From Sulfuricurvum kujiense DSM 16994 (GTDB lineage: Bacteria; Campylobacterota; Campylobacteria; Campylobacterales; Sulfurimonadaceae), in NCBI RefSeq assembly GCF_000183725.1, contig NC_014762.1, positions 1,240,001 through 1,304,000 on the forward strand: a stretch of 64,000 nucleotides of DNA, given 5' to 3'. Below the pieces are notes generated by a model. That model did no database searches. It saw only the letters and a list, made by a program, of their open reading frames with translations, and was not told where the DNA came from. The position numbers and the translations under genes are program-made. Positions 1 through 64,000 of this stretch are shown here, piece by piece. Numbering within the stretch: the first letter of the stretch is position 1; each line of letters opens with the position of its first letter.

Positions 1-1295
1 TCTTGTCGATCGTTCATGGTTATCGTCAAAGTCTCCCCTTCGATTCCCTCGAATTTGGAGAGATATCCTGAGTTTGGAAGCATCTCCCAATTTCGGAATT
101 TAGAATCGGCCATCGAGCTTCCGACGTCCATCGCCAAGGATGCCATCAGCCCCCCGAAAGCTCCGAACTTATCGGAGGCCTGTTTCGCCAGGACAGCTTT
201 TGCTGTGGCACGGACGACGGCTTTGGAAAGTTCGCCGGTCAACTCGTCTTTAAGCGTCTTGTAGGCCAGTGCATTGGTTTGCAGCAGTCTCGGAGGCTGA
301 AGGCGAAGCCTCTGTGTTGAAATGGTAATCATACTGAGATCATTGATCGGTGGATTATAGGCCGGCAAATCGATGCTGGTATATTCCGCGGCATGAAAAA
401 TCGGGAAACGAATTTTCTCAATCTTGATTGAGGGCGCCTCGCCCGCTAAAACCACAACCGTAACATCCATTTTAGCACTTTTCGGTGTCTCTTCGGAAAA
501 CGATTTTTTCCCTTTTGGCGTGATTTTGGATTGAGGAGCTGAAATCGGGAGTTTGACAAAAATTTTGGAGACGTCGGGATTGAGCAAAAGGGCCCGTTTT
601 AGGCTTACTTCTCCCAAATTTTCAGACGGGAAGGCGATGTTAGAGAGTATGCTGCTCAGGGCATAGGAAAAAGGGTCTTGATAGTTGTTGGCGAGTTTGC
701 GGACACTTTCGTCTTCCAGCATTGCCGCCATGGAGTATTCGGCGGGGATATTTGAGACATTATTTCCTTCTCTCTGCGCTTTGGCTTTGTCATTTGCGGC
801 CTCTTTGATTTTTTCTTCGGACTCGGCAAGCCAAAACTCTTGGCGCTGCTCCATCCGCCGCATCTCGACCGACGCACCTTCAAAATTGCCGATCATCGCG
901 TAGTTAAGGGCATTGAGGGTATGCATAAGGGTACGTTCATACCCTTTTCCGTAATAGGTTTCGGACCCTTTGGATAAAAAGGTTGAACCTAAAAAAGAGC
1001 CGACATTGCGAAGACTCACTTTGGCCCGGTTTTCATATTCATCCAAAATATCGAATGCCTTTTGAAAAGAGACGATGGAGCCGTTAAAATCACCGTTTGC
1101 CTGCTGCAGACGCGCAAGATCCAGCCAGTACCAGTATTCATTTTGATCCGATGTATCAGCACTCATGGTTGCGAGTGTCTGATCGAATCGGGGTTTTGAG
1201 AGACCGGCACGCAAGGCATCGGCATCTATGGATGCGGCATGAATCTGGAGTGTGCAGAGCAAAGAGAAAGCGATAGTTTTTAGCGAATTCGCCAT
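1..1295 (-). CDS. periplasmic protein of unknown function, 3' end beyond window
   Basis: An open frame runs from an ATG at 1293-1295 to the left edge without a stop, so about 431 residues are visible and the C-terminus is missing. The start is preceded by AAGG six bases upstream. The N-terminus (MANSLKTIAFSLLCTLQIHA) is a signal peptide with a likely SPase I site after IHA; the Cys in it does not sit in a good lipobox. Residues 40-110 look helical and repeat-like, with several Tyr/Trp-rich helices (NEYWYWLDLARLQ), as in TPR-type proteins. The general style resembles COG3014-type exported proteins, but I cannot confirm that. It lies downstream of cysE on the same strand, with a 112-base gap that holds a dyad and could carry its own promoter. 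Confidence 0.6.
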   Translation of the reverse strand, partial: MANSLKTIAFSLLCTLQIHAASIDADALRAGLSKPRFDQTLATMSADTSDQNEYWYWLDLARLQQANGDFNGSIVSFQKAFDILDEYENRAKVSLRNVGSFLGSTFLSKGSETYYGKGYERTLMHTLNALNYAMIGNFEGASVEMRRMEQRQEFWLAESEEKIKEAANDKAKAQREGNNVSNIPAEYSMAAMLEDESVRKLANNYQDPFSYALSSILSNIAFPSENLGEVSLKRALLLNPDVSKIFVKLPISAPQSKITPKGKKSFSEETPKSAKMDVTVVVLAGEAPSIKIEKIRFPIFHAAEYTSIDLPAYNPPINDLSMITISTQRLRLQPPRLLQTNALAYKTLKDELTGELSKAVVRATAKAVLAKQASDKFGAFGGLMASLAMDVGSSMADSKFRNWEMLPNSGYLSKFEGIEGETLTITMNDRQ

Positions 1296-1351
1296 TCAAA
1301 ACCTTGTGTATAAATCAGCGCTGGATAGAAGCCATTGTAATTTTATATGGA

Positions 1352-1366
1352 TTAAACGTTGTTTAA
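1352..1366. promoter_or_regulatory. inverted repeat upstream of the left-edge gene
   Basis: TTAAAC and GTTTAA are separated by three bases, giving a perfect 6-3-6 dyad about 57 bases upstream of the left-edge gene and 42 bases after the cysE stop. An AT-rich -10-like stretch follows it in the minus direction. It could be an operator or a weak transcript-end hairpin; no T-run follows. Confidence 0.3.
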
Positions 1367-1407
1367 AAAAGTGGGCGAAAATTCGGTATTCAGGAGGAAA
1401 ATGAGGG

Positions 1408-2109
1408 CTAATTTTTCATAGCCCGGATAAACGATTCGTAGATATTTTCAAGCTGCAGATCCTGCTCTAAAATTTCCGTATTATCTTGAACCATATAATG
1501 CTCCAGTACGGCAACGCGACGGAGAAGATACTCAAACATCTCTTTGTTGATATCGGGAAGTTTGTTGTGGCTGAACGGATCTTTATCACGACCTTTTTGG
1601 ATCACATGTGCGGGGATACCGATAGCGGTACTGTTGTCGGGGACTTCACGTACGACGACCGAATTTGCTCCGATTTTGGAGTTTGTTCCGATCGTAATGT
1701 TTCCAAGCACTTTGGCTCCGGCTCCGATAACGACGCCGCTTTTAATCGTCGGATGGCGTTTGCCCGGAATAAGGCTGACACCGCCGAGTGTTACCCCTTG
1801 ATAGATAAGGACGTCATCTTCGATAATCGTCGTCTGTCCGATGACGACGCCGAAACCGTGGTCGATAAAGACGCGTCGGCCGATCGTGGCCCCCGGATGG
1901 ATATCGATATTGGTAATGATCTGATTGAGCCCCATAATAGAGCGGGCGAGGGCGCGGAAACCTTTTCGGTAAAGGCGGTTGGAGATACGGTACCAGAAGA
2001 TCGACCATACTCCGGGATAGTTGAAAAGAAGTTCGATGCGGGAACTAATGGCGGGATCATTTTTATAAACGTTCGAAAAATCTTCGGCTATTTCAGAAAA
2101 GAGTCCCAA
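1408..2109 (-). CDS. cysE: serine O-acetyltransferase
   Basis: Transfers acetyl from acetyl-CoA to L-serine to give O-acetylserine, the first step of cysteine synthesis in the cytosol. The 233-residue protein has a helical N-terminal part followed by hexapeptide-repeat left-handed beta-helix from about residue 70 (IHPGATIG, HGFGVVIGQ, GAGAKVLGN), the fold and active-site His region of CysE. It is shorter than the E. coli enzyme and matches the compact epsilon-type form. The start is a TTG at 2107-2109, chosen because AAGGA lies six bases upstream; a TTG two codons earlier would sit directly on that ribosome site. It begins nine bases after the speA stop, so it is probably the last core gene of the flgA-to-cysE run. 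Confidence 0.93.
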   Translation of the reverse strand: MGLFSEIAEDFSNVYKNDPAISSRIELLFNYPGVWSIFWYRISNRLYRKGFRALARSIMGLNQIITNIDIHPGATIGRRVFIDHGFGVVIGQTTIIEDDVLIYQGVTLGGVSLIPGKRHPTIKSGVVIGAGAKVLGNITIGTNSKIGANSVVVREVPDNSTAIGIPAHVIQKGRDKDPFSHNKLPDINKEMFEYLLRRVAVLEHYMVQDNTEILEQDLQLENIYESFIRAMKN

Positions 2110-2118
2110 ATTCAATCC

Positions 2119-3948
2119 TTATCGAGTGGTACGGAGATATCCGTTTTGGTAGAGGTACATTTCAAGTTTTTGAAGTGTATCACTTTTTTCTTCTTCTGTC
2201 CTAAAATCACTGCTCGCGAGTTTATTTTTAAGGTTCGTGAGAAGTTTGGAAGCGTCATAACCGATATCTTCTAAGATATTGAGTACATTGTCCGATTCGG
2301 TGAAGTTTTCGATTTCGTATCCGGTATCGTTGATAATGATGGTACATTCGCTCGGATGGGTAAAGAGATTATGGTTCATACCCAGCGTCTCTTGATACGC
2401 CCCGACGTTGAAAAATGCGAGGAAATACTCCTCTTCGTCCAGATCGATATCGTGCAGGTACAGAGGTGTTTCGGCTTTAAACCGGATCTCTCCGTCACTG
2501 TCACACGTGATGTCCCATAAACTGGCCGCGCGTATGGCGGGAATGTCGAGACGATCCAGCGGCATGATCGGAAACTGCTGCTGCAATCCCCAATAGTCGG
2601 GGATACTTTGGAAAATGGAGGTATTGATCAGGTAGCGCTCCTGCAATTTCACCTGAAGCCGCTCGATCTCTGGCATCGGGTTGTCCTGAGAGAGATAGAG
2701 CGATTTTTTGATGATCTGATGAACCAGAATCTCGGCGTTTGAACGGTCTTGCAGATCGATGTGGCCGAGATTGAACAAGGTCAATAATGACTCCATATGA
2801 TCCAGGGCATCATGCATATATTCGATGCAGGTACGCGGAGAGAGGAGCGAATTAAGTTCCCGCAGCTCTTCGATCAACGGAGGATTGTTCTCTTTGAGTT
2901 TGAGCGATTTGGCCTGATAGTCGTGTGAAAAGAGTTCCAATACCGGAGCGATCAATACGGAGTGGGACGCGACGATAAAACGTCCCGATTCGGTAAAAAT
3001 ATCGGGATGGGCTACCCCTTTGGCATTCATAATTTCACGCAGCAAAAAGACGACGCTGTTTGAAAATTCTTCGAGGGTATAGTTACGCATACGCGTCGAG
3101 GTGTGTTGGGAATACTCAACCGCCAAACCTCCCCCGATGTTGATCGCTTTTAGGTTGTCGGCACCCATTTTTTTGAGTTCGGCATAGATATTTCCTGCTT
3201 CGCGCAATACCCTCTTCAGCGGTGCGATATCCTGCATTTGGCTTCCGATATGGAAGTGAATCATGCTGAAGTGTTCCAACATATTGTTCTCTTGGAGCAT
3301 CAGCATCGCTTCAATAAGCTCGGTGGAGGTGAGACCGAATTTAGCGCTCATACCGCTGCTTTTTGCCCAGATACCGCTTCCCTCAGACTGCAAACGGACA
3401 CGGATTCCGATATTGGGAACTTTCAGCCCGCACGATTGGGCGACGTCGATGATCCACTCAAGCTCGCCGAGTCCCTCGATAGTAATCGTGATGTTGTGTC
3501 CCATTTGAGCCGCCATAAAGCCCAGCGTGACCATCTCTTCGTCTTTGAATCCGTTAACGGTGATAGGGGCTCCGATTGCGGTTTTGGCCATAGCCAGGGC
3601 GAGTTCGGCTTTTGAACCCGCTTCCAGACCATAGCTGTATTTTTCGCCGAGTTCGACGATCGCATCGACCGCTTCGGGAAACTGATTTACTTTTAGAGGG
3701 AAAACGGCATGAAATTTTCCCGTATAATCGTTTTCGAAAATAGCGCGGCGGAAGTTTGAATACAGAGCGTCGATCTGTTTGCTGATCAGATGGGGAAACC
3801 GTAAAATCAGCGGGCCGCGCAGATTGGTTTTACGAACCTGTTGGGTGATTTCGAGCAAGGAAGGGGAACTTTTATAGTTGACTTTGATCTTCCCTTGGTC
3901 GATCATAAAGTTGTTTTCGCCCCAAATATCTATTCCGTAGGTTTTCAC
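2119..3948 (-). CDS. speA: biosynthetic arginine decarboxylase
   Basis: Decarboxylates arginine to agmatine, the entry to spermidine synthesis in this phylum. The 609-residue PLP enzyme has the expected alanine-racemase-like barrel; the Schiff-base Lys is about residue 86 in AVFPLKVNQ, and the glycine-rich phosphate-binding stretch INIGGGLAV is present. Length is close to the usual 630. I take the GTG at 3946-3948 as the start because GGGAG lies five bases upstream. A longer reading from a TTG at 3964-3966 would overlap the end of hisS and place that ribosome site inside the coding region. It is followed at nine bases by cysE. Confidence 0.94.
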   Translation of the reverse strand: MKTYGIDIWGENNFMIDQGKIKVNYKSSPSLLEITQQVRKTNLRGPLILRFPHLISKQIDALYSNFRRAIFENDYTGKFHAVFPLKVNQFPEAVDAIVELGEKYSYGLEAGSKAELALAMAKTAIGAPITVNGFKDEEMVTLGFMAAQMGHNITITIEGLGELEWIIDVAQSCGLKVPNIGIRVRLQSEGSGIWAKSSGMSAKFGLTSTELIEAMLMLQENNMLEHFSMIHFHIGSQMQDIAPLKRVLREAGNIYAELKKMGADNLKAINIGGGLAVEYSQHTSTRMRNYTLEEFSNSVVFLLREIMNAKGVAHPDIFTESGRFIVASHSVLIAPVLELFSHDYQAKSLKLKENNPPLIEELRELNSLLSPRTCIEYMHDALDHMESLLTLFNLGHIDLQDRSNAEILVHQIIKKSLYLSQDNPMPEIERLQVKLQERYLINTSIFQSIPDYWGLQQQFPIMPLDRLDIPAIRAASLWDITCDSDGEIRFKAETPLYLHDIDLDEEEYFLAFFNVGAYQETLGMNHNLFTHPSECTIIINDTGYEIENFTESDNVLNILEDIGYDASKLLTNLKNKLASSDFRTEEEKSDTLQKLEMYLYQNGYLRTTR

Positions 3949-3958
3949 ATCATCTCCC

Positions 3959-5176
3959 TTATACAAAAAAATCGTTTAGCGGGATAAGCGATTCGGTTTT
4001 TTCCACCAGATCTTTTACCCAGATACTGTTTTGAGCCAGTTCATTTTCCCCGATCACGGCGCAGTAGCGTGCATTGATACGGTCAGCTCCTTTGAGGTGC
4101 GCTTTCAGCGATCTAGGTTCGTATTCGACCACCGCTTTGTCGCTGCGTCGGATTTTTTCAGCCGCCAAAAGAACGGGAGAAAGTGCTAGAGCATCCATTG
4201 CACCCAGATAATACCCTTCGCGCACACTTTCAGGCATCACGATAAGTTCCATCAGCCTCTCAATCCCCAGCGCAAATCCGACCGCAGGGGTAGGTTTTCC
4301 GTCCAGAAACTCGATAAGGCGGTCATAACGTCCGCCTCCGGCGATGGCGCTTTGGGACCCGATATTGTCGCTGACGAACTCAAATGCCGTTTTGGAGTAG
4401 TAATCCAGGCCGCGGACGAGATTGGTATCGATTTCATAGCCGATGTTGTGCTGTTCAAGAATCGTTTTAAGGGTGTCAAAATCGCTTTGGCATCCCTCAC
4501 AGAGGTTGTCGATCAACTTCGGTGCATTCACATAGAGATTTTGGCAATGCTCGTTCTTGCAATCCAAAACGCGGATAGGATTCGTCGATTTTCGGCGTTG
4601 GCAGTCAGCGCAGATCGCGTCGCCGCAGCTTTCGATAAAGCTGACAAGCTTTTGGCGGTATGCGGGCATACAGTGCTGATCTCCGAGAGAATTGAGTTTG
4701 AGGCGATATCCGATACCCAGAGCTTTGAGAATATCGGCAATCATCATAATCATCAACGCATCTTCATAAACCGAATCGACACCGAAACTCTCCACTCCGA
4801 ACTGATGAAACTCTCTTAAACGCCCTTTTTGAGGACGTTCATAGCGAAACATCGGTCCGTGGTAATAAAAGCGGTGGATTCCCCCTTTTTTATCGAGCTT
4901 GTGCTGAACAAATGCACGCACGACTCCGGCAGTTCCCTCAGGACGCAGACATACGTCGTTATCACCTTTGTCGGTAAATTGATACATCTCTTTGCCTACG
5001 ATATCGCTGGATTCTCCGACGGAGCGTTTGAACAAGGACGTCTCTTCAAGCAGCGGAGTTTCGATGTAATGGAATCCGTATCGCTTGGCGATTGTCGAAG
5101 CTTGGCTCAAAAAGTATTCAAAACGTTCATAGTCCTCAGAGAGGATATCGTTCATTCCGCGCAAAGATTGGATCAT
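3959..5176 (-). CDS. hisS: histidyl-tRNA synthetase
   Basis: Charges tRNA-His with histidine in the cytosol. The 405-residue class II synthetase shows motif 2 (LRPEGTAGVVRAF and FRYERPQKGR), the HisA motifs (VRGLDYY and GGGRYD) and motif 3 (GFALGIERL), followed by a short anticodon-binding domain. Cysteine pairs at about 187-210 (CADC, CKNEHC, CEGC) suggest an inserted zinc-binding loop, seen in some bacterial HisRS. The ATG overlaps the tmk stop by four bases (ATGA), which indicates translational coupling within the run. Confidence 0.96.
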   Translation of the reverse strand: MIQSLRGMNDILSEDYERFEYFLSQASTIAKRYGFHYIETPLLEETSLFKRSVGESSDIVGKEMYQFTDKGDNDVCLRPEGTAGVVRAFVQHKLDKKGGIHRFYYHGPMFRYERPQKGRLREFHQFGVESFGVDSVYEDALMIMMIADILKALGIGYRLKLNSLGDQHCMPAYRQKLVSFIESCGDAICADCQRRKSTNPIRVLDCKNEHCQNLYVNAPKLIDNLCEGCQSDFDTLKTILEQHNIGYEIDTNLVRGLDYYSKTAFEFVSDNIGSQSAIAGGGRYDRLIEFLDGKPTPAVGFALGIERLMELIVMPESVREGYYLGAMDALALSPVLLAAEKIRRSDKAVVEYEPRSLKAHLKGADRINARYCAVIGENELAQNSIWVKDLVEKTESLIPLNDFFV

Positions 5177-5754
5177 AAGGCTCCTTTGATAAAGGTGGTA
5201 ATTTCTTTTGTAATAGTATCGATAGATTGTGTCGCATCGATTACAACGGTTTGTATCCCCAGCGCATACGCGGACGCGATAAGGGCGTCTTGGATACCGA
5301 GGAGATACTCGGTTCCTCGCGATTCAATCACGTCGTGTTCCTTTTGGCTCAAGCGGTAACTCAACTCTTCTGAGGTGAGCTTGAGTATAAAAACCGTATC
5401 GGGCAACGTTCCGCCGGTTGCAAGACGGTTGAGCATCACTAGCACGGGTTCATCGCACAGATTTTGGACACTCGCGTACGCCATCCCCGAAACGGCTGAT
5501 CGGTCGCTGATAATCAACTTATTCATATTGGGTAATATGACACTTTCCGTATGTTCGGCGCGATCGGCAAGGAAAAGGAGCAGCTCAGCCGTTTTGCTTT
5601 TCAGATTTCCGTGCAAAACCATGTTGCGTATCTCGGTTCCGACGGTGGTTCCCCCCGGCTCTTTGGTGATCAGTGCATCGGGAAAAAGGGAACGAAGCGC
5701 TTCGATTTGGGTGCTTTTCCCCGCCGTATCGATCCCCTCTATCGCAATGTACAT
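5173..5754 (-). CDS. tmk: thymidylate kinase
   Basis: Phosphorylates dTMP to dTDP for DNA synthesis. The 193-residue P-loop kinase carries GIDTAGKST at the N-terminus, the EPGG motif that binds dTMP (about residue 33), and ISDRSAVSGMAYA in place of the DRY-containing loop. Length is typical for the compact form. It starts inside the end of coaD (about 16 bases of overlap) and its stop overlaps the hisS start, so the order coaD-tmk-hisS is tightly coupled. Confidence 0.95.
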   Translation of the reverse strand: MYIAIEGIDTAGKSTQIEALRSLFPDALITKEPGGTTVGTEIRNMVLHGNLKSKTAELLLFLADRAEHTESVILPNMNKLIISDRSAVSGMAYASVQNLCDEPVLVMLNRLATGGTLPDTVFILKLTSEELSYRLSQKEHDVIESRGTEYLLGIQDALIASAYALGIQTVVIDATQSIDTITKEITTFIKGAL

Positions 5755-6230
5755 GATTTCATGCTCCCGATGACATCTTGAACCGGCGAGGGGAGAAGAT
5801 GCTCCGTTTTACCGTTAAATTTCAGCAGATTCCGGACGATGGAGGAACTGATAAATGCGTGTTTGAGTTTCGGCATCAAATAAACCGTTTCAATATTCGG
5901 ATCAAGCGAGTTATTCAGATATCCCAACTGCAGTTCAAATTCGAAATCGCTGACGGCGCGAAGCCCCCGTATCAATACGGTAGCTCCGAGCGTATTGGCA
6001 AGTTCTACCGTGAGATTGTCAAATCCGACAACCGTTACCCGCTCTAAATCTCTAACGGCCAGCTTAACCATGTCCACCCGTTCTTGCAACGTGAACATCG
6101 GTTTTTTTTCCTGTGAATCGGCGACGGCGATGATGACTTCATCAAAGAGACGTATTCCCCGCTCGATAATATCGAAATGGCCGTTGGTAATGGGATCGAA
6201 AGTTCCGGGATAAAGGGCGATCTTATGCAT
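5739..6230 (-). CDS. coaD: phosphopantetheine adenylyltransferase
   Basis: Converts 4'-phosphopantetheine and ATP to dephospho-CoA, the penultimate step of coenzyme A synthesis. The 163-residue protein opens with YPGTFDPITNGHFD, which contains the nucleotidyltransferase T/HxGH motif, and has ISSSIVR near residue 125, the family's second ATP-binding motif. I prefer the ATG at 6228-6230 over a GTG three codons upstream because it gives the conventional MHKIALYPG start and has GGAG at suitable distance. It overlaps the ubiX stop by eight bases. Confidence 0.95.
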   Translation of the reverse strand: MHKIALYPGTFDPITNGHFDIIERGIRLFDEVIIAVADSQEKKPMFTLQERVDMVKLAVRDLERVTVVGFDNLTVELANTLGATVLIRGLRAVSDFEFELQLGYLNNSLDPNIETVYLMPKLKHAFISSSIVRNLLKFNGKTEHLLPSPVQDVIGSMKSCTLR

Positions 6231-6753
6231 TTTGATCACTCCATCGTTTATAAAGATTATTCTCGATGCCGAGCAGATCGAACCATTTGCCGATCATAAA
6301 GTTTTCCATCGATTCCAAATCCTCTTGATCGCCGTAGTAGGCAAGTACGGGCGGGGCAATAATAACTCCCATCATGGAGAGCTTATGCATATTTTCCAGC
6401 GCAATCGGTGAAAACGGGATTTCGCGAGGAGCAAGAACCAAGGTGCGGCGCTCTTTGATCATGACCGCCGCCGCGCGCGTAATGAGATTATCGGCAATAC
6501 CGCAGGCGATTTTGGCTAAGGTATTCATACTGCACGGCGTGATGATCATCGCATCTGCTCCGTAGGAACCTGATGCCACCGATGCCCAGATTTCATCGTT
6601 TTTGTGCAGGGTAAGATTTTCCTCTTTTTCCAATACGATAGAGGCATGATCCGATACGATCAGATGCTTTTGCACATCGGCGGGGAGGGCGCGAACGAGT
6701 TTAAGACCCAATGCCGCACCGCTGGCACCGCTGATCCCTACGACGATTTTCAT
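6223..6753 (-). CDS. ubiX: flavin prenyltransferase UbiX
   Basis: Prenylates FMN to make the cofactor of UbiD-type decarboxylases; in this phylum that supports menaquinone synthesis. The 176-residue flavoprotein has the N-terminal signature GISGASGAALGLKL and later SDHASIVLE, CSMNTLAKIACGIADN and APREIPFSPI, all family hallmarks of the dimethylallyl-phosphate and FMN sites. No ubiD lies in the window. The start overlaps the flgA stop by four bases. Confidence 0.93.
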   Translation of the reverse strand: MKIVVGISGASGAALGLKLVRALPADVQKHLIVSDHASIVLEKEENLTLHKNDEIWASVASGSYGADAMIITPCSMNTLAKIACGIADNLITRAAAVMIKERRTLVLAPREIPFSPIALENMHKLSMMGVIIAPPVLAYYGDQEDLESMENFMIGKWFDLLGIENNLYKRWSDQNA

Positions 6754-7613
6754 AGTAATTCCACCCGATTTTCTCCGATAACTTTAGCTTTGGCCCGTTT
6801 GCCGTCATTTTTTTGGATTGTAATAATATCATAGAGTGCCCCCTCTTGCGTCGCACGTGCTCCAAATTCGACAATTACCCCTTTGTCTTGAACTTCTACG
6901 ATTACTTTTTCATTTTTCAAAACAAGGGGGATCGTTTCGATATTTCGGACTGTTAAAAGCTGTCCCCCTTTTAAATTTGAGCGGAACCGTGCGGGCTGAT
7001 TCGGAATAGATGTCAGCGGAATATCTTTGAACGAAACGAAAGGGATCGGCTTAAGAAGGGTATTGAATCCGCTCAAGCGCTCTTTTCGGGATACTTTCTG
7101 GTTTGAATGCAGGACGCTTATGGTAGCCCGAACCGAATAATCGAGATAATGGCGGATACCCTGTTCGTCAAAATAATAAAACGTTCCGCTGCCGTTTTGA
7201 TAAAACCGCTCATCAAAAACGCCACGGACATTTTTCGGCAAAGCGGGCAGATAGCCTCGTGAACTTATCGTAATATCATCAATGCGGATGGTCGGATAAC
7301 GCTCCGTGAACATCGATGCAAGCTGCTGTTTTAGCAGGGAGAAATCGACCGGACTGCGTTTGGTGAAATTGACGTAACGGGTTTTCGTACTATCGATGGA
7401 AATGCCGTTAAGTTCGAATGTTTTGGCAATAACCTGTGCATCAAGACGATAGTGGTCCTGATCGGAAGGAATTTTCAGGATTTCAAACTTTTTTTCAATC
7501 GTTGGGAATAAATCGTCGGAATAGATAATATTATTTTCATACTCATAGTTTCTGGATAATTCATATGCATCTAGATTCAATAAAACAAAGAGTAAGAATA
7601 AGAGTTTAGTCAT
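6750..7613 (-). CDS. flgA: flagellar P-ring assembly chaperone FlgA
   Basis: A periplasmic chaperone for polymerisation of the flagellar P-ring. With the ATG at 7611-7613 the protein has 287 residues and starts with a good signal peptide (MTKLLFLLFVLLNLDA). An in-frame ATG eight codons upstream at 7637 is possible, but it would put a poor CYNST segment ahead of the signal. The C-terminal half (about 200-287) is the SAF/FlgA domain (FRSNLKGGQLLTVRNIE, GARATQEGALYDIITIQ). It is the first gene of the minus-strand run and is divergent from the GGDEF/EAL gene. I see no sigma-54 or sigma-28 promoter between them. Confidence 0.85.
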   Translation of the reverse strand: MTKLLFLLFVLLNLDAYELSRNYEYENNIIYSDDLFPTIEKKFEILKIPSDQDHYRLDAQVIAKTFELNGISIDSTKTRYVNFTKRSPVDFSLLKQQLASMFTERYPTIRIDDITISSRGYLPALPKNVRGVFDERFYQNGSGTFYYFDEQGIRHYLDYSVRATISVLHSNQKVSRKERLSGFNTLLKPIPFVSFKDIPLTSIPNQPARFRSNLKGGQLLTVRNIETIPLVLKNEKVIVEVQDKGVIVEFGARATQEGALYDIITIQKNDGKRAKAKVIGENRVELL

Positions 7614-7702
7614 TGTAGAATTGTAACATAACGTCATTTGTTTTTCATTAGTTTTACGCTATTCTAACTGTTACCATAAAATTTTGAATTGATGTGGATG
7701 CA

Positions 7703-10045
7703 ATGGTTCTAAACAAAAAAGATTTAACTGGATATATGGACGGCGATGACAGAAAGCGGATCCGTAATGAACAGGTAGCCATTGCTTACAAGCAGGCGTT
7801 TGCCTCAATTTTTCCCCTTTTTTTCGGTGCTTTCATTGTTCTGCTCTTATTTTATAAAACCAATCTAACCGATTTCGTTTTCCTTTGGTTTAGCGTCGTC
7901 ATTGTGACATTGATATGGAGAATTTGGTTACTAACCGATTATCGTCGCAATTTCCATCGTTTGGATCATTCGATATGGGAAAGACGTTTTAAATATGTGA
8001 TGTATTCTTCTGCATTGATATGGGGAAGTGCGGCATTTTTTATTTTTCAAACCCCTGATTATCTTCACCATTTTTTCATTATCTTTTTATTGACGGGTAT
8101 CGCATCGGTGGCATCGGGTACCTTGGCCTCTTTGCTGGGAGTGACGATCGTCTTTTTATCTTTTCTTTTGACTCCGATTTTTATCGTAATGTTTTTTCAC
8201 GGCGAATTTGAAGTTCAGATGATGGGAATGCTCGTACTGGCGTTTTATATGCTGTTAGTCAGTGCGGCGAAACGGATAAATTCCAACATCATGAATGCGT
8301 TGACATCAAAGATATTGCACCAAAAAGCGGCGAATGCATTGGCGCTTTCGGAAGAGCGATTTGAAACGATTTTTAAAGAGGCGCCGATCGGGATTTTTTA
8401 TTACGACACAGATTTGATCGTGATGGAAACCAATAACGAGATGCTGCAGGCTCTTCAGATTCCCAGAGAGACGATGATAGGATTGGATCTAAAAGCCCTT
8501 TCGGATACCCGTTTATCCGATGCGTTGAACGTGTCGGTGCACGGACAGAAAGGATTTTACGAAGGCCCGTATACATCGACGTTTGTCGAACTCAAGATGT
8601 GGGTAAGTCTCCGTACATCCCCAATCTATGATTCTGAGCGCCGCATTATCGGAGGAGTCGGGATCGTATCGGATATTACCGAGCGGATGAACGCGGAAGA
8701 GAAAATCAAACACCAGGCCTATTTCGATGCATTGACCAATATTCCGAATCGGGCATTGCTGAAAGATCGGGTCGATCAGTCGCTTGCCCATTATCGACGA
8801 TACGGAAGTTTGATTGCCATAATGTTTTTGGACTTGGACCATTTTAAAAGTATCAATGATTCACTGGGGCATTATATCGGTGATTTACTACTGATTGAAA
8901 CGGCTAATCGACTAAAACACATCTGTCGCGAAGGAGATACGGTAGCCCGGTTGGGGGGAGATGAATTTATCATCTTGCTTAATGAACTGGGGAATGATCC
9001 GATGGTTGCGGCTACTCGGGCTGAAACGGTAGCGGAAAAAATACATGAAGTGTTTTCCGCTCCGTTTGATATCGGTTTGGCGGAACCCATTTCTACCAGT
9101 TCGAGTATCGGGATTGTCCTAGTCAGTTCGAAAGACCAAACGTCTGATGATTTACTCAAATTTGCCGATACTGCAATGTATCAGGCAAAAAAAGAGGGGA
9201 GAAATACGACACGGTTCTATCAAGAAGAGATGGATCAATGGATCAAAAAACGGCTCTTTTTGGAAAATGCATTGCGTAGTGCTGTTAAGAATAATGAACT
9301 CGAACTCTATTATCAGCCGGTTATCGAAATGAAAACAAAACTGATTATCGGTGCCGAAGCATTGCTACGATGGAATCATCCGGAACTGGGGCTTATCATG
9401 CCGGATGAGATGATTGAAATCGCAGAAGAGAGCGGATTGATCGTCGGAATCGGCGAATGGGTGCTCCGCGAAGCGTGTACCCAATTTGTACGCTGGCGTG
9501 CTGAAAATCTGAGACAATCGCATATCGACCGTATCGCCGTCAATGTGAGTGCTGTACAGTTTCGCCAGAGCGATTTCGTGGATAAAGTTATTCGAACCGT
9601 CGCGGAAACAGGGCTTGTCCCCTCTATGCTTGAATTGGAACTGACCGAATCGACGGTTATCGATAATATTGATATCGTTATTGACAAAATGAACCGCTTG
9701 CGGCATGCGGGAATCGGCATTTCGATGGATGATTTCGGTACCGGGTATTCGTCACTGGGGTATCTTAAAAAGCTGCCGTTTACGACACTGAAAATCGATC
9801 GCAGTTTTGTCCGAGATATCGTATCGGATACGGATGATGCCGCGCTGGTAGAGACGATACTCTCTATGGCTTCGATATTCAAATTTGATGTTATTGCGGA
9901 AGGGGTGGAGACGATCGAGCAGTTTAAATTCTTAGAGAGTCACGGATGCCAATATTTTCAGGGGTATTTGTGCAGCAAACCGGTTCAGGTAAAGCACTTT
10001 GAAGAACTGCTGGTTCATGAAATACAAAGCTGTGCCGCACAGTAA
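7703..10045 (+). CDS. membrane PAS-GGDEF-EAL cyclic-di-GMP protein
   Basis: Probably makes or degrades cyclic-di-GMP in response to a membrane or PAS signal. The 780-residue protein has six or seven transmembrane segments (about 30-205), a PAS domain with PAC tail (about 220-340), a GGDEF domain with an intact LGGDEF at about 416-421, and an EAL domain with GAEALLRW at about 550, ELTES, DDFGTGYSSL and VIAEGVET. Both catalytic motifs look complete, so neither activity can be excluded. A GTG three codons upstream (7694) is an alternative start; neither has a clear ribosome site. The gene stands alone, divergent from flgA and convergent with the SulP gene. Confidence 0.92.
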   Translation: MVLNKKDLTGYMDGDDRKRIRNEQVAIAYKQAFASIFPLFFGAFIVLLLFYKTNLTDFVFLWFSVVIVTLIWRIWLLTDYRRNFHRLDHSIWERRFKYVMYSSALIWGSAAFFIFQTPDYLHHFFIIFLLTGIASVASGTLASLLGVTIVFLSFLLTPIFIVMFFHGEFEVQMMGMLVLAFYMLLVSAAKRINSNIMNALTSKILHQKAANALALSEERFETIFKEAPIGIFYYDTDLIVMETNNEMLQALQIPRETMIGLDLKALSDTRLSDALNVSVHGQKGFYEGPYTSTFVELKMWVSLRTSPIYDSERRIIGGVGIVSDITERMNAEEKIKHQAYFDALTNIPNRALLKDRVDQSLAHYRRYGSLIAIMFLDLDHFKSINDSLGHYIGDLLLIETANRLKHICREGDTVARLGGDEFIILLNELGNDPMVAATRAETVAEKIHEVFSAPFDIGLAEPISTSSSIGIVLVSSKDQTSDDLLKFADTAMYQAKKEGRNTTRFYQEEMDQWIKKRLFLENALRSAVKNNELELYYQPVIEMKTKLIIGAEALLRWNHPELGLIMPDEMIEIAEESGLIVGIGEWVLREACTQFVRWRAENLRQSHIDRIAVNVSAVQFRQSDFVDKVIRTVAETGLVPSMLELELTESTVIDNIDIVIDKMNRLRHAGIGISMDDFGTGYSSLGYLKKLPFTTLKIDRSFVRDIVSDTDDAALVETILSMASIFKFDVIAEGVETIEQFKFLESHGCQYFQGYLCSKPVQVKHFEELLVHEIQSCAAQ

Positions 10046-10057
10046 CAATCAGCGTAT

Positions 10058-10076
10058 TGCGATCGAAAAAATCGCA
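10058..10076 (+). terminator. hairpin terminator after the GGDEF/EAL gene
   Basis: TGCGAT and ATCGCA form a six-base stem around a seven-base A-rich loop, followed in the plus direction by CTTTAGATTTTTTT. The site lies 12 bases after the GGDEF/EAL stop and just beyond the convergent SulP gene, so it probably ends the former transcript. Confidence 0.55.
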
Positions 10077-10078
10077 CT

Positions 10079-11746
10079 TTAGATTTTTTTCCCCATGATT
10101 TCACCGGCTCTGAAGATGGCTTTATCGATGTGATCGACAATGTTTTCGCGGCCGATTTTTTCGTCGATGCGTGATGATCGGATGAATTGATACACTTGTG
10201 CGTTAACTCCTGAAAGAATCAGACGGGTGTTGTAGTGAGAGAGCCTTTCGTGAAGTATTTCAAGCGAATGCAGTCCCGCCGCATCGATAAGCGGAACGTA
10301 ACGCATACGTAAAATAAATACCTGAGGAGGCTTCTCAAAGAGCATGAGGGTATCGACGAGTTTTTCGGCTACACCGAAAAAGAGCGGTCCTTGTATCTCA
10401 TACACTTCTACCCCGTGAGGGATGGTTTTATTGGAGGTCGAATCGGGATCGTTTTCTTCTGACGTAATAGGACGGATTTGGGTCGCTTTCATCATCTGAT
10501 CGATAAAGAGGATCGAGGCTAGGGCGATACCGGCTTGAATCGCGAAGTTTAGATCAACCAAAACGGTCAGCAAAAACGTCACGATCAGAACGATCCGGTC
10601 GGTTCTGGGTGAGTGCATGATCTCTTTGATATGTTTGATCTCCGACATATTCCATGCCACAACCATGAGTATGGCCGCCAAAGCCGCCAACGGGACTTTT
10701 ATAATGAGGGGTGCGAGCAGAAGCATGAAGAGAAAAAGCCAGATGGCATGCATCATTCCTGCCACCGGAGTTCTGGCCCCGGCTTTGATATTGGTTGCCG
10801 TTCTGGCGATAGCACCGGTTGCCGGGAGGCCGCCGAAAATGCCCGAAGCGATGTTTGCAACCCCTTGGCCCAAAAGCTCGGCGTTGGATTTATGGCGGGT
10901 TCCGGTCATACCGTCGGCGACAACGGCAGAGAGGAGCGATTCGATGGCGGCAAGCGTCGCGATAGTAATGGCATCAGGGAGCAAAAATCGTAGACGCTCA
11001 AATGTGATTTCAGGCCATACCGGAGAGGGGAGCATCGATGGGATTGAACCGAACCGGCTCTCTATCGTCTCGACGGGAAGATTAAATCCCCATACGGCAA
11101 ATGCGCTGAGGGTAACGACGATTATCGGTCCGGGAATACGCGGAAAACGGTGCTTTGCAATGTAGATTACGCCGATGGAGATCAGGGCTAGAAGTACCGC
11201 TGTAAAATTTGTTTCATGCAAATGGGCGACATAGATGCTCAGTTTGTCAATAAAATCGGGGGGGACGGTGGTGATTTTCAGGCCGAAAAAGTCCCGTATC
11301 TGCGAAAAAGCGATCAAAAGGGCGATACCGGAGGTAAATCCGACGATGACGGGGTAGGGGATGAATTTGATCAATTCTCCCGCCCGGAGAAATGCCATAA
11401 TGATTAAAATGGCTCCCGCCATGATGGTAGCCAGTACCAGCCCCTCATAACCGTGTTTCATCGCCACCATAGCGACGGTGACGATAAATGCGGCTGTCGG
11501 CCCGCCGATTTGGTAGCGGCTCCCCCCGTGTGCCGAAATCAGGAAACCGGCAACAATAGCGGTAAAAAGTCCTCTCTCAGGCGGGAGATTGGAAGCGATA
11601 GCAATCGCCATCGCCAAGGGCAATGCGACGATGGCAACCGCCAATCCGGCTACGGCATCGGCTATAAAGTCAGAGCGGCTGTATCCCTGACGTCGGAATA
11701 GGGTGACAAGTTTCGGCTCCAGAGAGTCATGTATAGAGCGCAACAT
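10079..11746 (-). CDS. SulP family anion transporter with STAS domain
   Basis: A secondary transporter of the SLC26/SulP family, which moves sulfate, bicarbonate or dicarboxylates; the substrate cannot be read from sequence. The 555-residue protein has 10-12 membrane segments from about residue 28 to 430. The SulP signature region lies at about 30-60 (AIVALPLAMAIAIASNLPP) and the anion-site stretch GTRHKSNAELLGQG and GGLPATGAIARTATN in the middle. A cytosolic STAS domain follows at about 455-545 (RMRYVPLIDAAGLHSLE). No carbonic anhydrase or sulfate-assimilation gene adjoins it. Its transcript is separate from the TolC-like gene upstream, with a 91-base gap that contains a small hairpin. Confidence 0.9.
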   Translation of the reverse strand: MLRSIHDSLEPKLVTLFRRQGYSRSDFIADAVAGLAVAIVALPLAMAIAIASNLPPERGLFTAIVAGFLISAHGGSRYQIGGPTAAFIVTVAMVAMKHGYEGLVLATIMAGAILIIMAFLRAGELIKFIPYPVIVGFTSGIALLIAFSQIRDFFGLKITTVPPDFIDKLSIYVAHLHETNFTAVLLALISIGVIYIAKHRFPRIPGPIIVVTLSAFAVWGFNLPVETIESRFGSIPSMLPSPVWPEITFERLRFLLPDAITIATLAAIESLLSAVVADGMTGTRHKSNAELLGQGVANIASGIFGGLPATGAIARTATNIKAGARTPVAGMMHAIWLFLFMLLLAPLIIKVPLAALAAILMVVAWNMSEIKHIKEIMHSPRTDRIVLIVTFLLTVLVDLNFAIQAGIALASILFIDQMMKATQIRPITSEENDPDSTSNKTIPHGVEVYEIQGPLFFGVAEKLVDTLMLFEKPPQVFILRMRYVPLIDAAGLHSLEILHERLSHYNTRLILSGVNAQVYQFIRSSRIDEKIGRENIVDHIDKAIFRAGEIMGKKI

Positions 11747-11787
11747 AAAAGATGTTTCCTCGGGAAAATTGATGTGAGAAGTGTATC

Positions 11788-11805
11788 ACTTGCGCAGATG
11801 CAAGT
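11788..11805 (-). terminator. small hairpin between the TolC-like and SulP genes
   Basis: ACTTGC and GCAAGT flank a six-base loop in the 91-base interval after the TolC-like stop. There is no T-run, so it is at best a weak terminator or a leader hairpin of the SulP gene. Confidence 0.3.
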
Positions 11806-11837
11806 CAATGAGGATATTTGATCAAATTATGCAGTGT

Positions 11838-13127
11838 TTATTTGCGGATGGCACCCATAATTTTTTCTTCATAGGCACTTAGCCCTCCCTCAAGCCAAAG
11901 AAGAGCGCTTTGGTTAAAGAGTTCACTCTTAAGATTGGCCATTTTGGCTTTGGCGGACGCGAGATCGGCAATCGATCGGCTGAGTTCGTCGGCTCCGACG
12001 AGCTGATTGTCAAAGCGTCCCCGTGTAAGTTTGGCGTATTCGTCGGAAGCTTTGACCTGCATACGAGCGCTTTCCAGTCTGCTTTGAACGGCTTGGATAT
12101 CCAGATAGGTATTCTTTATTTCGGTCGTGATGCGATGTTTATAATCTTCCAGTGTAATGGCGGATGCAAGTTTTGCGGCTTTTGCCGCTTCAGCGGTATG
12201 AAAGTCGCTGAAGCCGCTGAAAAGATTCCATGATGCTGATACCCCTGCATAGCTTTTATTGGCGTTGCTGTATCCGTCTCCGCTGAGTGCTATGGTATCC
12301 CCCTGGCCTTTGAGACTGCCGATAAGTGCGACGTTAGGGTAATAGCGGCTTTGGGCGAGTACTATGTCATTTTGGGCGATATCCATTCCTTTGGCAAGTG
12401 CAAGGAGATCTTCACGATGTGTCAGGGCAACAGCAATCATTTCGTCTTTTTCCATCAGCGGCAATACGTTTGCAGGGAACTGAGCCGAATCAATCGTATC
12501 TCCGGTGAGATAGGAGAGCTGATTGAGGGCTTGAGATTTGCGGTTTTGGCTCTCAACTATCTGTGCATCGATCTCAAAAATTTTGGCTTCGATAGCATAG
12601 AGTTCGGCCGGAGCCAGCAAACCGTTGTCATAAAGTCCTTTGGCTTTGGCATACGATTCGCCGATCGCTTTTTTGGCCTCGTGCTGTGCCGAAATAATCT
12701 CGTCGGCAGCCGCAATAGCAGTGTAGAGTTTTGTCGCGTTTATGAAAAGGTTTCGTTTTAGATCGGCAACTTCCAATGCCGCTTTTTCATGGGACAGCTT
12801 TGCTTTTTCGATAGAAGAGGAGATGGCAAAACCGCTAAAGAGAGGGTAAGAGAGGGTTAATGAGCCCTCGATATGTTTTTTGGTCCCCATCGGAAGCTGC
12901 ATGGAGGAAAAAGTGACGGTAGGGGTTTTTTGAAACGTAATATCGCTGAAACTGGCATCCAATGTCGGTAAATTTTTTCCCTCTGCCGCACGATAACTCT
13001 CTAATGCCGCCGTTTCGAGCTGCCGTGCGCTTTGAAGCGTCGGGGAGTTTTCCAAGGCGATGATGACGTCGGGATAGCTTTGCGCCCCTAAAAAAGTCGG
13101 AAAAATTAAAAACAGCAACCGTCTCAC
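11838..13127 (-). CDS. TolC-family outer membrane efflux protein
   Basis: Forms the outer-membrane channel of a tripartite exporter. The 429-residue protein has a signal peptide (MRRLLFLIFPTFLGA, cleavage before QSYPD) and two internally similar long helical repeats (about 20-220 and 230-420) with the Ala-rich coiled-coil composition of TolC/OEP proteins. The start is GTG at 13125-13127 with AAGGAG four bases upstream. It is divergent from the HlyD-ABC gene set across 160 bases, so it almost certainly serves that pump. Confidence 0.88.
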   Translation of the reverse strand: MRRLLFLIFPTFLGAQSYPDVIIALENSPTLQSARQLETAALESYRAAEGKNLPTLDASFSDITFQKTPTVTFSSMQLPMGTKKHIEGSLTLSYPLFSGFAISSSIEKAKLSHEKAALEVADLKRNLFINATKLYTAIAAADEIISAQHEAKKAIGESYAKAKGLYDNGLLAPAELYAIEAKIFEIDAQIVESQNRKSQALNQLSYLTGDTIDSAQFPANVLPLMEKDEMIAVALTHREDLLALAKGMDIAQNDIVLAQSRYYPNVALIGSLKGQGDTIALSGDGYSNANKSYAGVSASWNLFSGFSDFHTAEAAKAAKLASAITLEDYKHRITTEIKNTYLDIQAVQSRLESARMQVKASDEYAKLTRGRFDNQLVGADELSRSIADLASAKAKMANLKSELFNQSALLWLEGGLSAYEEKIMGAIRK

Positions 13128-13182
13128 ACGACTCCTTGTTAAATCTGACTGCGAAAAAAGCTATCAGAGATACTTCATCAAT

Positions 13183-13196
13183 TGTATTCATGAACA
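13183..13196. promoter_or_regulatory. candidate operator in the exporter's divergent control region
   Basis: An imperfect dyad, TGTATTCATGAACA, is centred on the palindrome TTCATGAA about midway between the divergent TolC-like and HlyD genes. Its look is that of a TetR-type operator, but no regulator gene adjoins it. Confidence 0.25.
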
Positions 13197-13227
13197 TATT
13201 AATTCACTCTTAGTTAAGGAAGAAAAA

Positions 13228-13233
13228 TATAAT
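13228..13233 (+). promoter_or_regulatory. candidate -10 box for the HlyD-ABC operon
   Basis: A perfect TATAAT lies 54 bases upstream of the HlyD start in an AT-rich stretch. No good -35 is visible at 17 bases, which is common for promoters of this phylum. Confidence 0.4.
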
Positions 13234-13287
13234 ATAGTCTTACTACGGCAAGAAATTGTAAACAGATGAGATTGAAGAGAGGAAGAT

Positions 13288-14445
13288 ATGATTGAGATTG
13301 CTAAAAAATATTGGCTCGGAGTAGCTGTAGCAGCCCTTTTTTCTATTGCTGCGGTATTGATCTATCTCAAACTTCACACGAAAGAACTGCCTGATAACCT
13401 GGTACAGGGGAGTGGTCGGATTGACGGCGATTTGATTAACGTGAATGCCAAATACCCCGGACGGATTGCGAGTATGGAAGTGTCCGAGGGGGAAGCGATT
13501 TCCATAGGCTCTGTGATCGCTGTGATTGATAGTGCGGAGCAAAAAGCTCAGAAAGCCCAAATCGATGCGCAGATCGAAGCGCAAAAACAACAGCTCGCCG
13601 CCCGAAAAATCGAACTTTCAATAGCCCAAAAAAGCATTCCGCAAACGCTTGTCAAAGCCAAAGCGAACAGCTCGATCAAAAAAGCGCAGCTGGACGAACT
13701 GGATAAAATGATCAATACCCAAAAGAATCTCGTAACTCAGGATCAGCGTGACAATGAGCGTTTGAACAATCTTTTTAATAATCGGCTGATCGAAAAACAT
13801 CAGCTTGAAATGTCTGTGCTAAAACTTCGAAGCGATCAAGATCAGCTCTCCTCGCTGATGGATAAGCGTGAACAATTGAAAAAGGCAATTGACATAACGC
13901 AAAGCGACCAGATCGAAGCATCTGCTGCACAGCAAAAAACGGATGCCCTGCGCGAGGGGATTAATGCAACAGAATCGGGAATCAAAGCGTTGATCGCTTC
14001 GCAGACACAGGCCAATGCCGTTCTTTCCGAAATGGTGCTGCGTTCGCCCGTTGAGGGCTTCGTCATGGAAAAGATCGCCAATAACGGTGAAGTCGTAGGT
14101 GCCGGGATGGCGGTCGCGACCCTCATCGATCCCAAAAGCCTTTATCTGAAAATATTCGTCGATACCCTCAAAAACGGAAAAATAAAAATCGGTGATTCGG
14201 CTGTGATCTTTTTGGATGCCGCACCGGAACATCCGATAGCGGCTAAAGTGGTCCGTATAGAGCAAAAAGCGGAGTTTACCCCCAAAGAGGTGAGCGTTGC
14301 GAGTGACCGTATCCAGCGTGTTTTTGCCGTTCATCTTCAGCCGCTGAAAGTTGATCCGCTTTTGAAACTGGGTATCCCTGCAGTTGGAGTAATATCGTTG
14401 GATAACAAAGGGCTGCCTACGAGTTTGCATGCCGTCCCTGAGTAA
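13288..14445 (+). CDS. HlyD-family periplasmic adaptor
   Basis: Links the inner-membrane ABC pump to the TolC-like channel. The 385-residue protein has one N-terminal membrane anchor (about 7-26) and a split biotinyl-lipoyl domain (GRIASMEVSEGEAISIG at about 55-72, then LRSPVEGFVMEKIANNGEVV near 255). Between them lies a long alpha-helical hairpin (about 90-250) rich in Gln/Lys/Glu, followed by a beta-barrel domain. The ribosome site GAGAGGAAG precedes the ATG. It is the first gene of a four-gene set with 14-base or overlapping spacing, and resembles the YhiI/YbhG adaptors of ABC-2 pumps. Confidence 0.9.
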   Translation: MIEIAKKYWLGVAVAALFSIAAVLIYLKLHTKELPDNLVQGSGRIDGDLINVNAKYPGRIASMEVSEGEAISIGSVIAVIDSAEQKAQKAQIDAQIEAQKQQLAARKIELSIAQKSIPQTLVKAKANSSIKKAQLDELDKMINTQKNLVTQDQRDNERLNNLFNNRLIEKHQLEMSVLKLRSDQDQLSSLMDKREQLKKAIDITQSDQIEASAAQQKTDALREGINATESGIKALIASQTQANAVLSEMVLRSPVEGFVMEKIANNGEVVGAGMAVATLIDPKSLYLKIFVDTLKNGKIKIGDSAVIFLDAAPEHPIAAKVVRIEQKAEFTPKEVSVASDRIQRVFAVHLQPLKVDPLLKLGIPAVGVISLDNKGLPTSLHAVPE

Positions 14446-14459
14446 AGCGGATAGAGAGT

Positions 14460-16076
14460 ATGGAAACGCTGAAGATTGATCGTGTCAGTGTCGCGCACAA
14501 CAATCGTTTAGCGATCAAAGAGGTCTCTTTGAGTGTCAAAGAGGGTGAAATAATCGGGTTTATCGGTGCTGACGGTGCCGGTAAAAGTTCTTTGATGCAC
14601 GCTATAGCGGGGGTTATCCGATTCGAAGGGGAAATATCGTTTCAAGGGGTCTCATACCGTTCTCCCGCGGAAGCCGAAAAATTAAAATCGATCATCGGTC
14701 TGATGCCTCAGGGGATCGGATTGGTGCTTTATGATCTGCTCACGGTGGAAGAACATCTGAGATTTTTTTCGAATATACGGGATATCAGAGAGGATGAGAA
14801 GTTTTCTCAATATAAACAACGGCTTTTAAAGATGGCGGGATTGGATCGGTTCGTCGACCGGAGAGCCGGAAATCTAAGCGGCGGTATGATGCAAAAACTC
14901 TCTTTGATCTGTACGCTGCTTCACCGTCCGAAACTGCTCATTTTGGATGAACCGACAACGGGAGTCGATCCGCTCAGCCGGATAGAACTGTGGGAAATAC
15001 TCGATCAGATACGCAAAGAAGAGGGGACGATCGTACTGGTAAGTACCGCCTATATGCAAGAGGCGGCGCGGATGGATCGTGTCTTGTTGTTTGATAACGG
15101 CGAGATCATCGCTCAGGGCCATGCAAACGAGCTGATCGAATCGGTACGTGATATGGCGTATACATTGACTTCCGCAAGCGATCTCCTCTCGATGAGTACC
15201 CTCGATACGACCTATTCGCTGGAGCCGCTGGATGCGGAGCATAAAGAACCGACGCTTGAAGCGCTTTTTTTCGTCAATGCACTGCAAAAAAATCGGCTTC
15301 TCCCTTTGATTGAAATTACCCCCAGAGACGGTAATAACGGTTTTTCTTCGGTTGTGATGGAAGCGATCGGATTGACGAAGAAATTCGGAGATTTCATAGC
15401 CAATGACCGTGTAGACATCCGGCTATGCCGTGGCGAAATTTTGGGATTGCTCGGTGCCAACGGAGCCGGGAAAACGACATTTATCAAAATGTTGTTGGGA
15501 TTGCTGCCGATGGACGGCGGAGAATTGAATCTGCTGGGCAAACGGATTGAAACGACGTGGGATCGGCAGACGCTCAAAAGCTCGATCGGCTATGTCTCTC
15601 AGCATTTTGCCCTTTATAACGATATGACGGTGAGAGAAAACCTCCTCTATTTTGCATCGATGCACCAAATACCGATGGATATAGCGCTTAGACGAATAGC
15701 CCGTTATGCCGATGAACTCGGATTTGAGGGGTATTTGCATGCGATCCCTACCGAACTCCCCTTGGGGATTAATCAGCGGTTTTCACTGGCCGCGGCGCTG
15801 CTGCACGAACCGGTGATTCTCTTTTTGGATGAGCCGACGTCAGGTGTCGATGCGATAGCCCGTGCACAGTTCTGGCAGCTGCTGGTAGCCTTGAAAGAGA
15901 AATGGAAGATAGCGATTTTGATTACGACCCACTACATGAGCGAAGCGGAGTTTTGCGATCGGATCGTATTGATGAGAGACGGGAGTAAAGTGGCCGATGA
16001 AACGATCAGTGACTTTTATCAAATGCATCCGAATGCCCAAACGTTTGAAGATATATTTTTGGAGTATTACCGATGA
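14460..16076 (+). CDS. fused double-ATPase subunit of an ABC-2 exporter
   Basis: Supplies both nucleotide-binding domains for the two permeases that follow. The 538-residue protein has domain 1 (about 1-225) with Walker A GADGAGKSS, signature NLSGGMMQK and Walker B LLILDEPTTGVD. Domain 2 (about 300-538) has Walker A GANGAGKTT and Walker B VILFLDEPTSGVD, but the second signature reads LPLGINQRF instead of LSGGQ. The same kind of substitution occurs in the YbhF/RbbA group, so one of the two ATP sites is probably non-canonical by design. Its stop overlaps the next start by four bases. Confidence 0.92.
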   Translation: METLKIDRVSVAHNNRLAIKEVSLSVKEGEIIGFIGADGAGKSSLMHAIAGVIRFEGEISFQGVSYRSPAEAEKLKSIIGLMPQGIGLVLYDLLTVEEHLRFFSNIRDIREDEKFSQYKQRLLKMAGLDRFVDRRAGNLSGGMMQKLSLICTLLHRPKLLILDEPTTGVDPLSRIELWEILDQIRKEEGTIVLVSTAYMQEAARMDRVLLFDNGEIIAQGHANELIESVRDMAYTLTSASDLLSMSTLDTTYSLEPLDAEHKEPTLEALFFVNALQKNRLLPLIEITPRDGNNGFSSVVMEAIGLTKKFGDFIANDRVDIRLCRGEILGLLGANGAGKTTFIKMLLGLLPMDGGELNLLGKRIETTWDRQTLKSSIGYVSQHFALYNDMTVRENLLYFASMHQIPMDIALRRIARYADELGFEGYLHAIPTELPLGINQRFSLAAALLHEPVILFLDEPTSGVDAIARAQFWQLLVALKEKWKIAILITTHYMSEAEFCDRIVLMRDGSKVADETISDFYQMHPNAQTFEDIFLEYYR

Positions 16077-17185
16077 AAGCAAGGGTACTCAAAGCGTATA
16101 TCCAAAAAGAACTGAGCGAAATGCTCCGTTCCCGGTTGATCATCATGGTATTTTTATTGCCGACGATGCTGATGCTGCTGTTCGGATACGGAATACGAAT
16201 GGAGGTGAAGCACGCGAGGCTGATTATTATCGATAACGATCAGTGCCGGCTGTCGCGTTTGCTGGTGAGCAAATTCGAGCACTCCAAATATTTTAATACG
16301 ATCACCACCGTAAAAGATGAAGCTCAGGCGCTGAGACGTATTAAACAGGCCGAGAGCGACGCGATTATCAGTATTCCCGCATCGTTTGAAAAACGGCTTC
16401 TAAAAGGTCAATCGACACAGATCGGTGTTTTTGTCGATGCGGCATTTCCGAGCCGCGGTTCGACGATCGAAAGCTATGTGCAGGGGGTTATTCTCAATGC
16501 CGCTGCAGGTTTGGTTCCTGCGGTCTCGAAAGGCTCGATCGAGATCAATCAGCGAACCATGTTCAATCAGGCGATGCGAGATGAAGATGCGATCGTCCCG
16601 GGGCTCATCGGGCTGGTTTTGCTCGTTGCTCCGGCCATTATTGCCGCATTGCTTATCGTGAAAGAAAAAGAGAGGGGGACTATTTTTAATTTTTACGCAT
16701 CGCCACTTTCGAAAGTGGAGTTTGTGGCGGCAAAACTGGTTCCGGTGTTTTTGCTCCATTCGCTCAATATCTTCATCCTCTTTTTATGGGCGATGTATCT
16801 TTTTGAGGTTCCGTTTCGGGGGAGCTTTTGGCTCTATTGGGGAGCATCGGAGATTTACATTCTCGTGAGCATATCGATCGGCATTTTGATTTCCGTCATT
16901 ACCCGTACCCAAATCGTTGCCGTGGTGTTGACCGTTATGGTAACGATTATCCCGGGCTTTATGTATTCGGGGATAATAATGCCGATCTCTTCGATGGTCG
17001 GTATGTCGCGCTATGAGGCCCATATTTTTCCCGTCATGTACTACAACCATATTCTGTATGATGTTTTTTTGGTAGGGGAAGGGCTTTCATCCGTGAAAAC
17101 ACAGGCATATTTAGTTATTTTGGCATTGTACGGAACCGTATTGCTTGGCTTGGGAACCCTATGGCTTAAAAAGGAGCTTAAATGA
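16073..17185 (+). CDS. ABC-2 type permease, first subunit
   Basis: One half of the membrane pore of the exporter. The 370-residue protein has the ABC-2 layout: a membrane helix at about 20-42, a large extracytoplasmic domain (about 45-175), then five helices from about 180 to the end, with the VKEKERGTIFNFYASPL segment that contacts the ATPase. It resembles YbhS/YhhJ. GGAG lies nine bases before the ATG. It overlaps both neighbours by four bases. Confidence 0.9.
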   Translation: MKARVLKAYIQKELSEMLRSRLIIMVFLLPTMLMLLFGYGIRMEVKHARLIIIDNDQCRLSRLLVSKFEHSKYFNTITTVKDEAQALRRIKQAESDAIISIPASFEKRLLKGQSTQIGVFVDAAFPSRGSTIESYVQGVILNAAAGLVPAVSKGSIEINQRTMFNQAMRDEDAIVPGLIGLVLLVAPAIIAALLIVKEKERGTIFNFYASPLSKVEFVAAKLVPVFLLHSLNIFILFLWAMYLFEVPFRGSFWLYWGASEIYILVSISIGILISVITRTQIVAVVLTVMVTIIPGFMYSGIIMPISSMVGMSRYEAHIFPVMYYNHILYDVFLVGEGLSSVKTQAYLVILALYGTVLLGLGTLWLKKELK

Positions 17186-18264
17186 GCCGAATCTTTTGGT
17201 CTATCGTGGGGAAAGAGCTGATCGCCTTTATGCGCTCATGGCAGCTTGTCGTAGTCGTGCTGTATATGTTTATTTTTGAAGTATACATCGCCGGAAGCGG
17301 TATCGAGATCAATCCCCGAAATGTTGCGGTGGGATATGTCGACGCCACGGGGGGAGGGTTGAGCCAAAAAATCCTTACCCGTCTCCACGGCCCCGAATTT
17401 CTCCCACCGCGCCGTTTTAACTCTCAGCAGGAACTGAGCCGTGCGATATTTGATAAAGAGATTATCGTCGGGCTTATTTTTGATGATGATTTTGAGAAAA
17501 AATGGCGTCAAAACAAAAGAACGCAGCTTGACGTGCTGATGGATGCGACGGCCGCGTCACAGGCCTATACGACCCTGAACTATCTTCAGCACATCGTGTT
17601 GGATATCTCAAAGCCTGATATTCCCGTCGATATCGTTACCCACAAGCTTTTTAACGAGAATGCCGATAATCATACCTTTATGGCGCTGACGGAACTGCTC
17701 TCCATTACGACAATGCTCTCCATCATATTGACCGCCGTCGTATTTGTGCGGGAAAAAGAGCAGGGGACCTGGGACCTGATGCTTTTGATGCCGGTCAATC
17801 CCAAGATTATTATTCTCGCAAAATCGTTTTCACAGATAATCATTGTCATGGCGGGGATCGTCATCTCGTTGGGATTTGTCGTACTGGGGACATTTAATGT
17901 GCCCGTCAACGGATCGCTGTGGGCTTTTTTGTTTTTGAGTTTTTTCTTTGTCTTTGCCAGTGCCGGCATAGGGCTGTTTATTGCGGCGATTGCCCGTGAC
18001 GTGATGCAGGTAGCACAGCTCTCTATCGTCGTGATGATGCCGTTAATCTTTTTAAGCGGTGCGTGGACCCCGATATATGCCATGCATCCGGCGATGCAAT
18101 ACCTATCCTACATATCGCCGCTGCGCTACTATATCGAGGGAAGCGAGAGCATTTTTTACCGCGGAACGGAGTGGATTGACCTGTGGCCTTATTTTATGGG
18201 TGTTATAGCGGTCGGAGGGGTAATGTACCTGATCGGATTTCGAAAAATCGGACGGCTCTTTTAA
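17182..18264 (+). CDS. ABC-2 type permease, second subunit
   Basis: The second half of the exporter pore. The 360-residue protein repeats the architecture of its neighbour: helix at about 18-40, extracytoplasmic domain, then five helices from about 170, with the coupling segment VREKEQGTWDLMLLMP. It is a diverged paralogue of the first permease, as in YbhR. AAAGGAG precedes the ATG. It ends the exporter operon; the Kef-type gene begins 60 bases on. Confidence 0.9.
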   Translation: MSRIFWSIVGKELIAFMRSWQLVVVVLYMFIFEVYIAGSGIEINPRNVAVGYVDATGGGLSQKILTRLHGPEFLPPRRFNSQQELSRAIFDKEIIVGLIFDDDFEKKWRQNKRTQLDVLMDATAASQAYTTLNYLQHIVLDISKPDIPVDIVTHKLFNENADNHTFMALTELLSITTMLSIILTAVVFVREKEQGTWDLMLLMPVNPKIIILAKSFSQIIIVMAGIVISLGFVVLGTFNVPVNGSLWAFLFLSFFFVFASAGIGLFIAAIARDVMQVAQLSIVVMMPLIFLSGAWTPIYAMHPAMQYLSYISPLRYYIEGSESIFYRGTEWIDLWPYFMGVIAVGGVMYLIGFRKIGRLF

Positions 18265-18323
18265 GAAACACTTGATTAAGGCTTTTGCGTTACAATTATC
18301 CAAAAGAAAAAGTGGGAGAGCGT

Positions 18324-19925
18324 GTGCTGGCCATTATCGTAACGACACTACTGCTCTCTTTGCTTATCAATATTTTTCTTCGAAAAATTTATTTGCCCAC
18401 AATCATAGGATACATATTAACGGGGACGCTTATCGCATACCTGTTTAATCTGCATGAAGCGATTCATAATCACGAGCTCAAAGAAATAGCCGAATTCGGT
18501 GTTGTGTTTCTGATGTTTACGATCGGATTGGAATTTTCACTCGCCCATTTGAAGCGCATGAAACATGAGGTCTTCATCACCGGCACACTCCAAATATTTC
18601 TGACCTCATCGATTGTTTTCTTTGTCACCTATTACGCATTAGGGTTTGAGCAAAAATCGTCGATTATCATATCGATCGTCATCGCCCTCTCATCAACGGC
18701 TATCGTTCTCAAATTATTGAATGAAAGCGGTGAGATAAATCGCAGACACGGACAAAGAGCAATGGGTATTTTGATAATGCAGGATATTGCGGTTATCCCT
18801 ATTTTGCTTATTATCGGTTTTATGAGCGGCAGTACGGATGATATATCTTCGGCATTGCGCAATATGCTGGTCAGTGCCGTAGCCCTATTGGCATTTTTAT
18901 GGATATTCGGAAAATATATACTGGAGCCATTTTTAACCCAGATTTTTAAAACGAATTCCGATGAGCTATTTGTCGGAAGCGTTTTGTTCTTGGCGATAGG
19001 GGCATCGTATGTTGCCCATTTTTTCGGATTTTCGTATTCATTGGGGGCGTTTGTCGCGGGGATGCTGATCGCCGAAACAAAATACAAACATCAGGCCGAA
19101 GCTGATCTGATACCCTTTAGAGACCTGCTGCTGGGAATCTTTTTCATCACGGTAGGGATGCAAATAGATTTTTTTATTCTGATTGCCCGGATACATATTA
19201 TCTTAGCGCTTTTGCTGGGTGTAATGGTGCTGAAATTTATCATCATTTTCGGCTTGATTAGGGTTAATGAAAGCAAAAGAGTCAGTTTGAAAACGGCTTT
19301 CAGTCTTGTACAGATCGGTGAGTTTTCTCTGGCAATCTTGGAATTGGCACGTTCAAATGAACTTATTGCCCAGCCCTACGGTCAAATAATGATCGCGACG
19401 ATCGTTTTATCCATGATCATTACTCCGCTGATTTTGAAACATCTGACACCACTGACCGATATGCTGCAGAAACAAGAAGACGAGCAAATCGAACATCTTA
19501 TAGATTCGGATGGCTTCAAAAACCATACGGTGATTCTCGGTTTCGGAGAATTCGGGCGAAATGTCGCCGCGGCTTTGAAAGAAAAGGGCGAATTCTATTT
19601 AGCCATCGAAAATAACATCAATACCTTTCATGCGATACAGAAAATGGGAGAGCCGGCTATTTTTGGAAATACGCTCAAAAAAGAGGTATTAAAAAAAGCC
19701 AATATACAGATGGCGAAGTACGTTATCGTGGCTATCGACAATCCGGCAAAGCTTTATCATGTCTGCCAAACGATACAGCAGTTTGTGGATAGCTCAAAAA
19801 TCATCGTCAAAGTTCATACGCAGCACGAAAAAAATATTATTGCCGAACTCGGTATCAGTAATATTATTATTGAAAATGACGTGATGAGCCAGATGGTTTC
19901 ACGGTTGATTATGAAAAGCGAATAA
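18324..19925 (+). CDS. Kef-type monovalent cation:proton antiporter
   Basis: A CPA2-family exchanger, probably for potassium or sodium against protons, in the inner membrane. The 533-residue protein has about 12 membrane segments (about 1-385) with the KefB pattern YLPTIIGYILTGTLIAY, followed by a TrkA-N/RCK domain (about 405-530) whose nucleotide-binding motif is VILGFGEFGRNVA. I place the start at GTG 18324-18326 because GGGAGAG lies three bases upstream and the first helix then follows at once. A TTG at 18285 would add 13 residues without such a site. It converges with the MFS gene. Confidence 0.87.
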   Translation: MLAIIVTTLLLSLLINIFLRKIYLPTIIGYILTGTLIAYLFNLHEAIHNHELKEIAEFGVVFLMFTIGLEFSLAHLKRMKHEVFITGTLQIFLTSSIVFFVTYYALGFEQKSSIIISIVIALSSTAIVLKLLNESGEINRRHGQRAMGILIMQDIAVIPILLIIGFMSGSTDDISSALRNMLVSAVALLAFLWIFGKYILEPFLTQIFKTNSDELFVGSVLFLAIGASYVAHFFGFSYSLGAFVAGMLIAETKYKHQAEADLIPFRDLLLGIFFITVGMQIDFFILIARIHIILALLLGVMVLKFIIIFGLIRVNESKRVSLKTAFSLVQIGEFSLAILELARSNELIAQPYGQIMIATIVLSMIITPLILKHLTPLTDMLQKQEDEQIEHLIDSDGFKNHTVILGFGEFGRNVAAALKEKGEFYLAIENNINTFHAIQKMGEPAIFGNTLKKEVLKKANIQMAKYVIVAIDNPAKLYHVCQTIQQFVDSSKIIVKVHTQHEKNIIAELGISNIIIENDVMSQMVSRLIMKSE

Positions 19926-19936
19926 AGAAAAAGAGT

Positions 19937-21103
19937 TTACGCTTTCAATCGGTTTCGCATGAGAAACAGGGCAATCGATAGGATAATCGCCGCGATCGAT
20001 GCAATCCAGAAGACGACGCTGCTTCCGATATGATCCCATAGCCATCCCGCACATACCAAAGAGATGAGGGTCGAGAATCCGACTGCCGTATAATAGATGC
20101 CGTATGCGGTGGCTTTTAGCTCAAGCGGCGCGGTATCGGAGATGACGGCTTTTGCCAGCGCATTGAACCCCCCGGCAAAAAAACCGTAGATCGCAAATGC
20201 GATCCATACCCCGTAGATACTTTCGGCAGCGATGGATAATGCTCCCAGCCCGAAAGCCAGATAAACGACGCTTAAAAGTGCCGGTTTTCCGAAACGGTCT
20301 GAGAGTTTTCCGATGGGGATGGCGAACGCCGACTGGGTCAGATTATAGAGGGCGTAGGCCAGAGGAATCATCGCTAATGCCAAGCCGTTGTTTTCGGCTT
20401 TGAGAAGCATGAACGAATAGTTCATCGCAAAAAGGCTAAACAGGCTCTGAAAACCGACCAGCCAGTAAAACGGCTTTGAAAGCGATTCGGGTCTGAAACG
20501 GCGCTCGGCTGAGGGTTTAAACGGGGTATCGGTGACAAGAAAGATAAGAATTGCCATCGAGATGAGACCGGGAATGAGACTGAGGGCAAAGACGGTACGA
20601 AACGACTCTTCGCTATTTCCCCAAAACCAGAGAACACAAAATGCGCTCAACGAACCCGCCAGTGCCCCCGCACCGTCCATCATTTTATGAAATCCGAAAA
20701 CAAAACCGCTGATCTCTTTGGGTGTGGATGCGCTGATAAGAGCGTCACGGGGGGCGACACGGATCCCTTTTGAAAGACGGTCTCCGATACGGATCGTGGC
20801 GATCATGGTTGCACTTTGGGCGAAAAAAGCGAGGGGTTTGATGAGATTGGAGAGTCCGTATCCGAGAACGACGATCCCTTTTCGTTTTCCCAGACGGTCG
20901 GAATAAAAGCCTGAGAGGGCGATCAGCATGGCGACACCGAATTCAGCGGCACCTTCGATCAGACCGATTTCACTTTTAGTCGCGTGTAAAAAACGCTCCA
21001 AAAAAATAGGGAGAAGGGGGAGAATCATCTCGGTTGAAAAATCGGTAAAAAAGCTGTTAGCTCCTAACGCGATGATATTTCGGTTTAGCGATAAGAGCTT
21101 CAT
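19937..21103 (-). CDS. major facilitator superfamily transporter
   Basis: An inner-membrane exporter or permease of unknown substrate. The 388-residue protein has 12 predicted helices and MFS loop motifs, including GFYSDRLGKRKGIVVLGYG between helices 2 and 3 and GKLSDRFGKPALL between helices 8 and 9. It begins nine bases after the DUF190 stop, so it is in the crcB transcript. That placement suggests an ion-stress role but does not prove it. Confidence 0.87.
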   Translation of the reverse strand: MKLLSLNRNIIALGANSFFTDFSTEMILPLLPIFLERFLHATKSEIGLIEGAAEFGVAMLIALSGFYSDRLGKRKGIVVLGYGLSNLIKPLAFFAQSATMIATIRIGDRLSKGIRVAPRDALISASTPKEISGFVFGFHKMMDGAGALAGSLSAFCVLWFWGNSEESFRTVFALSLIPGLISMAILIFLVTDTPFKPSAERRFRPESLSKPFYWLVGFQSLFSLFAMNYSFMLLKAENNGLALAMIPLAYALYNLTQSAFAIPIGKLSDRFGKPALLSVVYLAFGLGALSIAAESIYGVWIAFAIYGFFAGGFNALAKAVISDTAPLELKATAYGIYYTAVGFSTLISLVCAGWLWDHIGSSVVFWIASIAAIILSIALFLMRNRLKA

Positions 21104-21112
21104 TAAAAGGGA

Positions 21113-21424
21113 TTAGATCGTTCCGTATTCGATGGCGGTTTTGGTATAAAAAAGATTGGGTTTTTCCGTTTCCAAAAAGGTGAAAAGACGATCGCATGCT
21201 TCCGCATCGGCAATCATGATGATCTCAAGCGGCTGATCGGTCAGCTCGAAAAATGAGGCAGAATGCCATTTTCCGTCATGTCCGAGCCCTTTGGAAGCAT
21301 TCGTCACGGTTACGCCGCTGATACCGGCTTTCTGAGCGATCTCTTCGAGCCAATCAGCGATACTCGCACCGTTATGACGGCGGCTTCGAAGGGTATAAAA
21401 AGTGAGTTGAAATCCTGTTTTCAT
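21113..21424 (-). CDS. DUF190 protein next to fluoride channel gene
   Basis: A small cytosolic protein of 103 residues of the DUF190 family, a PII-like ferredoxin fold. Family features are the opening beta strand ([10 protein letters not shown]), the middle [15 protein letters not shown], and the [18 protein letters not shown] helix. Members often sit beside crcB, and a regulatory or sensing role for fluoride export is suspected but not shown. It overlaps the crcB stop by four bases. Confidence 0.82.
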
Positions 21425-21813
21425 AGTGTCCCCTTATTTTGAAGATAGAGCATGCTGGCGATCCCTAAAAAGGTCATGATCAGCGATCCGCCGACGTGTA
21501 AAATGACTCCCGTCGCGGCATGGGTTAATCGCCCCTCTTGAATAGCGGTGACGATTTCGGCGCTGAAGGTGCTAAAGGTGGTCAATCCCCCTAAAAATCC
21601 GGTGATGATAAAGAGCTTCCATTCAGGCGAAAGCGAGGTATTGGTTGCAAAAAAAGCGATAGCGATACCGATCAGATAGCCGCCTAAAATATTGGCACTG
21701 AGCGTTCCGAGCGGAACGGCGGGATAGAGCGAATTGAATTTAAGTCCTAAAAACCATCGCAGCAGCGCACCGATTCCTGCACCTGATACGATAGCGGCTA
21801 TGGAATAGATCAT
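21421..21813 (-). CDS. crcB: fluoride channel CrcB/Fluc
   Basis: A dimeric membrane channel that lets fluoride leave the cytosol. The 130-residue protein has four helices and the family motifs [25 protein letters not shown] (with the pore Asn) and [13 protein letters not shown] (with the conserved Phe/Thr/Ser track). Single-gene form, so it would act as an antiparallel homodimer. I looked for a fluoride riboswitch in the 42-base leader and did not see one. Confidence 0.93.
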
Positions 21814-21847
21814 TTATGAACCTGATAGGGATAATTTAGTTGTCACA

Positions 21848-21853
21848 ATTATA
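21848..21853 (-). promoter_or_regulatory. candidate -10 box for crcB-DUF190-MFS
   Basis: TATAAT on the minus strand lies 35 bases upstream of the crcB ATG, in the short gap after the thioredoxin-like gene. No clear -35 is visible. If used, it would make the fluoride genes a unit separate from the arsenic locus. Confidence 0.4.
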
Positions 21854-21855
21854 GC

Positions 21856-22086
21856 TTATCCTAGAAATGCTGATATTTCCTCTACACTTAAAACGCGTCC
21901 CGTCGATTTGACGATACCGTCAATGACCAGACCGGGTGTACTCATGACGCCGTAGCCCATGATTTTTTGGAGATCAGAGACTTTTTCGATTTGGACGAAT
22001 TTGCCGCTTTGTGCAACCGCCTGTTTTACTTTCATCTCCAGTTCGTTGCATTTGGCACATCCGGTGCCGAGTATTTCAATCTTCAT
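21856..22086 (-). CDS. small thioredoxin/glutaredoxin-like protein
   Basis: A 76-residue protein with a CAKC redox motif at residues 10-13 near the N-terminus and the VMSTPGLVIDG cis-proline segment, as in the MTH895/'redox-active disulfide protein 2' group. Such proteins are often encoded with COG0701 permeases. The ATG at 22084-22086 is chosen because AGGAG lies nine bases upstream and it overlaps the preceding stop by four bases; an ATG seven codons upstream lacks support. It may keep cysteines of the permease or of the arsenate reductases reduced. Confidence 0.85.
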   Translation of the reverse strand: MKIEILGTGCAKCNELEMKVKQAVAQSGKFVQIEKVSDLQKIMGYGVMSTPGLVIDGIVKSTGRVLSVEEISAFLG

Positions 22087-22343
22087 TGTTTTTCTCCTAG
22101 TAAACATTTCTGCATCATCGGTGCAAGGGTTTGAGCGTCAACATCGCCCGTGATGGTTATTGTAGCAAAACCGTCTTGACCTGTGACATCAATCGATTTG
22201 ATTTTTTGCATCATGTCAGGATCACAGCTGCAGGCACATTCACCGTTCTTGCATAACTCGATCTTTGCATTGAGTTCATCTGTTTTAAATCCTGAAAGAA
22301 TAGCTTTGACTCCGTCTTTTTGGTTGCTGATATTAATATTCAT
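22083..22343 (-). CDS. 86-residue protein with a four-cysteine cluster
   Basis: I do not recognise the family. The protein is soluble, without signal or membrane segment, and has Cys31, Cys36, Cys38 and Cys40 within ten residues (CKNGECACSCD) plus Cys80. A short beta-strand-rich part follows (FATITITGDVDA). The cluster could bind a metal or a trivalent metalloid. It is sandwiched between the COG0701 permease gene (eight-base gap) and the thioredoxin-like gene (four-base overlap), so it belongs to that operon. Possibilities are a metallochaperone for the permease or a small redox partner. Confidence 0.75.
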   Translation of the reverse strand: MNINISNQKDGVKAILSGFKTDELNAKIELCKNGECACSCDPDMMQKIKSIDVTGQDGFATITITGDVDAQTLAPMMQKCLLGEKQ

Positions 22344-22351
22344 ATTAAATC

Positions 22352-23296
22352 CTATAAAATGGTGTTAAAGATAAAGCCGATACCCATTATACCCGCTCCG
22401 ATGATGGCAAAAAAGAGGGCAATCAAGCGGATATGGAGAATCTGTTTGAGGATGATCGCCTCAGGGAGGCTCAGGGCGGTGACCGCCATCATAAACGACA
22501 GTGCCGAGCCTAACAGCATCCCTTTTTGGGTCAGCACTTCGACCAGCGGCATCACCCCCGCCGCGGAGGCGTACATCGGTATCCCCATCAATACGGCGAC
22601 GGGCACGGTATACCATGCATCTCCGCCGGCATACGTTGCGATAAATTCGGCAGGGACATAGCCGTGAAACCACGCCCCCACACCGACCCCGACCATTACC
22701 CACAGATAGATTTTGGCGAATATGTCGCGCGTATTGCTCCATGCCTCGTTCACCCGTTCTTTAAACGGCGGTTTATAGGTCGGCAGCTCGATATCGCCCG
22801 AGAGTGGCGGCACCGTGATCAGAACGTATTTCTCGACGTTGAAACGACCGATGATCCATCCACCCAAAATGGCGATAAAGAGACCGAATCCGATGTAGAT
22901 AGCGGTAATTTTCCACCCGAAGAGGCTAAAGAGCATGGCGATCGCGATTTCGTTGTTCAGCGGGGCGCTGATGAGGAAACTGAACGTCACGCCGATGGGG
23001 ATACGCGCCTGCAAAAATCCCAGAAAGAGGGGGATTGCCGAGCAGGTACAAAACGGGGTGATGATCCCAAAGAGGGCGGCGAGGATATTGCCGGTAAACT
23101 CGCGTTTGCCCGCCAGATAGGCACGTACTTTCTCGGTGTTGAACCAGGTACGCAAAAACGAAACGGCAAAGATGATGGAGAGGAGTAAAAACCAGATTTT
23201 GATCGTATCGTAGAGAAAAAAGTGCAAAGCATCACCCAACCGTCCGGAAAACCCGAGCCAATCGAGGACGATTTTGCCGCTGAATTCCTGCCACAT
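22352..23296 (-). CDS. COG0701/ArsP-like permease
   Basis: An eight- to ten-helix inner-membrane permease of 314 residues. The family signature is intact: GIITPFCTCSAIPLFLGF and later FLISAPLNNE. In the related ArsP, comparable cysteines bind trivalent organoarsenicals. Whether this one exports organoarsenicals, arsenite or something else is not clear from sequence. It starts two bases after the arsC stop and lies in the arsR transcript, which supports an arsenic link. Confidence 0.85.
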   Translation of the reverse strand: MWQEFSGKIVLDWLGFSGRLGDALHFFLYDTIKIWFLLLSIIFAVSFLRTWFNTEKVRAYLAGKREFTGNILAALFGIITPFCTCSAIPLFLGFLQARIPIGVTFSFLISAPLNNEIAIAMLFSLFGWKITAIYIGFGLFIAILGGWIIGRFNVEKYVLITVPPLSGDIELPTYKPPFKERVNEAWSNTRDIFAKIYLWVMVGVGVGAWFHGYVPAEFIATYAGGDAWYTVPVAVLMGIPMYASAAGVMPLVEVLTQKGMLLGSALSFMMAVTALSLPEAIILKQILHIRLIALFFAIIGAGIMGIGFIFNTIL

Positions 23297-23298
23297 GA

Positions 23299-23703
23299 TC
23301 AGTCACACAACTCGGATTTGACGATAGGAAGCAACTCTTTTTCTATCAGATCGAGTGTTTTTGCGTACTCTTCAACCGCCTTACCACTCGGGTCTTCGAA
23401 AGCGACATGGATCGTTTTGACCGCTTTGGGGAACATCGGGCAGGTTTCATGGGCATGGTCGCAGACGGTGACAACGAGATCGAACGGAGTATCGATCACG
23501 GTATCGATCACTTTGGAGTGGTACACATCTTTCCAATACCCTTTTTCTTCCAGCAGAGACTGAGCGTTCGGATTGACTTTGCCGCTTGCTTTGACGCCCG
23601 AGCTTTGCGCATACACGCAATCGCCCATTTTAGCATTGATCAGCGCTTCGGCCATGATTGAGCGGCAGCTGTTGCCGGTGCAGAGGATAAGAACATTTTT
23701 CAT
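23299..23703 (-). CDS. arsC: arsenate reductase, low-molecular-weight phosphatase fold
   Basis: Reduces arsenate to arsenite in the cytosol. The 134-residue protein has the P-loop LCTGNSCRS with Cys8 and Cys13, and the redox pair Cys81 and Cys88 (CDHAHETC), matching the thioredoxin-coupled Cys10/Cys82/Cys89 layout of plasmid pI258 ArsC. The start is the ATG that overlaps the arsR stop by four bases; the open frame extends 45 codons further, but through arsR. It lies between arsR and the permease. Confidence 0.92.
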   Translation of the reverse strand: MKNVLILCTGNSCRSIMAEALINAKMGDCVYAQSSGVKASGKVNPNAQSLLEEKGYWKDVYHSKVIDTVIDTPFDLVVTVCDHAHETCPMFPKAVKTIHVAFEDPSGKAVEEYAKTLDLIEKELLPIVKSELCD

Positions 23704-24023
23704 AGGGTACAACCTTCGTTTTGGGATAATTTTTTCAAGGGAGGCAAATCGAGATTTAGACAGCGGATTTCCGCTAACGCTTCGCTGCGGAAACGATCCA
23801 GCGGAGAACGGATAGAATAATAGGCCCACGTGCCGCACCGATCCACCCGTAAAAAGCCGCCGTCTTTCAGGATTTTGAGATGACGGGAGAGGCGTGATTG
23901 GATCATCCCGAAACTCTCCTGCATATCACAGACGCACAGTGCTCCGTGCGTATCCAAAAAAGCGAGGAGCTTCACGCGTGTTTCATCGTTTAGCGCCGAT
24001 ACGGTTTCTAAGAAGATATCCAT
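23700..24023 (-). CDS. arsR: ArsR-family arsenite-responsive repressor
   Basis: A winged-helix repressor that should leave its operator when arsenite binds. The 107-residue protein has ALCVCDMQ at residues 28-35, placing Cys30 and Cys32 in the recognition-helix position of the classic ELCVCDL arsenite site. The DNA-binding helix follows (QSRLSRHLKILKDGGFL). The ATG at 24021-24023 has GGAGGTGA upstream; an in-frame start 14 codons earlier does not. It is the first gene of the minus-strand arsenic set and diverges from arsC2-arsB over a shared operator. Confidence 0.94.
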   Translation of the reverse strand: MDIFLETVSALNDETRVKLLAFLDTHGALCVCDMQESFGMIQSRLSRHLKILKDGGFLRVDRCGTWAYYSIRSPLDRFRSEALAEIRCLNLDLPPLKKLSQNEGCTL

Positions 24024-24043
24024 TGTCACCTCCATTTTACAGC

Positions 24044-24072
24044 ATTGTAACATAAATGAAATCATATATCAA
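24044..24072 (-). promoter_or_regulatory. sigma-70 promoter of the arsR operon
   Basis: On the minus strand, TTGATA (24067-24072) and TACAAT (24044-24049) are separated by exactly 17 bases. The -35 box lies at the edge of the ArsR dyad. Confidence 0.75.
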
Positions 24073-24083
24073 GATATATTGAT
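24068..24083. promoter_or_regulatory. ArsR operator between arsR and arsC2
   Basis: ATCAA and TTGAT form a perfect inverted repeat with six bases between, the spacing common for ArsR/SmtB sites. It overlaps the -35 boxes of both divergent promoters, so one bound dimer could close both. Confidence 0.7.
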
Positions 24084-24107
24084 TTAATATCTGCTTTTAG
24101 CTATAGT
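24079..24107 (+). promoter_or_regulatory. sigma-70 promoter of arsC2-arsB
   Basis: TTGATT (24079-24084) and TATAGT (24102-24107) are separated by exactly 17 bases, 26 bases upstream of the arsC2 ATG. The -35 box is half of the ArsR dyad. Confidence 0.75.
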
Positions 24108-24133
24108 GTTGTCATTAAAATAAAAGGTATACC

Positions 24134-24571
24134 ATGTTGAAAGTATTATTCGTCTGTGTTCATAACAGTGCTCGAAGTCAAATGGCAGAAGCTTTTTTCA
24201 ATCAATATGCGGCAAATACCGATTGTGCCGAAAGTGCAGGGATAGAACCCGGTAAACTCAATTCCTATGTTGTTCAGGCAATGAGCGAAAAAGGAATAGA
24301 TATATCAGCTAATGAAACGAAAGGTGTATTTAATCTTTACAAAGAGGGGCGAACCTACAGTCACGTTATTACGGTTTGTGATGCGGAAGCGGCGCAGCGC
24401 TGCCCAATATTTCCCGGAATAAGCCGGATCATTATGTGGAGTTTTCCCGATCCTTCAACATTTACCGGAAGCGATGAGGAGATCATGCAGCAGGTTCGTG
24501 CTGTCCGTGATACAATCGAAGAAAAAGTAAAGGCATTTATTGCCAATCCGCTTGATGAGAATGTCTTATGA
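24134..24571 (+). CDS. arsC: second arsenate reductase, low-molecular-weight phosphatase fold
   Basis: A 145-residue relative of the arsC on the other side of arsR. The P-loop is [16 protein letters not shown] with Cys8, and two further cysteines, Cys82 and Cys90, lie in CDAEAAQRC. It lacks the second P-loop Cys of its neighbour (Ala13), and its sequence is well diverged, so this is not a recent duplication. It overlaps arsB by four bases and shares the arsC2-arsB promoter. The CVHNSARSQ form is the common thioredoxin-linked ArsC of many bacteria. Confidence 0.9.
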
Positions 24572-25821
24572 TTTTAGCTGTTTCTCTTTTTTTAGTGACG
24601 CTCGTTTTTGTCATATGGCAGCCGCGCGGACTGCAAATCGGTACTACGGCTGTTATCGGAGCTGTTGCAGCCGTGGTGTTGGGGGTTGTCAGTATTACCG
24701 ATGTCTGGACGGTCACTTCCATCGTATGGGATGCGACGCTGGCGTTTATCGGGATTATTTTACTCTCGATGGTACTCGATGAGATCGGGTTTTTCGAGTG
24801 GGCGGCGCTCAAGATGGCGCGCCTATCCGGCGGAAACGGTCATCTGATGTTCGTCTATATCCTCATCCTCGGCGCACTCGTATCGGCACTGTTTGCCAAC
24901 GACGGCGCAGCACTGATCCTAACCCCGATCGTACTCGCCAAAATGAAGCACCTCAAAATGAACCCGATCGCGGTTTTCGCCTTTTTGATGGCGGGGGGAT
25001 TTATCGGCGACAGCGCTTCCAATCCGCTCGTAATCTCGAACCTGACCAATATCGTGACGGCGGGGTATTTTGGGATCGGGTTTTGGGAGTATGCCAAAAC
25101 GATGTTCTTGCCGAATCTCCTCAGTATCGTCGCCTCTATTGCGGTATTATGGATTTATTTTCGCAAAGATATTCCCACTTTCATCGATATCACACAGTTG
25201 GCTACACCCGAATCCGCGATCAAAAATATGACGATGTTTCGGCTGAGCTGGTGGTTTTTGGCTCTGCTGATGGCGGGGTATTTCATCGGGGATGCGTATC
25301 ATCTCCCCGTGTCGGTATTTGCCCTCGGCGGTGCACTCGTCTTTTTAGCTATTGCAACCTATTTTAAAGCTACGAAGCCGATTATGACGATCAAGGCTGC
25401 CCCGTGGCAGGTGGTGTGGTTCAGTATCGGCCTCTACGTCGTCGTCTACGGTCTTAAAAACGGGGGATTGACCACCTATCTCGCTGGGGTGATCACCGAG
25501 TTGCAAAGCATGGGGAATGTCTATGCCGTGATAGGAACGGGCTTCCTCTCCGCCATCCTCAGTTCGGTCATGAATAATATGCCGACCATTATGGTGATGG
25601 ATATCGCGATCGCCGAAGCGGGAAATCAAGCACTGGCATATGCCAATATCCTCGGCTGTAACCTCGGACCGAAAATGACCCCGATCGGATCGCTCGCGAC
25701 ACTATTGTGGCTTCACGTTTTGGCGCAAAAAGGGGTCAAGATCGGTTGGGGCGAATACATGAAAGTGGGATTGGTGATTACCCCGCCGGTATTATTGGTA
25801 GCGTTGGTAGGACTCATTTAA
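24568..25821 (+). CDS. arsB: arsenite efflux transporter ArsB
   Basis: Exports arsenite across the inner membrane. The 417-residue protein has 11-12 helices and ArsB/NhaD-family motifs: [35 protein letters not shown] and, near the end, [12 protein letters not shown] and [18 protein letters not shown]. The match to ArsB of the ion-transporter superfamily is strong, rather than to ACR3. It follows arsC2 with an ATGA overlap. Its stop overlaps by four bases the stop of the convergent gene of the Abi cassette. Confidence 0.93.
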
Positions 25822-26636
25822 TATTTTTCAAATATATTGATCTGATCTAAGTTTATCAATTCATCTGTTAAAAGATTGATTGCTTTATTCGCATCCAAGT
25901 GAATATTTTTAGTAAAAAGATTGGATATGTCTTGATATATTTTTAATTTTACTAACTCCTGAATACTTGATTGATGAAGTTTAGTATGATTATTGTTTTT
26001 TTCTTCATTGTAAAGATATATTAATAGAAATAAAAATGATATTTTCAAGCCGTCATAAATATCTTTTTTTAATATGATGATTTCATCAGTTAAATTAATA
26101 ATATTTGCATTAATTCGAGTATATTCATATATATTATCATAAAGTTGGATGTACTTTTCAATACTTTTAATTTTTTCAAGTTTTTGATACATACTTATAT
26201 TATTTTGGCATGCGTTTATGAAAACATAAATATCATTATTAACGAGTGCTTGATTTGCAATTGTTTTTTCTAATGCAGTTAATTTTGAAATTTTTCGATC
26301 AAATTGATTTTGAATAGATTGAATTTCGAGTTCTTTCATTTGCTGGGAATAAAGTTTGTTTTGTTCTTTGAACTGCTCCGTTTGATTTTCAAATTCTTCT
26401 CTTTGGAGCTTGAATTCTCGGCTCTGAATAAAAATTCCGTATGCAAGCCATATAAAAGCTAAGATACTAAAATGTCCTGATGTGAAGTCACCAAAGACTC
26501 CTTTCTTTTCAAGTGTCAGATTGTGATCCATATAAAAATTTGTATTGATACCTTCTGGCGTAATTGAACCGCCAAAAAGAAAAAAGAAGTAATGTATAAG
26601 TACGAATACGGTTAAAATAATAATGCTAATTTTCAT
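25818..26636 (-). CDS. membrane-anchored coiled-coil protein paired with Abi gene
   Basis: Function unknown. The 272-residue protein has a first helix at about 4-22, a second at about 52-70 (GHFSILAFIWLAYGIFI), then a strongly charged coiled coil (about 72-125, many Glu/Gln/Lys) and a helical C-terminal domain rich in Asn, Ile and Lys. The pattern G-x-F-G-D-F, membrane helix, then FKLQREEF resembles the N-terminus of putative phage-abortive-infection (putAbiC-type) proteins, which is an inference by eye. AAGGA lies eight bases before the ATG. It follows the Abi gene by 22 bases on the same strand and is markedly more AT-rich than its flanks, as a horizontally acquired gene would be. Confidence 0.75.
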   Translation of the reverse strand: MKISIIILTVFVLIHYFFFLFGGSITPEGINTNFYMDHNLTLEKKGVFGDFTSGHFSILAFIWLAYGIFIQSREFKLQREEFENQTEQFKEQNKLYSQQMKELEIQSIQNQFDRKISKLTALEKTIANQALVNNDIYVFINACQNNISMYQKLEKIKSIEKYIQLYDNIYEYTRINANIINLTDEIIILKKDIYDGLKISFLFLLIYLYNEEKNNNHTKLHQSSIQELVKLKIYQDISNLFTKNIHLDANKAINLLTDELINLDQINIFEKY

Positions 26637-26658
26637 TTATTGATTCCTTGGTTTAGAT

Positions 26659-27531
26659 TCATTTCCACACCGCAATCCCTCCCCAACCATCAACAAATCC
26701 CATCTGTTCCAAATCTATATCAGGATACTTGGCAAAAAGGTTTAATAGCTCCGATTTCATATCAAACGTGTCATGAATCGAACGAAGTACATGATGGGTC
26801 ATCACGGCAAACGTATAGTATTTGTCGTTGACCATCCCCGTAAACTCTTTTTTATGCTTCGGTATTTTGGTTTTGATAACGAATTGACGGTTCCATAAAC
26901 GGCTATGATGGGCGGAGAGGTTGCGCACGTACGAAAAGACATGAAGCCAGTTTTTAAAGACAAAAGAGGGCAACCCGATTCCGTCTAAAATCTCTTTTTC
27001 GATAGGGGGACAAAGCATAGAGTAAAGTTTTGAAAGTGTACCGAATGAGATGATCTCAACGACCATCCAAATGGGTAAATCACTATCGCAATAGTTGTCT
27101 CTGAAATGTTTGATAAACGTTTCTTTTGAACGTCCCGTCTCTTTTGCTATGTCGTCTTTGAGCCATGCAAAATCCCCGTCTCTGGCACAAAAGTTTTCTT
27201 CTTGGGTATAGCCGAAAGCCTTGGTGTGTTTCGAGAGAATGTAGGCGAGGGAAGTGCGTAAAAATATTTCGATTTTTTCAATAGCGCCAAATGTTAAAAG
27301 TCGTAGCTCTTTATCGAAATGGTAGAGGTCGATGATCTGCTCGAACGTAATGCCGTGGTCAAAAGTGTCTTTTGCCGATTGAAACGGCAGGAAATAAGCA
27401 CTGAGCCGAAAATAACTGATGTGTTTGAGTTTAGTAATGGCATAAGCTTCATCATGGATAATAAGTCCGCGATTTTTGAGAAGATCGATTTGATTTTGAT
27501 ACGAAAGGTGAGGTTTGTTGTAAGAAGTCAT
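26659..27531 (-). CDS. Abi_2/AbiF-type abortive infection protein with HEPN motif
   Basis: Probably a phage-defence or toxin-like RNase. The 290-residue protein has the Abi_2 N-terminus (LKNRGLIIHDEAYAITKL, then ISYFRLSAYFLPF at about 40-53). At residues 203-208 it has RNLSAH, the R-x4-H HEPN ribonuclease motif, followed by HSRLWNR. The ATG at 27529-27531 is chosen because GGGGAAG precedes it at seven bases; a GTG two codons upstream would be too close to that site. It is the first gene of a two-gene AT-rich cassette placed between arsB and a porin gene. Related AbiF proteins are associated with a structured RNA. Confidence 0.87.
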   Translation of the reverse strand: MTSYNKPHLSYQNQIDLLKNRGLIIHDEAYAITKLKHISYFRLSAYFLPFQSAKDTFDHGITFEQIIDLYHFDKELRLLTFGAIEKIEIFLRTSLAYILSKHTKAFGYTQEENFCARDGDFAWLKDDIAKETGRSKETFIKHFRDNYCDSDLPIWMVVEIISFGTLSKLYSMLCPPIEKEILDGIGLPSFVFKNWLHVFSYVRNLSAHHSRLWNRQFVIKTKIPKHKKEFTGMVNDKYYTFAVMTHHVLRSIHDTFDMKSELLNLFAKYPDIDLEQMGFVDGWGGIAVWK

Positions 27532-27539
27532 AAGCACTT

Positions 27540-27570
27540 CCCCGTTTGCACATTGTGAAGAGGTGGGGGG
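27540..27570 (-). promoter_or_regulatory. leader with a C-run complementary to the Abi ribosome site
   Basis: On the minus strand a run of six C (27565-27570) is followed by the short hairpin CACAATGTG and then by the GGGG (27540-27543) that begins the Abi Shine-Dalgarno sequence. C-run and G-run can pair and would hide the ribosome site. The rest of the 260-base leader is AT-rich. It may hold part of an abiF-type RNA, which I cannot verify by eye. Confidence 0.3.
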
Positions 27571-27798
27571 AGTATGTTGAGAGAATTATTACGAAAATAA
27601 GCTTTGAAATTTATTACGTGCATCGAGGATATTCCATAATGATGCTAACGTAAGACATTCATACTCCGTAACATAAAATAATTGCAGTGATTATAGCAGA
27701 TTTGAATGACCTTCCGAACTGATCTGTTGTGTTGAGCAGGTTGGTATAAGAAGTAATTATTCAGTAAAATAGCAAACTTTTTTATAGCAAGGGTCGAA

Positions 27799-29076
27799 AT
27801 GGTTTCATCAAAATACACTGCACAACGATTTATAGGACTCGGCGGTATTTTGATGATGTCGGCAATAATCAGCACCTCGTGCAGTGCAGAAAACCTTGAG
27901 GATATCTTCAAAGAGGGTAAAGTGAGCGGTCAGCTCCGAGCCTTCTGGTATGACGGACAGCGGGAACTGCGGATCGATCGTACGGCACTGACCGTGGGGG
28001 GGATACTTTCCTATCAAACGGCGCCGTTCGCGGGACTGAGTGGCGGAGTATCGTTTTTTTCGAGCAACGGTATCACGTCGCTGACGCACATGCCCGAATC
28101 GGGGCAGACCCACAACCTCAATCTCGACGGAAGCTCCATCAACACCCTCTGCGAAGCGTATCTGCAGTACAAAGCGAGTGAGACGTCGATCAAGATCGGG
28201 CGGCAGCGTCTTGATCTTCCTTTGACGAATGACTATTACAACCGTATGCTCCCCAACAGTTTTGAAGCGCTGTACGGCGAGAACCGTTCGCTGCAGCATA
28301 CGGTTCTCAAAGCCGCCTACATCACGGGGTGGAAGTATAAAGGCTCCGATACGTTTGTCTCTCCGACCTATACCCTCGGAATTGACCGCGATATCACCGT
28401 TGTCGGAGCGGTCTACACTCCTGAGCCTTCGCTAAAATTTGAACTTTACGACACCTATGTGCGTGACGTGATGAACGCCCCGTATCTGCAGATTATCGAT
28501 AATGCGATCTGGAAATCATCCGAGGGGACAACCCTCTCGGGCGCCGTTCAGTATTTGAATGAAAAGAGTATCGGTTTGCATGCGGCGGGGGAGATGGATA
28601 CCTATCTGCTAGGAATCCGGGGCACCGTGTCCAAAGGGCTGTGGAGTCTGAGCGCTCTGTATACCCGCATCGGCGATCAAAGCCTGCAAGGGAGCGGCGG
28701 ACGCTATGAGAAAATGGGGTGGGGAGGGTTTATTACCTACACCGATCTGCAAATCGACGGGGAGAGCGAAAACGGCGGGGCACAAGCCTACGGAAGTATC
28801 CTGACCTACCGCCCCTCATCGGATTTCGAGATTTCTGCCAAAACCATGCACATCGATCAAAACGACGCTATACAGTCTAACCCCGCGTCGCTTACCCTCA
28901 ACCCCCGACCCGATTCAAACGAATACAACATCGATGCGACTTATCAACCTTCTAAATCGTTTCGGCTGCGCACACGACTCGCTCGGATCGATTACGACAG
29001 CGGCAGTACAGAGCTGTATAAAGCCAAAGCGTACGATGAGACAAATGTCCGCATTATCGCCGACTATCTGTTTTAG
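27799..29076 (+). CDS. OprD-family outer membrane porin
   Basis: A beta-barrel porin of 425 residues. A signal peptide (about 1-30) ends before ENLEDIF. The rest is alternating amphipathic strands, with the family's GQLRAFWYDGQ opening strand, KIGRQRLDLPLTNDYYNRMLPNSFE (given here only as the region near 135-160) and a terminal Phe (ADYLF). The pattern fits the OprD/epsilon-type porins. The substrate is unknown. AAGGGTCGAA precedes the ATG. It is GC-richer than the Abi cassette upstream and converges with the kinase gene, with five bases between stops. Confidence 0.87.
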   Translation: MVSSKYTAQRFIGLGGILMMSAIISTSCSAENLEDIFKEGKVSGQLRAFWYDGQRELRIDRTALTVGGILSYQTAPFAGLSGGVSFFSSNGITSLTHMPESGQTHNLNLDGSSINTLCEAYLQYKASETSIKIGRQRLDLPLTNDYYNRMLPNSFEALYGENRSLQHTVLKAAYITGWKYKGSDTFVSPTYTLGIDRDITVVGAVYTPEPSLKFELYDTYVRDVMNAPYLQIIDNAIWKSSEGTTLSGAVQYLNEKSIGLHAAGEMDTYLLGIRGTVSKGLWSLSALYTRIGDQSLQGSGGRYEKMGWGGFITYTDLQIDGESENGGAQAYGSILTYRPSSDFEISAKTMHIDQNDAIQSNPASLTLNPRPDSNEYNIDATYQPSKSFRLRTRLARIDYDSGSTELYKAKAYDETNVRIIADYLF

Positions 29077-29081
29077 TACAT

Positions 29082-30332
29082 TTACAAAACAATTCTAAAA
29101 CAGTTCAATCCCGTATCGTAATGATATTCGAGTCTGTATCCGTGTTTGTGCAAGATGGCATTGGTGATATAAAGCCCTAACCCTAGACCGGTCATGGAAC
29201 TCTCATAGGTACGGTTAAAGGGTTTGGTAAAAGTTCGGTTCTCTTCGGGAAGAGGCTCTCCGAGGCTGCAGATTTCAATAGCGTGTTGCAATATGAAAAG
29301 GGTGGGTTTCGTATCGGAGTATTTAAACGCGTTATCGAGAAGGTTTTTCAGTGCGATGGCGAAAAGCTCAAAATCGACGTTGATAATGAGGGCGGAATCT
29401 TCCCCTTTGATCACAATGTTTTTTTTCTCGCACATCAGAATATCGCAGGTATGGTCGAGAATATCGACAAAACGGTATTCTTGGGGATTGATCGTCATCT
29501 CTCCGCTGCTGAAACGCTCCATTGTCGAAAACTCTCTGAGCAGATAATCCATACGGTTAAAAATCCGCTTCAGCCGTTTCTGATCCTCTGATTCTTCGAG
29601 GCAATCGGTGCTCAAAGCCCCTTTCATAATCGGTGTTTTAAGTTCATGAAGGATATTGCGTAAAAACAGCGCTCTCGCCTCTTTCATCGAGGCGATTTTC
29701 TCTAACGCAAGGTTGAATTCATGGGTAATCTGAGAAATTTCATCCTTCCCGCCTATCGGTACGTCCAGACGGGTATCCCCCTCTTTAAAGTTCATGATAG
29801 CATTTTTAAGACGGTTCAGCGGGGTCAGCTTTTTGAGAATAAAGATAAAAAAGAGCAGCACCAGCAGATCGATCATAATGAATACAGTCCAAATAGGCCA
29901 TATTGAGGTTACTTTGAGGTCTTCCAAAACCATTAAATCATGCCGATCGAACGGCGGAGGCGGCGGCAATGACGGATCAAACATCAAAGGAGGCCGGTCA
30001 AACGGATTCATCGGAGGAGGGGATTTGAGAAAATAGATTTTGCCGTTATGTTCCATCACTCTTCCGAAAGGGAATTCTTCAAGCGTTATTCCGTTTTTTC
30101 GGAGGAAATCGGGTGACAGGGAAGAGGGGGCGATCATCAGTTGTTTGAGTTCCGTCCCGAAATCTCCGCTTCGGTGGTGAATCAGACGTTCCGCAAGAGC
30201 AAAACGGCGCATTCTGTCCCCTTGCATCTCATTTGCAAAATAGTTGTGTGCTATCCAAAACAAACCGTTGATCAGAGCAAATATGAGCAGAAAAAATAAA
30301 ATAATGAGGCGGATGATGGAGTGGTTATTCAT
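29082..30332 (-). CDS. ArsS-type sensor histidine kinase
   Basis: Senses a periplasmic signal and phosphorylates the adjacent regulator. The 416-residue protein has helix 1 at about 8-30, a periplasmic domain that contains a proline-rich segment (SPPPMNPFDRPP then PSLPPPPPFDRHD), helix 2 at about 145-165 and a HAMP-like linker. The phosphoacceptor motif is NILHELKTPIMKG, and the ATPase domain has LKNLLDNAFKYS and TGLGLGLYI. It resembles the acid-responsive ArsS kinases of Helicobacter and relatives (the name is unrelated to arsenic). The start is the ATG at 30330-30332, overlapping the regulator by eight bases. Confidence 0.9.
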   Translation of the reverse strand: MNNHSIIRLIILFFLLIFALINGLFWIAHNYFANEMQGDRMRRFALAERLIHHRSGDFGTELKQLMIAPSSLSPDFLRKNGITLEEFPFGRVMEHNGKIYFLKSPPPMNPFDRPPLMFDPSLPPPPPFDRHDLMVLEDLKVTSIWPIWTVFIMIDLLVLLFFIFILKKLTPLNRLKNAIMNFKEGDTRLDVPIGGKDEISQITHEFNLALEKIASMKEARALFLRNILHELKTPIMKGALSTDCLEESEDQKRLKRIFNRMDYLLREFSTMERFSSGEMTINPQEYRFVDILDHTCDILMCEKKNIVIKGEDSALIINVDFELFAIALKNLLDNAFKYSDTKPTLFILQHAIEICSLGEPLPEENRTFTKPFNRTYESSMTGLGLGLYITNAILHKHGYRLEYHYDTGLNCFRIVL

Positions 30333-30993
30333 TGACAAATTTATACCCTACGCCGCGAACGGAAATAATGTAACGGGGATTTTTCGGATCGTCGCCTATT
30401 TTTTGGCGGATACGCCCCATAATGACATCGATACTTTTGAGACTGCTTTCGTATTTGATCGAACCGATATTCATCAACAGCTCTTCTCGTGAAATGGCGT
30501 AACGATCTTTTTTGATCATATAGGAGACGATATCGTATTCGGCGGGGGTAAGCTTCAAAACCGAGCCGTGACGGGAAATTTCGTGTTTTTGCTCATTGAC
30601 TTCGAACGGAAACAGTTTTTTGGGCAATGAGGGGTGGATGCGCCGCATAATGGCATCGATACGAAAGATCAGCTCCTGAGGATCATAGGGTTTAGGCAGA
30701 TAGTCGTCCGCCCCGCGCGAAAATCCCATTATCTTATCGCGAATGTCTGAGCGTGCCGAAGAGATAATAATCGGTATGTCGCTCTCTTGACGGATCAGAC
30801 GGCATATTTCCATACCGTCCATTTGGGGTAGTGAGAGATCGAGCACCAACAGATCAAAGGTTTGTGCCTGAAACAGGCTCAGCCCTTCCAGCGGTGTCAA
30901 AGCGACCGTGACATCAATATCGTCTTTATAAAGACGTGATCGCAACAGTTGAGCCAGTTCATCATCATCTTCAATCATTAAAACCTGTATCAT
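30325..30993 (-). CDS. OmpR-family response regulator
   Basis: Partner of the ArsS-type kinase. The 222-residue protein has a receiver domain (about 1-115) with acidic pocket IEDDDE, phosphoacceptor Asp in LLVLDLSLPQMDG and Lys in YLPKPYDPQ, then a winged-helix output domain (about 130-222, with VIMGRIRQKIGDDP and ISVRGVGYKFVNE). The ATG at 30991-30993 begins the receiver directly; a longer reading 21 codons upstream has no domain. Two ATCGAT hexamers with three bases between (30996-31010) lie directly upstream and might be a binding site. Confidence 0.92.
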   Translation of the reverse strand: MIQVLMIEDDDELAQLLRSRLYKDDIDVTVALTPLEGLSLFQAQTFDLLVLDLSLPQMDGMEICRLIRQESDIPIIISSARSDIRDKIMGFSRGADDYLPKPYDPQELIFRIDAIMRRIHPSLPKKLFPFEVNEQKHEISRHGSVLKLTPAEYDIVSYMIKKDRYAISREELLMNIGSIKYESSLKSIDVIMGRIRQKIGDDPKNPRYIISVRGVGYKFVNE

Positions 30994-30995
30994 AA

Positions 30996-31010
30996 ATCGA
31001 TTATATCGAT
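30996..31010. promoter_or_regulatory. double ATCGAT dyad upstream of the response regulator
   Basis: Two self-complementary ATCGAT hexamers separated by three bases, two bases upstream of the regulator ATG. It could be an autoregulatory site or a leader hairpin; evidence is positional only. Confidence 0.25.
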
Positions 31011-31047
31011 GAAAAGGTAACAAGATAGTAACTGAATTTTGTCGATT

Positions 31048-31067
31048 TTTTCGCATGTATGCGAAAA
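31048..31067. repeat. hairpin 1 of four in the EF-hand/regulator gap
   Basis: TTTTCGCAT and ATGCGAAAA form a perfect nine-base stem with a two-base spacer, between the EF-hand gene and the response regulator. Confidence 0.6.
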
Positions 31068-31080
31068 CCTTTAGGGGATT

Positions 31081-31103
31081 GCAAAGGACAATTGTGTCCT
31101 TGC
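31081..31103. repeat. hairpin 2 of four in the EF-hand/regulator gap
   Basis: AGGACA and TGTCCT pair around ATTG, extended by GCA/TGC with one bulged A. Confidence 0.6.
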
Positions 31104-31132
31104 CATCTAAACCGGCTTAGCCGGTTTGGATG
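31104..31132. repeat. hairpin 3 of four in the EF-hand/regulator gap
   Basis: AAACCGGC and GCCGGTTT pair perfectly around TTA, and flanking CATC/GATG with a T-G pair lengthens the stem to about 13. Confidence 0.65.
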
Positions 31133-31148
31133 TATAACACTGAATCTA

Positions 31149-31166
31149 CATGCCCCGAAGGGCATG
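31149..31166 (-). terminator. hairpin 4: UUCG-loop hairpin after the EF-hand gene
   Basis: Read on the minus strand, CATGCCC-TTCG-GGGCATG gives a seven-base stem closed by C(UUCG)G, an especially stable tetraloop. It begins six bases beyond the EF-hand stop. No T-run follows, so it is either a 3'-end stabiliser or an imperfect terminator. Confidence 0.5.
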
Positions 31167-31171
31167 CGTGT

Positions 31172-31879
31172 TTATGCACTGACACTTAAAAGAGAAGTGG
31201 AGTTGCTTGCAGAGGCATTGCTGCCGTAGTAGGAAAGAATTTTTTGAAGCATGTCATTACGCATCGTTTTAAATGCGTCTTCCGTCGTTGTTTCTGTTGT
31301 AGAAGCAGATGTTTGTGCCGAAGCGGAAGTACTGGTTTGTGATGACGTACTTGAACTATCGGTTGATTTTTTCTCAAAGAGAGCCGCTAGTTCATCGGCA
31401 CTGACCGATCCGTCCTGATTGGTGTCCAGAGCGGAAAAAATCTTATCGATACTTTGGCTGTCCGTGCTGTCTGTGGAGGAAGAAGAGTCGCTCGGCGGTG
31501 GCGGTGGCATTCCTCCCGGTGGCGGCGGAGGCATTCCGCCGTCTTCTCCTTGAGCTTTTTGCGGTTTTGAATTTTTAAGTGCAGCCATGAATTCATCGGT
31601 ACTTAAACCGCCGTCTCCGTTTGAATCCAACTTAGTGAAAATATCTGTAGCCGAGGTGCTGCTAGAACTAGAGCTGCCGCTAGAACTATTTGAATTAGAT
31701 GCGAGCGCTTGTGCAGCCGCACTGAATTCTGCTGAGTCGACAGTACCGTTTCCATCCGTGTCCATAGAGCTCAACATTTGTTGCGCTATATCTTCAAAAT
31801 TCGGTTTGGACGTCTGTGACGAAGATACCCCGGAAGAACTGTAAGACGAATACGCACTGTAGTTAGAATTAACTGTCAT
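31172..31879 (-). CDS. three-EF-hand calcium-binding protein, Ser/Pro-rich
   Basis: Probably binds Ca2+. The 235-residue protein has three canonical 12-residue EF-hand loops: residues 40-51 (DTDGNGTVDSAE), 85-96 (DSNGDGGLSTDE) and 152-163 (DTNQDGSVSADE). They are separated by Ser-rich linkers and a double polyproline segment (MPPPPPGGMPPPPP, about 116-129). The first 25 residues are Ser/Tyr-rich with no signal peptide, so location is unclear. AAGGAG precedes the ATG at seven bases. It lies upstream of the two-component pair on the same strand, separated from it by four hairpins. Confidence 0.85.
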   Translation of the reverse strand: MTVNSNYSAYSSYSSSGVSSSQTSKPNFEDIAQQMLSSMDTDGNGTVDSAEFSAAAQALASNSNSSSGSSSSSSTSATDIFTKLDSNGDGGLSTDEFMAALKNSKPQKAQGEDGGMPPPPPGGMPPPPPSDSSSSTDSTDSQSIDKIFSALDTNQDGSVSADELAALFEKKSTDSSSTSSQTSTSASAQTSASTTETTTEDAFKTMRNDMLQKILSYYGSNASASNSTSLLSVSA

Positions 31880-32133
31880 GGTACGCTCCTTATCGGGTGT
31901 AGCAAGAAAAATTTCTTACTCGGTCAAAATCATAAAGCCCCTATAGTAACTAATAGGTAACATTAATAATGTTTATCAATAAAAAAATATAAAAAAAAGT
32001 TTGTCTCTAAAATTTAATATTTTTGTAATAAATTGTATTCATTCTATGTTATGATTAAATCTGCATGAATAAAAATAAGCTTTGAATATCGTATCTTTAT
32101 GCGATAAATACGGCTTAAAAATAAAGGAGATAA
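31880..32133. promoter_or_regulatory. divergent control region for EF-hand gene and glycogen operon
   Basis: A 254-base AT-rich interval. On the glycogen side, TTGTAA (32023-32028) and TATGTT (32045-32050) are 16 bases apart, and AAAGGAG lies just before the first ATG. On the EF-hand side an AAGAAA/TTTCTT dyad (31904-31917) lies in the leader. No further gene fits here. Confidence 0.4.
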
Positions 32134-34641
32134 ATGAAAGCTGTTATTATGGCAGGCGGATTTGGAACACGGATTCAACCGCTTACTAACTCAATTCCTA
32201 AACCGATGTTGCCGATAATGAACCGTCCAATGATGGAACATACGATCGTCAGTTTACGTGATTTGGGGATAAAAGAATTTATTGTCTTGCTTTATTTTAA
32301 ACCTGAGATCATTAAGGATTATTTTAAAGACGGAAAGGCATGGGGGATCAACATCACTTATGTAATACCGGATGATGATTACGGTACCGCCGGTGCCGTG
32401 AAAAAAGCTCAGGAATTTATCGGTAATGAAAATTTTATCATTATCAGCGGAGACTTAGTTACCGATTTTGATTTTCAAAAAATATTCGACTATCATAAAT
32501 CGAAAAATTCCAAACTGACCATCACACTCACTTCTGTTGAAAATCCGCTCGAGTTCGGGGTGGTCATAGCCAATGAAGAGGGGATTATCCAAAAGTTTCT
32601 GGAAAAGCCGAGTTGGGGTGAGGTATTCAGCGATACGATTAATACCGGTATCTACATTATCGAGCCGGAGATTCTGAATTACATACCTAATAATGAAAAT
32701 TTTGATTTTGCCAAAGATCTATTCCCGATGCTAATGAACAAAGGGATCGATTTAATGGCGGGATATGCCGAGGGATATTGGCGTGACGTAGGCAATCCTG
32801 AAAGCTACCGTGATGTATATGACGATATTTTGAGCGGAAAAATAAAATTCAAGCTCGACGGCGAAGCTATCAAATACGTTGACGGTGTTTTGATTCGCGA
32901 AGAGGACAATGTCATTGACGAGAGTGTCGAAGTCGTCGGTATTGTCGTAATCGGAAACAATGTTACGATCAAAAAAGGGGCCAGACTCAGTAATGTCGTC
33001 ATCGGAGACAATGTCACCATCGGAGCGTCATCAAAAATCTGCAATACCGTTATTTGGAATGATGTTGAGATAGGGAAAAATGTAAAGCTCGACGGATGTG
33101 TCATCTGTAATAACAACCGTATCGGCAAAAATGTGACGGCAAAATCGGGGATGATTTTGGCGGAAGGGTGCGAAATCGGCGAATTGGCCGTAGTCGAACA
33201 GGATGTCACAATCTGGCCGGATAAAATGATTCAAGAAGCCTCTATCGTCAGCCGCAGTGTCATTTTAGGGAGCAAATATAAAAATTCGATATTTGAAAAC
33301 GGGTTGGTTATCGGCAAATCAAATGTCGAACTCTCCTGTGAAATGGCGACCAAACTGGCCGAAGCATTCGGTGCTCAGCTCCCGGTAGGTTCTACCGTTC
33401 TCGTATCTCGTGACAGTTCTAAAAGCGCACGGATGCTTAAGCGGGCATTTTTAGGGGGGCTTTTATCCTCAGGGATGGACGTAATCGATTACAGAGCTAT
33501 TCCCTCGGCCGTCATGAGATGCAGCTTATCGTACCATGATGAGTATGCCGCCGGTATCCATATTAACCAAAAGCTCGATGATCCGACCAGTACCGTTATT
33601 ACCTTTTACAATCACGAAGCGCTTCGAATCAATAACGATACGGCAAAAAAGGTAGAAAAAGCGTTCTTTAAAGAGACTTTCCGTCGTGTAGACTACTCTC
33701 GAATCGGCCAAATTTTTCCATCCGATCATGAGAAAGAGTATGCCGGCTATAAAAAAGGGATGGAAGAGCTTCTTCAGTCGCATATGTTCAAGTGTCTTAA
33801 TTGCCGTGTCGCGATCGATGTGATGCACGGGATGTCATCCGAAGTGTTTCCCGATATTTTAAACGATATGGGTGTAGACAATATAATGTTCAACGCACAT
33901 CCCGACGAACAGCGTCTGGAAAATATCAATACCCTTATGAAACGCTCCTATGAGGATATGAGTGCCGTTATCAATGCATTGAAACTGGATGCGGGATTTA
34001 TGATCTATCCGCACGGACAGCGGCTTGATATATTGTGCGATAAAGGGATTGTACTCAGCAAGCAGGCCGCATTGTTTGTCGTTCTCACTCTTTTGAACAT
34101 GGAAGCGAAAGAAAAAGGGGTGGAAAAACGGGTATTTCTCCCTACCTGGGCAGCCGATTTTGTCCGATTCGAGCATTTGAAAATTGAACGCGGGCAATAT
34201 GCCAATTTTAAAAGCGATCAAATGAAACGGTACGATTTGGTCACGACGGGGGAGGGGAACTTCGCGTTTACCGAATTTGCAACCCACCGTGATTCGATGT
34301 ACGCTACGCTGAAAATTTTGGAGATGATCGTCAATCACAGAGTTAAACTCTCCGAACTTATCGAAGCGCTTCCGACGTTTTATTATCACACTTTCCAGGT
34401 TCCGTGTACACAGGCGAACAAAGGAAAAATGATGAGAATGTTCCTGGAAGACTCAAAAGGGAAAAAATCCTCAACCCTTGACGGAGTCAAAATTTGGCTT
34501 GATCAGCATGACTGGGTATTAATGATACCGGATCAGTACAGCGATCATCTAAACCTCTACATTCAAGCCAAAACAGCGAAACAGGGTGAACATATTTATG
34601 AAACCTATAAGACAAAAATTGAGGAATGGATACGTTCATAA
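32134..34641 (+). CDS. sugar nucleotidyltransferase fused to phosphomutase-like domain
   Basis: First gene of the glycogen operon. The N-terminal domain (about 1-235) is a nucleotidyltransferase with MAGGFGTRIQPLT, KPMLPI and SGDLVTDFD. A left-handed beta-helix follows (about 260-375), then a phosphohexomutase-like domain (about 380-835). The mutase domain lacks its catalytic residues. Where TASHNP should hold the phosphoserine it reads GIHINQKLDD (474-483), and the metal loop DGDAD is YPHGQ (625-629). The same two-part architecture is annotated as mannose-1-phosphate guanylyltransferase in cyanobacteria and others. Here it could supply GDP-, ADP- or UDP-sugar for the glucan enzymes, the mutase part acting as a scaffold or sensor. 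It overlaps the next start by one base (TAATG). Confidence 0.88.
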   Translation: MKAVIMAGGFGTRIQPLTNSIPKPMLPIMNRPMMEHTIVSLRDLGIKEFIVLLYFKPEIIKDYFKDGKAWGINITYVIPDDDYGTAGAVKKAQEFIGNENFIIISGDLVTDFDFQKIFDYHKSKNSKLTITLTSVENPLEFGVVIANEEGIIQKFLEKPSWGEVFSDTINTGIYIIEPEILNYIPNNENFDFAKDLFPMLMNKGIDLMAGYAEGYWRDVGNPESYRDVYDDILSGKIKFKLDGEAIKYVDGVLIREEDNVIDESVEVVGIVVIGNNVTIKKGARLSNVVIGDNVTIGASSKICNTVIWNDVEIGKNVKLDGCVICNNNRIGKNVTAKSGMILAEGCEIGELAVVEQDVTIWPDKMIQEASIVSRSVILGSKYKNSIFENGLVIGKSNVELSCEMATKLAEAFGAQLPVGSTVLVSRDSSKSARMLKRAFLGGLLSSGMDVIDYRAIPSAVMRCSLSYHDEYAAGIHINQKLDDPTSTVITFYNHEALRINNDTAKKVEKAFFKETFRRVDYSRIGQIFPSDHEKEYAGYKKGMEELLQSHMFKCLNCRVAIDVMHGMSSEVFPDILNDMGVDNIMFNAHPDEQRLENINTLMKRSYEDMSAVINALKLDAGFMIYPHGQRLDILCDKGIVLSKQAALFVVLTLLNMEAKEKGVEKRVFLPTWAADFVRFEHLKIERGQYANFKSDQMKRYDLVTTGEGNFAFTEFATHRDSMYATLKILEMIVNHRVKLSELIEALPTFYYHTFQVPCTQANKGKMMRMFLEDSKGKKSSTLDGVKIWLDQHDWVLMIPDQYSDHLNLYIQAKTAKQGEHIYETYKTKIEEWIRS

Positions 34642-36674
34642 TGGAACCGAATACTCTCCAACTCTCGTTTTTCTGGCATATGCATCAGCCCGATTATCGC
34701 GGGAGCGACGGGGTGATGAGCATGCCGTGGGTTTTTCTGCATGCCATTAAAGATTATTATGAGATGCCGTGGCTGTTGACAAAATTTGCGACCATCAAGG
34801 CAACGTTTAATCTGACCGCGACATTGATGGAGCAGTTGGAACTTTACCGCGATCCTCTCAAATACGATTATTTTCTCTCTTTATGGGAACAGCACCCCTC
34901 AAGTCTCGATTTTCAATCACGTCAATGGCTGATAAAACTGTGTAAATCGAGTCAGTTTGAGACGATGGTCAGGCCGATCCCCCATTATGAATATCTGTAC
35001 GGTAAAAATGAATACAGCGATAACGAGCTTATCGATTTGGAAATACTTTTTATTTTGTCGTGGTGCGGAAATTATCTGCGCAGTGAAAATGCGGTTGTAA
35101 AAAGGATGCTGCAGCAAGGCTCCGGATTTAATCAAAATGATAAACACCGTCTCCTCGATTCGCTGTGCGCGTTTATTGAAACGATTATTCCTTTTTACGC
35201 TTCATTGCAGCAAGAGGGGCGTATCTCAGTATCGACAACCCCTTATTATCATCCCATTTTACCGTTGCTGATCGACATGGAAAATGCCACCATCGCCAAT
35301 CCCCACACAACGCTGCCGAAAAGGCCTCTCTCATTGCATGCGGATGCTCAAAAACATATTGAACGCTCAATGAAGCTATATGAGAAGCATTTTAAAAAGA
35401 AACCGAGCGGTTTTTGGCCGGCTGAGGGGGCGGTAGATACGAAAACGCTCTCTCTTTACCGTGAGAACGGGATCAAATGGATTGCGACGGACGAAGCGAT
35501 TTTATTTCATTCGCTCGGCAATGACGAACGTAAAAATCTTTACATGACATACCGTTTTAATGAGGTGACGATCGCTTTTAGAGATCATGCACTCAGTGAT
35601 CTGATCGGATTTACCTATCGGTTTAAATCTGCGGACGATGCGGCAGATCATTTTCTCCATACCTTGAAATCGATCGAAAATGAACAAACTGATCCGTCTG
35701 TTTTTGTCATTGTCGACGGAGAGAACGCCTGGGAATTTTATGAGAACAACGGATTTAATTTTTTCATGGCACTCTATAAACGGCTGGAGGGCGCTTCATG
35801 GTGCAAAACAGCAACAATGGACGAAATGGCAAAAGGTATAAAACATACCAACCTTGAAAGCCTGCAGCCGGGGAGCTGGATTCACGGAACGTTTGATACC
35901 TGGTCAGGTCACCCCCAAAAAAATCGTGCATGGGAACTGATCTATCAAACGCGCCGGGATGCGGATAACTTTCGCGGGACGGTTTCAGACGAAACGGCAC
36001 GAAAAATTGAGGAACATTTCTTAGCGTCGGAATGCAGCGATTGGTTTTGGTGGTACGGTGACGATCATGTCACCGATTTCGCTGTGGAATTTGACACGCT
36101 CTTTCGTAACCATTTAATTTCTATCTACGAACTGCTGGGGATTGCTCCCCCGGCGAATCTTTTTCAGCCTATCCTTTCGATGAGTTCCGCAGCCCCGTTT
36201 TGGGTAAAACCTAAATCTCCGCTTACCCCTGTTATTGACGGTAAATATTCTTCATTTTTTGAATGGCTCGGATGCGGAAGCATGGATGAGAGGAAACTTT
36301 ATTCGACGATGGACAGGGTTCGAGGACCGATCGATACCCTCTACTATGGGCATGACAAAAAGGCGATATACGTAGCGTTCGAGGGGAACCTCTCTGCGAT
36401 TAATCGGCGCGGTCTGAAACTTTTGGTCATACTGGAAGAAAGCGGCGAACATTTTGAATTTGATCTGGAAACGGTTAGTGCTGCGGAGAACGATATCGTA
36501 GCCATGGATGAGCGGCTCGAAATTGCCATAGCACGCTCCCATTTCGGAATGATGCGACTCTTCCATTTGCGGTTTGAATTGATAAGCGATACTAAAATAC
36601 TCCAAACGATGCCCGGTAACGGTGCCCTTTGTATCGATTTGAACGAACATTATGCCGCCAACTGGTTTGTTTAA
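34641..36674 (+). CDS. GH57 alpha-glucan hydrolase, amylopullulanase type
   Basis: Probably cleaves alpha-1,4 and/or alpha-1,6 bonds of glycogen in the cytosol; there is no signal peptide. The 677-residue protein begins with SFFWHMHQPDYRG (GH57 motif 1). The nucleophile Glu is in GFWPAEGAVD (about residue 262) and the acid/base Asp in VIVDGENAWEFY (about 358), the latter typical of the amylopullulanase branch. The C-terminal 150 residues (VIDGKYSSFFEWLGCG onward) look like a DOMON/glucodextranase-type beta domain. I chose the ATG that overlaps the previous stop; an ATG five codons upstream at 34626 is also possible. Confidence 0.85.
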   Translation: MEPNTLQLSFFWHMHQPDYRGSDGVMSMPWVFLHAIKDYYEMPWLLTKFATIKATFNLTATLMEQLELYRDPLKYDYFLSLWEQHPSSLDFQSRQWLIKLCKSSQFETMVRPIPHYEYLYGKNEYSDNELIDLEILFILSWCGNYLRSENAVVKRMLQQGSGFNQNDKHRLLDSLCAFIETIIPFYASLQQEGRISVSTTPYYHPILPLLIDMENATIANPHTTLPKRPLSLHADAQKHIERSMKLYEKHFKKKPSGFWPAEGAVDTKTLSLYRENGIKWIATDEAILFHSLGNDERKNLYMTYRFNEVTIAFRDHALSDLIGFTYRFKSADDAADHFLHTLKSIENEQTDPSVFVIVDGENAWEFYENNGFNFFMALYKRLEGASWCKTATMDEMAKGIKHTNLESLQPGSWIHGTFDTWSGHPQKNRAWELIYQTRRDADNFRGTVSDETARKIEEHFLASECSDWFWWYGDDHVTDFAVEFDTLFRNHLISIYELLGIAPPANLFQPILSMSSAAPFWVKPKSPLTPVIDGKYSSFFEWLGCGSMDERKLYSTMDRVRGPIDTLYYGHDKKAIYVAFEGNLSAINRRGLKLLVILEESGEHFEFDLETVSAAENDIVAMDERLEIAIARSHFGMMRLFHLRFELISDTKILQTMPGNGALCIDLNEHYAANWFV

Positions 36675-36692
36675 CACTAATAAGGAATACGG

Positions 36693-38747
36693 ATGTCTAA
36701 AACTTCACTTTTATTCGGGATACACATGCATCAGCCCGTCGATAATTTTGATTGGGTGATCGAACATGCGATAGAGGTATGCTATAAACCTTTTTTTGAA
36801 GTTATGAGCCGCTATCCGTCATTTCGTTTCAGTCTCCATTGCAGCGGATGGCTGATGGAACAGATACAAATACGTGATCCCCAGTTGTATCAGCAAATTC
36901 AGGTGCTTTCCAAATCCGGAAGCATCGAATTTTTCAGTGCGGGGTATTATGAACCGATTTTGAGCGTTATCCCCTCGCAAGACCGCGTTGCCCAAATCGA
37001 AAAGCTCAACCGCTCTATTTTCGAATCATTCGGTCAAGCTCCCAAAGGGCTATGGCTCACCGAGCGGGTATGGGAATCTTCGCTGATCACTGATTTGAAC
37101 CGAAGCAAAATCGAATATACGGTCATGGACGATTATCATTTTCAGTGTGCGGGTTTTGATGAAGAGGTGCTTGACGGCTACTATTTGAGCGAGGAAGGGG
37201 GCAAGCGGCTTGGAATTTTTCCCATCAGCAAAAAGCTCCGGTACGCACTTCCGTTTTTGAGTGTCGAAAAGGCGTTGGATGTCATCAAAAGCTATAGACG
37301 AAAAGAGGATTCGGCAGCAATTATTTTCGATGATGCCGAAAAATTCGGCATGTGGCCCGGAACTTTTGAATGGGTCTATAAAAAAGGGTGGCTGGAGAAA
37401 TTCGTTCAAACCGTACTCGCAGATGATGATATCCAGACGCTCCATTACAGCGAATATTTTAAGCAGCATAAGCCGCGCGGAATCGCATACGTTCCCAATG
37501 CTTCGTATTATGAGATGGGTGAGTGGAGCTTGCGTGCGGATGATGCATTGCGCCTAGAGCGTTATAAACAGGAGATGGGATTTGAGCGGTATGAAAAAGA
37601 GGGGGTTAAATTTCTGAAAGGGGGTATTTGGAAAAACTTCTTCGTCAAATATCCCGAGAGTAATCGGATCCATAAACGGATGTTGGAGCTTTCAGCACAG
37701 CGTCCGGTCATTAACCGTTCGGATTTTGATACGGCACTTTTTAAACTCCAGACCAATGATCCGCTGTGGCACGGAGTCTTCGGCGGCCTGTATTTGCCGA
37801 ATTTAAGAGATACCGCCTATCGGTACCTCATCGAATGCGAAAATATAAGGTACGATAAGAGCAGCGTGATCGAAGTCAATCATAACGAGCTGGACGGCTA
37901 TGAAAAGATAAAAGTATTAACCCCCGATTTGATCTTTCGATTTGACAGCGCGTATGGTGGGCAGTTGGTAGAATTCGATCTGCGAGATCGCTGTTTCAAC
38001 TACCAAAATACCCTTACGCGCCGCAAAGAGGCCTACCATCAACGGGTAATGGAACCGGTTGTGTGCAACGAGCACGGGTGCAAAGATGAAGCTCCTGCGG
38101 AAGAGGGGATAGATACGATCCATAACGTCATAGCCCAAATCGATGACACTTTGCGGGATGCGATTATTTATGACTGGTATCTCAAAAATTCGTTTATCGA
38201 TCATATCAGTGACGAAACGTTTAGTCCGGAACGTTTTCGACACTGCTCATTCCGCGAATTCGGCGATTTTGCCAACCAGCCATATGAAGCCTCCTGGAAT
38301 CAACATGCGATTAGCTTTTTACGCCACGGCGGCCTTTATTTTCCGGAAAAAGTCGATGCCGTTTTGGAAAAGCATTATCTGCCCAGAGGTAACGGTTTGG
38401 ATTTTGAAATAAAATTCGAATCCGAATCAACCAAAGAACTCCTTTATCTGCTGGAACATAATTTACATTTTTCAGAAAGCGACAAAGTTTTGTTTAACGG
38501 TGAAATGTTGGAGGATGAGGGGGAGATTGAATCGTGCCGGGTTATGGAGATTATCGATTCTATATTAGGAAAAAGAATCACTATTTCTTTGGATCAGCCG
38601 TTCAAAACCACCTATTTCAAACTTAAAACGCTCTCACAAAGCGAACAGGGATTTGATTTGACGGTACAAGGGATCAGTTTTGCAATGGCAATACCATTTA
38701 GAGGCAATTTTATTTTAAAAGGGAAGTTGGAGATCAACGATGTCTGA
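36693..38747 (+). CDS. GH57 4-alpha-glucanotransferase
   Basis: Transfers alpha-1,4-glucan segments, reshaping glycogen chains. The 684-residue protein matches the Thermococcus litoralis glucanotransferase layout. It has FGIHMHQPVDNF at the start, the nucleophile in GLWLTERVWE (Glu124, where the T. litoralis enzyme has Glu123) and the acid/base in IIFDDAEKFGMWP (Asp214, as in that enzyme). A large C-terminal beta-sandwich follows (about 390-684). Its catalytic motifs differ clearly from the preceding GH57, so the two are not redundant copies. AAGGA precedes the ATG and its end overlaps galT by eight bases. Confidence 0.9.
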   Translation: MSKTSLLFGIHMHQPVDNFDWVIEHAIEVCYKPFFEVMSRYPSFRFSLHCSGWLMEQIQIRDPQLYQQIQVLSKSGSIEFFSAGYYEPILSVIPSQDRVAQIEKLNRSIFESFGQAPKGLWLTERVWESSLITDLNRSKIEYTVMDDYHFQCAGFDEEVLDGYYLSEEGGKRLGIFPISKKLRYALPFLSVEKALDVIKSYRRKEDSAAIIFDDAEKFGMWPGTFEWVYKKGWLEKFVQTVLADDDIQTLHYSEYFKQHKPRGIAYVPNASYYEMGEWSLRADDALRLERYKQEMGFERYEKEGVKFLKGGIWKNFFVKYPESNRIHKRMLELSAQRPVINRSDFDTALFKLQTNDPLWHGVFGGLYLPNLRDTAYRYLIECENIRYDKSSVIEVNHNELDGYEKIKVLTPDLIFRFDSAYGGQLVEFDLRDRCFNYQNTLTRRKEAYHQRVMEPVVCNEHGCKDEAPAEEGIDTIHNVIAQIDDTLRDAIIYDWYLKNSFIDHISDETFSPERFRHCSFREFGDFANQPYEASWNQHAISFLRHGGLYFPEKVDAVLEKHYLPRGNGLDFEIKFESESTKELLYLLEHNLHFSESDKVLFNGEMLEDEGEIESCRVMEIIDSILGKRITISLDQPFKTTYFKLKTLSQSEQGFDLTVQGISFAMAIPFRGNFILKGKLEINDV

Positions 38748-39750
38748 AATCCGGTATGACCGTCTTCATGATACCCATGTCCTTATCGCACCCGAGAGGC
38801 TGCGTCATCCTGATACGCCTGCTGAATTTATTGAGCCCTCTATACCGGAACCGTGCCCTTTTTGTGAGGGAAATGAATCGATGACTCCGCGTGAGATTTT
38901 TGCCCTTCGTCCGGAGGGAGGTTTTCCCAATGAAAGAGGATGGGAGACGCGTGTCGTCCCGAATCTTTTCAAAGCGGTTCAGATTGAAACTCCTCCGAAT
39001 CACCATTTCGGTCTGTTTGAGTATTGGGAAGGTTTCGGTGCGCATGAGGTGATCATCGATACTCCCCGCCATACGACATCTATGTGCGATTGGACGCACG
39101 CAGAAGCGGTCGCATGGCTCAAAACACTACGTCAGCGTGTCGGCGATTTACGTCGCGACGGCCGATTGGTCTATATCTCCTTGTTTAAAAATGAGGGGAG
39201 AAACGCGGGGGCGACAATGAGCCATTGCCATACACAGCTGATTGCACTGCCGATGATTCCAAAATCTTTCAGTGAGTTATACCGAAGATCAAACGAATAT
39301 TATCAAACCAGCGGTCATGCATTGATGGAATCCATACTTTCACACGAAGAGGAAATTCAGACCCGTATTATTGAAAAAAAAGATGAGTTTACCTCTTTTT
39401 GTCCGTATGGGAGTGCGTATCCTTTTGAAGTGATGATCAGTTCGGCTAAGGCAACGGGACAAATCGATACCCTCAGCCGAACCCGCATCGATACCGTTGC
39501 CTCGTTGCTGATTTCGACCTTGCAGCGGCTTAGACGGCAGCTCGGAGTGTTTCATTTTAACCTTTGGATTTCTACCCCGCCGCTCATCGATACGGAAGGG
39601 ATAGGTTCATTTGATCTTTGCCGTTTTACGATTCGTATTATGCCGCGCCTCTATCGGCACGGCGGATTTGAAAATGCGACGGGCATCATCATAAATCCTG
39701 TTTCTCCGGAACTGGCGGCAAAATTACTACGGGAGAGCATTCATGAATAA
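38740..39750 (+). CDS. galT: GalT-like hexose-1-phosphate nucleotidyltransferase
   Basis: Exchanges a nucleotide between a sugar nucleotide and a hexose-1-phosphate through a His intermediate. The 336-residue protein has the two HIT-like halves of GalT, an N-terminal zinc pair (CPFCEGN, about 44-50), and the active-site motif AGATMSHCHTQL with H-x-H-x-Q (Cys replacing the usual Pro). Within this operon it need not act on galactose: relatives include ADP-glucose phosphorylases, so it may help form or recycle ADP- or UDP-glucose. It overlaps both neighbours by eight bases. Confidence 0.85.
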   Translation: MSEIRYDRLHDTHVLIAPERLRHPDTPAEFIEPSIPEPCPFCEGNESMTPREIFALRPEGGFPNERGWETRVVPNLFKAVQIETPPNHHFGLFEYWEGFGAHEVIIDTPRHTTSMCDWTHAEAVAWLKTLRQRVGDLRRDGRLVYISLFKNEGRNAGATMSHCHTQLIALPMIPKSFSELYRRSNEYYQTSGHALMESILSHEEEIQTRIIEKKDEFTSFCPYGSAYPFEVMISSAKATGQIDTLSRTRIDTVASLLISTLQRLRRQLGVFHFNLWISTPPLIDTEGIGSFDLCRFTIRIMPRLYRHGGFENATGIIINPVSPELAAKLLRESIHE

Positions 39751-41164
39751 AAAACGCTTGTTATTCGCATCCAGCGAAGTGTACCCCTTTGTTAAAACCG
39801 GAGGGCTGGCGGATGTTTCCCATTCGCTTCCCAAAGCATTAAATGAGATGTATGACGTAAGCGTCGTATTGCCTCTTTACAGCCAGATAGACCGAAGCCG
39901 TTTTTCCCTCACGCTGTTAAACACGTTTGAGATAATGATGGGGGGGGTTTCGTATACGATAGAACTTCACGGGACATCCTATGAGGGGGTAGAATACCGT
40001 TTTATTTATGCACCGATCCTCTGTGATCGCGATTATCTTTACGGACCGCCGGAGAGCGGCTATGAAGATAACGGTATACGGTTCGGGCTCTTTTCGCATG
40101 CGATCACCCAGTTACTTCGAATCGATTCCTATGCAATCGCACACTTAAACGATTGGCAATGTGCATTGGCCGCATTGTTCGTGAAAGAAGATCCTTCTGT
40201 TAAGACAAAAATAGTCTACACCATTCACAATCTCGCTTATCAAGGGGTATTTCCCCCATCGGTGATGGGCCAAATCGGGCTCAATGAACGCTATTTTACG
40301 ATGGATGCCCTGGAATTTTACGATCAGGTCAATTTCATGAAAGCGGGGATTGCTTATGCGGACGCCGTTACGACGGTAAGCCCGACGTACGCCAAAGAGA
40401 TTTTAACTGCCGAATTCGGATGCGGCTTGGAGGGATTTTTGCATCTCCATCGGCGTAAACTCCGCGGGATAGTAAACGGCATCGATTCTGACCATTTCTC
40501 CCCTTCTACCGATAAAGCGCTAGTCGCGCCCTATAAAACCCTCAAAGGGAAAAAAGCCTCCAAAAATGATCTTCTCAAACAATTCGGCTTAAAAGGGGCC
40601 GCTAAACCGCTGCTTGTTTTCATCGGCCGGTTCACCCATCAAAAAGGGATGGATGTTTTGATCGAGACCCTTCCGAAAATTGCCGAACTCGAATGCAATA
40701 TCGCCCTTTTGGGAGAAGGGGAAGAGGCTCATTTCGAGTCATTGGAAAAGATAGCCAAAGAGTATAAAAATGTCAGTTTGCAATTTGGTTACGATGAATC
40801 TATTGCGCACCGAATGTATGCGGCAGCCGATTTTTTACTGATGCCTTCTTTGTTTGAGCCGTGCGGACTTAATCAGATGATTGCCTTTGCCTACGGAGCC
40901 GTCCCGGTGGTCAATAAAGTCGGTGGATTGGCCGACACGGTGAAAAAATTTGAATCGTATGATGCAGAGAGCCCATCCGGATTCGGCATCGTATTTACCT
41001 CTGCTACACCCAAAACTTTCTTTACGGCAGTCAAAAAAGGGTGTGACCTCTACGCAGACAAAAAACATTTTGAATCGATCGTCAATCACAATATGAAATG
41101 TAACTATTCGTGGTCCGAAAGTGCCAAAGCGTACGATAGTATCTATAAGAAACTGATCAAATGA
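39743..41164 (+). CDS. glgA: glycogen synthase, first copy
   Basis: Transfers glucose from a nucleotide sugar to the glycogen chain. The 473-residue GT5 protein has the nucleotide-binding motif PFVKTGGLADVSHSLPKAL at about 12-30 and the second motif EPCGLNQMIAFAYGAVPVV, followed by GGLADTV. Against its neighbour at 41996 it is 19 residues shorter and clearly diverged (for example SHSLPKAL versus AGALPKAL). The two may differ in donor or in chain initiation. It starts eight bases inside galT and overlaps the ROK kinase by four. Confidence 0.92.
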   Translation: MNKKRLLFASSEVYPFVKTGGLADVSHSLPKALNEMYDVSVVLPLYSQIDRSRFSLTLLNTFEIMMGGVSYTIELHGTSYEGVEYRFIYAPILCDRDYLYGPPESGYEDNGIRFGLFSHAITQLLRIDSYAIAHLNDWQCALAALFVKEDPSVKTKIVYTIHNLAYQGVFPPSVMGQIGLNERYFTMDALEFYDQVNFMKAGIAYADAVTTVSPTYAKEILTAEFGCGLEGFLHLHRRKLRGIVNGIDSDHFSPSTDKALVAPYKTLKGKKASKNDLLKQFGLKGAAKPLLVFIGRFTHQKGMDVLIETLPKIAELECNIALLGEGEEAHFESLEKIAKEYKNVSLQFGYDESIAHRMYAAADFLLMPSLFEPCGLNQMIAFAYGAVPVVNKVGGLADTVKKFESYDAESPSGFGIVFTSATPKTFFTAVKKGCDLYADKKHFESIVNHNMKCNYSWSESAKAYDSIYKKLIK

Positions 41165-42003
41165 AAAAACTGTTTATCGATATCGGCGGTACGCATTTGC
41201 GCAGCGAGATAGTGAGTGAAGAGCATACGGCAGAGGATATGGTATCCTCGCAGGAGGTCGGACTGCTCTCTTATATCGATAAACAAGCTACACTCCATCC
41301 AGACATCTCTTTTATCGGCATATCGTATGCCGGGCAGGTTAACAACGGGATCATTGCCGCTTCGCCAAATATTAATATTGATGAATATGATATTGCATCG
41401 GTCGTAAAATCACGCTACGGTATTCCGTTGGTCATAGACAATGATCTCAATTGTGCCGTCCGGGCCGAATCGGCATACTGGCAATCAGACAATATCGCCG
41501 CTCTTTTTGTCGGTACGGGAATCGGTGCGGCGGTTATCGATCATGGCTCATTGGTTAAGGGAAGCCGAAACATGGCATATGAGATAGGGCATATCCCATA
41601 TCAGGAGACACCGTTTTTTTGCGGATGCGGACGAAACAACTGTATAGAGCTTTTTGCATCGGGCTCCGGGATGGGAAAATGGCTAAAACATTTCGGCAGT
41701 GACCATGATCTTGATTTGAATCGGTTAAAAAATTCGGATATCGAAGAAGAACGTCTCATCGCGAGCCGCTTTGAAGATGCATTTCTTCATGCATCAGGTG
41801 TTTTGGTAACCCTCGCCAATCCTGAAATCCTGGTACTGGGCGGAGGGGTGATTGAACAGAATCCATATTTGGGTACACTATTGGAAGAAAAATTAAAACG
41901 TTATGCCTTAAACGCTTCGTTAGAAGGGTTGCGTATTGAGATGAGTGTGTTAAAAAATGCACCGCTTGAAGGTGCGAAATTATTGGAGACGCAGAATGGA
42001 TAA
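41161..42003 (+). CDS. ROK-family glucokinase
   Basis: Phosphorylates glucose, probably recycling glucose released from glycogen by the GH57 enzymes. The 280-residue protein has the phosphate-1 motif DIGGTHLRSEI, the catalytic Asp in VIDNDLNCAV, the phosphate-2 motif FVGTGIGAAV, and the ROK zinc motif CGCGRNNC preceded by EIGH. It lies between the two glycogen synthases with overlaps on both sides. Confidence 0.9.
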   Translation: MKKLFIDIGGTHLRSEIVSEEHTAEDMVSSQEVGLLSYIDKQATLHPDISFIGISYAGQVNNGIIAASPNINIDEYDIASVVKSRYGIPLVIDNDLNCAVRAESAYWQSDNIAALFVGTGIGAAVIDHGSLVKGSRNMAYEIGHIPYQETPFFCGCGRNNCIELFASGSGMGKWLKHFGSDHDLDLNRLKNSDIEEERLIASRFEDAFLHASGVLVTLANPEILVLGGGVIEQNPYLGTLLEEKLKRYALNASLEGLRIEMSVLKNAPLEGAKLLETQNG

Positions 42004-43474
42004 ATTAAATATTTTAATTGCCGCTTCGGAAGTAGTCCCCTTTGCCAAAAGCGGCGGATTAGCGGATGTTGCCGGGGCTTTGCCGAAAGCCCTCAGAGCA
42101 CTCGGTCATGATGTGCGTGTTGTGATGCCGCGCTACTATATCGTTGATAGGGAAAAATACGGCCTCCGATTTATGGAAGGGGGCCTCGGTGTCCCGATGG
42201 GGATTATGGGCGAAGAGTGGGCCGGAGTGTATGAGGGAGTAATGAGCGGAACCGATGTGCCCGTCTATTTTATCGATCATGAAGGGTTTTTCGGCCGCGG
42301 CGGTCTGTATGATGAGAACGGATTCAGCTATACCGACAATGACAACCGCTTTATCTTTTTCTCCCGGGCAGTGATGCAACTGGCTAAAAAGCTCCGTTTT
42401 CATCCGGATGTCATCCATGCAAACGACTGGCATACGGCCTCGATACCGATGATGCTGAATGTCCAATACGCCTTTGACGATGATTTCGCTTATACGGGAT
42501 CACTTTTGACCATCCATAATCTTCAGCATCAGGGACACTTTTATAAAGGGGCTATGGATATCCTCGATATAGGTTGGAGCCACTTTAACGCCGATGAAGT
42601 TGAGGAGTTTGACGGGATTAACCTCCTCAAAGGGGGGATCGTTCATGCCGATGCCATCAGTACGGTGAGCCGTCGCTACGCGCAGGAGATTCGTACATCG
42701 GAATTCGGATGGGGGTTGGAGCGGCTGATTGACGGCTATTCGTATAAATTGCACGGTATCCTCAACGGGGTAGATTATGATGAATGGAGTCCCGCACACG
42801 ATCCTTTTATCGCCGAAACGTTCGATACTGATTCTATGGACGGGAAACGTGTGTGTAAAAGTGCCTTGCAATACGCTTTCGGCCTTCCCGAACGTGATGA
42901 TGTTCCGCTGATAGGTCTTGTCGGAAGACTGGTTGAACAAAAAGGGATCGAACTCCTCGTCCATTCCATCCATGCATTGATGCATATGGAGCTTCAAATT
43001 GTTCTTTTGGGGGCAGGGGAGAAGTGGGCGGAACATTTTTTCAGCGATATTGCCGGACGGTATCCTGAAAAATTTCGCTGCTACATCGGATACCGAAATG
43101 ATCTGGCACACCAAATCGAGGCGGGATGCGATCTGTTTTTGATGCCCTCCTTATTCGAGCCGTGCGGGCTCAATCAGATTTACTCTCTGCGTTACGGAAC
43201 GCTCCCTATCGTCCGTGCAACGGGGGGACTGGATGATACGATCGAAAACTATGCCAACGACTCGACACACGGCACCGGATTTAAATTTTACGATGCCACC
43301 CCGAATGCCTTGATTAATACGGTCGGATGGGCAATCTATACGTGGTACAATGACCCTCATGGATTTGAAACAATGCAGCGTAACGCCATGGAGAAACGAT
43401 TTGACTGGCACCACGCGGCATTAGAGTATGAAGCGCTGTACTATCGCATTAAAGCGGGAAGAAGAGGAGAATGA
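41996..43474 (+). CDS. glgA: glycogen synthase, second copy
   Basis: A 492-residue GT5 glycogen synthase with PFAKSGGLADVAGALPKAL at the N-terminus and SLFEPCGLNQIYSLRYGTLPIV with GGLDDTI near the end. Both are classical for bacterial ADP-glucose-dependent GlgA, so this copy looks the more conventional of the two. GGAG lies seven bases before the ATG at 41996; a longer reading of 13 more codons runs through the kinase end and has no ribosome site. Its stop overlaps the glgB start by four bases. Confidence 0.94.
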   Translation: MDKLNILIAASEVVPFAKSGGLADVAGALPKALRALGHDVRVVMPRYYIVDREKYGLRFMEGGLGVPMGIMGEEWAGVYEGVMSGTDVPVYFIDHEGFFGRGGLYDENGFSYTDNDNRFIFFSRAVMQLAKKLRFHPDVIHANDWHTASIPMMLNVQYAFDDDFAYTGSLLTIHNLQHQGHFYKGAMDILDIGWSHFNADEVEEFDGINLLKGGIVHADAISTVSRRYAQEIRTSEFGWGLERLIDGYSYKLHGILNGVDYDEWSPAHDPFIAETFDTDSMDGKRVCKSALQYAFGLPERDDVPLIGLVGRLVEQKGIELLVHSIHALMHMELQIVLLGAGEKWAEHFFSDIAGRYPEKFRCYIGYRNDLAHQIEAGCDLFLMPSLFEPCGLNQIYSLRYGTLPIVRATGGLDDTIENYANDSTHGTGFKFYDATPNALINTVGWAIYTWYNDPHGFETMQRNAMEKRFDWHHAALEYEALYYRIKAGRRGE

Positions 43475-45417
43475 ATACTCACCAACACCATCGGATAACC
43501 TATGAGATTTCGCGACTGAGCGAACTGGATATCTATTTGTTCAAAGAAGGTAACCATACCAAGCTATACGATAAACTCGGTTCTCATGCGATGGAACACA
43601 ACGGGATTTCCGGGATCTATTTTGCCGTATGGGCGCCCAATGCCGCATATGTCAGTGTCCGGGGAGATTTCAACCATTACGATACCGGCTCGCATCCGTT
43701 AAAACTTCGTGAAGACGAGTCGGGGATATGGGAAGGATTTATAGAGGGAGTGGAGCAGGGGCTCACCTACAAATATCATATCGCCTCAAAATTTCATAAT
43801 ATCGTCCATGACAAAAGCGATCCGTTCGGTTTTTATGCAGAAGAGCCGCCGAAATCGGCATCCCGTGTCTGGAGTCTGGAAAACTACCCTTGGGACGATA
43901 AAGGATGGATGGATACACGATATCGCAACAATGCCCATGATGCACCGATCAGCGTGTATGAGATGCATGTCGGTTCATGGAGACGCAAAGTCGAAGAAGA
44001 CAACCGTTTTCTCACCTACCGGGAGCTAGCCGTAGAACTGGTCTCGTATCTTAAAGAGATGAACTATACCCATGTCGAGTTTATGCCCCTGAGCGAGTAT
44101 CCGTTTTTCGGTTCATGGGGATATCAGGTCGTAGGATACTTTGCGGCAACGGCACGTTTCGGAACACCGCAGGATTTGATGTATCTGATCGATAGGCTGC
44201 ATCAAAACGGGATCGGCGTTATTATGGACTGGGTACCCTCACATTTTGCCGTCGATATGCACGGCTTGATTAATTTTGACGGAACGGCCCTGTATGAGCA
44301 CGACGACCCCCGACAGGGGTTTCATCCCGAATGGGGAAGCATCATTTTCAACTACGGTCGAAACGAAGTAAAATCGTTTTTGATCTCTTCTGCAATGTTT
44401 TGGCTGGATAAATACCATATCGACGGCATACGCGTCGATGCGGTCGCTTCAATGCTTTATCTCAACTATGCACGAAAAGAGGGGGAGTGGATCCCCAACC
44501 AATACGGCGGGAATGAGAATCTCGAAGCGATTGAATTTCTGAAAAAACTCAATACCAGTGTGTACGGAGAATTTTCCGATATCCTGATGATCGCCGAAGA
44601 ATCGACCGCCTATCCGATGGTGACGCGACCGGTAGATGTAGGCGGGCTAGGATTCGGATTTAAGTGGAACATGGGATGGATGCATGACTCCCTTAAATAC
44701 ATGAGCCGTGATCCGATCTATCGTCAACACCATCATCACCAGCTCACGTTTAGTATGTGGTACGGATTTGATGAGAACTTTATGCTCCCTCTCAGCCACG
44801 ATGAGGTCGTCCATATGAAAGGCTCGCTCATCAACAAAATGCCGGGCGATCATAATCAAAAATTTGCCCATTTGCGTTCATTGCTAGCGTATATGATGGC
44901 TCATCCCGGAAAGAAACTCCTGTTTATGGGGGGAGAGATCGCGCAGTTCGCGGAATGGAGTTTTGAACGCTCCTTGGACTGGCATCTTTTGGACTATCCG
45001 CTCCATCACGGTTTGCAAAAGATGGTTTCCGATTTGAATGCGCTCTATGCACATGAGCGGGCTTTGCATTTGTATGACGAGAAACGCGAAGGGTTTGAGT
45101 GGATCGATGATCGGGATTATTCGCATAACTGCATCAGCTTTATCCGCAAAAGTGATGATCCTACCGACAATATTATCGTTGTGTGCAATTTTGCCGATAA
45201 TACACGGGAAAACTACTGTCTGGGTGTGCCGTATGCGGGAGATTATGTAGAAATCTTCAATTCGCAATCACACTATTATGAGGGTTGGAATATCGGAAAC
45301 ACTTCACCTTTAGCGGCGGTTGAGAGAGAAATGCACGGCCGTCCGTACACACTTACACTGACCTTGCCTCCGTTAGGGGTACTCTATCTAAAGCGCAACG
45401 AAGGGGAAAAAAGATGA
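43471..45417 (+). CDS. glgB: glycogen branching enzyme
   Basis: Makes alpha-1,6 branches in glycogen. The 648-residue GH13 protein has an N-terminal CBM48 domain (FAVWAPNAAYVSVRGDFN, about 50-70) and a catalytic barrel with DWVPSHFAVD, the nucleophile Asp in DGIRVDAVAS, the acid/base Glu in MIAEESTAYP, and LSHDEVVHMKG. A C-terminal beta domain follows. Length and motifs are typical of the short GlgB type that lacks the first N-terminal module of E. coli. It overlaps both neighbours by four bases. Confidence 0.95.
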   Translation: MNTHQHHRITYEISRLSELDIYLFKEGNHTKLYDKLGSHAMEHNGISGIYFAVWAPNAAYVSVRGDFNHYDTGSHPLKLREDESGIWEGFIEGVEQGLTYKYHIASKFHNIVHDKSDPFGFYAEEPPKSASRVWSLENYPWDDKGWMDTRYRNNAHDAPISVYEMHVGSWRRKVEEDNRFLTYRELAVELVSYLKEMNYTHVEFMPLSEYPFFGSWGYQVVGYFAATARFGTPQDLMYLIDRLHQNGIGVIMDWVPSHFAVDMHGLINFDGTALYEHDDPRQGFHPEWGSIIFNYGRNEVKSFLISSAMFWLDKYHIDGIRVDAVASMLYLNYARKEGEWIPNQYGGNENLEAIEFLKKLNTSVYGEFSDILMIAEESTAYPMVTRPVDVGGLGFGFKWNMGWMHDSLKYMSRDPIYRQHHHHQLTFSMWYGFDENFMLPLSHDEVVHMKGSLINKMPGDHNQKFAHLRSLLAYMMAHPGKKLLFMGGEIAQFAEWSFERSLDWHLLDYPLHHGLQKMVSDLNALYAHERALHLYDEKREGFEWIDDRDYSHNCISFIRKSDDPTDNIIVVCNFADNTRENYCLGVPYAGDYVEIFNSQSHYYEGWNIGNTSPLAAVEREMHGRPYTLTLTLPPLGVLYLKRNEGEKR

Positions 45418-46673
45418 TTTTCAGCCATGATTTTGGCTCAGAATCATTTTCGACAGACTCAAGATTAAAAGATGATGCGTTTTCATCTCTTGTAAACGAA
45501 CGTATCGGTAAGGAGATCGGTTATTACGAATTGCCGTTTCAATCGGTTGCGCTAATCGAACACATTCATCGGTTTGCCGAAAAAAATCCTTTTTTGTCAG
45601 CAGAAACGATTCACGATATCGCCGTTATCGGGATCGGAGGATCATCGCTTGGAACCAAAGGGATCGATTCACTGCTTAAATCGAAAAAAATGCCTTATAG
45701 AACTCTTCACTTTCTTGAAAACACCGATCCTATCGCTATTTCCAAAACACTTTCCAATCTGAAAAAAGAGAGTACTTTGTTTATCGTCATCTCTAAATCT
45801 GGGAAAACGATAGAGACTGTCTCGATTTTTAAAACGCTCATCGGTTATTATCACTTGGATTTGGACGGAATTGACAAAGAGCGTATCGTCGCCATTACCG
45901 ATGAAGGATCGCCGCTATCACGATTCGCGTCATATCACGGTATTCAGCAGTTCGGGATACCCAAAAATGTCGGCGGAAGGTTTTCAGTACTGAGTGCGGC
46001 GGGGATCGTCCCTCTGACATTAGCGGGGTACGACACCAAATCATTGTTGGAAGAGGGCGGCCAGTTTTTGGAACGGTTTTTCAATCATGAAGAAGACCAT
46101 CTTCTGGATAAAGCTTTGTTTCTTTATAAACACAGCAGCGATATCAACATTAATGTTCTGTTTGCCTATGCCGATGAGCTTGAAAACCTATGCAAATGGT
46201 ATGTACAGCTATGGGCCGAGTCGTTAGGCAAAAAGGACGGAGCGGGAAAACACGTAGGACTGACCCCTTATGCACTGATCGGATCGATTGATCAACACTC
46301 GTTTTTACAGCTTATTATGGAGGGACCTAGAGATAAAAGTGTTACTTTTATTACGATAGAAGATTTTGAAAATAATTTGCTTATTCCCGATATATCGTTA
46401 AAATATCTGGAGATGAACGACGTTGTCAACGGAAAAAAGTTTAATGAGCTTATCAATTTTCAATGCGAAGCGACAAAAGAGAGTCTCAGAATGAACAATA
46501 TTCCGACTGATCATATTATAATTAAAAAGATAAATGAAGCAAGTGTCGGTACAATAATAGTCTACTATGAATTGTTGACGACTTTGATGGGTAGGATGAT
46601 GGATATCAATCCTTATAATCAGCCGGGCGTAGAGCTTGGGAAACAGATTCTTTGCGAAAAATTTACAGAGTGA
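45414..46673 (+). CDS. pgi: glucose-6-phosphate isomerase
   Basis: Interconverts glucose-6-phosphate and fructose-6-phosphate, joining glycogen turnover to glycolysis or gluconeogenesis. The 419-residue protein is the compact bacterial form, with VIGIGGSSLGTKG, the phosphate-binding ISKSGKTIETVS and the catalytic Glu/His region DQHSFLQLIMEGP. It is embedded in the operon between glgB and the GT35 gene, so its expression is tied to storage metabolism. Confidence 0.93.
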   Translation: MIFSHDFGSESFSTDSRLKDDAFSSLVNERIGKEIGYYELPFQSVALIEHIHRFAEKNPFLSAETIHDIAVIGIGGSSLGTKGIDSLLKSKKMPYRTLHFLENTDPIAISKTLSNLKKESTLFIVISKSGKTIETVSIFKTLIGYYHLDLDGIDKERIVAITDEGSPLSRFASYHGIQQFGIPKNVGGRFSVLSAAGIVPLTLAGYDTKSLLEEGGQFLERFFNHEEDHLLDKALFLYKHSSDININVLFAYADELENLCKWYVQLWAESLGKKDGAGKHVGLTPYALIGSIDQHSFLQLIMEGPRDKSVTFITIEDFENNLLIPDISLKYLEMNDVVNGKKFNELINFQCEATKESLRMNNIPTDHIIIKKINEASVGTIIVYYELLTTLMGRMMDINPYNQPGVELGKQILCEKFTE

Positions 46674-46680
46674 GGGAAAT

Positions 46681-48324
46681 ATGATTTTACACGACTACCA
46701 ATATGATGCGAAATACACAAAAAGTATTGCCTATTTTTCGATGGAATTCGCGATTCATCAAGGGCTAAAAATCTATTCCGGAGGATTGGGCTTTTTGTCC
46801 GGTTCGCACATGCGCAGTGCTTATGATCTGCGTCAAAATGTTGTGGGAGTCGGCATATTATGGAGTTTTGGCTATTATGACCAGACGCGCAGTCCCGATC
46901 GAAGCCTCAAAGCCGAGTTTATTCGGAAACATTACTATTTTTTAAAAGATCTGGGAATACAGGCAAAAGTGATCATCCACTCGCAAGAGGTCCATATTAA
47001 AGCATATTATTTATCTCCGGACATTTTCAGCTCGGCCCCGTTGATTTTACTTTCGACCGATATCCCTGAAAACGATTTTCTAGCCCGTACGATCACTCAT
47101 AAACTGTACGACGCCAACGAAGAGACCCGTATTTCTCAGGAAATCGTTTTAGGAATCGGGGGAGTCAAGGTACTCGAAGCGCTGAAACAAAAAATAGATA
47201 TCTATCATATGAATGAAGGTCACGCTTTGCCGCTGGTATTTGAGCTTTATGCCAAATATCGCGATATGGACGAGGTTAGAAAGCGGGTTGTTTTTACGAC
47301 CCATACCCCTGAAGATGCGGGGAACGAACAGCATAATATCGATCTGCTGCATAAATTCGGGTTTTTTAACGGCTTGGATATGGAAACGGTCCGCTCCATT
47401 ATGATGATGGAAAACGAAAACAATTTCAATCTCACGGTCGGTGCGCTGCGTGCATCGAAAATTACTAACGGCGTCTCCAAATTCCATGGGGAAGTGGCGA
47501 ACCGGATGTGGAAGGATTGCGAAGGAAAATCAGAAATCATTCACGTTACCAATGCGCAAAACCGCCGTTTTTGGACCGATAAAGAGTTATTGGCGGCATT
47601 GGACGATCATGAAGATTATCAGATTATCAGTCGAAAAAAACATCTTAAACGCGGTTTGTTTGCTATCGTTGCCGACCAAACCGGTAAAATGTTTAATCCC
47701 GATATTTTGACGATTGTCTGGGCACGCCGTTTTGCGGAGTACAAACGTCCGGGACTCATCAAACACGATTTCGCACGTTTTAAAAAGCTGCTTCAGCGTA
47801 CCGATAAACCTGTTCAGATTATTTGGGCCGGAAAACCGTACCCTTTTGATACGAATGCGATCAACGTTTTCAACGAACTTATCCATATCAGTCATGATTA
47901 TCCGAACATGGCTGTCTTGGTCGGATATGAGCTTGATCTCTCCCGAATGCTGAAAAAAGGGTCGGATATCTGGCTGAATACTCCTCGTGTTTCACGCGAA
48001 GCAAGCGGAACGAGCGGTATGACAGCGAGTATGAACGGTTCTATCCACTTCTCAACCGATGACGGATGGCACCCCGAATTTGCAAAACATACGATCAATT
48101 GTTTTACGATCCCTCCGATCGATCATGATCAGCCGGTTGAGCTTCAGGATGCCGAAGACAACAAAAACATGATGGATATGCTCGAAAACGAGATCATCCC
48201 TATGTATTACGATAAGCCTGATCACTGGGTGCAAATGATGAAAAGTGCGATGAGCGACGTTATTCCCGCCTTTGACTCAGGACGTATGGCACATGAATAT
48301 TATGTCAAAATGTACGAGCACTGA
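46681..48324 (+). CDS. short GT35 phosphorylase-like protein lacking the PLP lysine
   Basis: By family this should be an alpha-glucan phosphorylase, releasing glucose-1-phosphate. The 547-residue protein keeps YFSMEFAIHQ, YSGGLGFLSG, YHMNEGHALP, TTHTPEDAG and ARRFAEYKRP, and it is shorter than the usual 700-850. At the cofactor site, where the family reads GTSGMK, it reads SGTSGMTASMNG, so residue 448 is Thr (codon ACA at 48022-48024) instead of the Lys that binds PLP. It may be inactive, regulatory or use another chemistry. The ATG at 46681 has GAGGGAA directly upstream. It ends the glycogen operon, eight bases from the convergent pyruvate kinase stop. Confidence 0.85.
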   Translation: MILHDYQYDAKYTKSIAYFSMEFAIHQGLKIYSGGLGFLSGSHMRSAYDLRQNVVGVGILWSFGYYDQTRSPDRSLKAEFIRKHYYFLKDLGIQAKVIIHSQEVHIKAYYLSPDIFSSAPLILLSTDIPENDFLARTITHKLYDANEETRISQEIVLGIGGVKVLEALKQKIDIYHMNEGHALPLVFELYAKYRDMDEVRKRVVFTTHTPEDAGNEQHNIDLLHKFGFFNGLDMETVRSIMMMENENNFNLTVGALRASKITNGVSKFHGEVANRMWKDCEGKSEIIHVTNAQNRRFWTDKELLAALDDHEDYQIISRKKHLKRGLFAIVADQTGKMFNPDILTIVWARRFAEYKRPGLIKHDFARFKKLLQRTDKPVQIIWAGKPYPFDTNAINVFNELIHISHDYPNMAVLVGYELDLSRMLKKGSDIWLNTPRVSREASGTSGMTASMNGSIHFSTDDGWHPEFAKHTINCFTIPPIDHDQPVELQDAEDNKNMMDMLENEIIPMYYDKPDHWVQMMKSAMSDVIPAFDSGRMAHEYYVKMYEH

Positions 48325-48332
48325 GAGGCTCG

Positions 48333-49781
48333 TTACTTCCACTGGAAGCTGGGATTATAAAGCAGTTTATTTTTGCGGAAAACAAGATCCATCTGTTTAA
48401 GGATCGTGGTCAGAATTTTGATGGTTTCCAGTGCATAATCCCCTTTATTGAGCATAACGCATTCTGCTTTATGGGCAAAAACGACATCCGATATCTCGGC
48501 ACGGCTCGGGATATTGGTTTTCATTTTGCTTTCCAAAACCTGTGTGGCCAAAATGACCGGCATATGTGCCGCGGTGCAGAGGTCTAAAATCTCTTCTTGC
48601 ATATAGGCGAGATTTTCAAATCCTATTTCGATTGCCAAATCTCCCCGTGCGATCATAATCCCTGAATGCCCGTATTCAATCAATGCTTCGAGAATTTCGG
48701 GCAGATTTTCGACCCCTTTTTGGGTTTCGATTTTAGCGACAATCGCAATTTTCCCTTTTTTGCCCAGGCGGTCCAACTCATCGATAAGATCGTGTATGTC
48801 TTCGGATGTTTGGGCAAAGGATATCCCTATAATATCGGCATATTCGCAAATATGGGGCAATACCTCTTTATCATGATCGCAGATCGCTCGTACGGCGATA
48901 TCGCTGTTGGGGAAATTGATCCCTTTCTCATCTTTGAGCGATATCCCTTTTTCATTGCGCGATACGACTTTGCAGACGATATCGTCGCCGAGTATCTCAT
49001 CAATCACCATTTCGATCTTTCCGTCATCCACAAAAACCTTGTCTCCGACTTTGACCAATCCGCCCAAATGTTCTAGGGTGCATCCGACAACGGCATCGTA
49101 TTGTTTAGCGGCTTTTTTCAGCGGAGGCTGCCCGTCCGGGTGTATTAGGACACTGTCTCCGCAGAAAAGTTTATATTTTTTCGGCTTGTCCGATTTTTTT
49201 GATTTTTTTAGGGATGTTCTGATCTTAGGGCCTGCAAGATCGACGTATATTTTCAGCTCTTTTTCGTCGGAACATGCATTTTTAATTTCTCCGGACATCT
49301 CTTTCCATGCACTCGGATTGTCATGGGCTGTATTAATCCGAAAAAGGTGGACCCCTTCCTGAGACAGATTTTTGAACCACTCTTTTTCATCCGCATAGTT
49401 CGAAGGGACGGTAATCATGATTTTTGTTTTGTCTTCGGATGTGGAAAAAATTTCACTGTTCTTATCCATTATCGCATGCGACTCTTCATAACTTAATAGT
49501 GCTTTAGGCAGATGCAGCTCTTTTTTAAGGGCATGAGAAAGCATCTCGAGCGCAACATTGATACTGGCCTCCATATGAGCTTGCGAACGTCCGAACGACG
49601 ATAATCCGACTTTGGTAAGATCGTCTTGTAAATGGGAAAAATCGTGTTTCCGGACATTGAGGTAGTATTTCATGTTGAGTAAAGAGACATTTGGCATATT
49701 TTTGTCTACTCCGGACGACATTTTTTCTTTCAGATCCAACAAGTTATCAAATAACTCGGATAAAATATCTTTCTTCATCAT
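48333..49781 (-). CDS. pyk: pyruvate kinase, atypical form
   Basis: Converts phosphoenolpyruvate and ADP to pyruvate and ATP. The 482-residue protein carries an unusual N-terminal helical extension of about 115 residues. The catalytic barrel and B domain follow, with HLFRINTAHDN, VDLAGPKIRT, IVAKIETQKGVEN (catalytic Lys and metal Glu), MIARGDLAIEIG and ILATQVLESK. After CVMLNKGDYALE, which replaces the usual MLSGETA segment, only about 30 residues remain, so the C-terminal allosteric domain is missing. Regulation must therefore differ from that of the E. coli enzymes. It is divergent from pgk. Confidence 0.9.
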   Translation of the reverse strand: MMKKDILSELFDNLLDLKEKMSSGVDKNMPNVSLLNMKYYLNVRKHDFSHLQDDLTKVGLSSFGRSQAHMEASINVALEMLSHALKKELHLPKALLSYEESHAIMDKNSEIFSTSEDKTKIMITVPSNYADEKEWFKNLSQEGVHLFRINTAHDNPSAWKEMSGEIKNACSDEKELKIYVDLAGPKIRTSLKKSKKSDKPKKYKLFCGDSVLIHPDGQPPLKKAAKQYDAVVGCTLEHLGGLVKVGDKVFVDDGKIEMVIDEILGDDIVCKVVSRNEKGISLKDEKGINFPNSDIAVRAICDHDKEVLPHICEYADIIGISFAQTSEDIHDLIDELDRLGKKGKIAIVAKIETQKGVENLPEILEALIEYGHSGIMIARGDLAIEIGFENLAYMQEEILDLCTAAHMPVILATQVLESKMKTNIPSRAEISDVVFAHKAECVMLNKGDYALETIKILTTILKQMDLVFRKNKLLYNPSFQWK

Positions 49782-49947
49782 TCCCTCTTTTTTTCAATGG
49801 TTTTCGCATTAATATAGTACGCTAAAAAGATTACAAAATAATATTTTATATACAAATCGTAACAATAATAAGCTATTCTAGTGTACTATGTTTTCAATTA
49901 TGTTGAGGATTCTCAACAGCAAATTAATCCCAAATAAAGGTGAAGCG
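49782..49947. promoter_or_regulatory. divergent pyk/pgk control region with a leader hairpin
   Basis: An AT-rich interval. TGTTGAG and CTCAACA form a perfect seven-base stem with loop GATT at 49901-49918, about 20 bases before the AAAGG ribosome site of pgk. TACTAT-like sequence just upstream could be the -10 box, placing the hairpin at the start of the pgk message. Confidence 0.45.
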
Positions 49948-51162
49948 ATGATAAGTAACATTCTCATGATGAGCGGAGTTAAGAGTTTGAAAGATGTCGA
50001 TTTGGCCGGAAAAAGAGTTTTGATCCGTGTCGATTTTAATGTCCCGATGGACGCGCATTACAACATATCCGATGACAGCCGTATACGGGCGGCTCTTCCG
50101 ACCATTAACTACTGTATCGATCATAATGCCTGCTCTATTACCCTTATAAGCCATTTGGGACAGCCGAAAAACGGGTATGAAGATCGCTATTCTCTTGTGC
50201 ATATCCAAAAACGTTTAGAGAGACTGCTTGAAAAAAAAGTGGAGTTTATTGACGATCTCGACACGTTAAAAGCCCAAAATTCCCATTGTTCGGCGGAGCG
50301 TATTTTTTTGCTTGAAAACATCCGTTTTTTTCAGGGAGAGAAAAAAAATGACCCTGCATTTTGTAAACAATTGGCAGACCTGTGCGACATTTATGTCAAC
50401 GATGCATTCGGAACCTCGCATCGCAAAGACGCTTCGACCTATGGGATTGCCGATTTTGCGAAAATCAAAGTGGCCGGTTTTTTAATGATGCGGGAGATTG
50501 AGGCGTTTACCAAAGCACTGGAAAATCCGATTCGGCCGATCGCACTTGTTGTCGGCGGTTCCAAAATATCTTCTAAAATCACCCTGTTAACGTCGGTTAT
50601 GCCGAAAATCGACAAACTGATTATCGGCGGTGCGATGAGCAATACATTTTTAAAAGCGTTGGATCATGACATGAAAGCTTCGCTGGTTGAAGATGATTTT
50701 ATCGAAGTGGCAAAAGAGGTGTTGAATGAAGCCAAAGCACATGGGGTAAAAGTTTATCTCCCCGTCGATGTCGTTATAACTGACTCGATCGAATCACCTG
50801 TCGATATTAAGGTTACACCGGCCCAAGACGTACTTGAAGGGTTCCATGCCGTTGATATCGGTCCCGCGACACTTAAACTTTTTTCGGAGGCGATTGAACT
50901 CTCCAATACGATCATTTGGAACGGGCCTATGGGGATTTATGAAATCAGCCAGTTCTCAAAAGGGACATTCAAACTCGCTTCTTTCATCGCCGACAGCTAT
51001 GCATACAGTATCGTCGGAGGAGGGGACACCGCCGATGCGGTAGAAAAAGCCGGTGAAAAAGAGAAGTTCAGCTTTATATCGACCGGAGGTGGCGCAAGCT
51101 TGGAGCTATTGGAAGGAAAAATTCTCCCCGGCTTTGAGAAGCTTGACCGAAAAGAATCATGA
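49948..51162 (+). CDS. pgk: phosphoglycerate kinase
   Basis: Interconverts 1,3-bisphosphoglycerate and 3-phosphoglycerate with ATP. The 404-residue protein has RVLIRVDFNVPMD, SHLGQPK, IRFFQGEK, NDAFGTSHR, the GGSKISSK loop, WNGPMGIYE and GGGDTADAVEKAG, all family hallmarks. The ATG at 49948 with AAAGGTGAAG upstream is preferred over a start 20 codons earlier. The stop overlaps the corA start by four bases, an uncommon pairing. Confidence 0.95.
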   Translation: MISNILMMSGVKSLKDVDLAGKRVLIRVDFNVPMDAHYNISDDSRIRAALPTINYCIDHNACSITLISHLGQPKNGYEDRYSLVHIQKRLERLLEKKVEFIDDLDTLKAQNSHCSAERIFLLENIRFFQGEKKNDPAFCKQLADLCDIYVNDAFGTSHRKDASTYGIADFAKIKVAGFLMMREIEAFTKALENPIRPIALVVGGSKISSKITLLTSVMPKIDKLIIGGAMSNTFLKALDHDMKASLVEDDFIEVAKEVLNEAKAHGVKVYLPVDVVITDSIESPVDIKVTPAQDVLEGFHAVDIGPATLKLFSEAIELSNTIIWNGPMGIYEISQFSKGTFKLASFIADSYAYSIVGGGDTADAVEKAGEKEKFSFISTGGGASLELLEGKILPGFEKLDRKES

Positions 51163-52127
51163 TAGTCGTCTACCGTCATAATAACGGCTCGATAGATGCC
51201 GTTTCGCTAAACGAGATACAAGATCCTGCAGAACATGAAAAGATTGTCTGGATCGATATCTTTAAAGCAAATGAAGAAGAGATAAAACAAGTAGAAATAT
51301 TGTTTAATATTAAAATGCCGACAAAGCATGAAAGGGAAGAGATAGAACTTAGCTCGCGTTATTGGGAAGACAGCCGAAGCATCAACATCAATTCATACTT
51401 CTTTGTCTCTTTCTTTTTTGTCGAGAACAGTAAATCGCACTACAACGAAAGCGTCAGTTTCGTACTCCAGGACAATATCCTCTTTACCGTGCGTGACAGC
51501 GAGCTTCAAACATTCGAGATCATGAGCAAAATGCTGATGTCGAACCCGAAAGAGTTTTTTTCAGGGTATGAGATTTTCATGCATATCTTTGATATCCGGA
51601 TCGACAGAGATGCCGATCTGCTCGAATACGCTTCCAGAGAATCGGATGAGATCCGCAAAAAACTATTGTGGGAAGCGGATGCCCATTCGGTTGAGTTATT
51701 GAGAAAAATTTCCACGTTGCAGGAATTTACCCAAAAGGTACGTCAATCGGTCTTTGACAAACGGAGAATATTGACGGCGATGGTCAAATCCCCTAAACTT
51801 TCTCAAGAAATCAAACAAGACATTACGATTATGATGAAAGACCTGAATTCGTTGGTAGAGTTTATTACGATAGACGGCAATACGCTCGACAACCTTCAAA
51901 ACCTTTTTTTGGCCCAGACCAATATCGAACAAAACAAGATCATCAAACTCTTTACCGTCGCCAGTGTGGTGTTGATGCCTCCGACACTCGTCGCCAGTAT
52001 TTACGGTATGAACTTTCGTTTTATGCCGGAACTCGGCTGGCATTTGGGGTATCCGTTTTCACTTGGGCTGATGATTATCGCCGGATTGATACCCCTTCTT
52101 TATTTTCGAAATCGGGGATGGCTGTAA
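51159..52127 (+). CDS. corA: CorA-family divalent cation channel
   Basis: Takes up magnesium, cobalt or related ions across the inner membrane as a pentamer. The 322-residue protein has a large cytosolic N-terminal domain (about 1-255) with a long stalk helix, then two membrane helices. The pore signature YGMNF ends the first helix (about 287-291) and the chain ends after the second helix with RNRGWL. It is translationally coupled to pgk; a supply of Mg2+ for glycolytic kinases is a tempting but unproven link. Its stop abuts the ackA stop with no gap. Confidence 0.93.
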   Translation: MIVVYRHNNGSIDAVSLNEIQDPAEHEKIVWIDIFKANEEEIKQVEILFNIKMPTKHEREEIELSSRYWEDSRSININSYFFVSFFFVENSKSHYNESVSFVLQDNILFTVRDSELQTFEIMSKMLMSNPKEFFSGYEIFMHIFDIRIDRDADLLEYASRESDEIRKKLLWEADAHSVELLRKISTLQEFTQKVRQSVFDKRRILTAMVKSPKLSQEIKQDITIMMKDLNSLVEFITIDGNTLDNLQNLFLAQTNIEQNKIIKLFTVASVVLMPPTLVASIYGMNFRFMPELGWHLGYPFSLGLMIIAGLIPLLYFRNRGWL

Positions 52128-53234
52128 TTAAGCGCTTAACAGTGATTGAACGTACAGAGCGATCTGCCGCTCCTCATCCGTCGGAATAACGAGCAGTGCT
52201 ACGGTGCTTGCTTCATCGTGAATCCGGGTTTCAAACGCACTGTTTTTAGCTCTGTCCAAACAGATGCCCATATGTTCCAGTCCTTCGCATACCATTTCAT
52301 GGATCAGCGGTGAGTGTTCGCCGATCCCGCCGGTAAAGATGACGGCATCGACACCGCGTAAGACGCTCATGTATGCTCCGAGCTGTTTTCTAAGTCTGTA
52401 GGCAAACATATCAATGGCCAAAGCCGCATTGGCATCACCACTCTTTCGCGCTTCAATGATCGATCTGAGGTCATTGGTACCGGCAATAGCCAGCAAGCCG
52501 CTTTTTTTATTCAAGAGCGTATCCACTTCTTCGATACTCATCCCTTTTTCATGCATAAGATACCCTATGATTGAGGGATCGATGCTTCCGCATCGCGTCC
52601 CCATCATCAGCCCCTCCAGAGGCGTCATCCCCATGGAAGTATCGATACTGCGCCCTTTTTGAATAGCACAGGCGCTTACACCGTTGCCGATATGAAAGGT
52701 AATTAAATTCAAAGACTCGATAGGCTTTTGCAGCAGATCGGACGCCTGAATGCTTACATAATGGTGGGAGGTACCGTGAAAGCCGTACCGGCGGACATGA
52801 AACGATTCGTACAAATCATGTGCGAGGGGATAGCGGTACGCATAAGGGGGCATGGTCTGATGGAAAGCCGTATCGAATACCGCAAAATTCGGGACACTCG
52901 GAGCAATGGCTCGGGCGGCTTGAATCCCCTCGATATTTGCCGGGTTATGGAGCGGTGCGAGAGGGATGAGGGCAGTGATTTCACGGATGAGCGCATCATC
53001 GACGCGTGCGGGTTCATGAAAACGTTCTCCGCCGTGTACGACACGATGGCCGATAGCATCGATTTTGGTAATATCGATATTGTGCAGTTGCAATTGGGTA
53101 CGCATTACTTCAAAACCCTCGTGGTGATCGCGAATCTCCTCGATTAGTCCGTGATCGATCAACTGCAGTGTTTTTGTATTGTAAATGCTGTATTTGATGG
53201 AAGAACTTCCCGCATTGATGACCAAAATACTCAT
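52128..53234 (-). CDS. ackA: acetate kinase
   Basis: Interconverts acetyl phosphate and acetate with ATP. The 368-residue protein has the ASKHA motifs NAGSSSIKYSIY, GHRVVHGGERF, FDTAFHQTMP, TFHIGNGVSACAI (phosphate) and FTGGIGEHSP (adenosine). It is some 30 residues shorter than most AckA, mainly in loops. It overlaps the pta stop by four bases and completes the acetyl-CoA/acetate route. Confidence 0.95.
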   Translation of the reverse strand: MSILVINAGSSSIKYSIYNTKTLQLIDHGLIEEIRDHHEGFEVMRTQLQLHNIDITKIDAIGHRVVHGGERFHEPARVDDALIREITALIPLAPLHNPANIEGIQAARAIAPSVPNFAVFDTAFHQTMPPYAYRYPLAHDLYESFHVRRYGFHGTSHHYVSIQASDLLQKPIESLNLITFHIGNGVSACAIQKGRSIDTSMGMTPLEGLMMGTRCGSIDPSIIGYLMHEKGMSIEEVDTLLNKKSGLLAIAGTNDLRSIIEARKSGDANAALAIDMFAYRLRKQLGAYMSVLRGVDAVIFTGGIGEHSPLIHEMVCEGLEHMGICLDRAKNSAFETRIHDEASTVALLVIPTDEERQIALYVQSLLSA

Positions 53235-55321
53235 AGTTTCTCACTTTGTTGAGCCTGAATGGCGGTAATCAGTACTGTATTGACGATATCGGCGATTTCG
53301 CATCCTCGGCTGAGATCGTTAACCGGTTTTTTGAGCCCTTGAAGTACGGGCCCGATCGCAACGGCACCTGATGAGCGCTGAACCGCCTTATAGGTATTGT
53401 TTCCGGTGTTAAGATCAGGAAAAATAAAGATTGTCGCTTGTCCCGCAACCGGAGAATTCGGAAGTTTTATCAGGGCGACCTCCGGGTCTATTGCGGCGTC
53501 ATATTGGATCGGTCCTTCGATGAGAAGATCAGGATAGCGCTCTTTGACTATATGGGTAGCTTCACGTACTTTTTCGACATCATCGCCATGTCCTGAATTA
53601 CCGGTAGAGTAGGAAAGCATAGCAATTCTCGGCTCTATGCCGAACGCTTTGGCGCTGAATGCCGAAGCAATCGCAATTTCGGCAAGTTCGGGTGCACTTG
53701 GGTCTTGATTGATGGCACAGTCCGCATATACGAGTACTTTGGTATCCAGACACATGAAGAACAAACTCGATACCAGCGAGATTTCGGGAAGTGTTTTGAT
53801 GATCTGCAATGCGGGAAGAACCGTATCCTGCGTCGTATGTACGGCACCCGAAACCATTCCGTCCGCGTCGCCGCTATATACCATCATGGTGGCAAAATAG
53901 GTTCGGTGGCTCATTGCGTCTATCGCCGTATTCATACTGAGACCTTTATGCGCACGCAAGGCATAGAAACTGTCGATGTACTGCTGCATAAGCGGAGAAG
54001 TCAAAGGGTCGATAATCGTAGCTTTGGAAATATCAAGCCCTAATGTATTGGCCTGATGTAAAACACTTGTCCGTTCTCCCAGTAAAATCAAATCGACGGC
54101 ATCCCGACGCAATAAAATTTCGGCGGCACGCAAAATACGTTCATCGTTGCTTTCAGGCAGGACGATACGTTTTCGTTCGGATCTGGCGCGCTGATAGAGT
54201 GTGTATTCAAACATGGCGGGGGTAATAATATCGCTGTGAGCCGTACGAAGACGCTCTTGGAGCAGATCAACATTTACAGCATTCATAAATGCCCCGATTG
54301 CAAGAGCAATTTTACGATTTTGTTCCGGATGGAGCGATGCCGAGATACTGTCTACTTTCAGGGCACTTTGATAGGTATCGCTCTTGACACTTAAAATGGG
54401 GATGTTCAGAAAATTGATACCGCCGATGAGTTTTAAAAAATTGTCCGGCGGGATGATACCTCCGGTCAGTAAAATAGCGGAGATGGTAGGGAAATCTTTG
54501 GAATAATTGGCATACAGTACGGTTAAAATGATATCTAGACGGTCACCCGGAACGATGATAAGATCGTTATCCTCGAGGCGATCCAGCAAGTGCTCCAAAT
54601 GCATCGCCGCGATTTTAGGATGTCGTATCATCCGATCGAGATCTTTTTTCTCGCCGACAAGTAAAGAACATTCCAGTGCATGTTTGACTTCGGCAACGCT
54701 TAAGCGATCGAGTTCGTCAATTTCTTCCATAAAAAAGGTAAGGGTGCTTTGGTCGATGACCTCTTCGGTGAATCTACGATATATCGCTTCATCCAGCCGA
54801 TTTACAAAAAGGGCGATCTGTTCCACATGCTCATTTTTGAGCGATACCCGTTCCAAATCGATTTCATGAATGAGCTGTTCATGCGTTTTGTGTTTTCCGT
54901 TTATAACGCTGATGTAAGGTGCTTGGAGATTTTTGGCGATAATATGGTTAAAGTTTTGAGAGAGAGTTTTTGAAAAGGAGGCTTGATCCAGCCCCTGAAT
55001 CATGACGAAATCGAATTCCGACTCTAACCGATGGTACTGTTCAAAGAGGCGTTCCAAAATAATCGATTCTTTCCCCTCTGAGAGGAGTGTTTCTACTTCA
55101 TCCAGACCGAAACATCGGCAGCTTTCGGGAGTTTGCTCCAAATTAAAGTGTTTTATCATAAACTCTATATCACTGTCGGGCAATGAAATGTTTTTAATAA
55201 TAGGTTTAAAAAATGCCAGTTTATGAACACGGCTTTTTAGGAGTTCCATAATCCCCATTGAGATGATCAGCGATCCCGAATTTGGCTCTAACGAAGCGAT
55301 GTAGAGATTTTTAACACTCAC
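53231..55321 (-). CDS. pta: phosphate acetyltransferase
   Basis: Converts acetyl-CoA and phosphate to acetyl phosphate and CoA. The 696-residue protein is the long form: an N-terminal P-loop-like domain (about 1-200) whose loop EPNSGS lacks the Lys, as in E. coli Pta, a middle DRTGG domain (about 210-340) and the catalytic PTA domain (about 375-690), with SYSTGNSGHGDDVEKV and FPDLNTGNNTYKAVQRS. GTG start at 55319-55321 with AAGGAG seven bases upstream. It is the first gene of pta-ackA. Confidence 0.95.
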   Translation of the reverse strand: MSVKNLYIASLEPNSGSLIISMGIMELLKSRVHKLAFFKPIIKNISLPDSDIEFMIKHFNLEQTPESCRCFGLDEVETLLSEGKESIILERLFEQYHRLESEFDFVMIQGLDQASFSKTLSQNFNHIIAKNLQAPYISVINGKHKTHEQLIHEIDLERVSLKNEHVEQIALFVNRLDEAIYRRFTEEVIDQSTLTFFMEEIDELDRLSVAEVKHALECSLLVGEKKDLDRMIRHPKIAAMHLEHLLDRLEDNDLIIVPGDRLDIILTVLYANYSKDFPTISAILLTGGIIPPDNFLKLIGGINFLNIPILSVKSDTYQSALKVDSISASLHPEQNRKIALAIGAFMNAVNVDLLQERLRTAHSDIITPAMFEYTLYQRARSERKRIVLPESNDERILRAAEILLRRDAVDLILLGERTSVLHQANTLGLDISKATIIDPLTSPLMQQYIDSFYALRAHKGLSMNTAIDAMSHRTYFATMMVYSGDADGMVSGAVHTTQDTVLPALQIIKTLPEISLVSSLFFMCLDTKVLVYADCAINQDPSAPELAEIAIASAFSAKAFGIEPRIAMLSYSTGNSGHGDDVEKVREATHIVKERYPDLLIEGPIQYDAAIDPEVALIKLPNSPVAGQATIFIFPDLNTGNNTYKAVQRSSGAVAIGPVLQGLKKPVNDLSRGCEIADIVNTVLITAIQAQQSEKL

Positions 55322-55439
55322 GGCGGCACTCCTTGATCATATATACGAACATTTTATCATTGATCTATATTATACATCTTTAATGCGCTTAACACCAAAA
55401 TAGACCTATACTTCCTCTCACCATTTACGAGGACCTACA

Positions 55440-56693
55440 ATGCCATTTTTACACTTCTCTCTTTTATCCCCGATCGTTCAAGCGGTGAAAGAGAGCGGCT
55501 ACACTCATCCTACGCCTATTCAGGAAAAAGTGATTCCCCTTGTCTTGGAGAAGAACGATATTCTTGCGCGCGCTCAGACGGGAAGCGGAAAAAGTGCGAG
55601 CTTTGTACTGCCGATATTACATCTTTGGTCGTTAAGCCGCAGCGAGGGAAAAGGGAAGATCAAAGCCCTCATCCTGACGCCGACACGCGAATTGACACTG
55701 CAGGTGGCACAGGCGTTTGAAAGCATGGGGAAACATCTTCCGATAAAACCGAAAGTGCTCAGCATCATCGGCGGGGAAAGCATCGGCGATCAGCTCTACG
55801 CCATTCAGCAGGGTTGTGATATTCTCGTTGCAACATCGGGACGATTTCTGGACGTATTGAAGAAAAAGCAGATGAATTTGTCGCATCTGGAGTTTTTTGT
55901 CCTGGATGAAGCGGACAAAATGCTCGACCTCGGATTTGCCGAAGAGCTGGAACTGATTTTGGATGCTATCCCCCAAAAACGCCAAAATCTCCTCTTTTCA
56001 GCGACGTATCCGCCGAAGATGGAGTCAATCGCCTCCAAAATCACCCCAAACCCGATTCATGTCACGTTAGAAGCGGAGATGCCGACGGTACAGAATATCC
56101 ATCAGCGTGTTATCGAAGTAAATCCCGAAAATCGGGGCCCTTTGCTCCGTCACCTGCTCAATACCGAAAAATGGGAGCAGGTATTGGTGTTCATGGCGAA
56201 CAAAAGAGCCTCCGACAATATCGCCGCAAAGTTCCGCAAATACGGATTTTCGGCGGATTCGTTTAACGGCGATCTTCTCCAAGAGGATCGGAACTATGTG
56301 CTAGAGCAGTTCAAAAAGAAAAAAATCCGCATTCTCTTTGCGACCGATATCGCTGCGAGGGGATTGGATATCGATGATATCACCTGTGTGGTCAATTTCG
56401 ATCTCCCCCGTTCTCCCGCCGATTATATCCACCGTATCGGACGTACGGGACGGGCGGGTAAATCCGGGCTTGCGATCTCGTTTATCGGGTTTGCCGAAAG
56501 AGATCATTTCGCATTGATCGAGAAACGCTCCAAGATCAAGCTGCCGCGCGAACAGATCGAGGGATTCGAACTCATCGGAACCCCTCCGCCGAAGAAAAAA
56601 GGTCCCGAACCGGTCAAAGGAAAAGGGAAAAGTAAAAAAGACAAAGCCCGTGAGCTTGCCGCCAAAAATACTAAAGACTCAGGAAACCAATGA
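55440..56693 (+). CDS. DEAD-box RNA helicase, RhlE-like
   Basis: Unwinds RNA, probably in ribosome assembly or RNA decay. The 417-residue protein has the Q motif (PTPIQEKVIP), motif I AQTGSGKS, Ia PTRELT, II VLDEADKM, III SAT, V ATDIAARGLDI and VI HRIGRTGRAG. A Lys-rich tail (about 385-417, KKKGPEPVKGKGKSKK) should aid RNA binding. The ATG follows GAGGACCTACA. It overlaps tex by four bases, suggesting a joint RNA-related transcript. Confidence 0.93.
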   Translation: MPFLHFSLLSPIVQAVKESGYTHPTPIQEKVIPLVLEKNDILARAQTGSGKSASFVLPILHLWSLSRSEGKGKIKALILTPTRELTLQVAQAFESMGKHLPIKPKVLSIIGGESIGDQLYAIQQGCDILVATSGRFLDVLKKKQMNLSHLEFFVLDEADKMLDLGFAEELELILDAIPQKRQNLLFSATYPPKMESIASKITPNPIHVTLEAEMPTVQNIHQRVIEVNPENRGPLLRHLLNTEKWEQVLVFMANKRASDNIAAKFRKYGFSADSFNGDLLQEDRNYVLEQFKKKKIRILFATDIAARGLDIDDITCVVNFDLPRSPADYIHRIGRTGRAGKSGLAISFIGFAERDHFALIEKRSKIKLPREQIEGFELIGTPPPKKKGPEPVKGKGKSKKDKARELAAKNTKDSGNQ

Positions 56694-58810
56694 ACAGCCT
56701 CATCGATCTTCTTTCTCAAAAAACAGCTCTTACATCCAAAACCGTCAGTAACATTCTCAAGCTTCTCGAAGAGGGATCAACCATCCCTTTTATCGCCCGC
56801 TATCGCAAAGAAATGACGGGGGGCGCTACGGACGAGCAGCTGCGGGAGTTTGAGAACATCTACGGCTATTCGAAAAAACTTCTGGAACGTAAAGAAGAGG
56901 TGGGACGGCTTATTTCGGAGCGTGCCGAATTCAGCAATGAATTGCGCACATTATTGAACGGCGCTTCCACTCTCCAGGAGGTTGAGGATATCTACCGTCC
57001 ATTCAAAGAGAAGAAAAACACCCGAGCAAGTGTCGCCATTGCCTCAGGACTGGAACCGTTGGCCGATCTGCTGGAGAGCGGACGGTTGGAATTGGACGAA
57101 TTTACCAAAAGAGCCGATAGTTTTGTAAAAGGCTCCGTTTCCACACGCGAGGATGCGATCAAAGGGGCTCAGGATATTGTGGCGGAGCGCTACAGCGACG
57201 ATGCGCGTGAGCGCGATTACTGGCGTCGTCAGATACAGGAATATTCCTCATTTGAGATCAAGGCGGCAAAAGGGATGAAAGAGGAGGGGCTTTTCGCCAA
57301 ACTTGCCGGAAAAACGGAGAAAATTTCCTCCATCCCCTCTCACCGTTATCTGGCGATTATGCGCGGGGTAGCCGAAAAAGAGCTGAGTGTTAAAATTTCA
57401 ATGGATACAGATCGTGTGGAGAATACGATCGCGCGCTATCGCATACCAAAACACGCTAAAAGCTCTCAAAGTCTTCTGTTGTCCGCTTATCTTGACGGTT
57501 TTAAGCGGCTCCTTTTCCCATCTTTGGAACGGGAAATCCATACGATGGTAAAAGAGAAAGCGGATACACAAGCGATCAATACTTTCGGTAAAAACCTCAC
57601 CCAGCTTTTAGGTTCCCCTCCCGTAACCAAACGTGTAATTTTGGGTGTCGATCCGGCGTATCGGACAGGGTGTAAACTCGCCGTAGTGGATGAGAACGGT
57701 ACCTATATGGACCACGCGGTGATTTTTCCGACACCGCCGCAAAGCGATTTTGAGAAGAGCGCCCAGGTCATTAAAAAGCTCTCTCAGCGTTACGGATTCA
57801 ATGCCGTTGCCATAGGAAACGGAACGGGTTCACGGGAGACGCAGGAATTTTTTGCAAAGCTGAACCGTGACGAGGGGATGAACCTCACCTATACGGTCGT
57901 TTCCGAAGCGGGTGCATCAGTCTATTCCGCCTCGAAAATCGCTCAGGAGGAATATCCGCAGCTTGATGTCACAATTCGGGGCGCGATATCGATTGCACAG
58001 AGACTGCGCGACCCGATGGCGGCGCTGGTCAAGATCGATCCGAAATCGCTCGGCGTAGGGCAGTATCAGCACGATGTCGATCAAAAACTCTTGGAAAAAA
58101 AACTCGGCAGTGTCACCGAAGATTTGGTTAATCGTATCGGTGTAGACCCAAACAGCGCATCGGTATCGCTTCTCTCCTACGTGGCTGGGGTCGGGACAAA
58201 GGTTGCCAGGGCAATCGTAGAGTACCGCGAGCAAAGCGGAGCGTTTAAAGCCAAACAGGAACTTCTCAAGGTCAAAGGGCTCGGTGCCAAAGCGTATGAA
58301 CAGTGTGCCGGGTTCTTTCGGATACGGGAGGGGAGAAGCGTACTGGATAACACCGGCGTCCACCCTGAGAGTTATGAGGCGGCGAATGAGCTGATGAAGC
58401 GGTATGAACTCTCCGCCATCACGAAAGATCAGCTTCCAAAAATCTCGCAGGAGTTAGGAATAGGGGAAGCGACGCTCGCAGACATAGTCGCTGAGCTTCG
58501 AAAACCGGGATTTGACCCGCGTGAGACGCTGCCTCCGATTATGTTCCGTTCGGATTTAACCGATATCAAAGAGCTGCGTGAGGGGTCTATCGTTTCAGGT
58601 GTCGTCCGAAACATTGCCGACTTCGGTGCGTTTGTCGATATCGGACTTAAAAATGACGGATTGATCCATATTTCGCAGATGTCCGATAAGCGGATATCGC
58701 ATCCCCTTGAGGTCCTCAGCGTCAATCAGCAGTTGAGCCGTATTCGTGTTATCGAAGTCGACGGTGTCAAAGGAAAAGTGGGGTTGAGTTTGAAGGATAT
58801 AGTAATCTAA
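56690..58810 (+). CDS. tex: transcription accessory protein Tex
   Basis: A nucleic-acid-binding protein linked to transcription and RNA processing. The 706-residue protein has the N-terminal helix-turn-helix region (FIARYRKEMTGGATDEQLR), a YqgF-like RNase H fold (about 320-420, LGVDPAYRTGCKLAVVD and IGNGTGSRET), tandem HhH motifs (about 490-560) and a C-terminal S1 domain (about 630-700, GSIVSGVVRNIADFGAFVDIG). Length is slightly under the usual 770. It follows the helicase with an ATGA overlap. Confidence 0.95.
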   Translation: MNSLIDLLSQKTALTSKTVSNILKLLEEGSTIPFIARYRKEMTGGATDEQLREFENIYGYSKKLLERKEEVGRLISERAEFSNELRTLLNGASTLQEVEDIYRPFKEKKNTRASVAIASGLEPLADLLESGRLELDEFTKRADSFVKGSVSTREDAIKGAQDIVAERYSDDARERDYWRRQIQEYSSFEIKAAKGMKEEGLFAKLAGKTEKISSIPSHRYLAIMRGVAEKELSVKISMDTDRVENTIARYRIPKHAKSSQSLLLSAYLDGFKRLLFPSLEREIHTMVKEKADTQAINTFGKNLTQLLGSPPVTKRVILGVDPAYRTGCKLAVVDENGTYMDHAVIFPTPPQSDFEKSAQVIKKLSQRYGFNAVAIGNGTGSRETQEFFAKLNRDEGMNLTYTVVSEAGASVYSASKIAQEEYPQLDVTIRGAISIAQRLRDPMAALVKIDPKSLGVGQYQHDVDQKLLEKKLGSVTEDLVNRIGVDPNSASVSLLSYVAGVGTKVARAIVEYREQSGAFKAKQELLKVKGLGAKAYEQCAGFFRIREGRSVLDNTGVHPESYEAANELMKRYELSAITKDQLPKISQELGIGEATLADIVAELRKPGFDPRETLPPIMFRSDLTDIKELREGSIVSGVVRNIADFGAFVDIGLKNDGLIHISQMSDKRISHPLEVLSVNQQLSRIRVIEVDGVKGKVGLSLKDIVI

Positions 58811-58816
58811 TTTGTT

Positions 58817-58839
58817 TTTTAATGTATATTTTAATGTAT
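58817..58839. repeat. tandem 11-base repeat upstream of hsp20
   Basis: TTTTAATGTAT occurs twice with a 12-base period, directly after tex. It may be part of an AT-rich promoter or a regulator site. Confidence 0.45.
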
Positions 58840-58860
58840 TAAAAACTAGAATAATACCAA

Positions 58861-58896
58861 GCAGAGGTTGACTGAAAAGTGCAGTTTCTTCTCTGC
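58861..58896 (+). promoter_or_regulatory. leader dyad upstream of hsp20
   Basis: GCAGAG (58861-58866) pairs with CTCTGC (58891-58896), and inside it ACTG pairs with CAGT around AAAAGTG. This gives a two-step hairpin about 22 bases before the hsp20 ATG. No CIRCE or HAIR repeat is present, so heat control might act through this structure or through a -10-type promoter nearby. Confidence 0.35.
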
Positions 58897-58918
58897 AATT
58901 TATTCTAAAGGATACATT

Positions 58919-59347
58919 ATGTTATTAACACGATTCGATCCGTTTAAAGAGTTGCGTACGTTAGAAGAGCGTATGAGAGGGGCGTTTTCGCCTGATGTAA
59001 CCAAAGATATGTTTTCAAGCTTTAAACCCTCCGTCAATACGAGGGAAGGGGAGTTTGCCTACCATATCGATGTCGATCTTCCCGGTGTCAAAAAAGAGGA
59101 CATCAGTGTAAAAGTCGAAAACGGTGTTCTGACTCTCAAAGGGGAGAGAAAAGAGAAAAAAGAGGTTAAAAAAGAGGAATACTACCAGTGTGAAAGCAGT
59201 TTCGGGAGTTTCACCCGCAGTTTTACCTTGCCCTCAAATGTCGATGCCGAAAACATCCATGCCGAAAACAAAGACGGTGTGTTGGAGATTACTTTGCCGA
59301 AAAAAGAGGGCAAAGGGGAATCTGCAAAACAGATTAAGGTGAAATAG
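58919..59347 (+). CDS. small heat shock protein of the Hsp20 family
   Basis: An ATP-independent chaperone that holds unfolding proteins. The 142-residue protein has a short N-terminal arm (MLLTRFDPFKELRTLEER) and the alpha-crystallin domain (about 40-130) with VDLPGVKKEDISVKVENGVLTLKG, given here as the region 52-75, and the closing strand ADKDG-like ENKDGVLEITLPKK. The C-terminal tail lacks a clear IXI motif, ending in AKQIKVK, which may partly serve. The ATG has AAAGGA upstream; an in-frame TTG 17 codons earlier does not fit the family. Confidence 0.92.
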   Translation: MLLTRFDPFKELRTLEERMRGAFSPDVTKDMFSSFKPSVNTREGEFAYHIDVDLPGVKKEDISVKVENGVLTLKGERKEKKEVKKEEYYQCESSFGSFTRSFTLPSNVDAENIHAENKDGVLEITLPKKEGKGESAKQIKVK

Positions 59348-59380
59348 CCGTTTTCTGATAAATCCGTTAAAGGAGTTACC

Positions 59381-60406
59381 GTGTCAGCATTAGCGTGGCT
59401 TTCGAACAAACTCGAAGATGGGAGAATTGCGTGTGAAGCGTGCAATCAGCATTGTAAGCTTCATGAAGGTGAATACGGGATCTGCGGTATACGCAAAGTA
59501 GAAAACGGGGAGTTGCAGCTTCTGACATACGGCCTAGCGGCCGCGGTGAATGTTGATCCGATCGAAAAAAAACCGATGTTTCATTTTTTACCGGGCTCAC
59601 AGGTCTTTTCGTTCGGGACGGTGGGGTGTAATTTTTCGTGCAAATTTTGCCAAAACGCCGATATTTCGCAATACCCGAAAGAACACAATCACGATATATT
59701 CGGAAGTTCGCTCTCACCCCATAAAGCGGTTGAATTGGCCCTTGAGTACGGATGCCAAAGCATCGCCTATACCTACAATGAACCGGTCGTTTTTTTCGAA
59801 TACACCTATGATACGGCCAAACTGGCCCACGAAGCGGGGCTGAAAAACATCTATGTCACCAGCGGCTATGAAACCCATAAAGCGATCGACACGATAGCCC
59901 CATTTTTAGACGGGATGAATATTGATATTAAAGGATATAGCCAGTCGTTTTATAAAGATATCTGCGGAGGTTCGCTCAAACCTGTGTTGGAGACTGTCGA
60001 ATATGCCCATAAAAAAGGGATCTGGATCGAAACGACGACACTGCTGATTCCGGGACTGAACGACTCGGATGAAGAACTTCGCAAAATCGCATCGTTTCAA
60101 GCGGCGCTCGATCCTTCGATGCCGTGGCATATCAGTGCATTTCAGCCGATGTATAAAATGACGGATATTCCTCGGACACCCTCTTCAACCCTTCGGCGTG
60201 CCTATGAAATAGGCAAGGAAGCGGGATTAAAATACGTTTATGTCGGAAATATCGATGATGAGTCGCGTGAATCGACCTATTGTTCTTCCTGTCATAAGCC
60301 GCTTATTGAACGGCACGGCCACGTCGGACAATTTGTTACCAATCATCTTGTTAATTTAAATGTCTGTCCTTACTGCAGTACGTCGGTTGAAGGTGTCTGG
60401 CATTAG
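59381..60406 (+). CDS. amrS: AmmeMemoRadiSam system radical SAM enzyme
   Basis: A radical SAM enzyme of the AmrS/COG1180 family whose substrate is unknown. The 341-residue protein has the cluster motif CNFSCKFCQN (Cys83, Cys87, Cys90), an N-terminal Cys motif (CEACNQHC and CGIR) and a C-terminal Cys set (CSSCHKP and CPYC) that could hold zinc or a second site. The start is GTG with AAAGGAG upstream. The usual partners AmmeA (AMMECR1) and Memo are not adjacent here. Its end is five bases from the convergent ATPase stop. Confidence 0.9.
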   Translation: MSALAWLSNKLEDGRIACEACNQHCKLHEGEYGICGIRKVENGELQLLTYGLAAAVNVDPIEKKPMFHFLPGSQVFSFGTVGCNFSCKFCQNADISQYPKEHNHDIFGSSLSPHKAVELALEYGCQSIAYTYNEPVVFFEYTYDTAKLAHEAGLKNIYVTSGYETHKAIDTIAPFLDGMNIDIKGYSQSFYKDICGGSLKPVLETVEYAHKKGIWIETTTLLIPGLNDSDEELRKIASFQAALDPSMPWHISAFQPMYKMTDIPRTPSSTLRRAYEIGKEAGLKYVYVGNIDDESRESTYCSSCHKPLIERHGHVGQFVTNHLVNLNVCPYCSTSVEGVWH

Positions 60407-60411
60407 ACATT

Positions 60412-62910
60412 CTACAGATTATGACGTATCTTTTGAAGTAGTAGAAGCCATATTCCGCCTACTGCAAAAACCGCTATGGCAGCAAAAACAGAAGTGATAG
60501 AAAATTGCGCAAAGCCCAACATGTCTCTTAAAAAAGGGATAAATAATACGGCCGAAAGTAGCACGACAACCCCTCCGAACATATAGATCAGCATCGGATT
60601 TCCGCGGTTGTAACCCGAACGCAGAGAATCGTTAAAATCGCTGTTCGCCAAAACCAAAAGAAATAAGGTAAAGACCAGTGCCGCAAACAAAGTGCTTTGT
60701 ATGGAATGGATATGCCATCCCATCTGCAGCAATAGAAGATATCCGAATAAGAAAACAAGGGCAATACCCGCACCCTGAGCCAAAGCGAATCCGATATTCT
60801 TCGCGGTAAAAGGGCTGCTGTTCAAAGGTCGCGGCGGACGCCGCATGATATGGGCCTCTGCCGTATCGGCTTCAAAGACAATCGCGCAGGCCGGATCTAT
60901 CAGCAGTTGAAGCAAGACGATATGGACTGGCTGGAGCATGACGGGCCAGTGCAGCAAAGCGGGCACAAGCGTCAATGCAATGATAGGGAGATGTACGGCA
61001 AAAATGAATCGGGTGGCTTTGGTGATGTTGTCATAGATGGATCTGCCTTGGCGAATTGCGGCGACAATACTGCCGAAGCTGTCATCCAGTAAGACGATAG
61101 CTGCGGCTTCACGTGCTACATCGGTACCGCGTTCGCCCATGGCAATTCCTACATCGGCCGCCTTCAGAGCAGGCGCGTCGTTCACGCCGTCCCCGGTCAT
61201 CCCTACAACATTGCCGCTTTTTTGTAATAACTGAACCAGGCGAAGCTTTTGCTCGGGCTGCATACGTGCACAGATATCGCTCTCTTTCAGCCGCAAAAGC
61301 AGCTCGTCATCCTTTAATCGGGAGATTTCGTCGCCGGTAATGACGTTAGAACGCTCGGATAATCCGACTTCCTTTGCAATGGCATATGCCGTAGCCGGAT
61401 GATCTCCCGTGAGCATAAGGACACGTATACCGGCATTTTTGCATTCAGCGAGTGCATCAGAGACTTCGGGACGCGGAGGATCCATAAAGCCGATAAGACC
61501 CAGAAAAATGAAATCAAAGTCGTGTTGGCTTTTAGGCCAGATGGGCGTGGAATCCGTCACCTGCAACTCACCTCTCGCAACGCCCAATACCCGTAAACCG
61601 CGTTCAGCCATTTCTTCAACCTGAGCTTGAATGGCACTCCGTTTTGTCTCCGAAAGATGGCACAAATCGGCAACGGCTTCTGGGGAGCCTTTGGTAGCAA
61701 GCAGATGCAATGATGGGTCTATATCTGAAAATATGCGGGTCATCGCCATTATTTCGGCGGAAAGTTCATAATGAAATTCAGGACTGCACTCATCGTGCAT
61801 ATGTTCGGTACCTACTAAATGTTCATGTCCGAAAGACTGAATCGCTTTTTCCATTGGATCAAAAGGGTCGGCCGGAGTTGCCAGCATGGCGAATTCCACC
61901 AGAGGATGAAATATTTCTGCAAGTTCATTCTCATTTGAAGCATTGAACATATCGTTATCTACCGATAATTCGGTGATTTTCATACGGTTTTGCGTTAACG
62001 TTCCTGTTTTGTCGACGGCGAGGACGGTAATCGCTCCTAATGCTTCCACAGCGGATACACGACGTGTCAACACTTTGATTTTCGTAATACGCCACGCGCC
62101 CAATGCCAAAAAGACGGTGAGAATGACGGGTATCTCTTCGGGAAGGGTTGCCATCGCCAGTGTAATCCCAGAGAGGATACTTTCCAACAGCGAGAGATCA
62201 TTCAATCCCCAATTGATGAGGATAAGCGCAGATGCCAAAGCTAATGCGATAAGGCTTAACGCGCGGATAAGCGAACGGGAAGCTTTTTGTAAACCGGATA
62301 TCGTTTCTTCGGTGCCGCTTAGCGATTGGCCGATATGTCCGACGGCCGTATCAACCCCTACGCTATGAACTCTGGCGTATCCGACCCCTTTGGTTACTAC
62401 CGTACTGGCATACAACATCGCTTCGGGCACTTTTTCAACGGGGACCGATTCGCCGCTCAAAAGGGATTCGTCTACCGATAACTGTCCTTCCAACAAGTGT
62501 GCGTCCGCTGCAATACGGTCACCTTCATGCAAGATCATCAGATCGCCGTGAACCACATCACGTCCCGGTATGCGGATCTCTGCTCCGTCTCGAATCACTA
62601 ACGCACGTGGGGCGGAAAGATCTCGCAACGATTCCAGCGCACGCTGCGTTTTGTGTTCTTGAAACAGCGTGATAGCTATAACGACAAAGACAAAGGTGAG
62701 TAAAAAAATCGCTTCGGCACGATCCCCCAGAATCAGATAGATACTTCCGGCTGCCAGCAACATTAGAAACATCGGTTCTTCAATGACGTTCAGTAAAATA
62801 GAGGAGAGCTTTTTGGGTTCACTCTCCGGCAATGCGTTTAAACCGTATCGAATTTTATTGGATTGAACCTCTTTGGAATTTAATCCGATTAACAGCGTTT
62901 CAGCTTTCAT
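60412..62910 (-). CDS. P-type cation-transporting ATPase, type II
   Basis: Pumps a cation, probably Ca2+ or a monovalent ion, with ATP. The 832-residue protein has the N-terminal cation-ATPase domain, actuator loop VDESLLSGESVPVEK, M4 motif ATLPEEIPVILT, phosphorylation motif LAVDKTGTLTQ, MTGDGVNDAPALK hinge and six C-terminal helices. The PEEIP form (instead of PEGLP) and LLIDPACAIVFEAD in M6 resemble a common bacterial Ca2+/Mg2+-ATPase-like group; ion choice is not certain. I use the ATG at 62908-62910; a TTG four codons earlier lies in the pcm stop region. Confidence 0.92.
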   Translation of the reverse strand: MKAETLLIGLNSKEVQSNKIRYGLNALPESEPKKLSSILLNVIEEPMFLMLLAAGSIYLILGDRAEAIFLLTFVFVVIAITLFQEHKTQRALESLRDLSAPRALVIRDGAEIRIPGRDVVHGDLMILHEGDRIAADAHLLEGQLSVDESLLSGESVPVEKVPEAMLYASTVVTKGVGYARVHSVGVDTAVGHIGQSLSGTEETISGLQKASRSLIRALSLIALALASALILINWGLNDLSLLESILSGITLAMATLPEEIPVILTVFLALGAWRITKIKVLTRRVSAVEALGAITVLAVDKTGTLTQNRMKITELSVDNDMFNASNENELAEIFHPLVEFAMLATPADPFDPMEKAIQSFGHEHLVGTEHMHDECSPEFHYELSAEIMAMTRIFSDIDPSLHLLATKGSPEAVADLCHLSETKRSAIQAQVEEMAERGLRVLGVARGELQVTDSTPIWPKSQHDFDFIFLGLIGFMDPPRPEVSDALAECKNAGIRVLMLTGDHPATAYAIAKEVGLSERSNVITGDEISRLKDDELLLRLKESDICARMQPEQKLRLVQLLQKSGNVVGMTGDGVNDAPALKAADVGIAMGERGTDVAREAAAIVLLDDSFGSIVAAIRQGRSIYDNITKATRFIFAVHLPIIALTLVPALLHWPVMLQPVHIVLLQLLIDPACAIVFEADTAEAHIMRRPPRPLNSSPFTAKNIGFALAQGAGIALVFLFGYLLLLQMGWHIHSIQSTLFAALVFTLFLLVLANSDFNDSLRSGYNRGNPMLIYMFGGVVVLLSAVLFIPFLRDMLGFAQFSITSVFAAIAVFAVGGIWLLLLQKIRHNL

Positions 62911-62914
62911 GTAC

Positions 62915-63529
62915 TCATACAATCAGCGGGACGAATTGAAATCCGGGGAGTTCATAGCCATCAACGGTTCCATCCTCTTTTTTTGTAAGGCACCAAATAC
63001 TGTTTTGGACGGGGACAACAAGTCTTCCTTCCGTTTTAAGCTGCTCGAACAGGGTATCCGGTATTTTTGGTGCGCTTGCAGAAACGAGGATGCGATCATA
63101 TACTTCTCCTGGCTTTCCGAGAACCGAAGAAGTGCCTTGTGTGATAGATGCGTTGTCTATTCCCATTTTTTGCAAGCTTTGTTTACCGTACTCAACCAAT
63201 GAGGGGACGATTTCGATCCCTTCAACAAATCCTGACGCTCCGACAGCCGTAGTCAGAAGTGCCGTCGTCCACCCTGAACCTGAACCGATATCCAATATTT
63301 TGTTTCCAACGTTCGGTTGGAGAAGTTCAAGCATAATCGCAACGGTGTAAGGTTGTGATATTGTTTGCGCTCGTCCGATAGGCAAAGGGCGGTCTTCGTA
63401 TGCATACGGATAGAATTCATCGGGGACAAAAAGGATGCGATCACATTTCTCGAATGCATTGATAAGCAACGGGGAACGGAGAACGCCTGAAGAAATCAGA
63501 TAATTAACGAGCTGTTCATTACTCTGCAT
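62915..63529 (-). CDS. pcm: protein-L-isoaspartate O-methyltransferase
   Basis: Repairs isoaspartyl residues in aged proteins. The 204-residue protein has SAM motif I ILDIGSGSGWTTALL and the PCMT pre-motif PIGRAQTISQPYTVAIM, and ends with the expected LVVPVQNSIWCLTKKEDG and FVPLIV. The ATG at 63527-63529 with AGAGGGA upstream is chosen; the frame extends 26 codons further into the neighbouring gene end. It lies ten bases after that gene and four before the ATPase. Confidence 0.93.
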   Translation of the reverse strand: MQSNEQLVNYLISSGVLRSPLLINAFEKCDRILFVPDEFYPYAYEDRPLPIGRAQTISQPYTVAIMLELLQPNVGNKILDIGSGSGWTTALLTTAVGASGFVEGIEIVPSLVEYGKQSLQKMGIDNASITQGTSSVLGKPGEVYDRILVSASAPKIPDTLFEQLKTEGRLVVPVQNSIWCLTKKEDGTVDGYELPGFQFVPLIV

Positions 63530-63539
63530 TCCCTCTTTC

Positions 63540-64000
63540 CTACTCTTTTTTTCCCATAATTTGGTCAAGATGGTAAAAAAGATTCGGATATTTTTTCTTG
63601 ATTTCACTTATCAGCCAGTCCAAATCGATGTTGACGACGGTGCTGTCGGATTGCGTCCGTGCCATTGTGCGGATACGCTCCATCGCCACTGCCCAGACAT
63701 CTTCAAAATCGATCGGCAAGCGCTGCCAAATCGCTTTTTCAAGTTTATGCTGGAAATTTTCGCTTTGAGTAACGGTTAGCAAACCAATGAGTTTTACAAT
63801 GGATTCGAAAGATGTGAGCGCATAGATTTGTTCTTCTTCATCCACAATGATCCACGGCTGATCTTTATTCCAACTCCCCTGTATCAGTTCGAGGGAACGA
63901 TGCCGTTCATCTGATCCGGAAGACATTTTCACGACCGTTATATCAGAAGGATCGATTCCCATTTTTTCGGAGATTTCCCCTATATGATTATGCAAATGAT
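63540..64000 (-). CDS. protein of unknown function, probably 5' truncated by window
   Basis: I do not recognise the family. The frame is open through the right edge; within the window there is only a TTG at 63993-63995 or an internal ATG at 63960-63962, so the true start may lie beyond. The visible 153 residues are soluble and helical at the end (LDWLISEIKKKYPNLFYHLDQ), with a Trp-rich middle (WNKDQPWIIVDEEEQIYAL). It is upstream of pcm on the same strand with an eleven-base gap. Confidence 0.65.
   Translation of the reverse strand, partial: HLHNHIGEISEKMGIDPSDITVVKMSSGSDERHRSLELIQGSWNKDQPWIIVDEEEQIYALTSFESIVKLIGLLTVTQSENFQHKLEKAIWQRLPIDFEDVWAVAMERIRTMARTQSDSTVVNIDLDWLISEIKKKYPNLFYHLDQIMGKKE

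Follow-up and report, generated by a model that had tools for sequence, protein, structure and literature searches.

Can a glucan phosphorylase of family GT35 dispense with the lysine that anchors its PLP cofactor? Reviews treat the family as uniformly PLP-dependent (PMC4336185, PMC11046441), and the question is raised by a gene of Sulfuricurvum kujiense DSM 16994, studied here within a window of 64,000 nucleotides (positions 1,240,001 to 1,304,000 of NC_014762.1). An earlier note on this DNA had described an intact reading frame at the end of a tight glycogen operon, a Thr codon in the place of the PLP lysine, and a gene unlikely to be undergoing simple decay; all of this was borne out. The frame is open and uninterrupted (product 547 aa), and its ATG follows gagtgaggga. 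The gene closes a ten-gene run starting at 32134, in which the nine upstream genes (32134-46673) lie on the same strand and adjacent genes overlap, or stand apart, by a few to about 20 bases (Table 1). Neither of the two GH57-like operon proteins has an NCBIfam match, and the two GT5 glycogen synthases encoded by this single operon are divergent.

Table 1. Features of the glycogen operon and of its terminal GT35 gene (window coordinates).
Feature	Position	Strand	Basis
Short GT35/TIGR02094 protein without PLP Lys, 547 aa	46681-48324	+	profile scores, AlphaFold model, PDB match
Operon: NDP-sugar pyrophosphorylase/phosphosugar mutase fusion, 835 aa	32134-34641	+	under every family cut-off
Operon: GH57-like glucan enzyme, 682 aa	34626-36674	+	GH57 by sequence reading
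Operon: GH57-like 4-alpha-glucanotransferase/amylase, 684 aa	36693-38747	+	GH57 by sequence reading
Operon: GalT-like uridylyltransferase	38740-39750	+	below cut-off
Operon: glycogen synthase GlgA (GT5), copy 1	39743-41164	+	TIGR02095, 493.8 bits
Operon: ROK-family sugar kinase, probable glucokinase	41161-42003	+	below equivalog cut-offs
Operon: glycogen synthase GlgA (GT5), copy 2	42002-43474	+	TIGR02095, 534.8 bits
Operon: branching enzyme GlgB	43471-45417	+	sole GH13 (PF00128) match found in the genome
Operon: glucose-6-phosphate isomerase Pgi	45414-46673	+	NF003016, 549.9 bits
His208 (MalP H346)	47302-47304	+	65/65
R350 and K355, substrate-phosphate residues (MalP R535, K540)	47728-47745	+	65/65
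G415-Y416-E417...S421...K425, clade-specific segment expected near the cofactor pocket	47923-47955	+	alignment
Glu440, catalytic Glu (MalP E638)	47998-48000	+	65/65; 8 residues before Thr448
Codon 448 ACA = Thr, at the PLP lysine position (MalP K646)	48022-48024	+	alignments to PDB 9l6i and E. coli MalP

Judged by profile and fold, the 547-aa protein is by descent a member of the GT35/TIGR02094 lineage. It scores 455.5 bits with TIGR02094, 'alpha-glucan family phosphorylase' (cut-off 191.7), and 53 bits with PF00343 (cut-off 27), and reaches 19.7 bits with the GT5 catalytic-domain profile PF08323, under the cut-off of 22.7. Its AlphaFold model (mean pLDDT 84) has the GT-B glycogen-phosphorylase fold, and the best PDB match is the closest solved relative, the Segatella copri glycogen phosphorylase (PDB 9l6i; Z 34.6, rmsd 2.9 over 534 residues). 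Starch synthase IV with ADP (Z 29.7) and E. coli GlgA (29.4) fit the model roughly as closely as MalP does, and the catalytic Glu of the protein aligns with that of GT5; since a GT-B fold with an aligned Glu is common to all retaining GT-B enzymes, this likeness is not diagnostic of GT5. The S. copri enzyme shares the family score, the fold, the catalytic residues, the SGGLG loop and the EASGTSG motif, but the Lys-less protein is about 300 residues shorter, has Thr, Ser or Ala in its clade where the S. copri enzyme has the PLP lysine, and belongs to a clade with invariants of its own (Q293, W347, P386, E417, S421 and K425). In the alignment to 9l6i, Thr448 falls on the Lys of EASGTSGEKAEMNG, where our protein reads EASGTSGMTASMNG; in that to E. 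coli MalP, it falls on K646. With the PLP lysine absent, the protein should not be classed among the ordinary PLP phosphorylases.

The replacement extends well beyond this genome. About 137 distinct sequences of the clade have Thr, Ser or Ala at site 448 and none has Lys; among other GT35 sequences, Lys occupies the PLP site in 83 of 84. Thr448 had been proposed as a possible clade feature, which holds for the absence of Lys, found clade-wide, but not for Thr itself, one state of a Thr/Ser/Ala site. A genome scan with two peptide patterns, neither of which covers site 448, found at least 591 relatives in Campylobacterota, Bacteroidota and a few Pseudomonas; in the 80 loci listed among them, all 80 short proteins have Thr, Ser or Ala, and the lone Lys belongs to a long paralog adjoining the short gene in one locus (L097). 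Bias from the patterns was rejected as an explanation, because they skip the site and the Bacteroidota members recovered by an independent profile search agree (16 of 16 short members without the Lys). The codons used by separately sequenced orthologs, ACT, ACG or ACC for Thr, AGT for Ser and GCG for Ala, exclude chance or the sequencing error that the earlier note had named as a refutation. Among near relatives, dN/dS is 0.02-0.03, with saturated synonymous sites and differing Thr448 codons; given this low ratio and orthologs that are Lys-less throughout, sequencing error, frameshift and decay were all rejected. In one Pseudomonadota genome, a long GT35 (L261, 883-aa frame) carries Asn where the PLP lysine would be (GTSGMNAAMNG), possibly a second, independent lysine loss or an assembly error.

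Shortness was likewise rejected as the cause of the loss. Compact TIGR02094 proteins of about 570 aa, encoded by Alphaproteobacteria, Cyanobacteria and plasmids of Chlamydiota (L214-L221), keep the Lys and form a clade separate from the Lys-less one, so that shortness alone is no explanation. The genes of these compact Lys-bearing proteins, on plasmids of Alphaproteobacteria, Cyanobacteria, Chlamydiota and Methylophaga, adjoin genes for type II GAPDH, phosphoketolase, phosphoglucomutase, metal transport or stress; a Lys-less gene on a plasmid of Pontibacter actiniarum (L213) likewise has a type II GAPDH neighbor.

In a tree built with site 448 left out, the Lys-less proteins group as one clade (SH-aLRT 100), whose stem is long at 1.76 changes per column. 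Confinement of this clade to Campylobacterota was rejected, as its members also come from Bacteroidota and a few Pseudomonas. With the root on classical phosphorylases, it falls inside the TIGR02094 lineage; a nested, as opposed to sister, position is tentative (SH-aLRT 82; AU p of 0.18 against one Lys clade). On this phylogeny, the Lys-less proteins are an old, single-origin subclade of the GT35/TIGR02094 lineage in which, given that root, Lys was lost once. The direction of the change hinges on this rooting: were the root placed on the Lys-less stem, the rest of GT35 would have acquired Lys instead. The Pseudomonas copies nest within Bacteroidota, which suggests transfer, and among 398 Pseudomonadota genomes the Lys-less gene occurs solely in the centre genome. 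No relatives were found on viral contigs, and literature searches of an open-access subset found no description of a Lys-less GT35 or of the clade.

H208, N291, R350, K355 and E440 are invariant across phyla in an alignment of 65 members, as are the Gly loop G34-G35 and T444, which means that neither the sugar site nor the phosphate site has been lost. These five residues are the counterparts of MalP H346, N450, R535, K540 and E638, kept despite an identity of about 19% to the E. coli enzyme and the absence of K646; MalP K534 is replaced by Arg here and in all TIGR02094 proteins examined. Five further residues, W347, P386, E417, S421 and K425, are clade-specific and invariant in the Lys-less clade, and from muscle phosphorylase we presume that they lie near the cofactor pocket. 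As read from the alignment, their joint change fits a different ligand equally with an unanchored PLP. At position 415, 60 of 65 members have Gly, whereas Lys-bearing GT35 have Asp or Asn and, rarely, Glu. All 65 members carry Lys at 425, where Lys-type GT35 nearly always has a non-Lys residue such as Val, Ile or Thr; if a nearby Lys takes over PLP binding, the possibility named as refuting in the earlier note, K425 is the leading candidate.

We tentatively favor, with a probability of about 0.45, the reading that the 547-aa protein is an active alpha-1,4-glucan phosphorylase working without a Schiff-base-anchored PLP. We infer its activity, its substrate and the way in which the role of the cofactor is filled. 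The enzyme would convert glycogen and phosphate to glucose-1-phosphate, using for phosphorolysis the phosphate site R350/K355, the sugar site H208/N291 and E440, and the second catalytic phosphate would be supplied by a B6 phosphate bound non-covalently in the pocket, which is retained, or else by another phosphate at the same place. Reduced phosphorylase, in which the Schiff base is absent, is still active. In GT35, the role of PLP is that of its phosphate, which does acid-base work (PMC6411801, PMC11046441). Taken together, loss of the lysine need not end catalysis if other contacts keep the phosphate. The invariant catalytic residues, the purifying selection, the status of sole GT35, the tracking of GlgB, the operon context and a fold nearest to that of the Segatella copri enzyme probably support a phosphorylase. 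Conversely, all characterized GT35 are described as PLP enzymes (PMC4336185), the long stem means that function may have shifted, and the GH57-like enzymes and kinase of the operon could degrade glycogen without phosphorolysis.

Gene content across genomes bears on the same point. The genome of S. kujiense was checked for a second, Lys-containing phosphorylase, as had been advised, and no second GT35 was found in it. Likewise, 36 of 39 genomes with the Lys-less form have no Lys-type GT35, the remainder holding a classical or a long Lys-type copy. The Bacteroidota and Pseudomonas genomes among these 39 all have a GT5-type synthase match (33/33), and GlgB exceeds its cut-off in 27/33; a Lys-less-bearing genome without a synthase, which would have hinted at a synthase role, was thus seen in 0/33. 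Across 298 Campylobacteria, GT35 is present in 37 of the 38 genomes with GlgB versus 6 of the 260 without it. Those 38 divide into 22 with the Lys-less form only, 10 with both types, 5 with the Lys type only and 1 with neither, so that the Lys type occurs in 5/6 GlgB genomes lacking the Lys-less form versus 10/32 having it (P ~0.03, kinship ignored). In Campylobacteria, the Lys-less gene thus tracks GlgB and appears to replace Lys-bearing GT35, a pattern that favors substitution for a phosphorylase over a third synthase. The long GT35 of Campylobacterota (about 710 aa, L032-L046) belong to the same lineage and occur in the same class of genomes, but have Lys in all cases seen, carry extra N-terminal residues and are present in a minority of glycogen-making genomes. 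One genome of the order of S. kujiense (G040) has GlgB, but neither TIGR02094 nor PF00343 detects a GT35 of any type in it, and a nearly complete genome holds a GT35 gene with several stops and frame changes (G104:C1:456702-458231; L047, L232).

In Campylobacterota, the Lys-less gene is mostly found next to glycogen genes, with Pgi, the ROK kinase or the mutase fusion as frequent neighbors; in Bacteroidota it stands alone, and no operon that would name its function was found. In two loci, a ROK glucokinase-like domain and a Lys-less GT35 share a single uninterrupted frame, of 854 aa in L021 (~634-3195, -) and 877 aa in L085 (~5577-8207, +); in both, a possible start with a ribosome-binding-like sequence still precedes the GT35 part.

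The strongest rival, which we consider doubtful, makes the protein a glucosyltransferase acting on alpha-glucan with a nucleotide sugar (ADP- or UDP-glucose) as donor and a nucleoside monophosphate in the place of PLP. The lost lysine sits at catalytic Glu + 8, which we take to be the place of the second Glu in the EX7E motif of NDP-sugar GT-B enzymes, and profile alignment puts E440 on GlgA E377 and T448 on GlgA Y385. GT5 GlgA is also alike in size, in fold (Z 29, on a par with MalP) and in its non-acidic E+8 residue, and the Gly at 415 resembles the 'GY' of GT5. PLP has, moreover, been proposed to have taken over from a nucleoside monophosphate in proto-GT35 (PMC11046441, Chem Rev). Nevertheless, the operon already encodes two GlgA, whose substrate is ADP-glucose and whose sequences are distant, most genomes with the Lys-less form would then be without any GT35 phosphorylase, and the Pfam GT5 match is under cut-off. 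The better fit of the clade to the GT5 profile was too weak for use, as this profile barely parts it from Campylobacterota Lys-type GT35 (C-terminal medians 12.1 vs 11.0). That a widespread GT35 branch has left PLP altogether, using a nucleotide sugar or another phosphate donor, seems to us similarly uncertain and on balance unlikely; if true, the branch would represent the reversal of the step proposed for proto-GT35, or even a survivor of it.

Less probable still is an ordinary phosphorylase whose anchor has moved, with PLP held covalently by another lysine, most plausibly K425. Beyond its near-exclusive conservation in the clade, this residue lies one helical turn after S421, which aligns with A653 of GP, a position presumably near PLP, but the clade has many further changes of its own, and K425 could instead be exposed at the surface or contact the substrate. 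A glucan-binding pseudoenzyme with a regulatory or scaffolding role in glycogen metabolism would account for the loss of a residue considered essential in GT35 and for the tie of the gene to the glycogen cluster in Campylobacterota. The earlier note had put forward such a glucan sensor, which does not hold as the leading reading and which we find improbable: the remaining catalytic residues are all invariant over two phyla, where pseudoenzymes usually lose several, the gene appears to stand in for the Lys-bearing phosphorylase, and it stands alone in Bacteroidota. There is slightly less to be said for a PLP-free phosphorylase, which would employ inorganic phosphate and protein groups, or for an enzyme that releases glucose or disproportionates glucan. 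Retaining trehalose phosphorylases are not known to need PLP. Their membership in GT4 (PMC8950772) offers a mechanistic precedent, although the profile searches reported no GT4-type match for the 547-aa protein, and the in-frame union with a ROK glucokinase in two genomes would fit free glucose as product, but we found no precedent for GT35 activity without PLP.

A branch conserved in two phyla, annotated 'glgP' and usually the sole GT35 of glycogen-making genomes, is without the anchor lysine; either nature can do without the Schiff base, or a glycogen phosphorylase has been annotated in many genomes that have none. The branch bears on metabolic models of Campylobacterota and Bacteroidota. 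It also allows the entry of PLP into the GT-B fold, or its exit, to be tested.

Elsewhere in the window, the gene at 48333-49781 (-) encodes a protein like pyruvate kinase that is extended at its N-terminus by about 115 residues and scores under all pyruvate kinase cut-offs, and the product of 26659-27537 (-) resembles, by sequence reading, the Abi_2/AbiD abortive-infection family.
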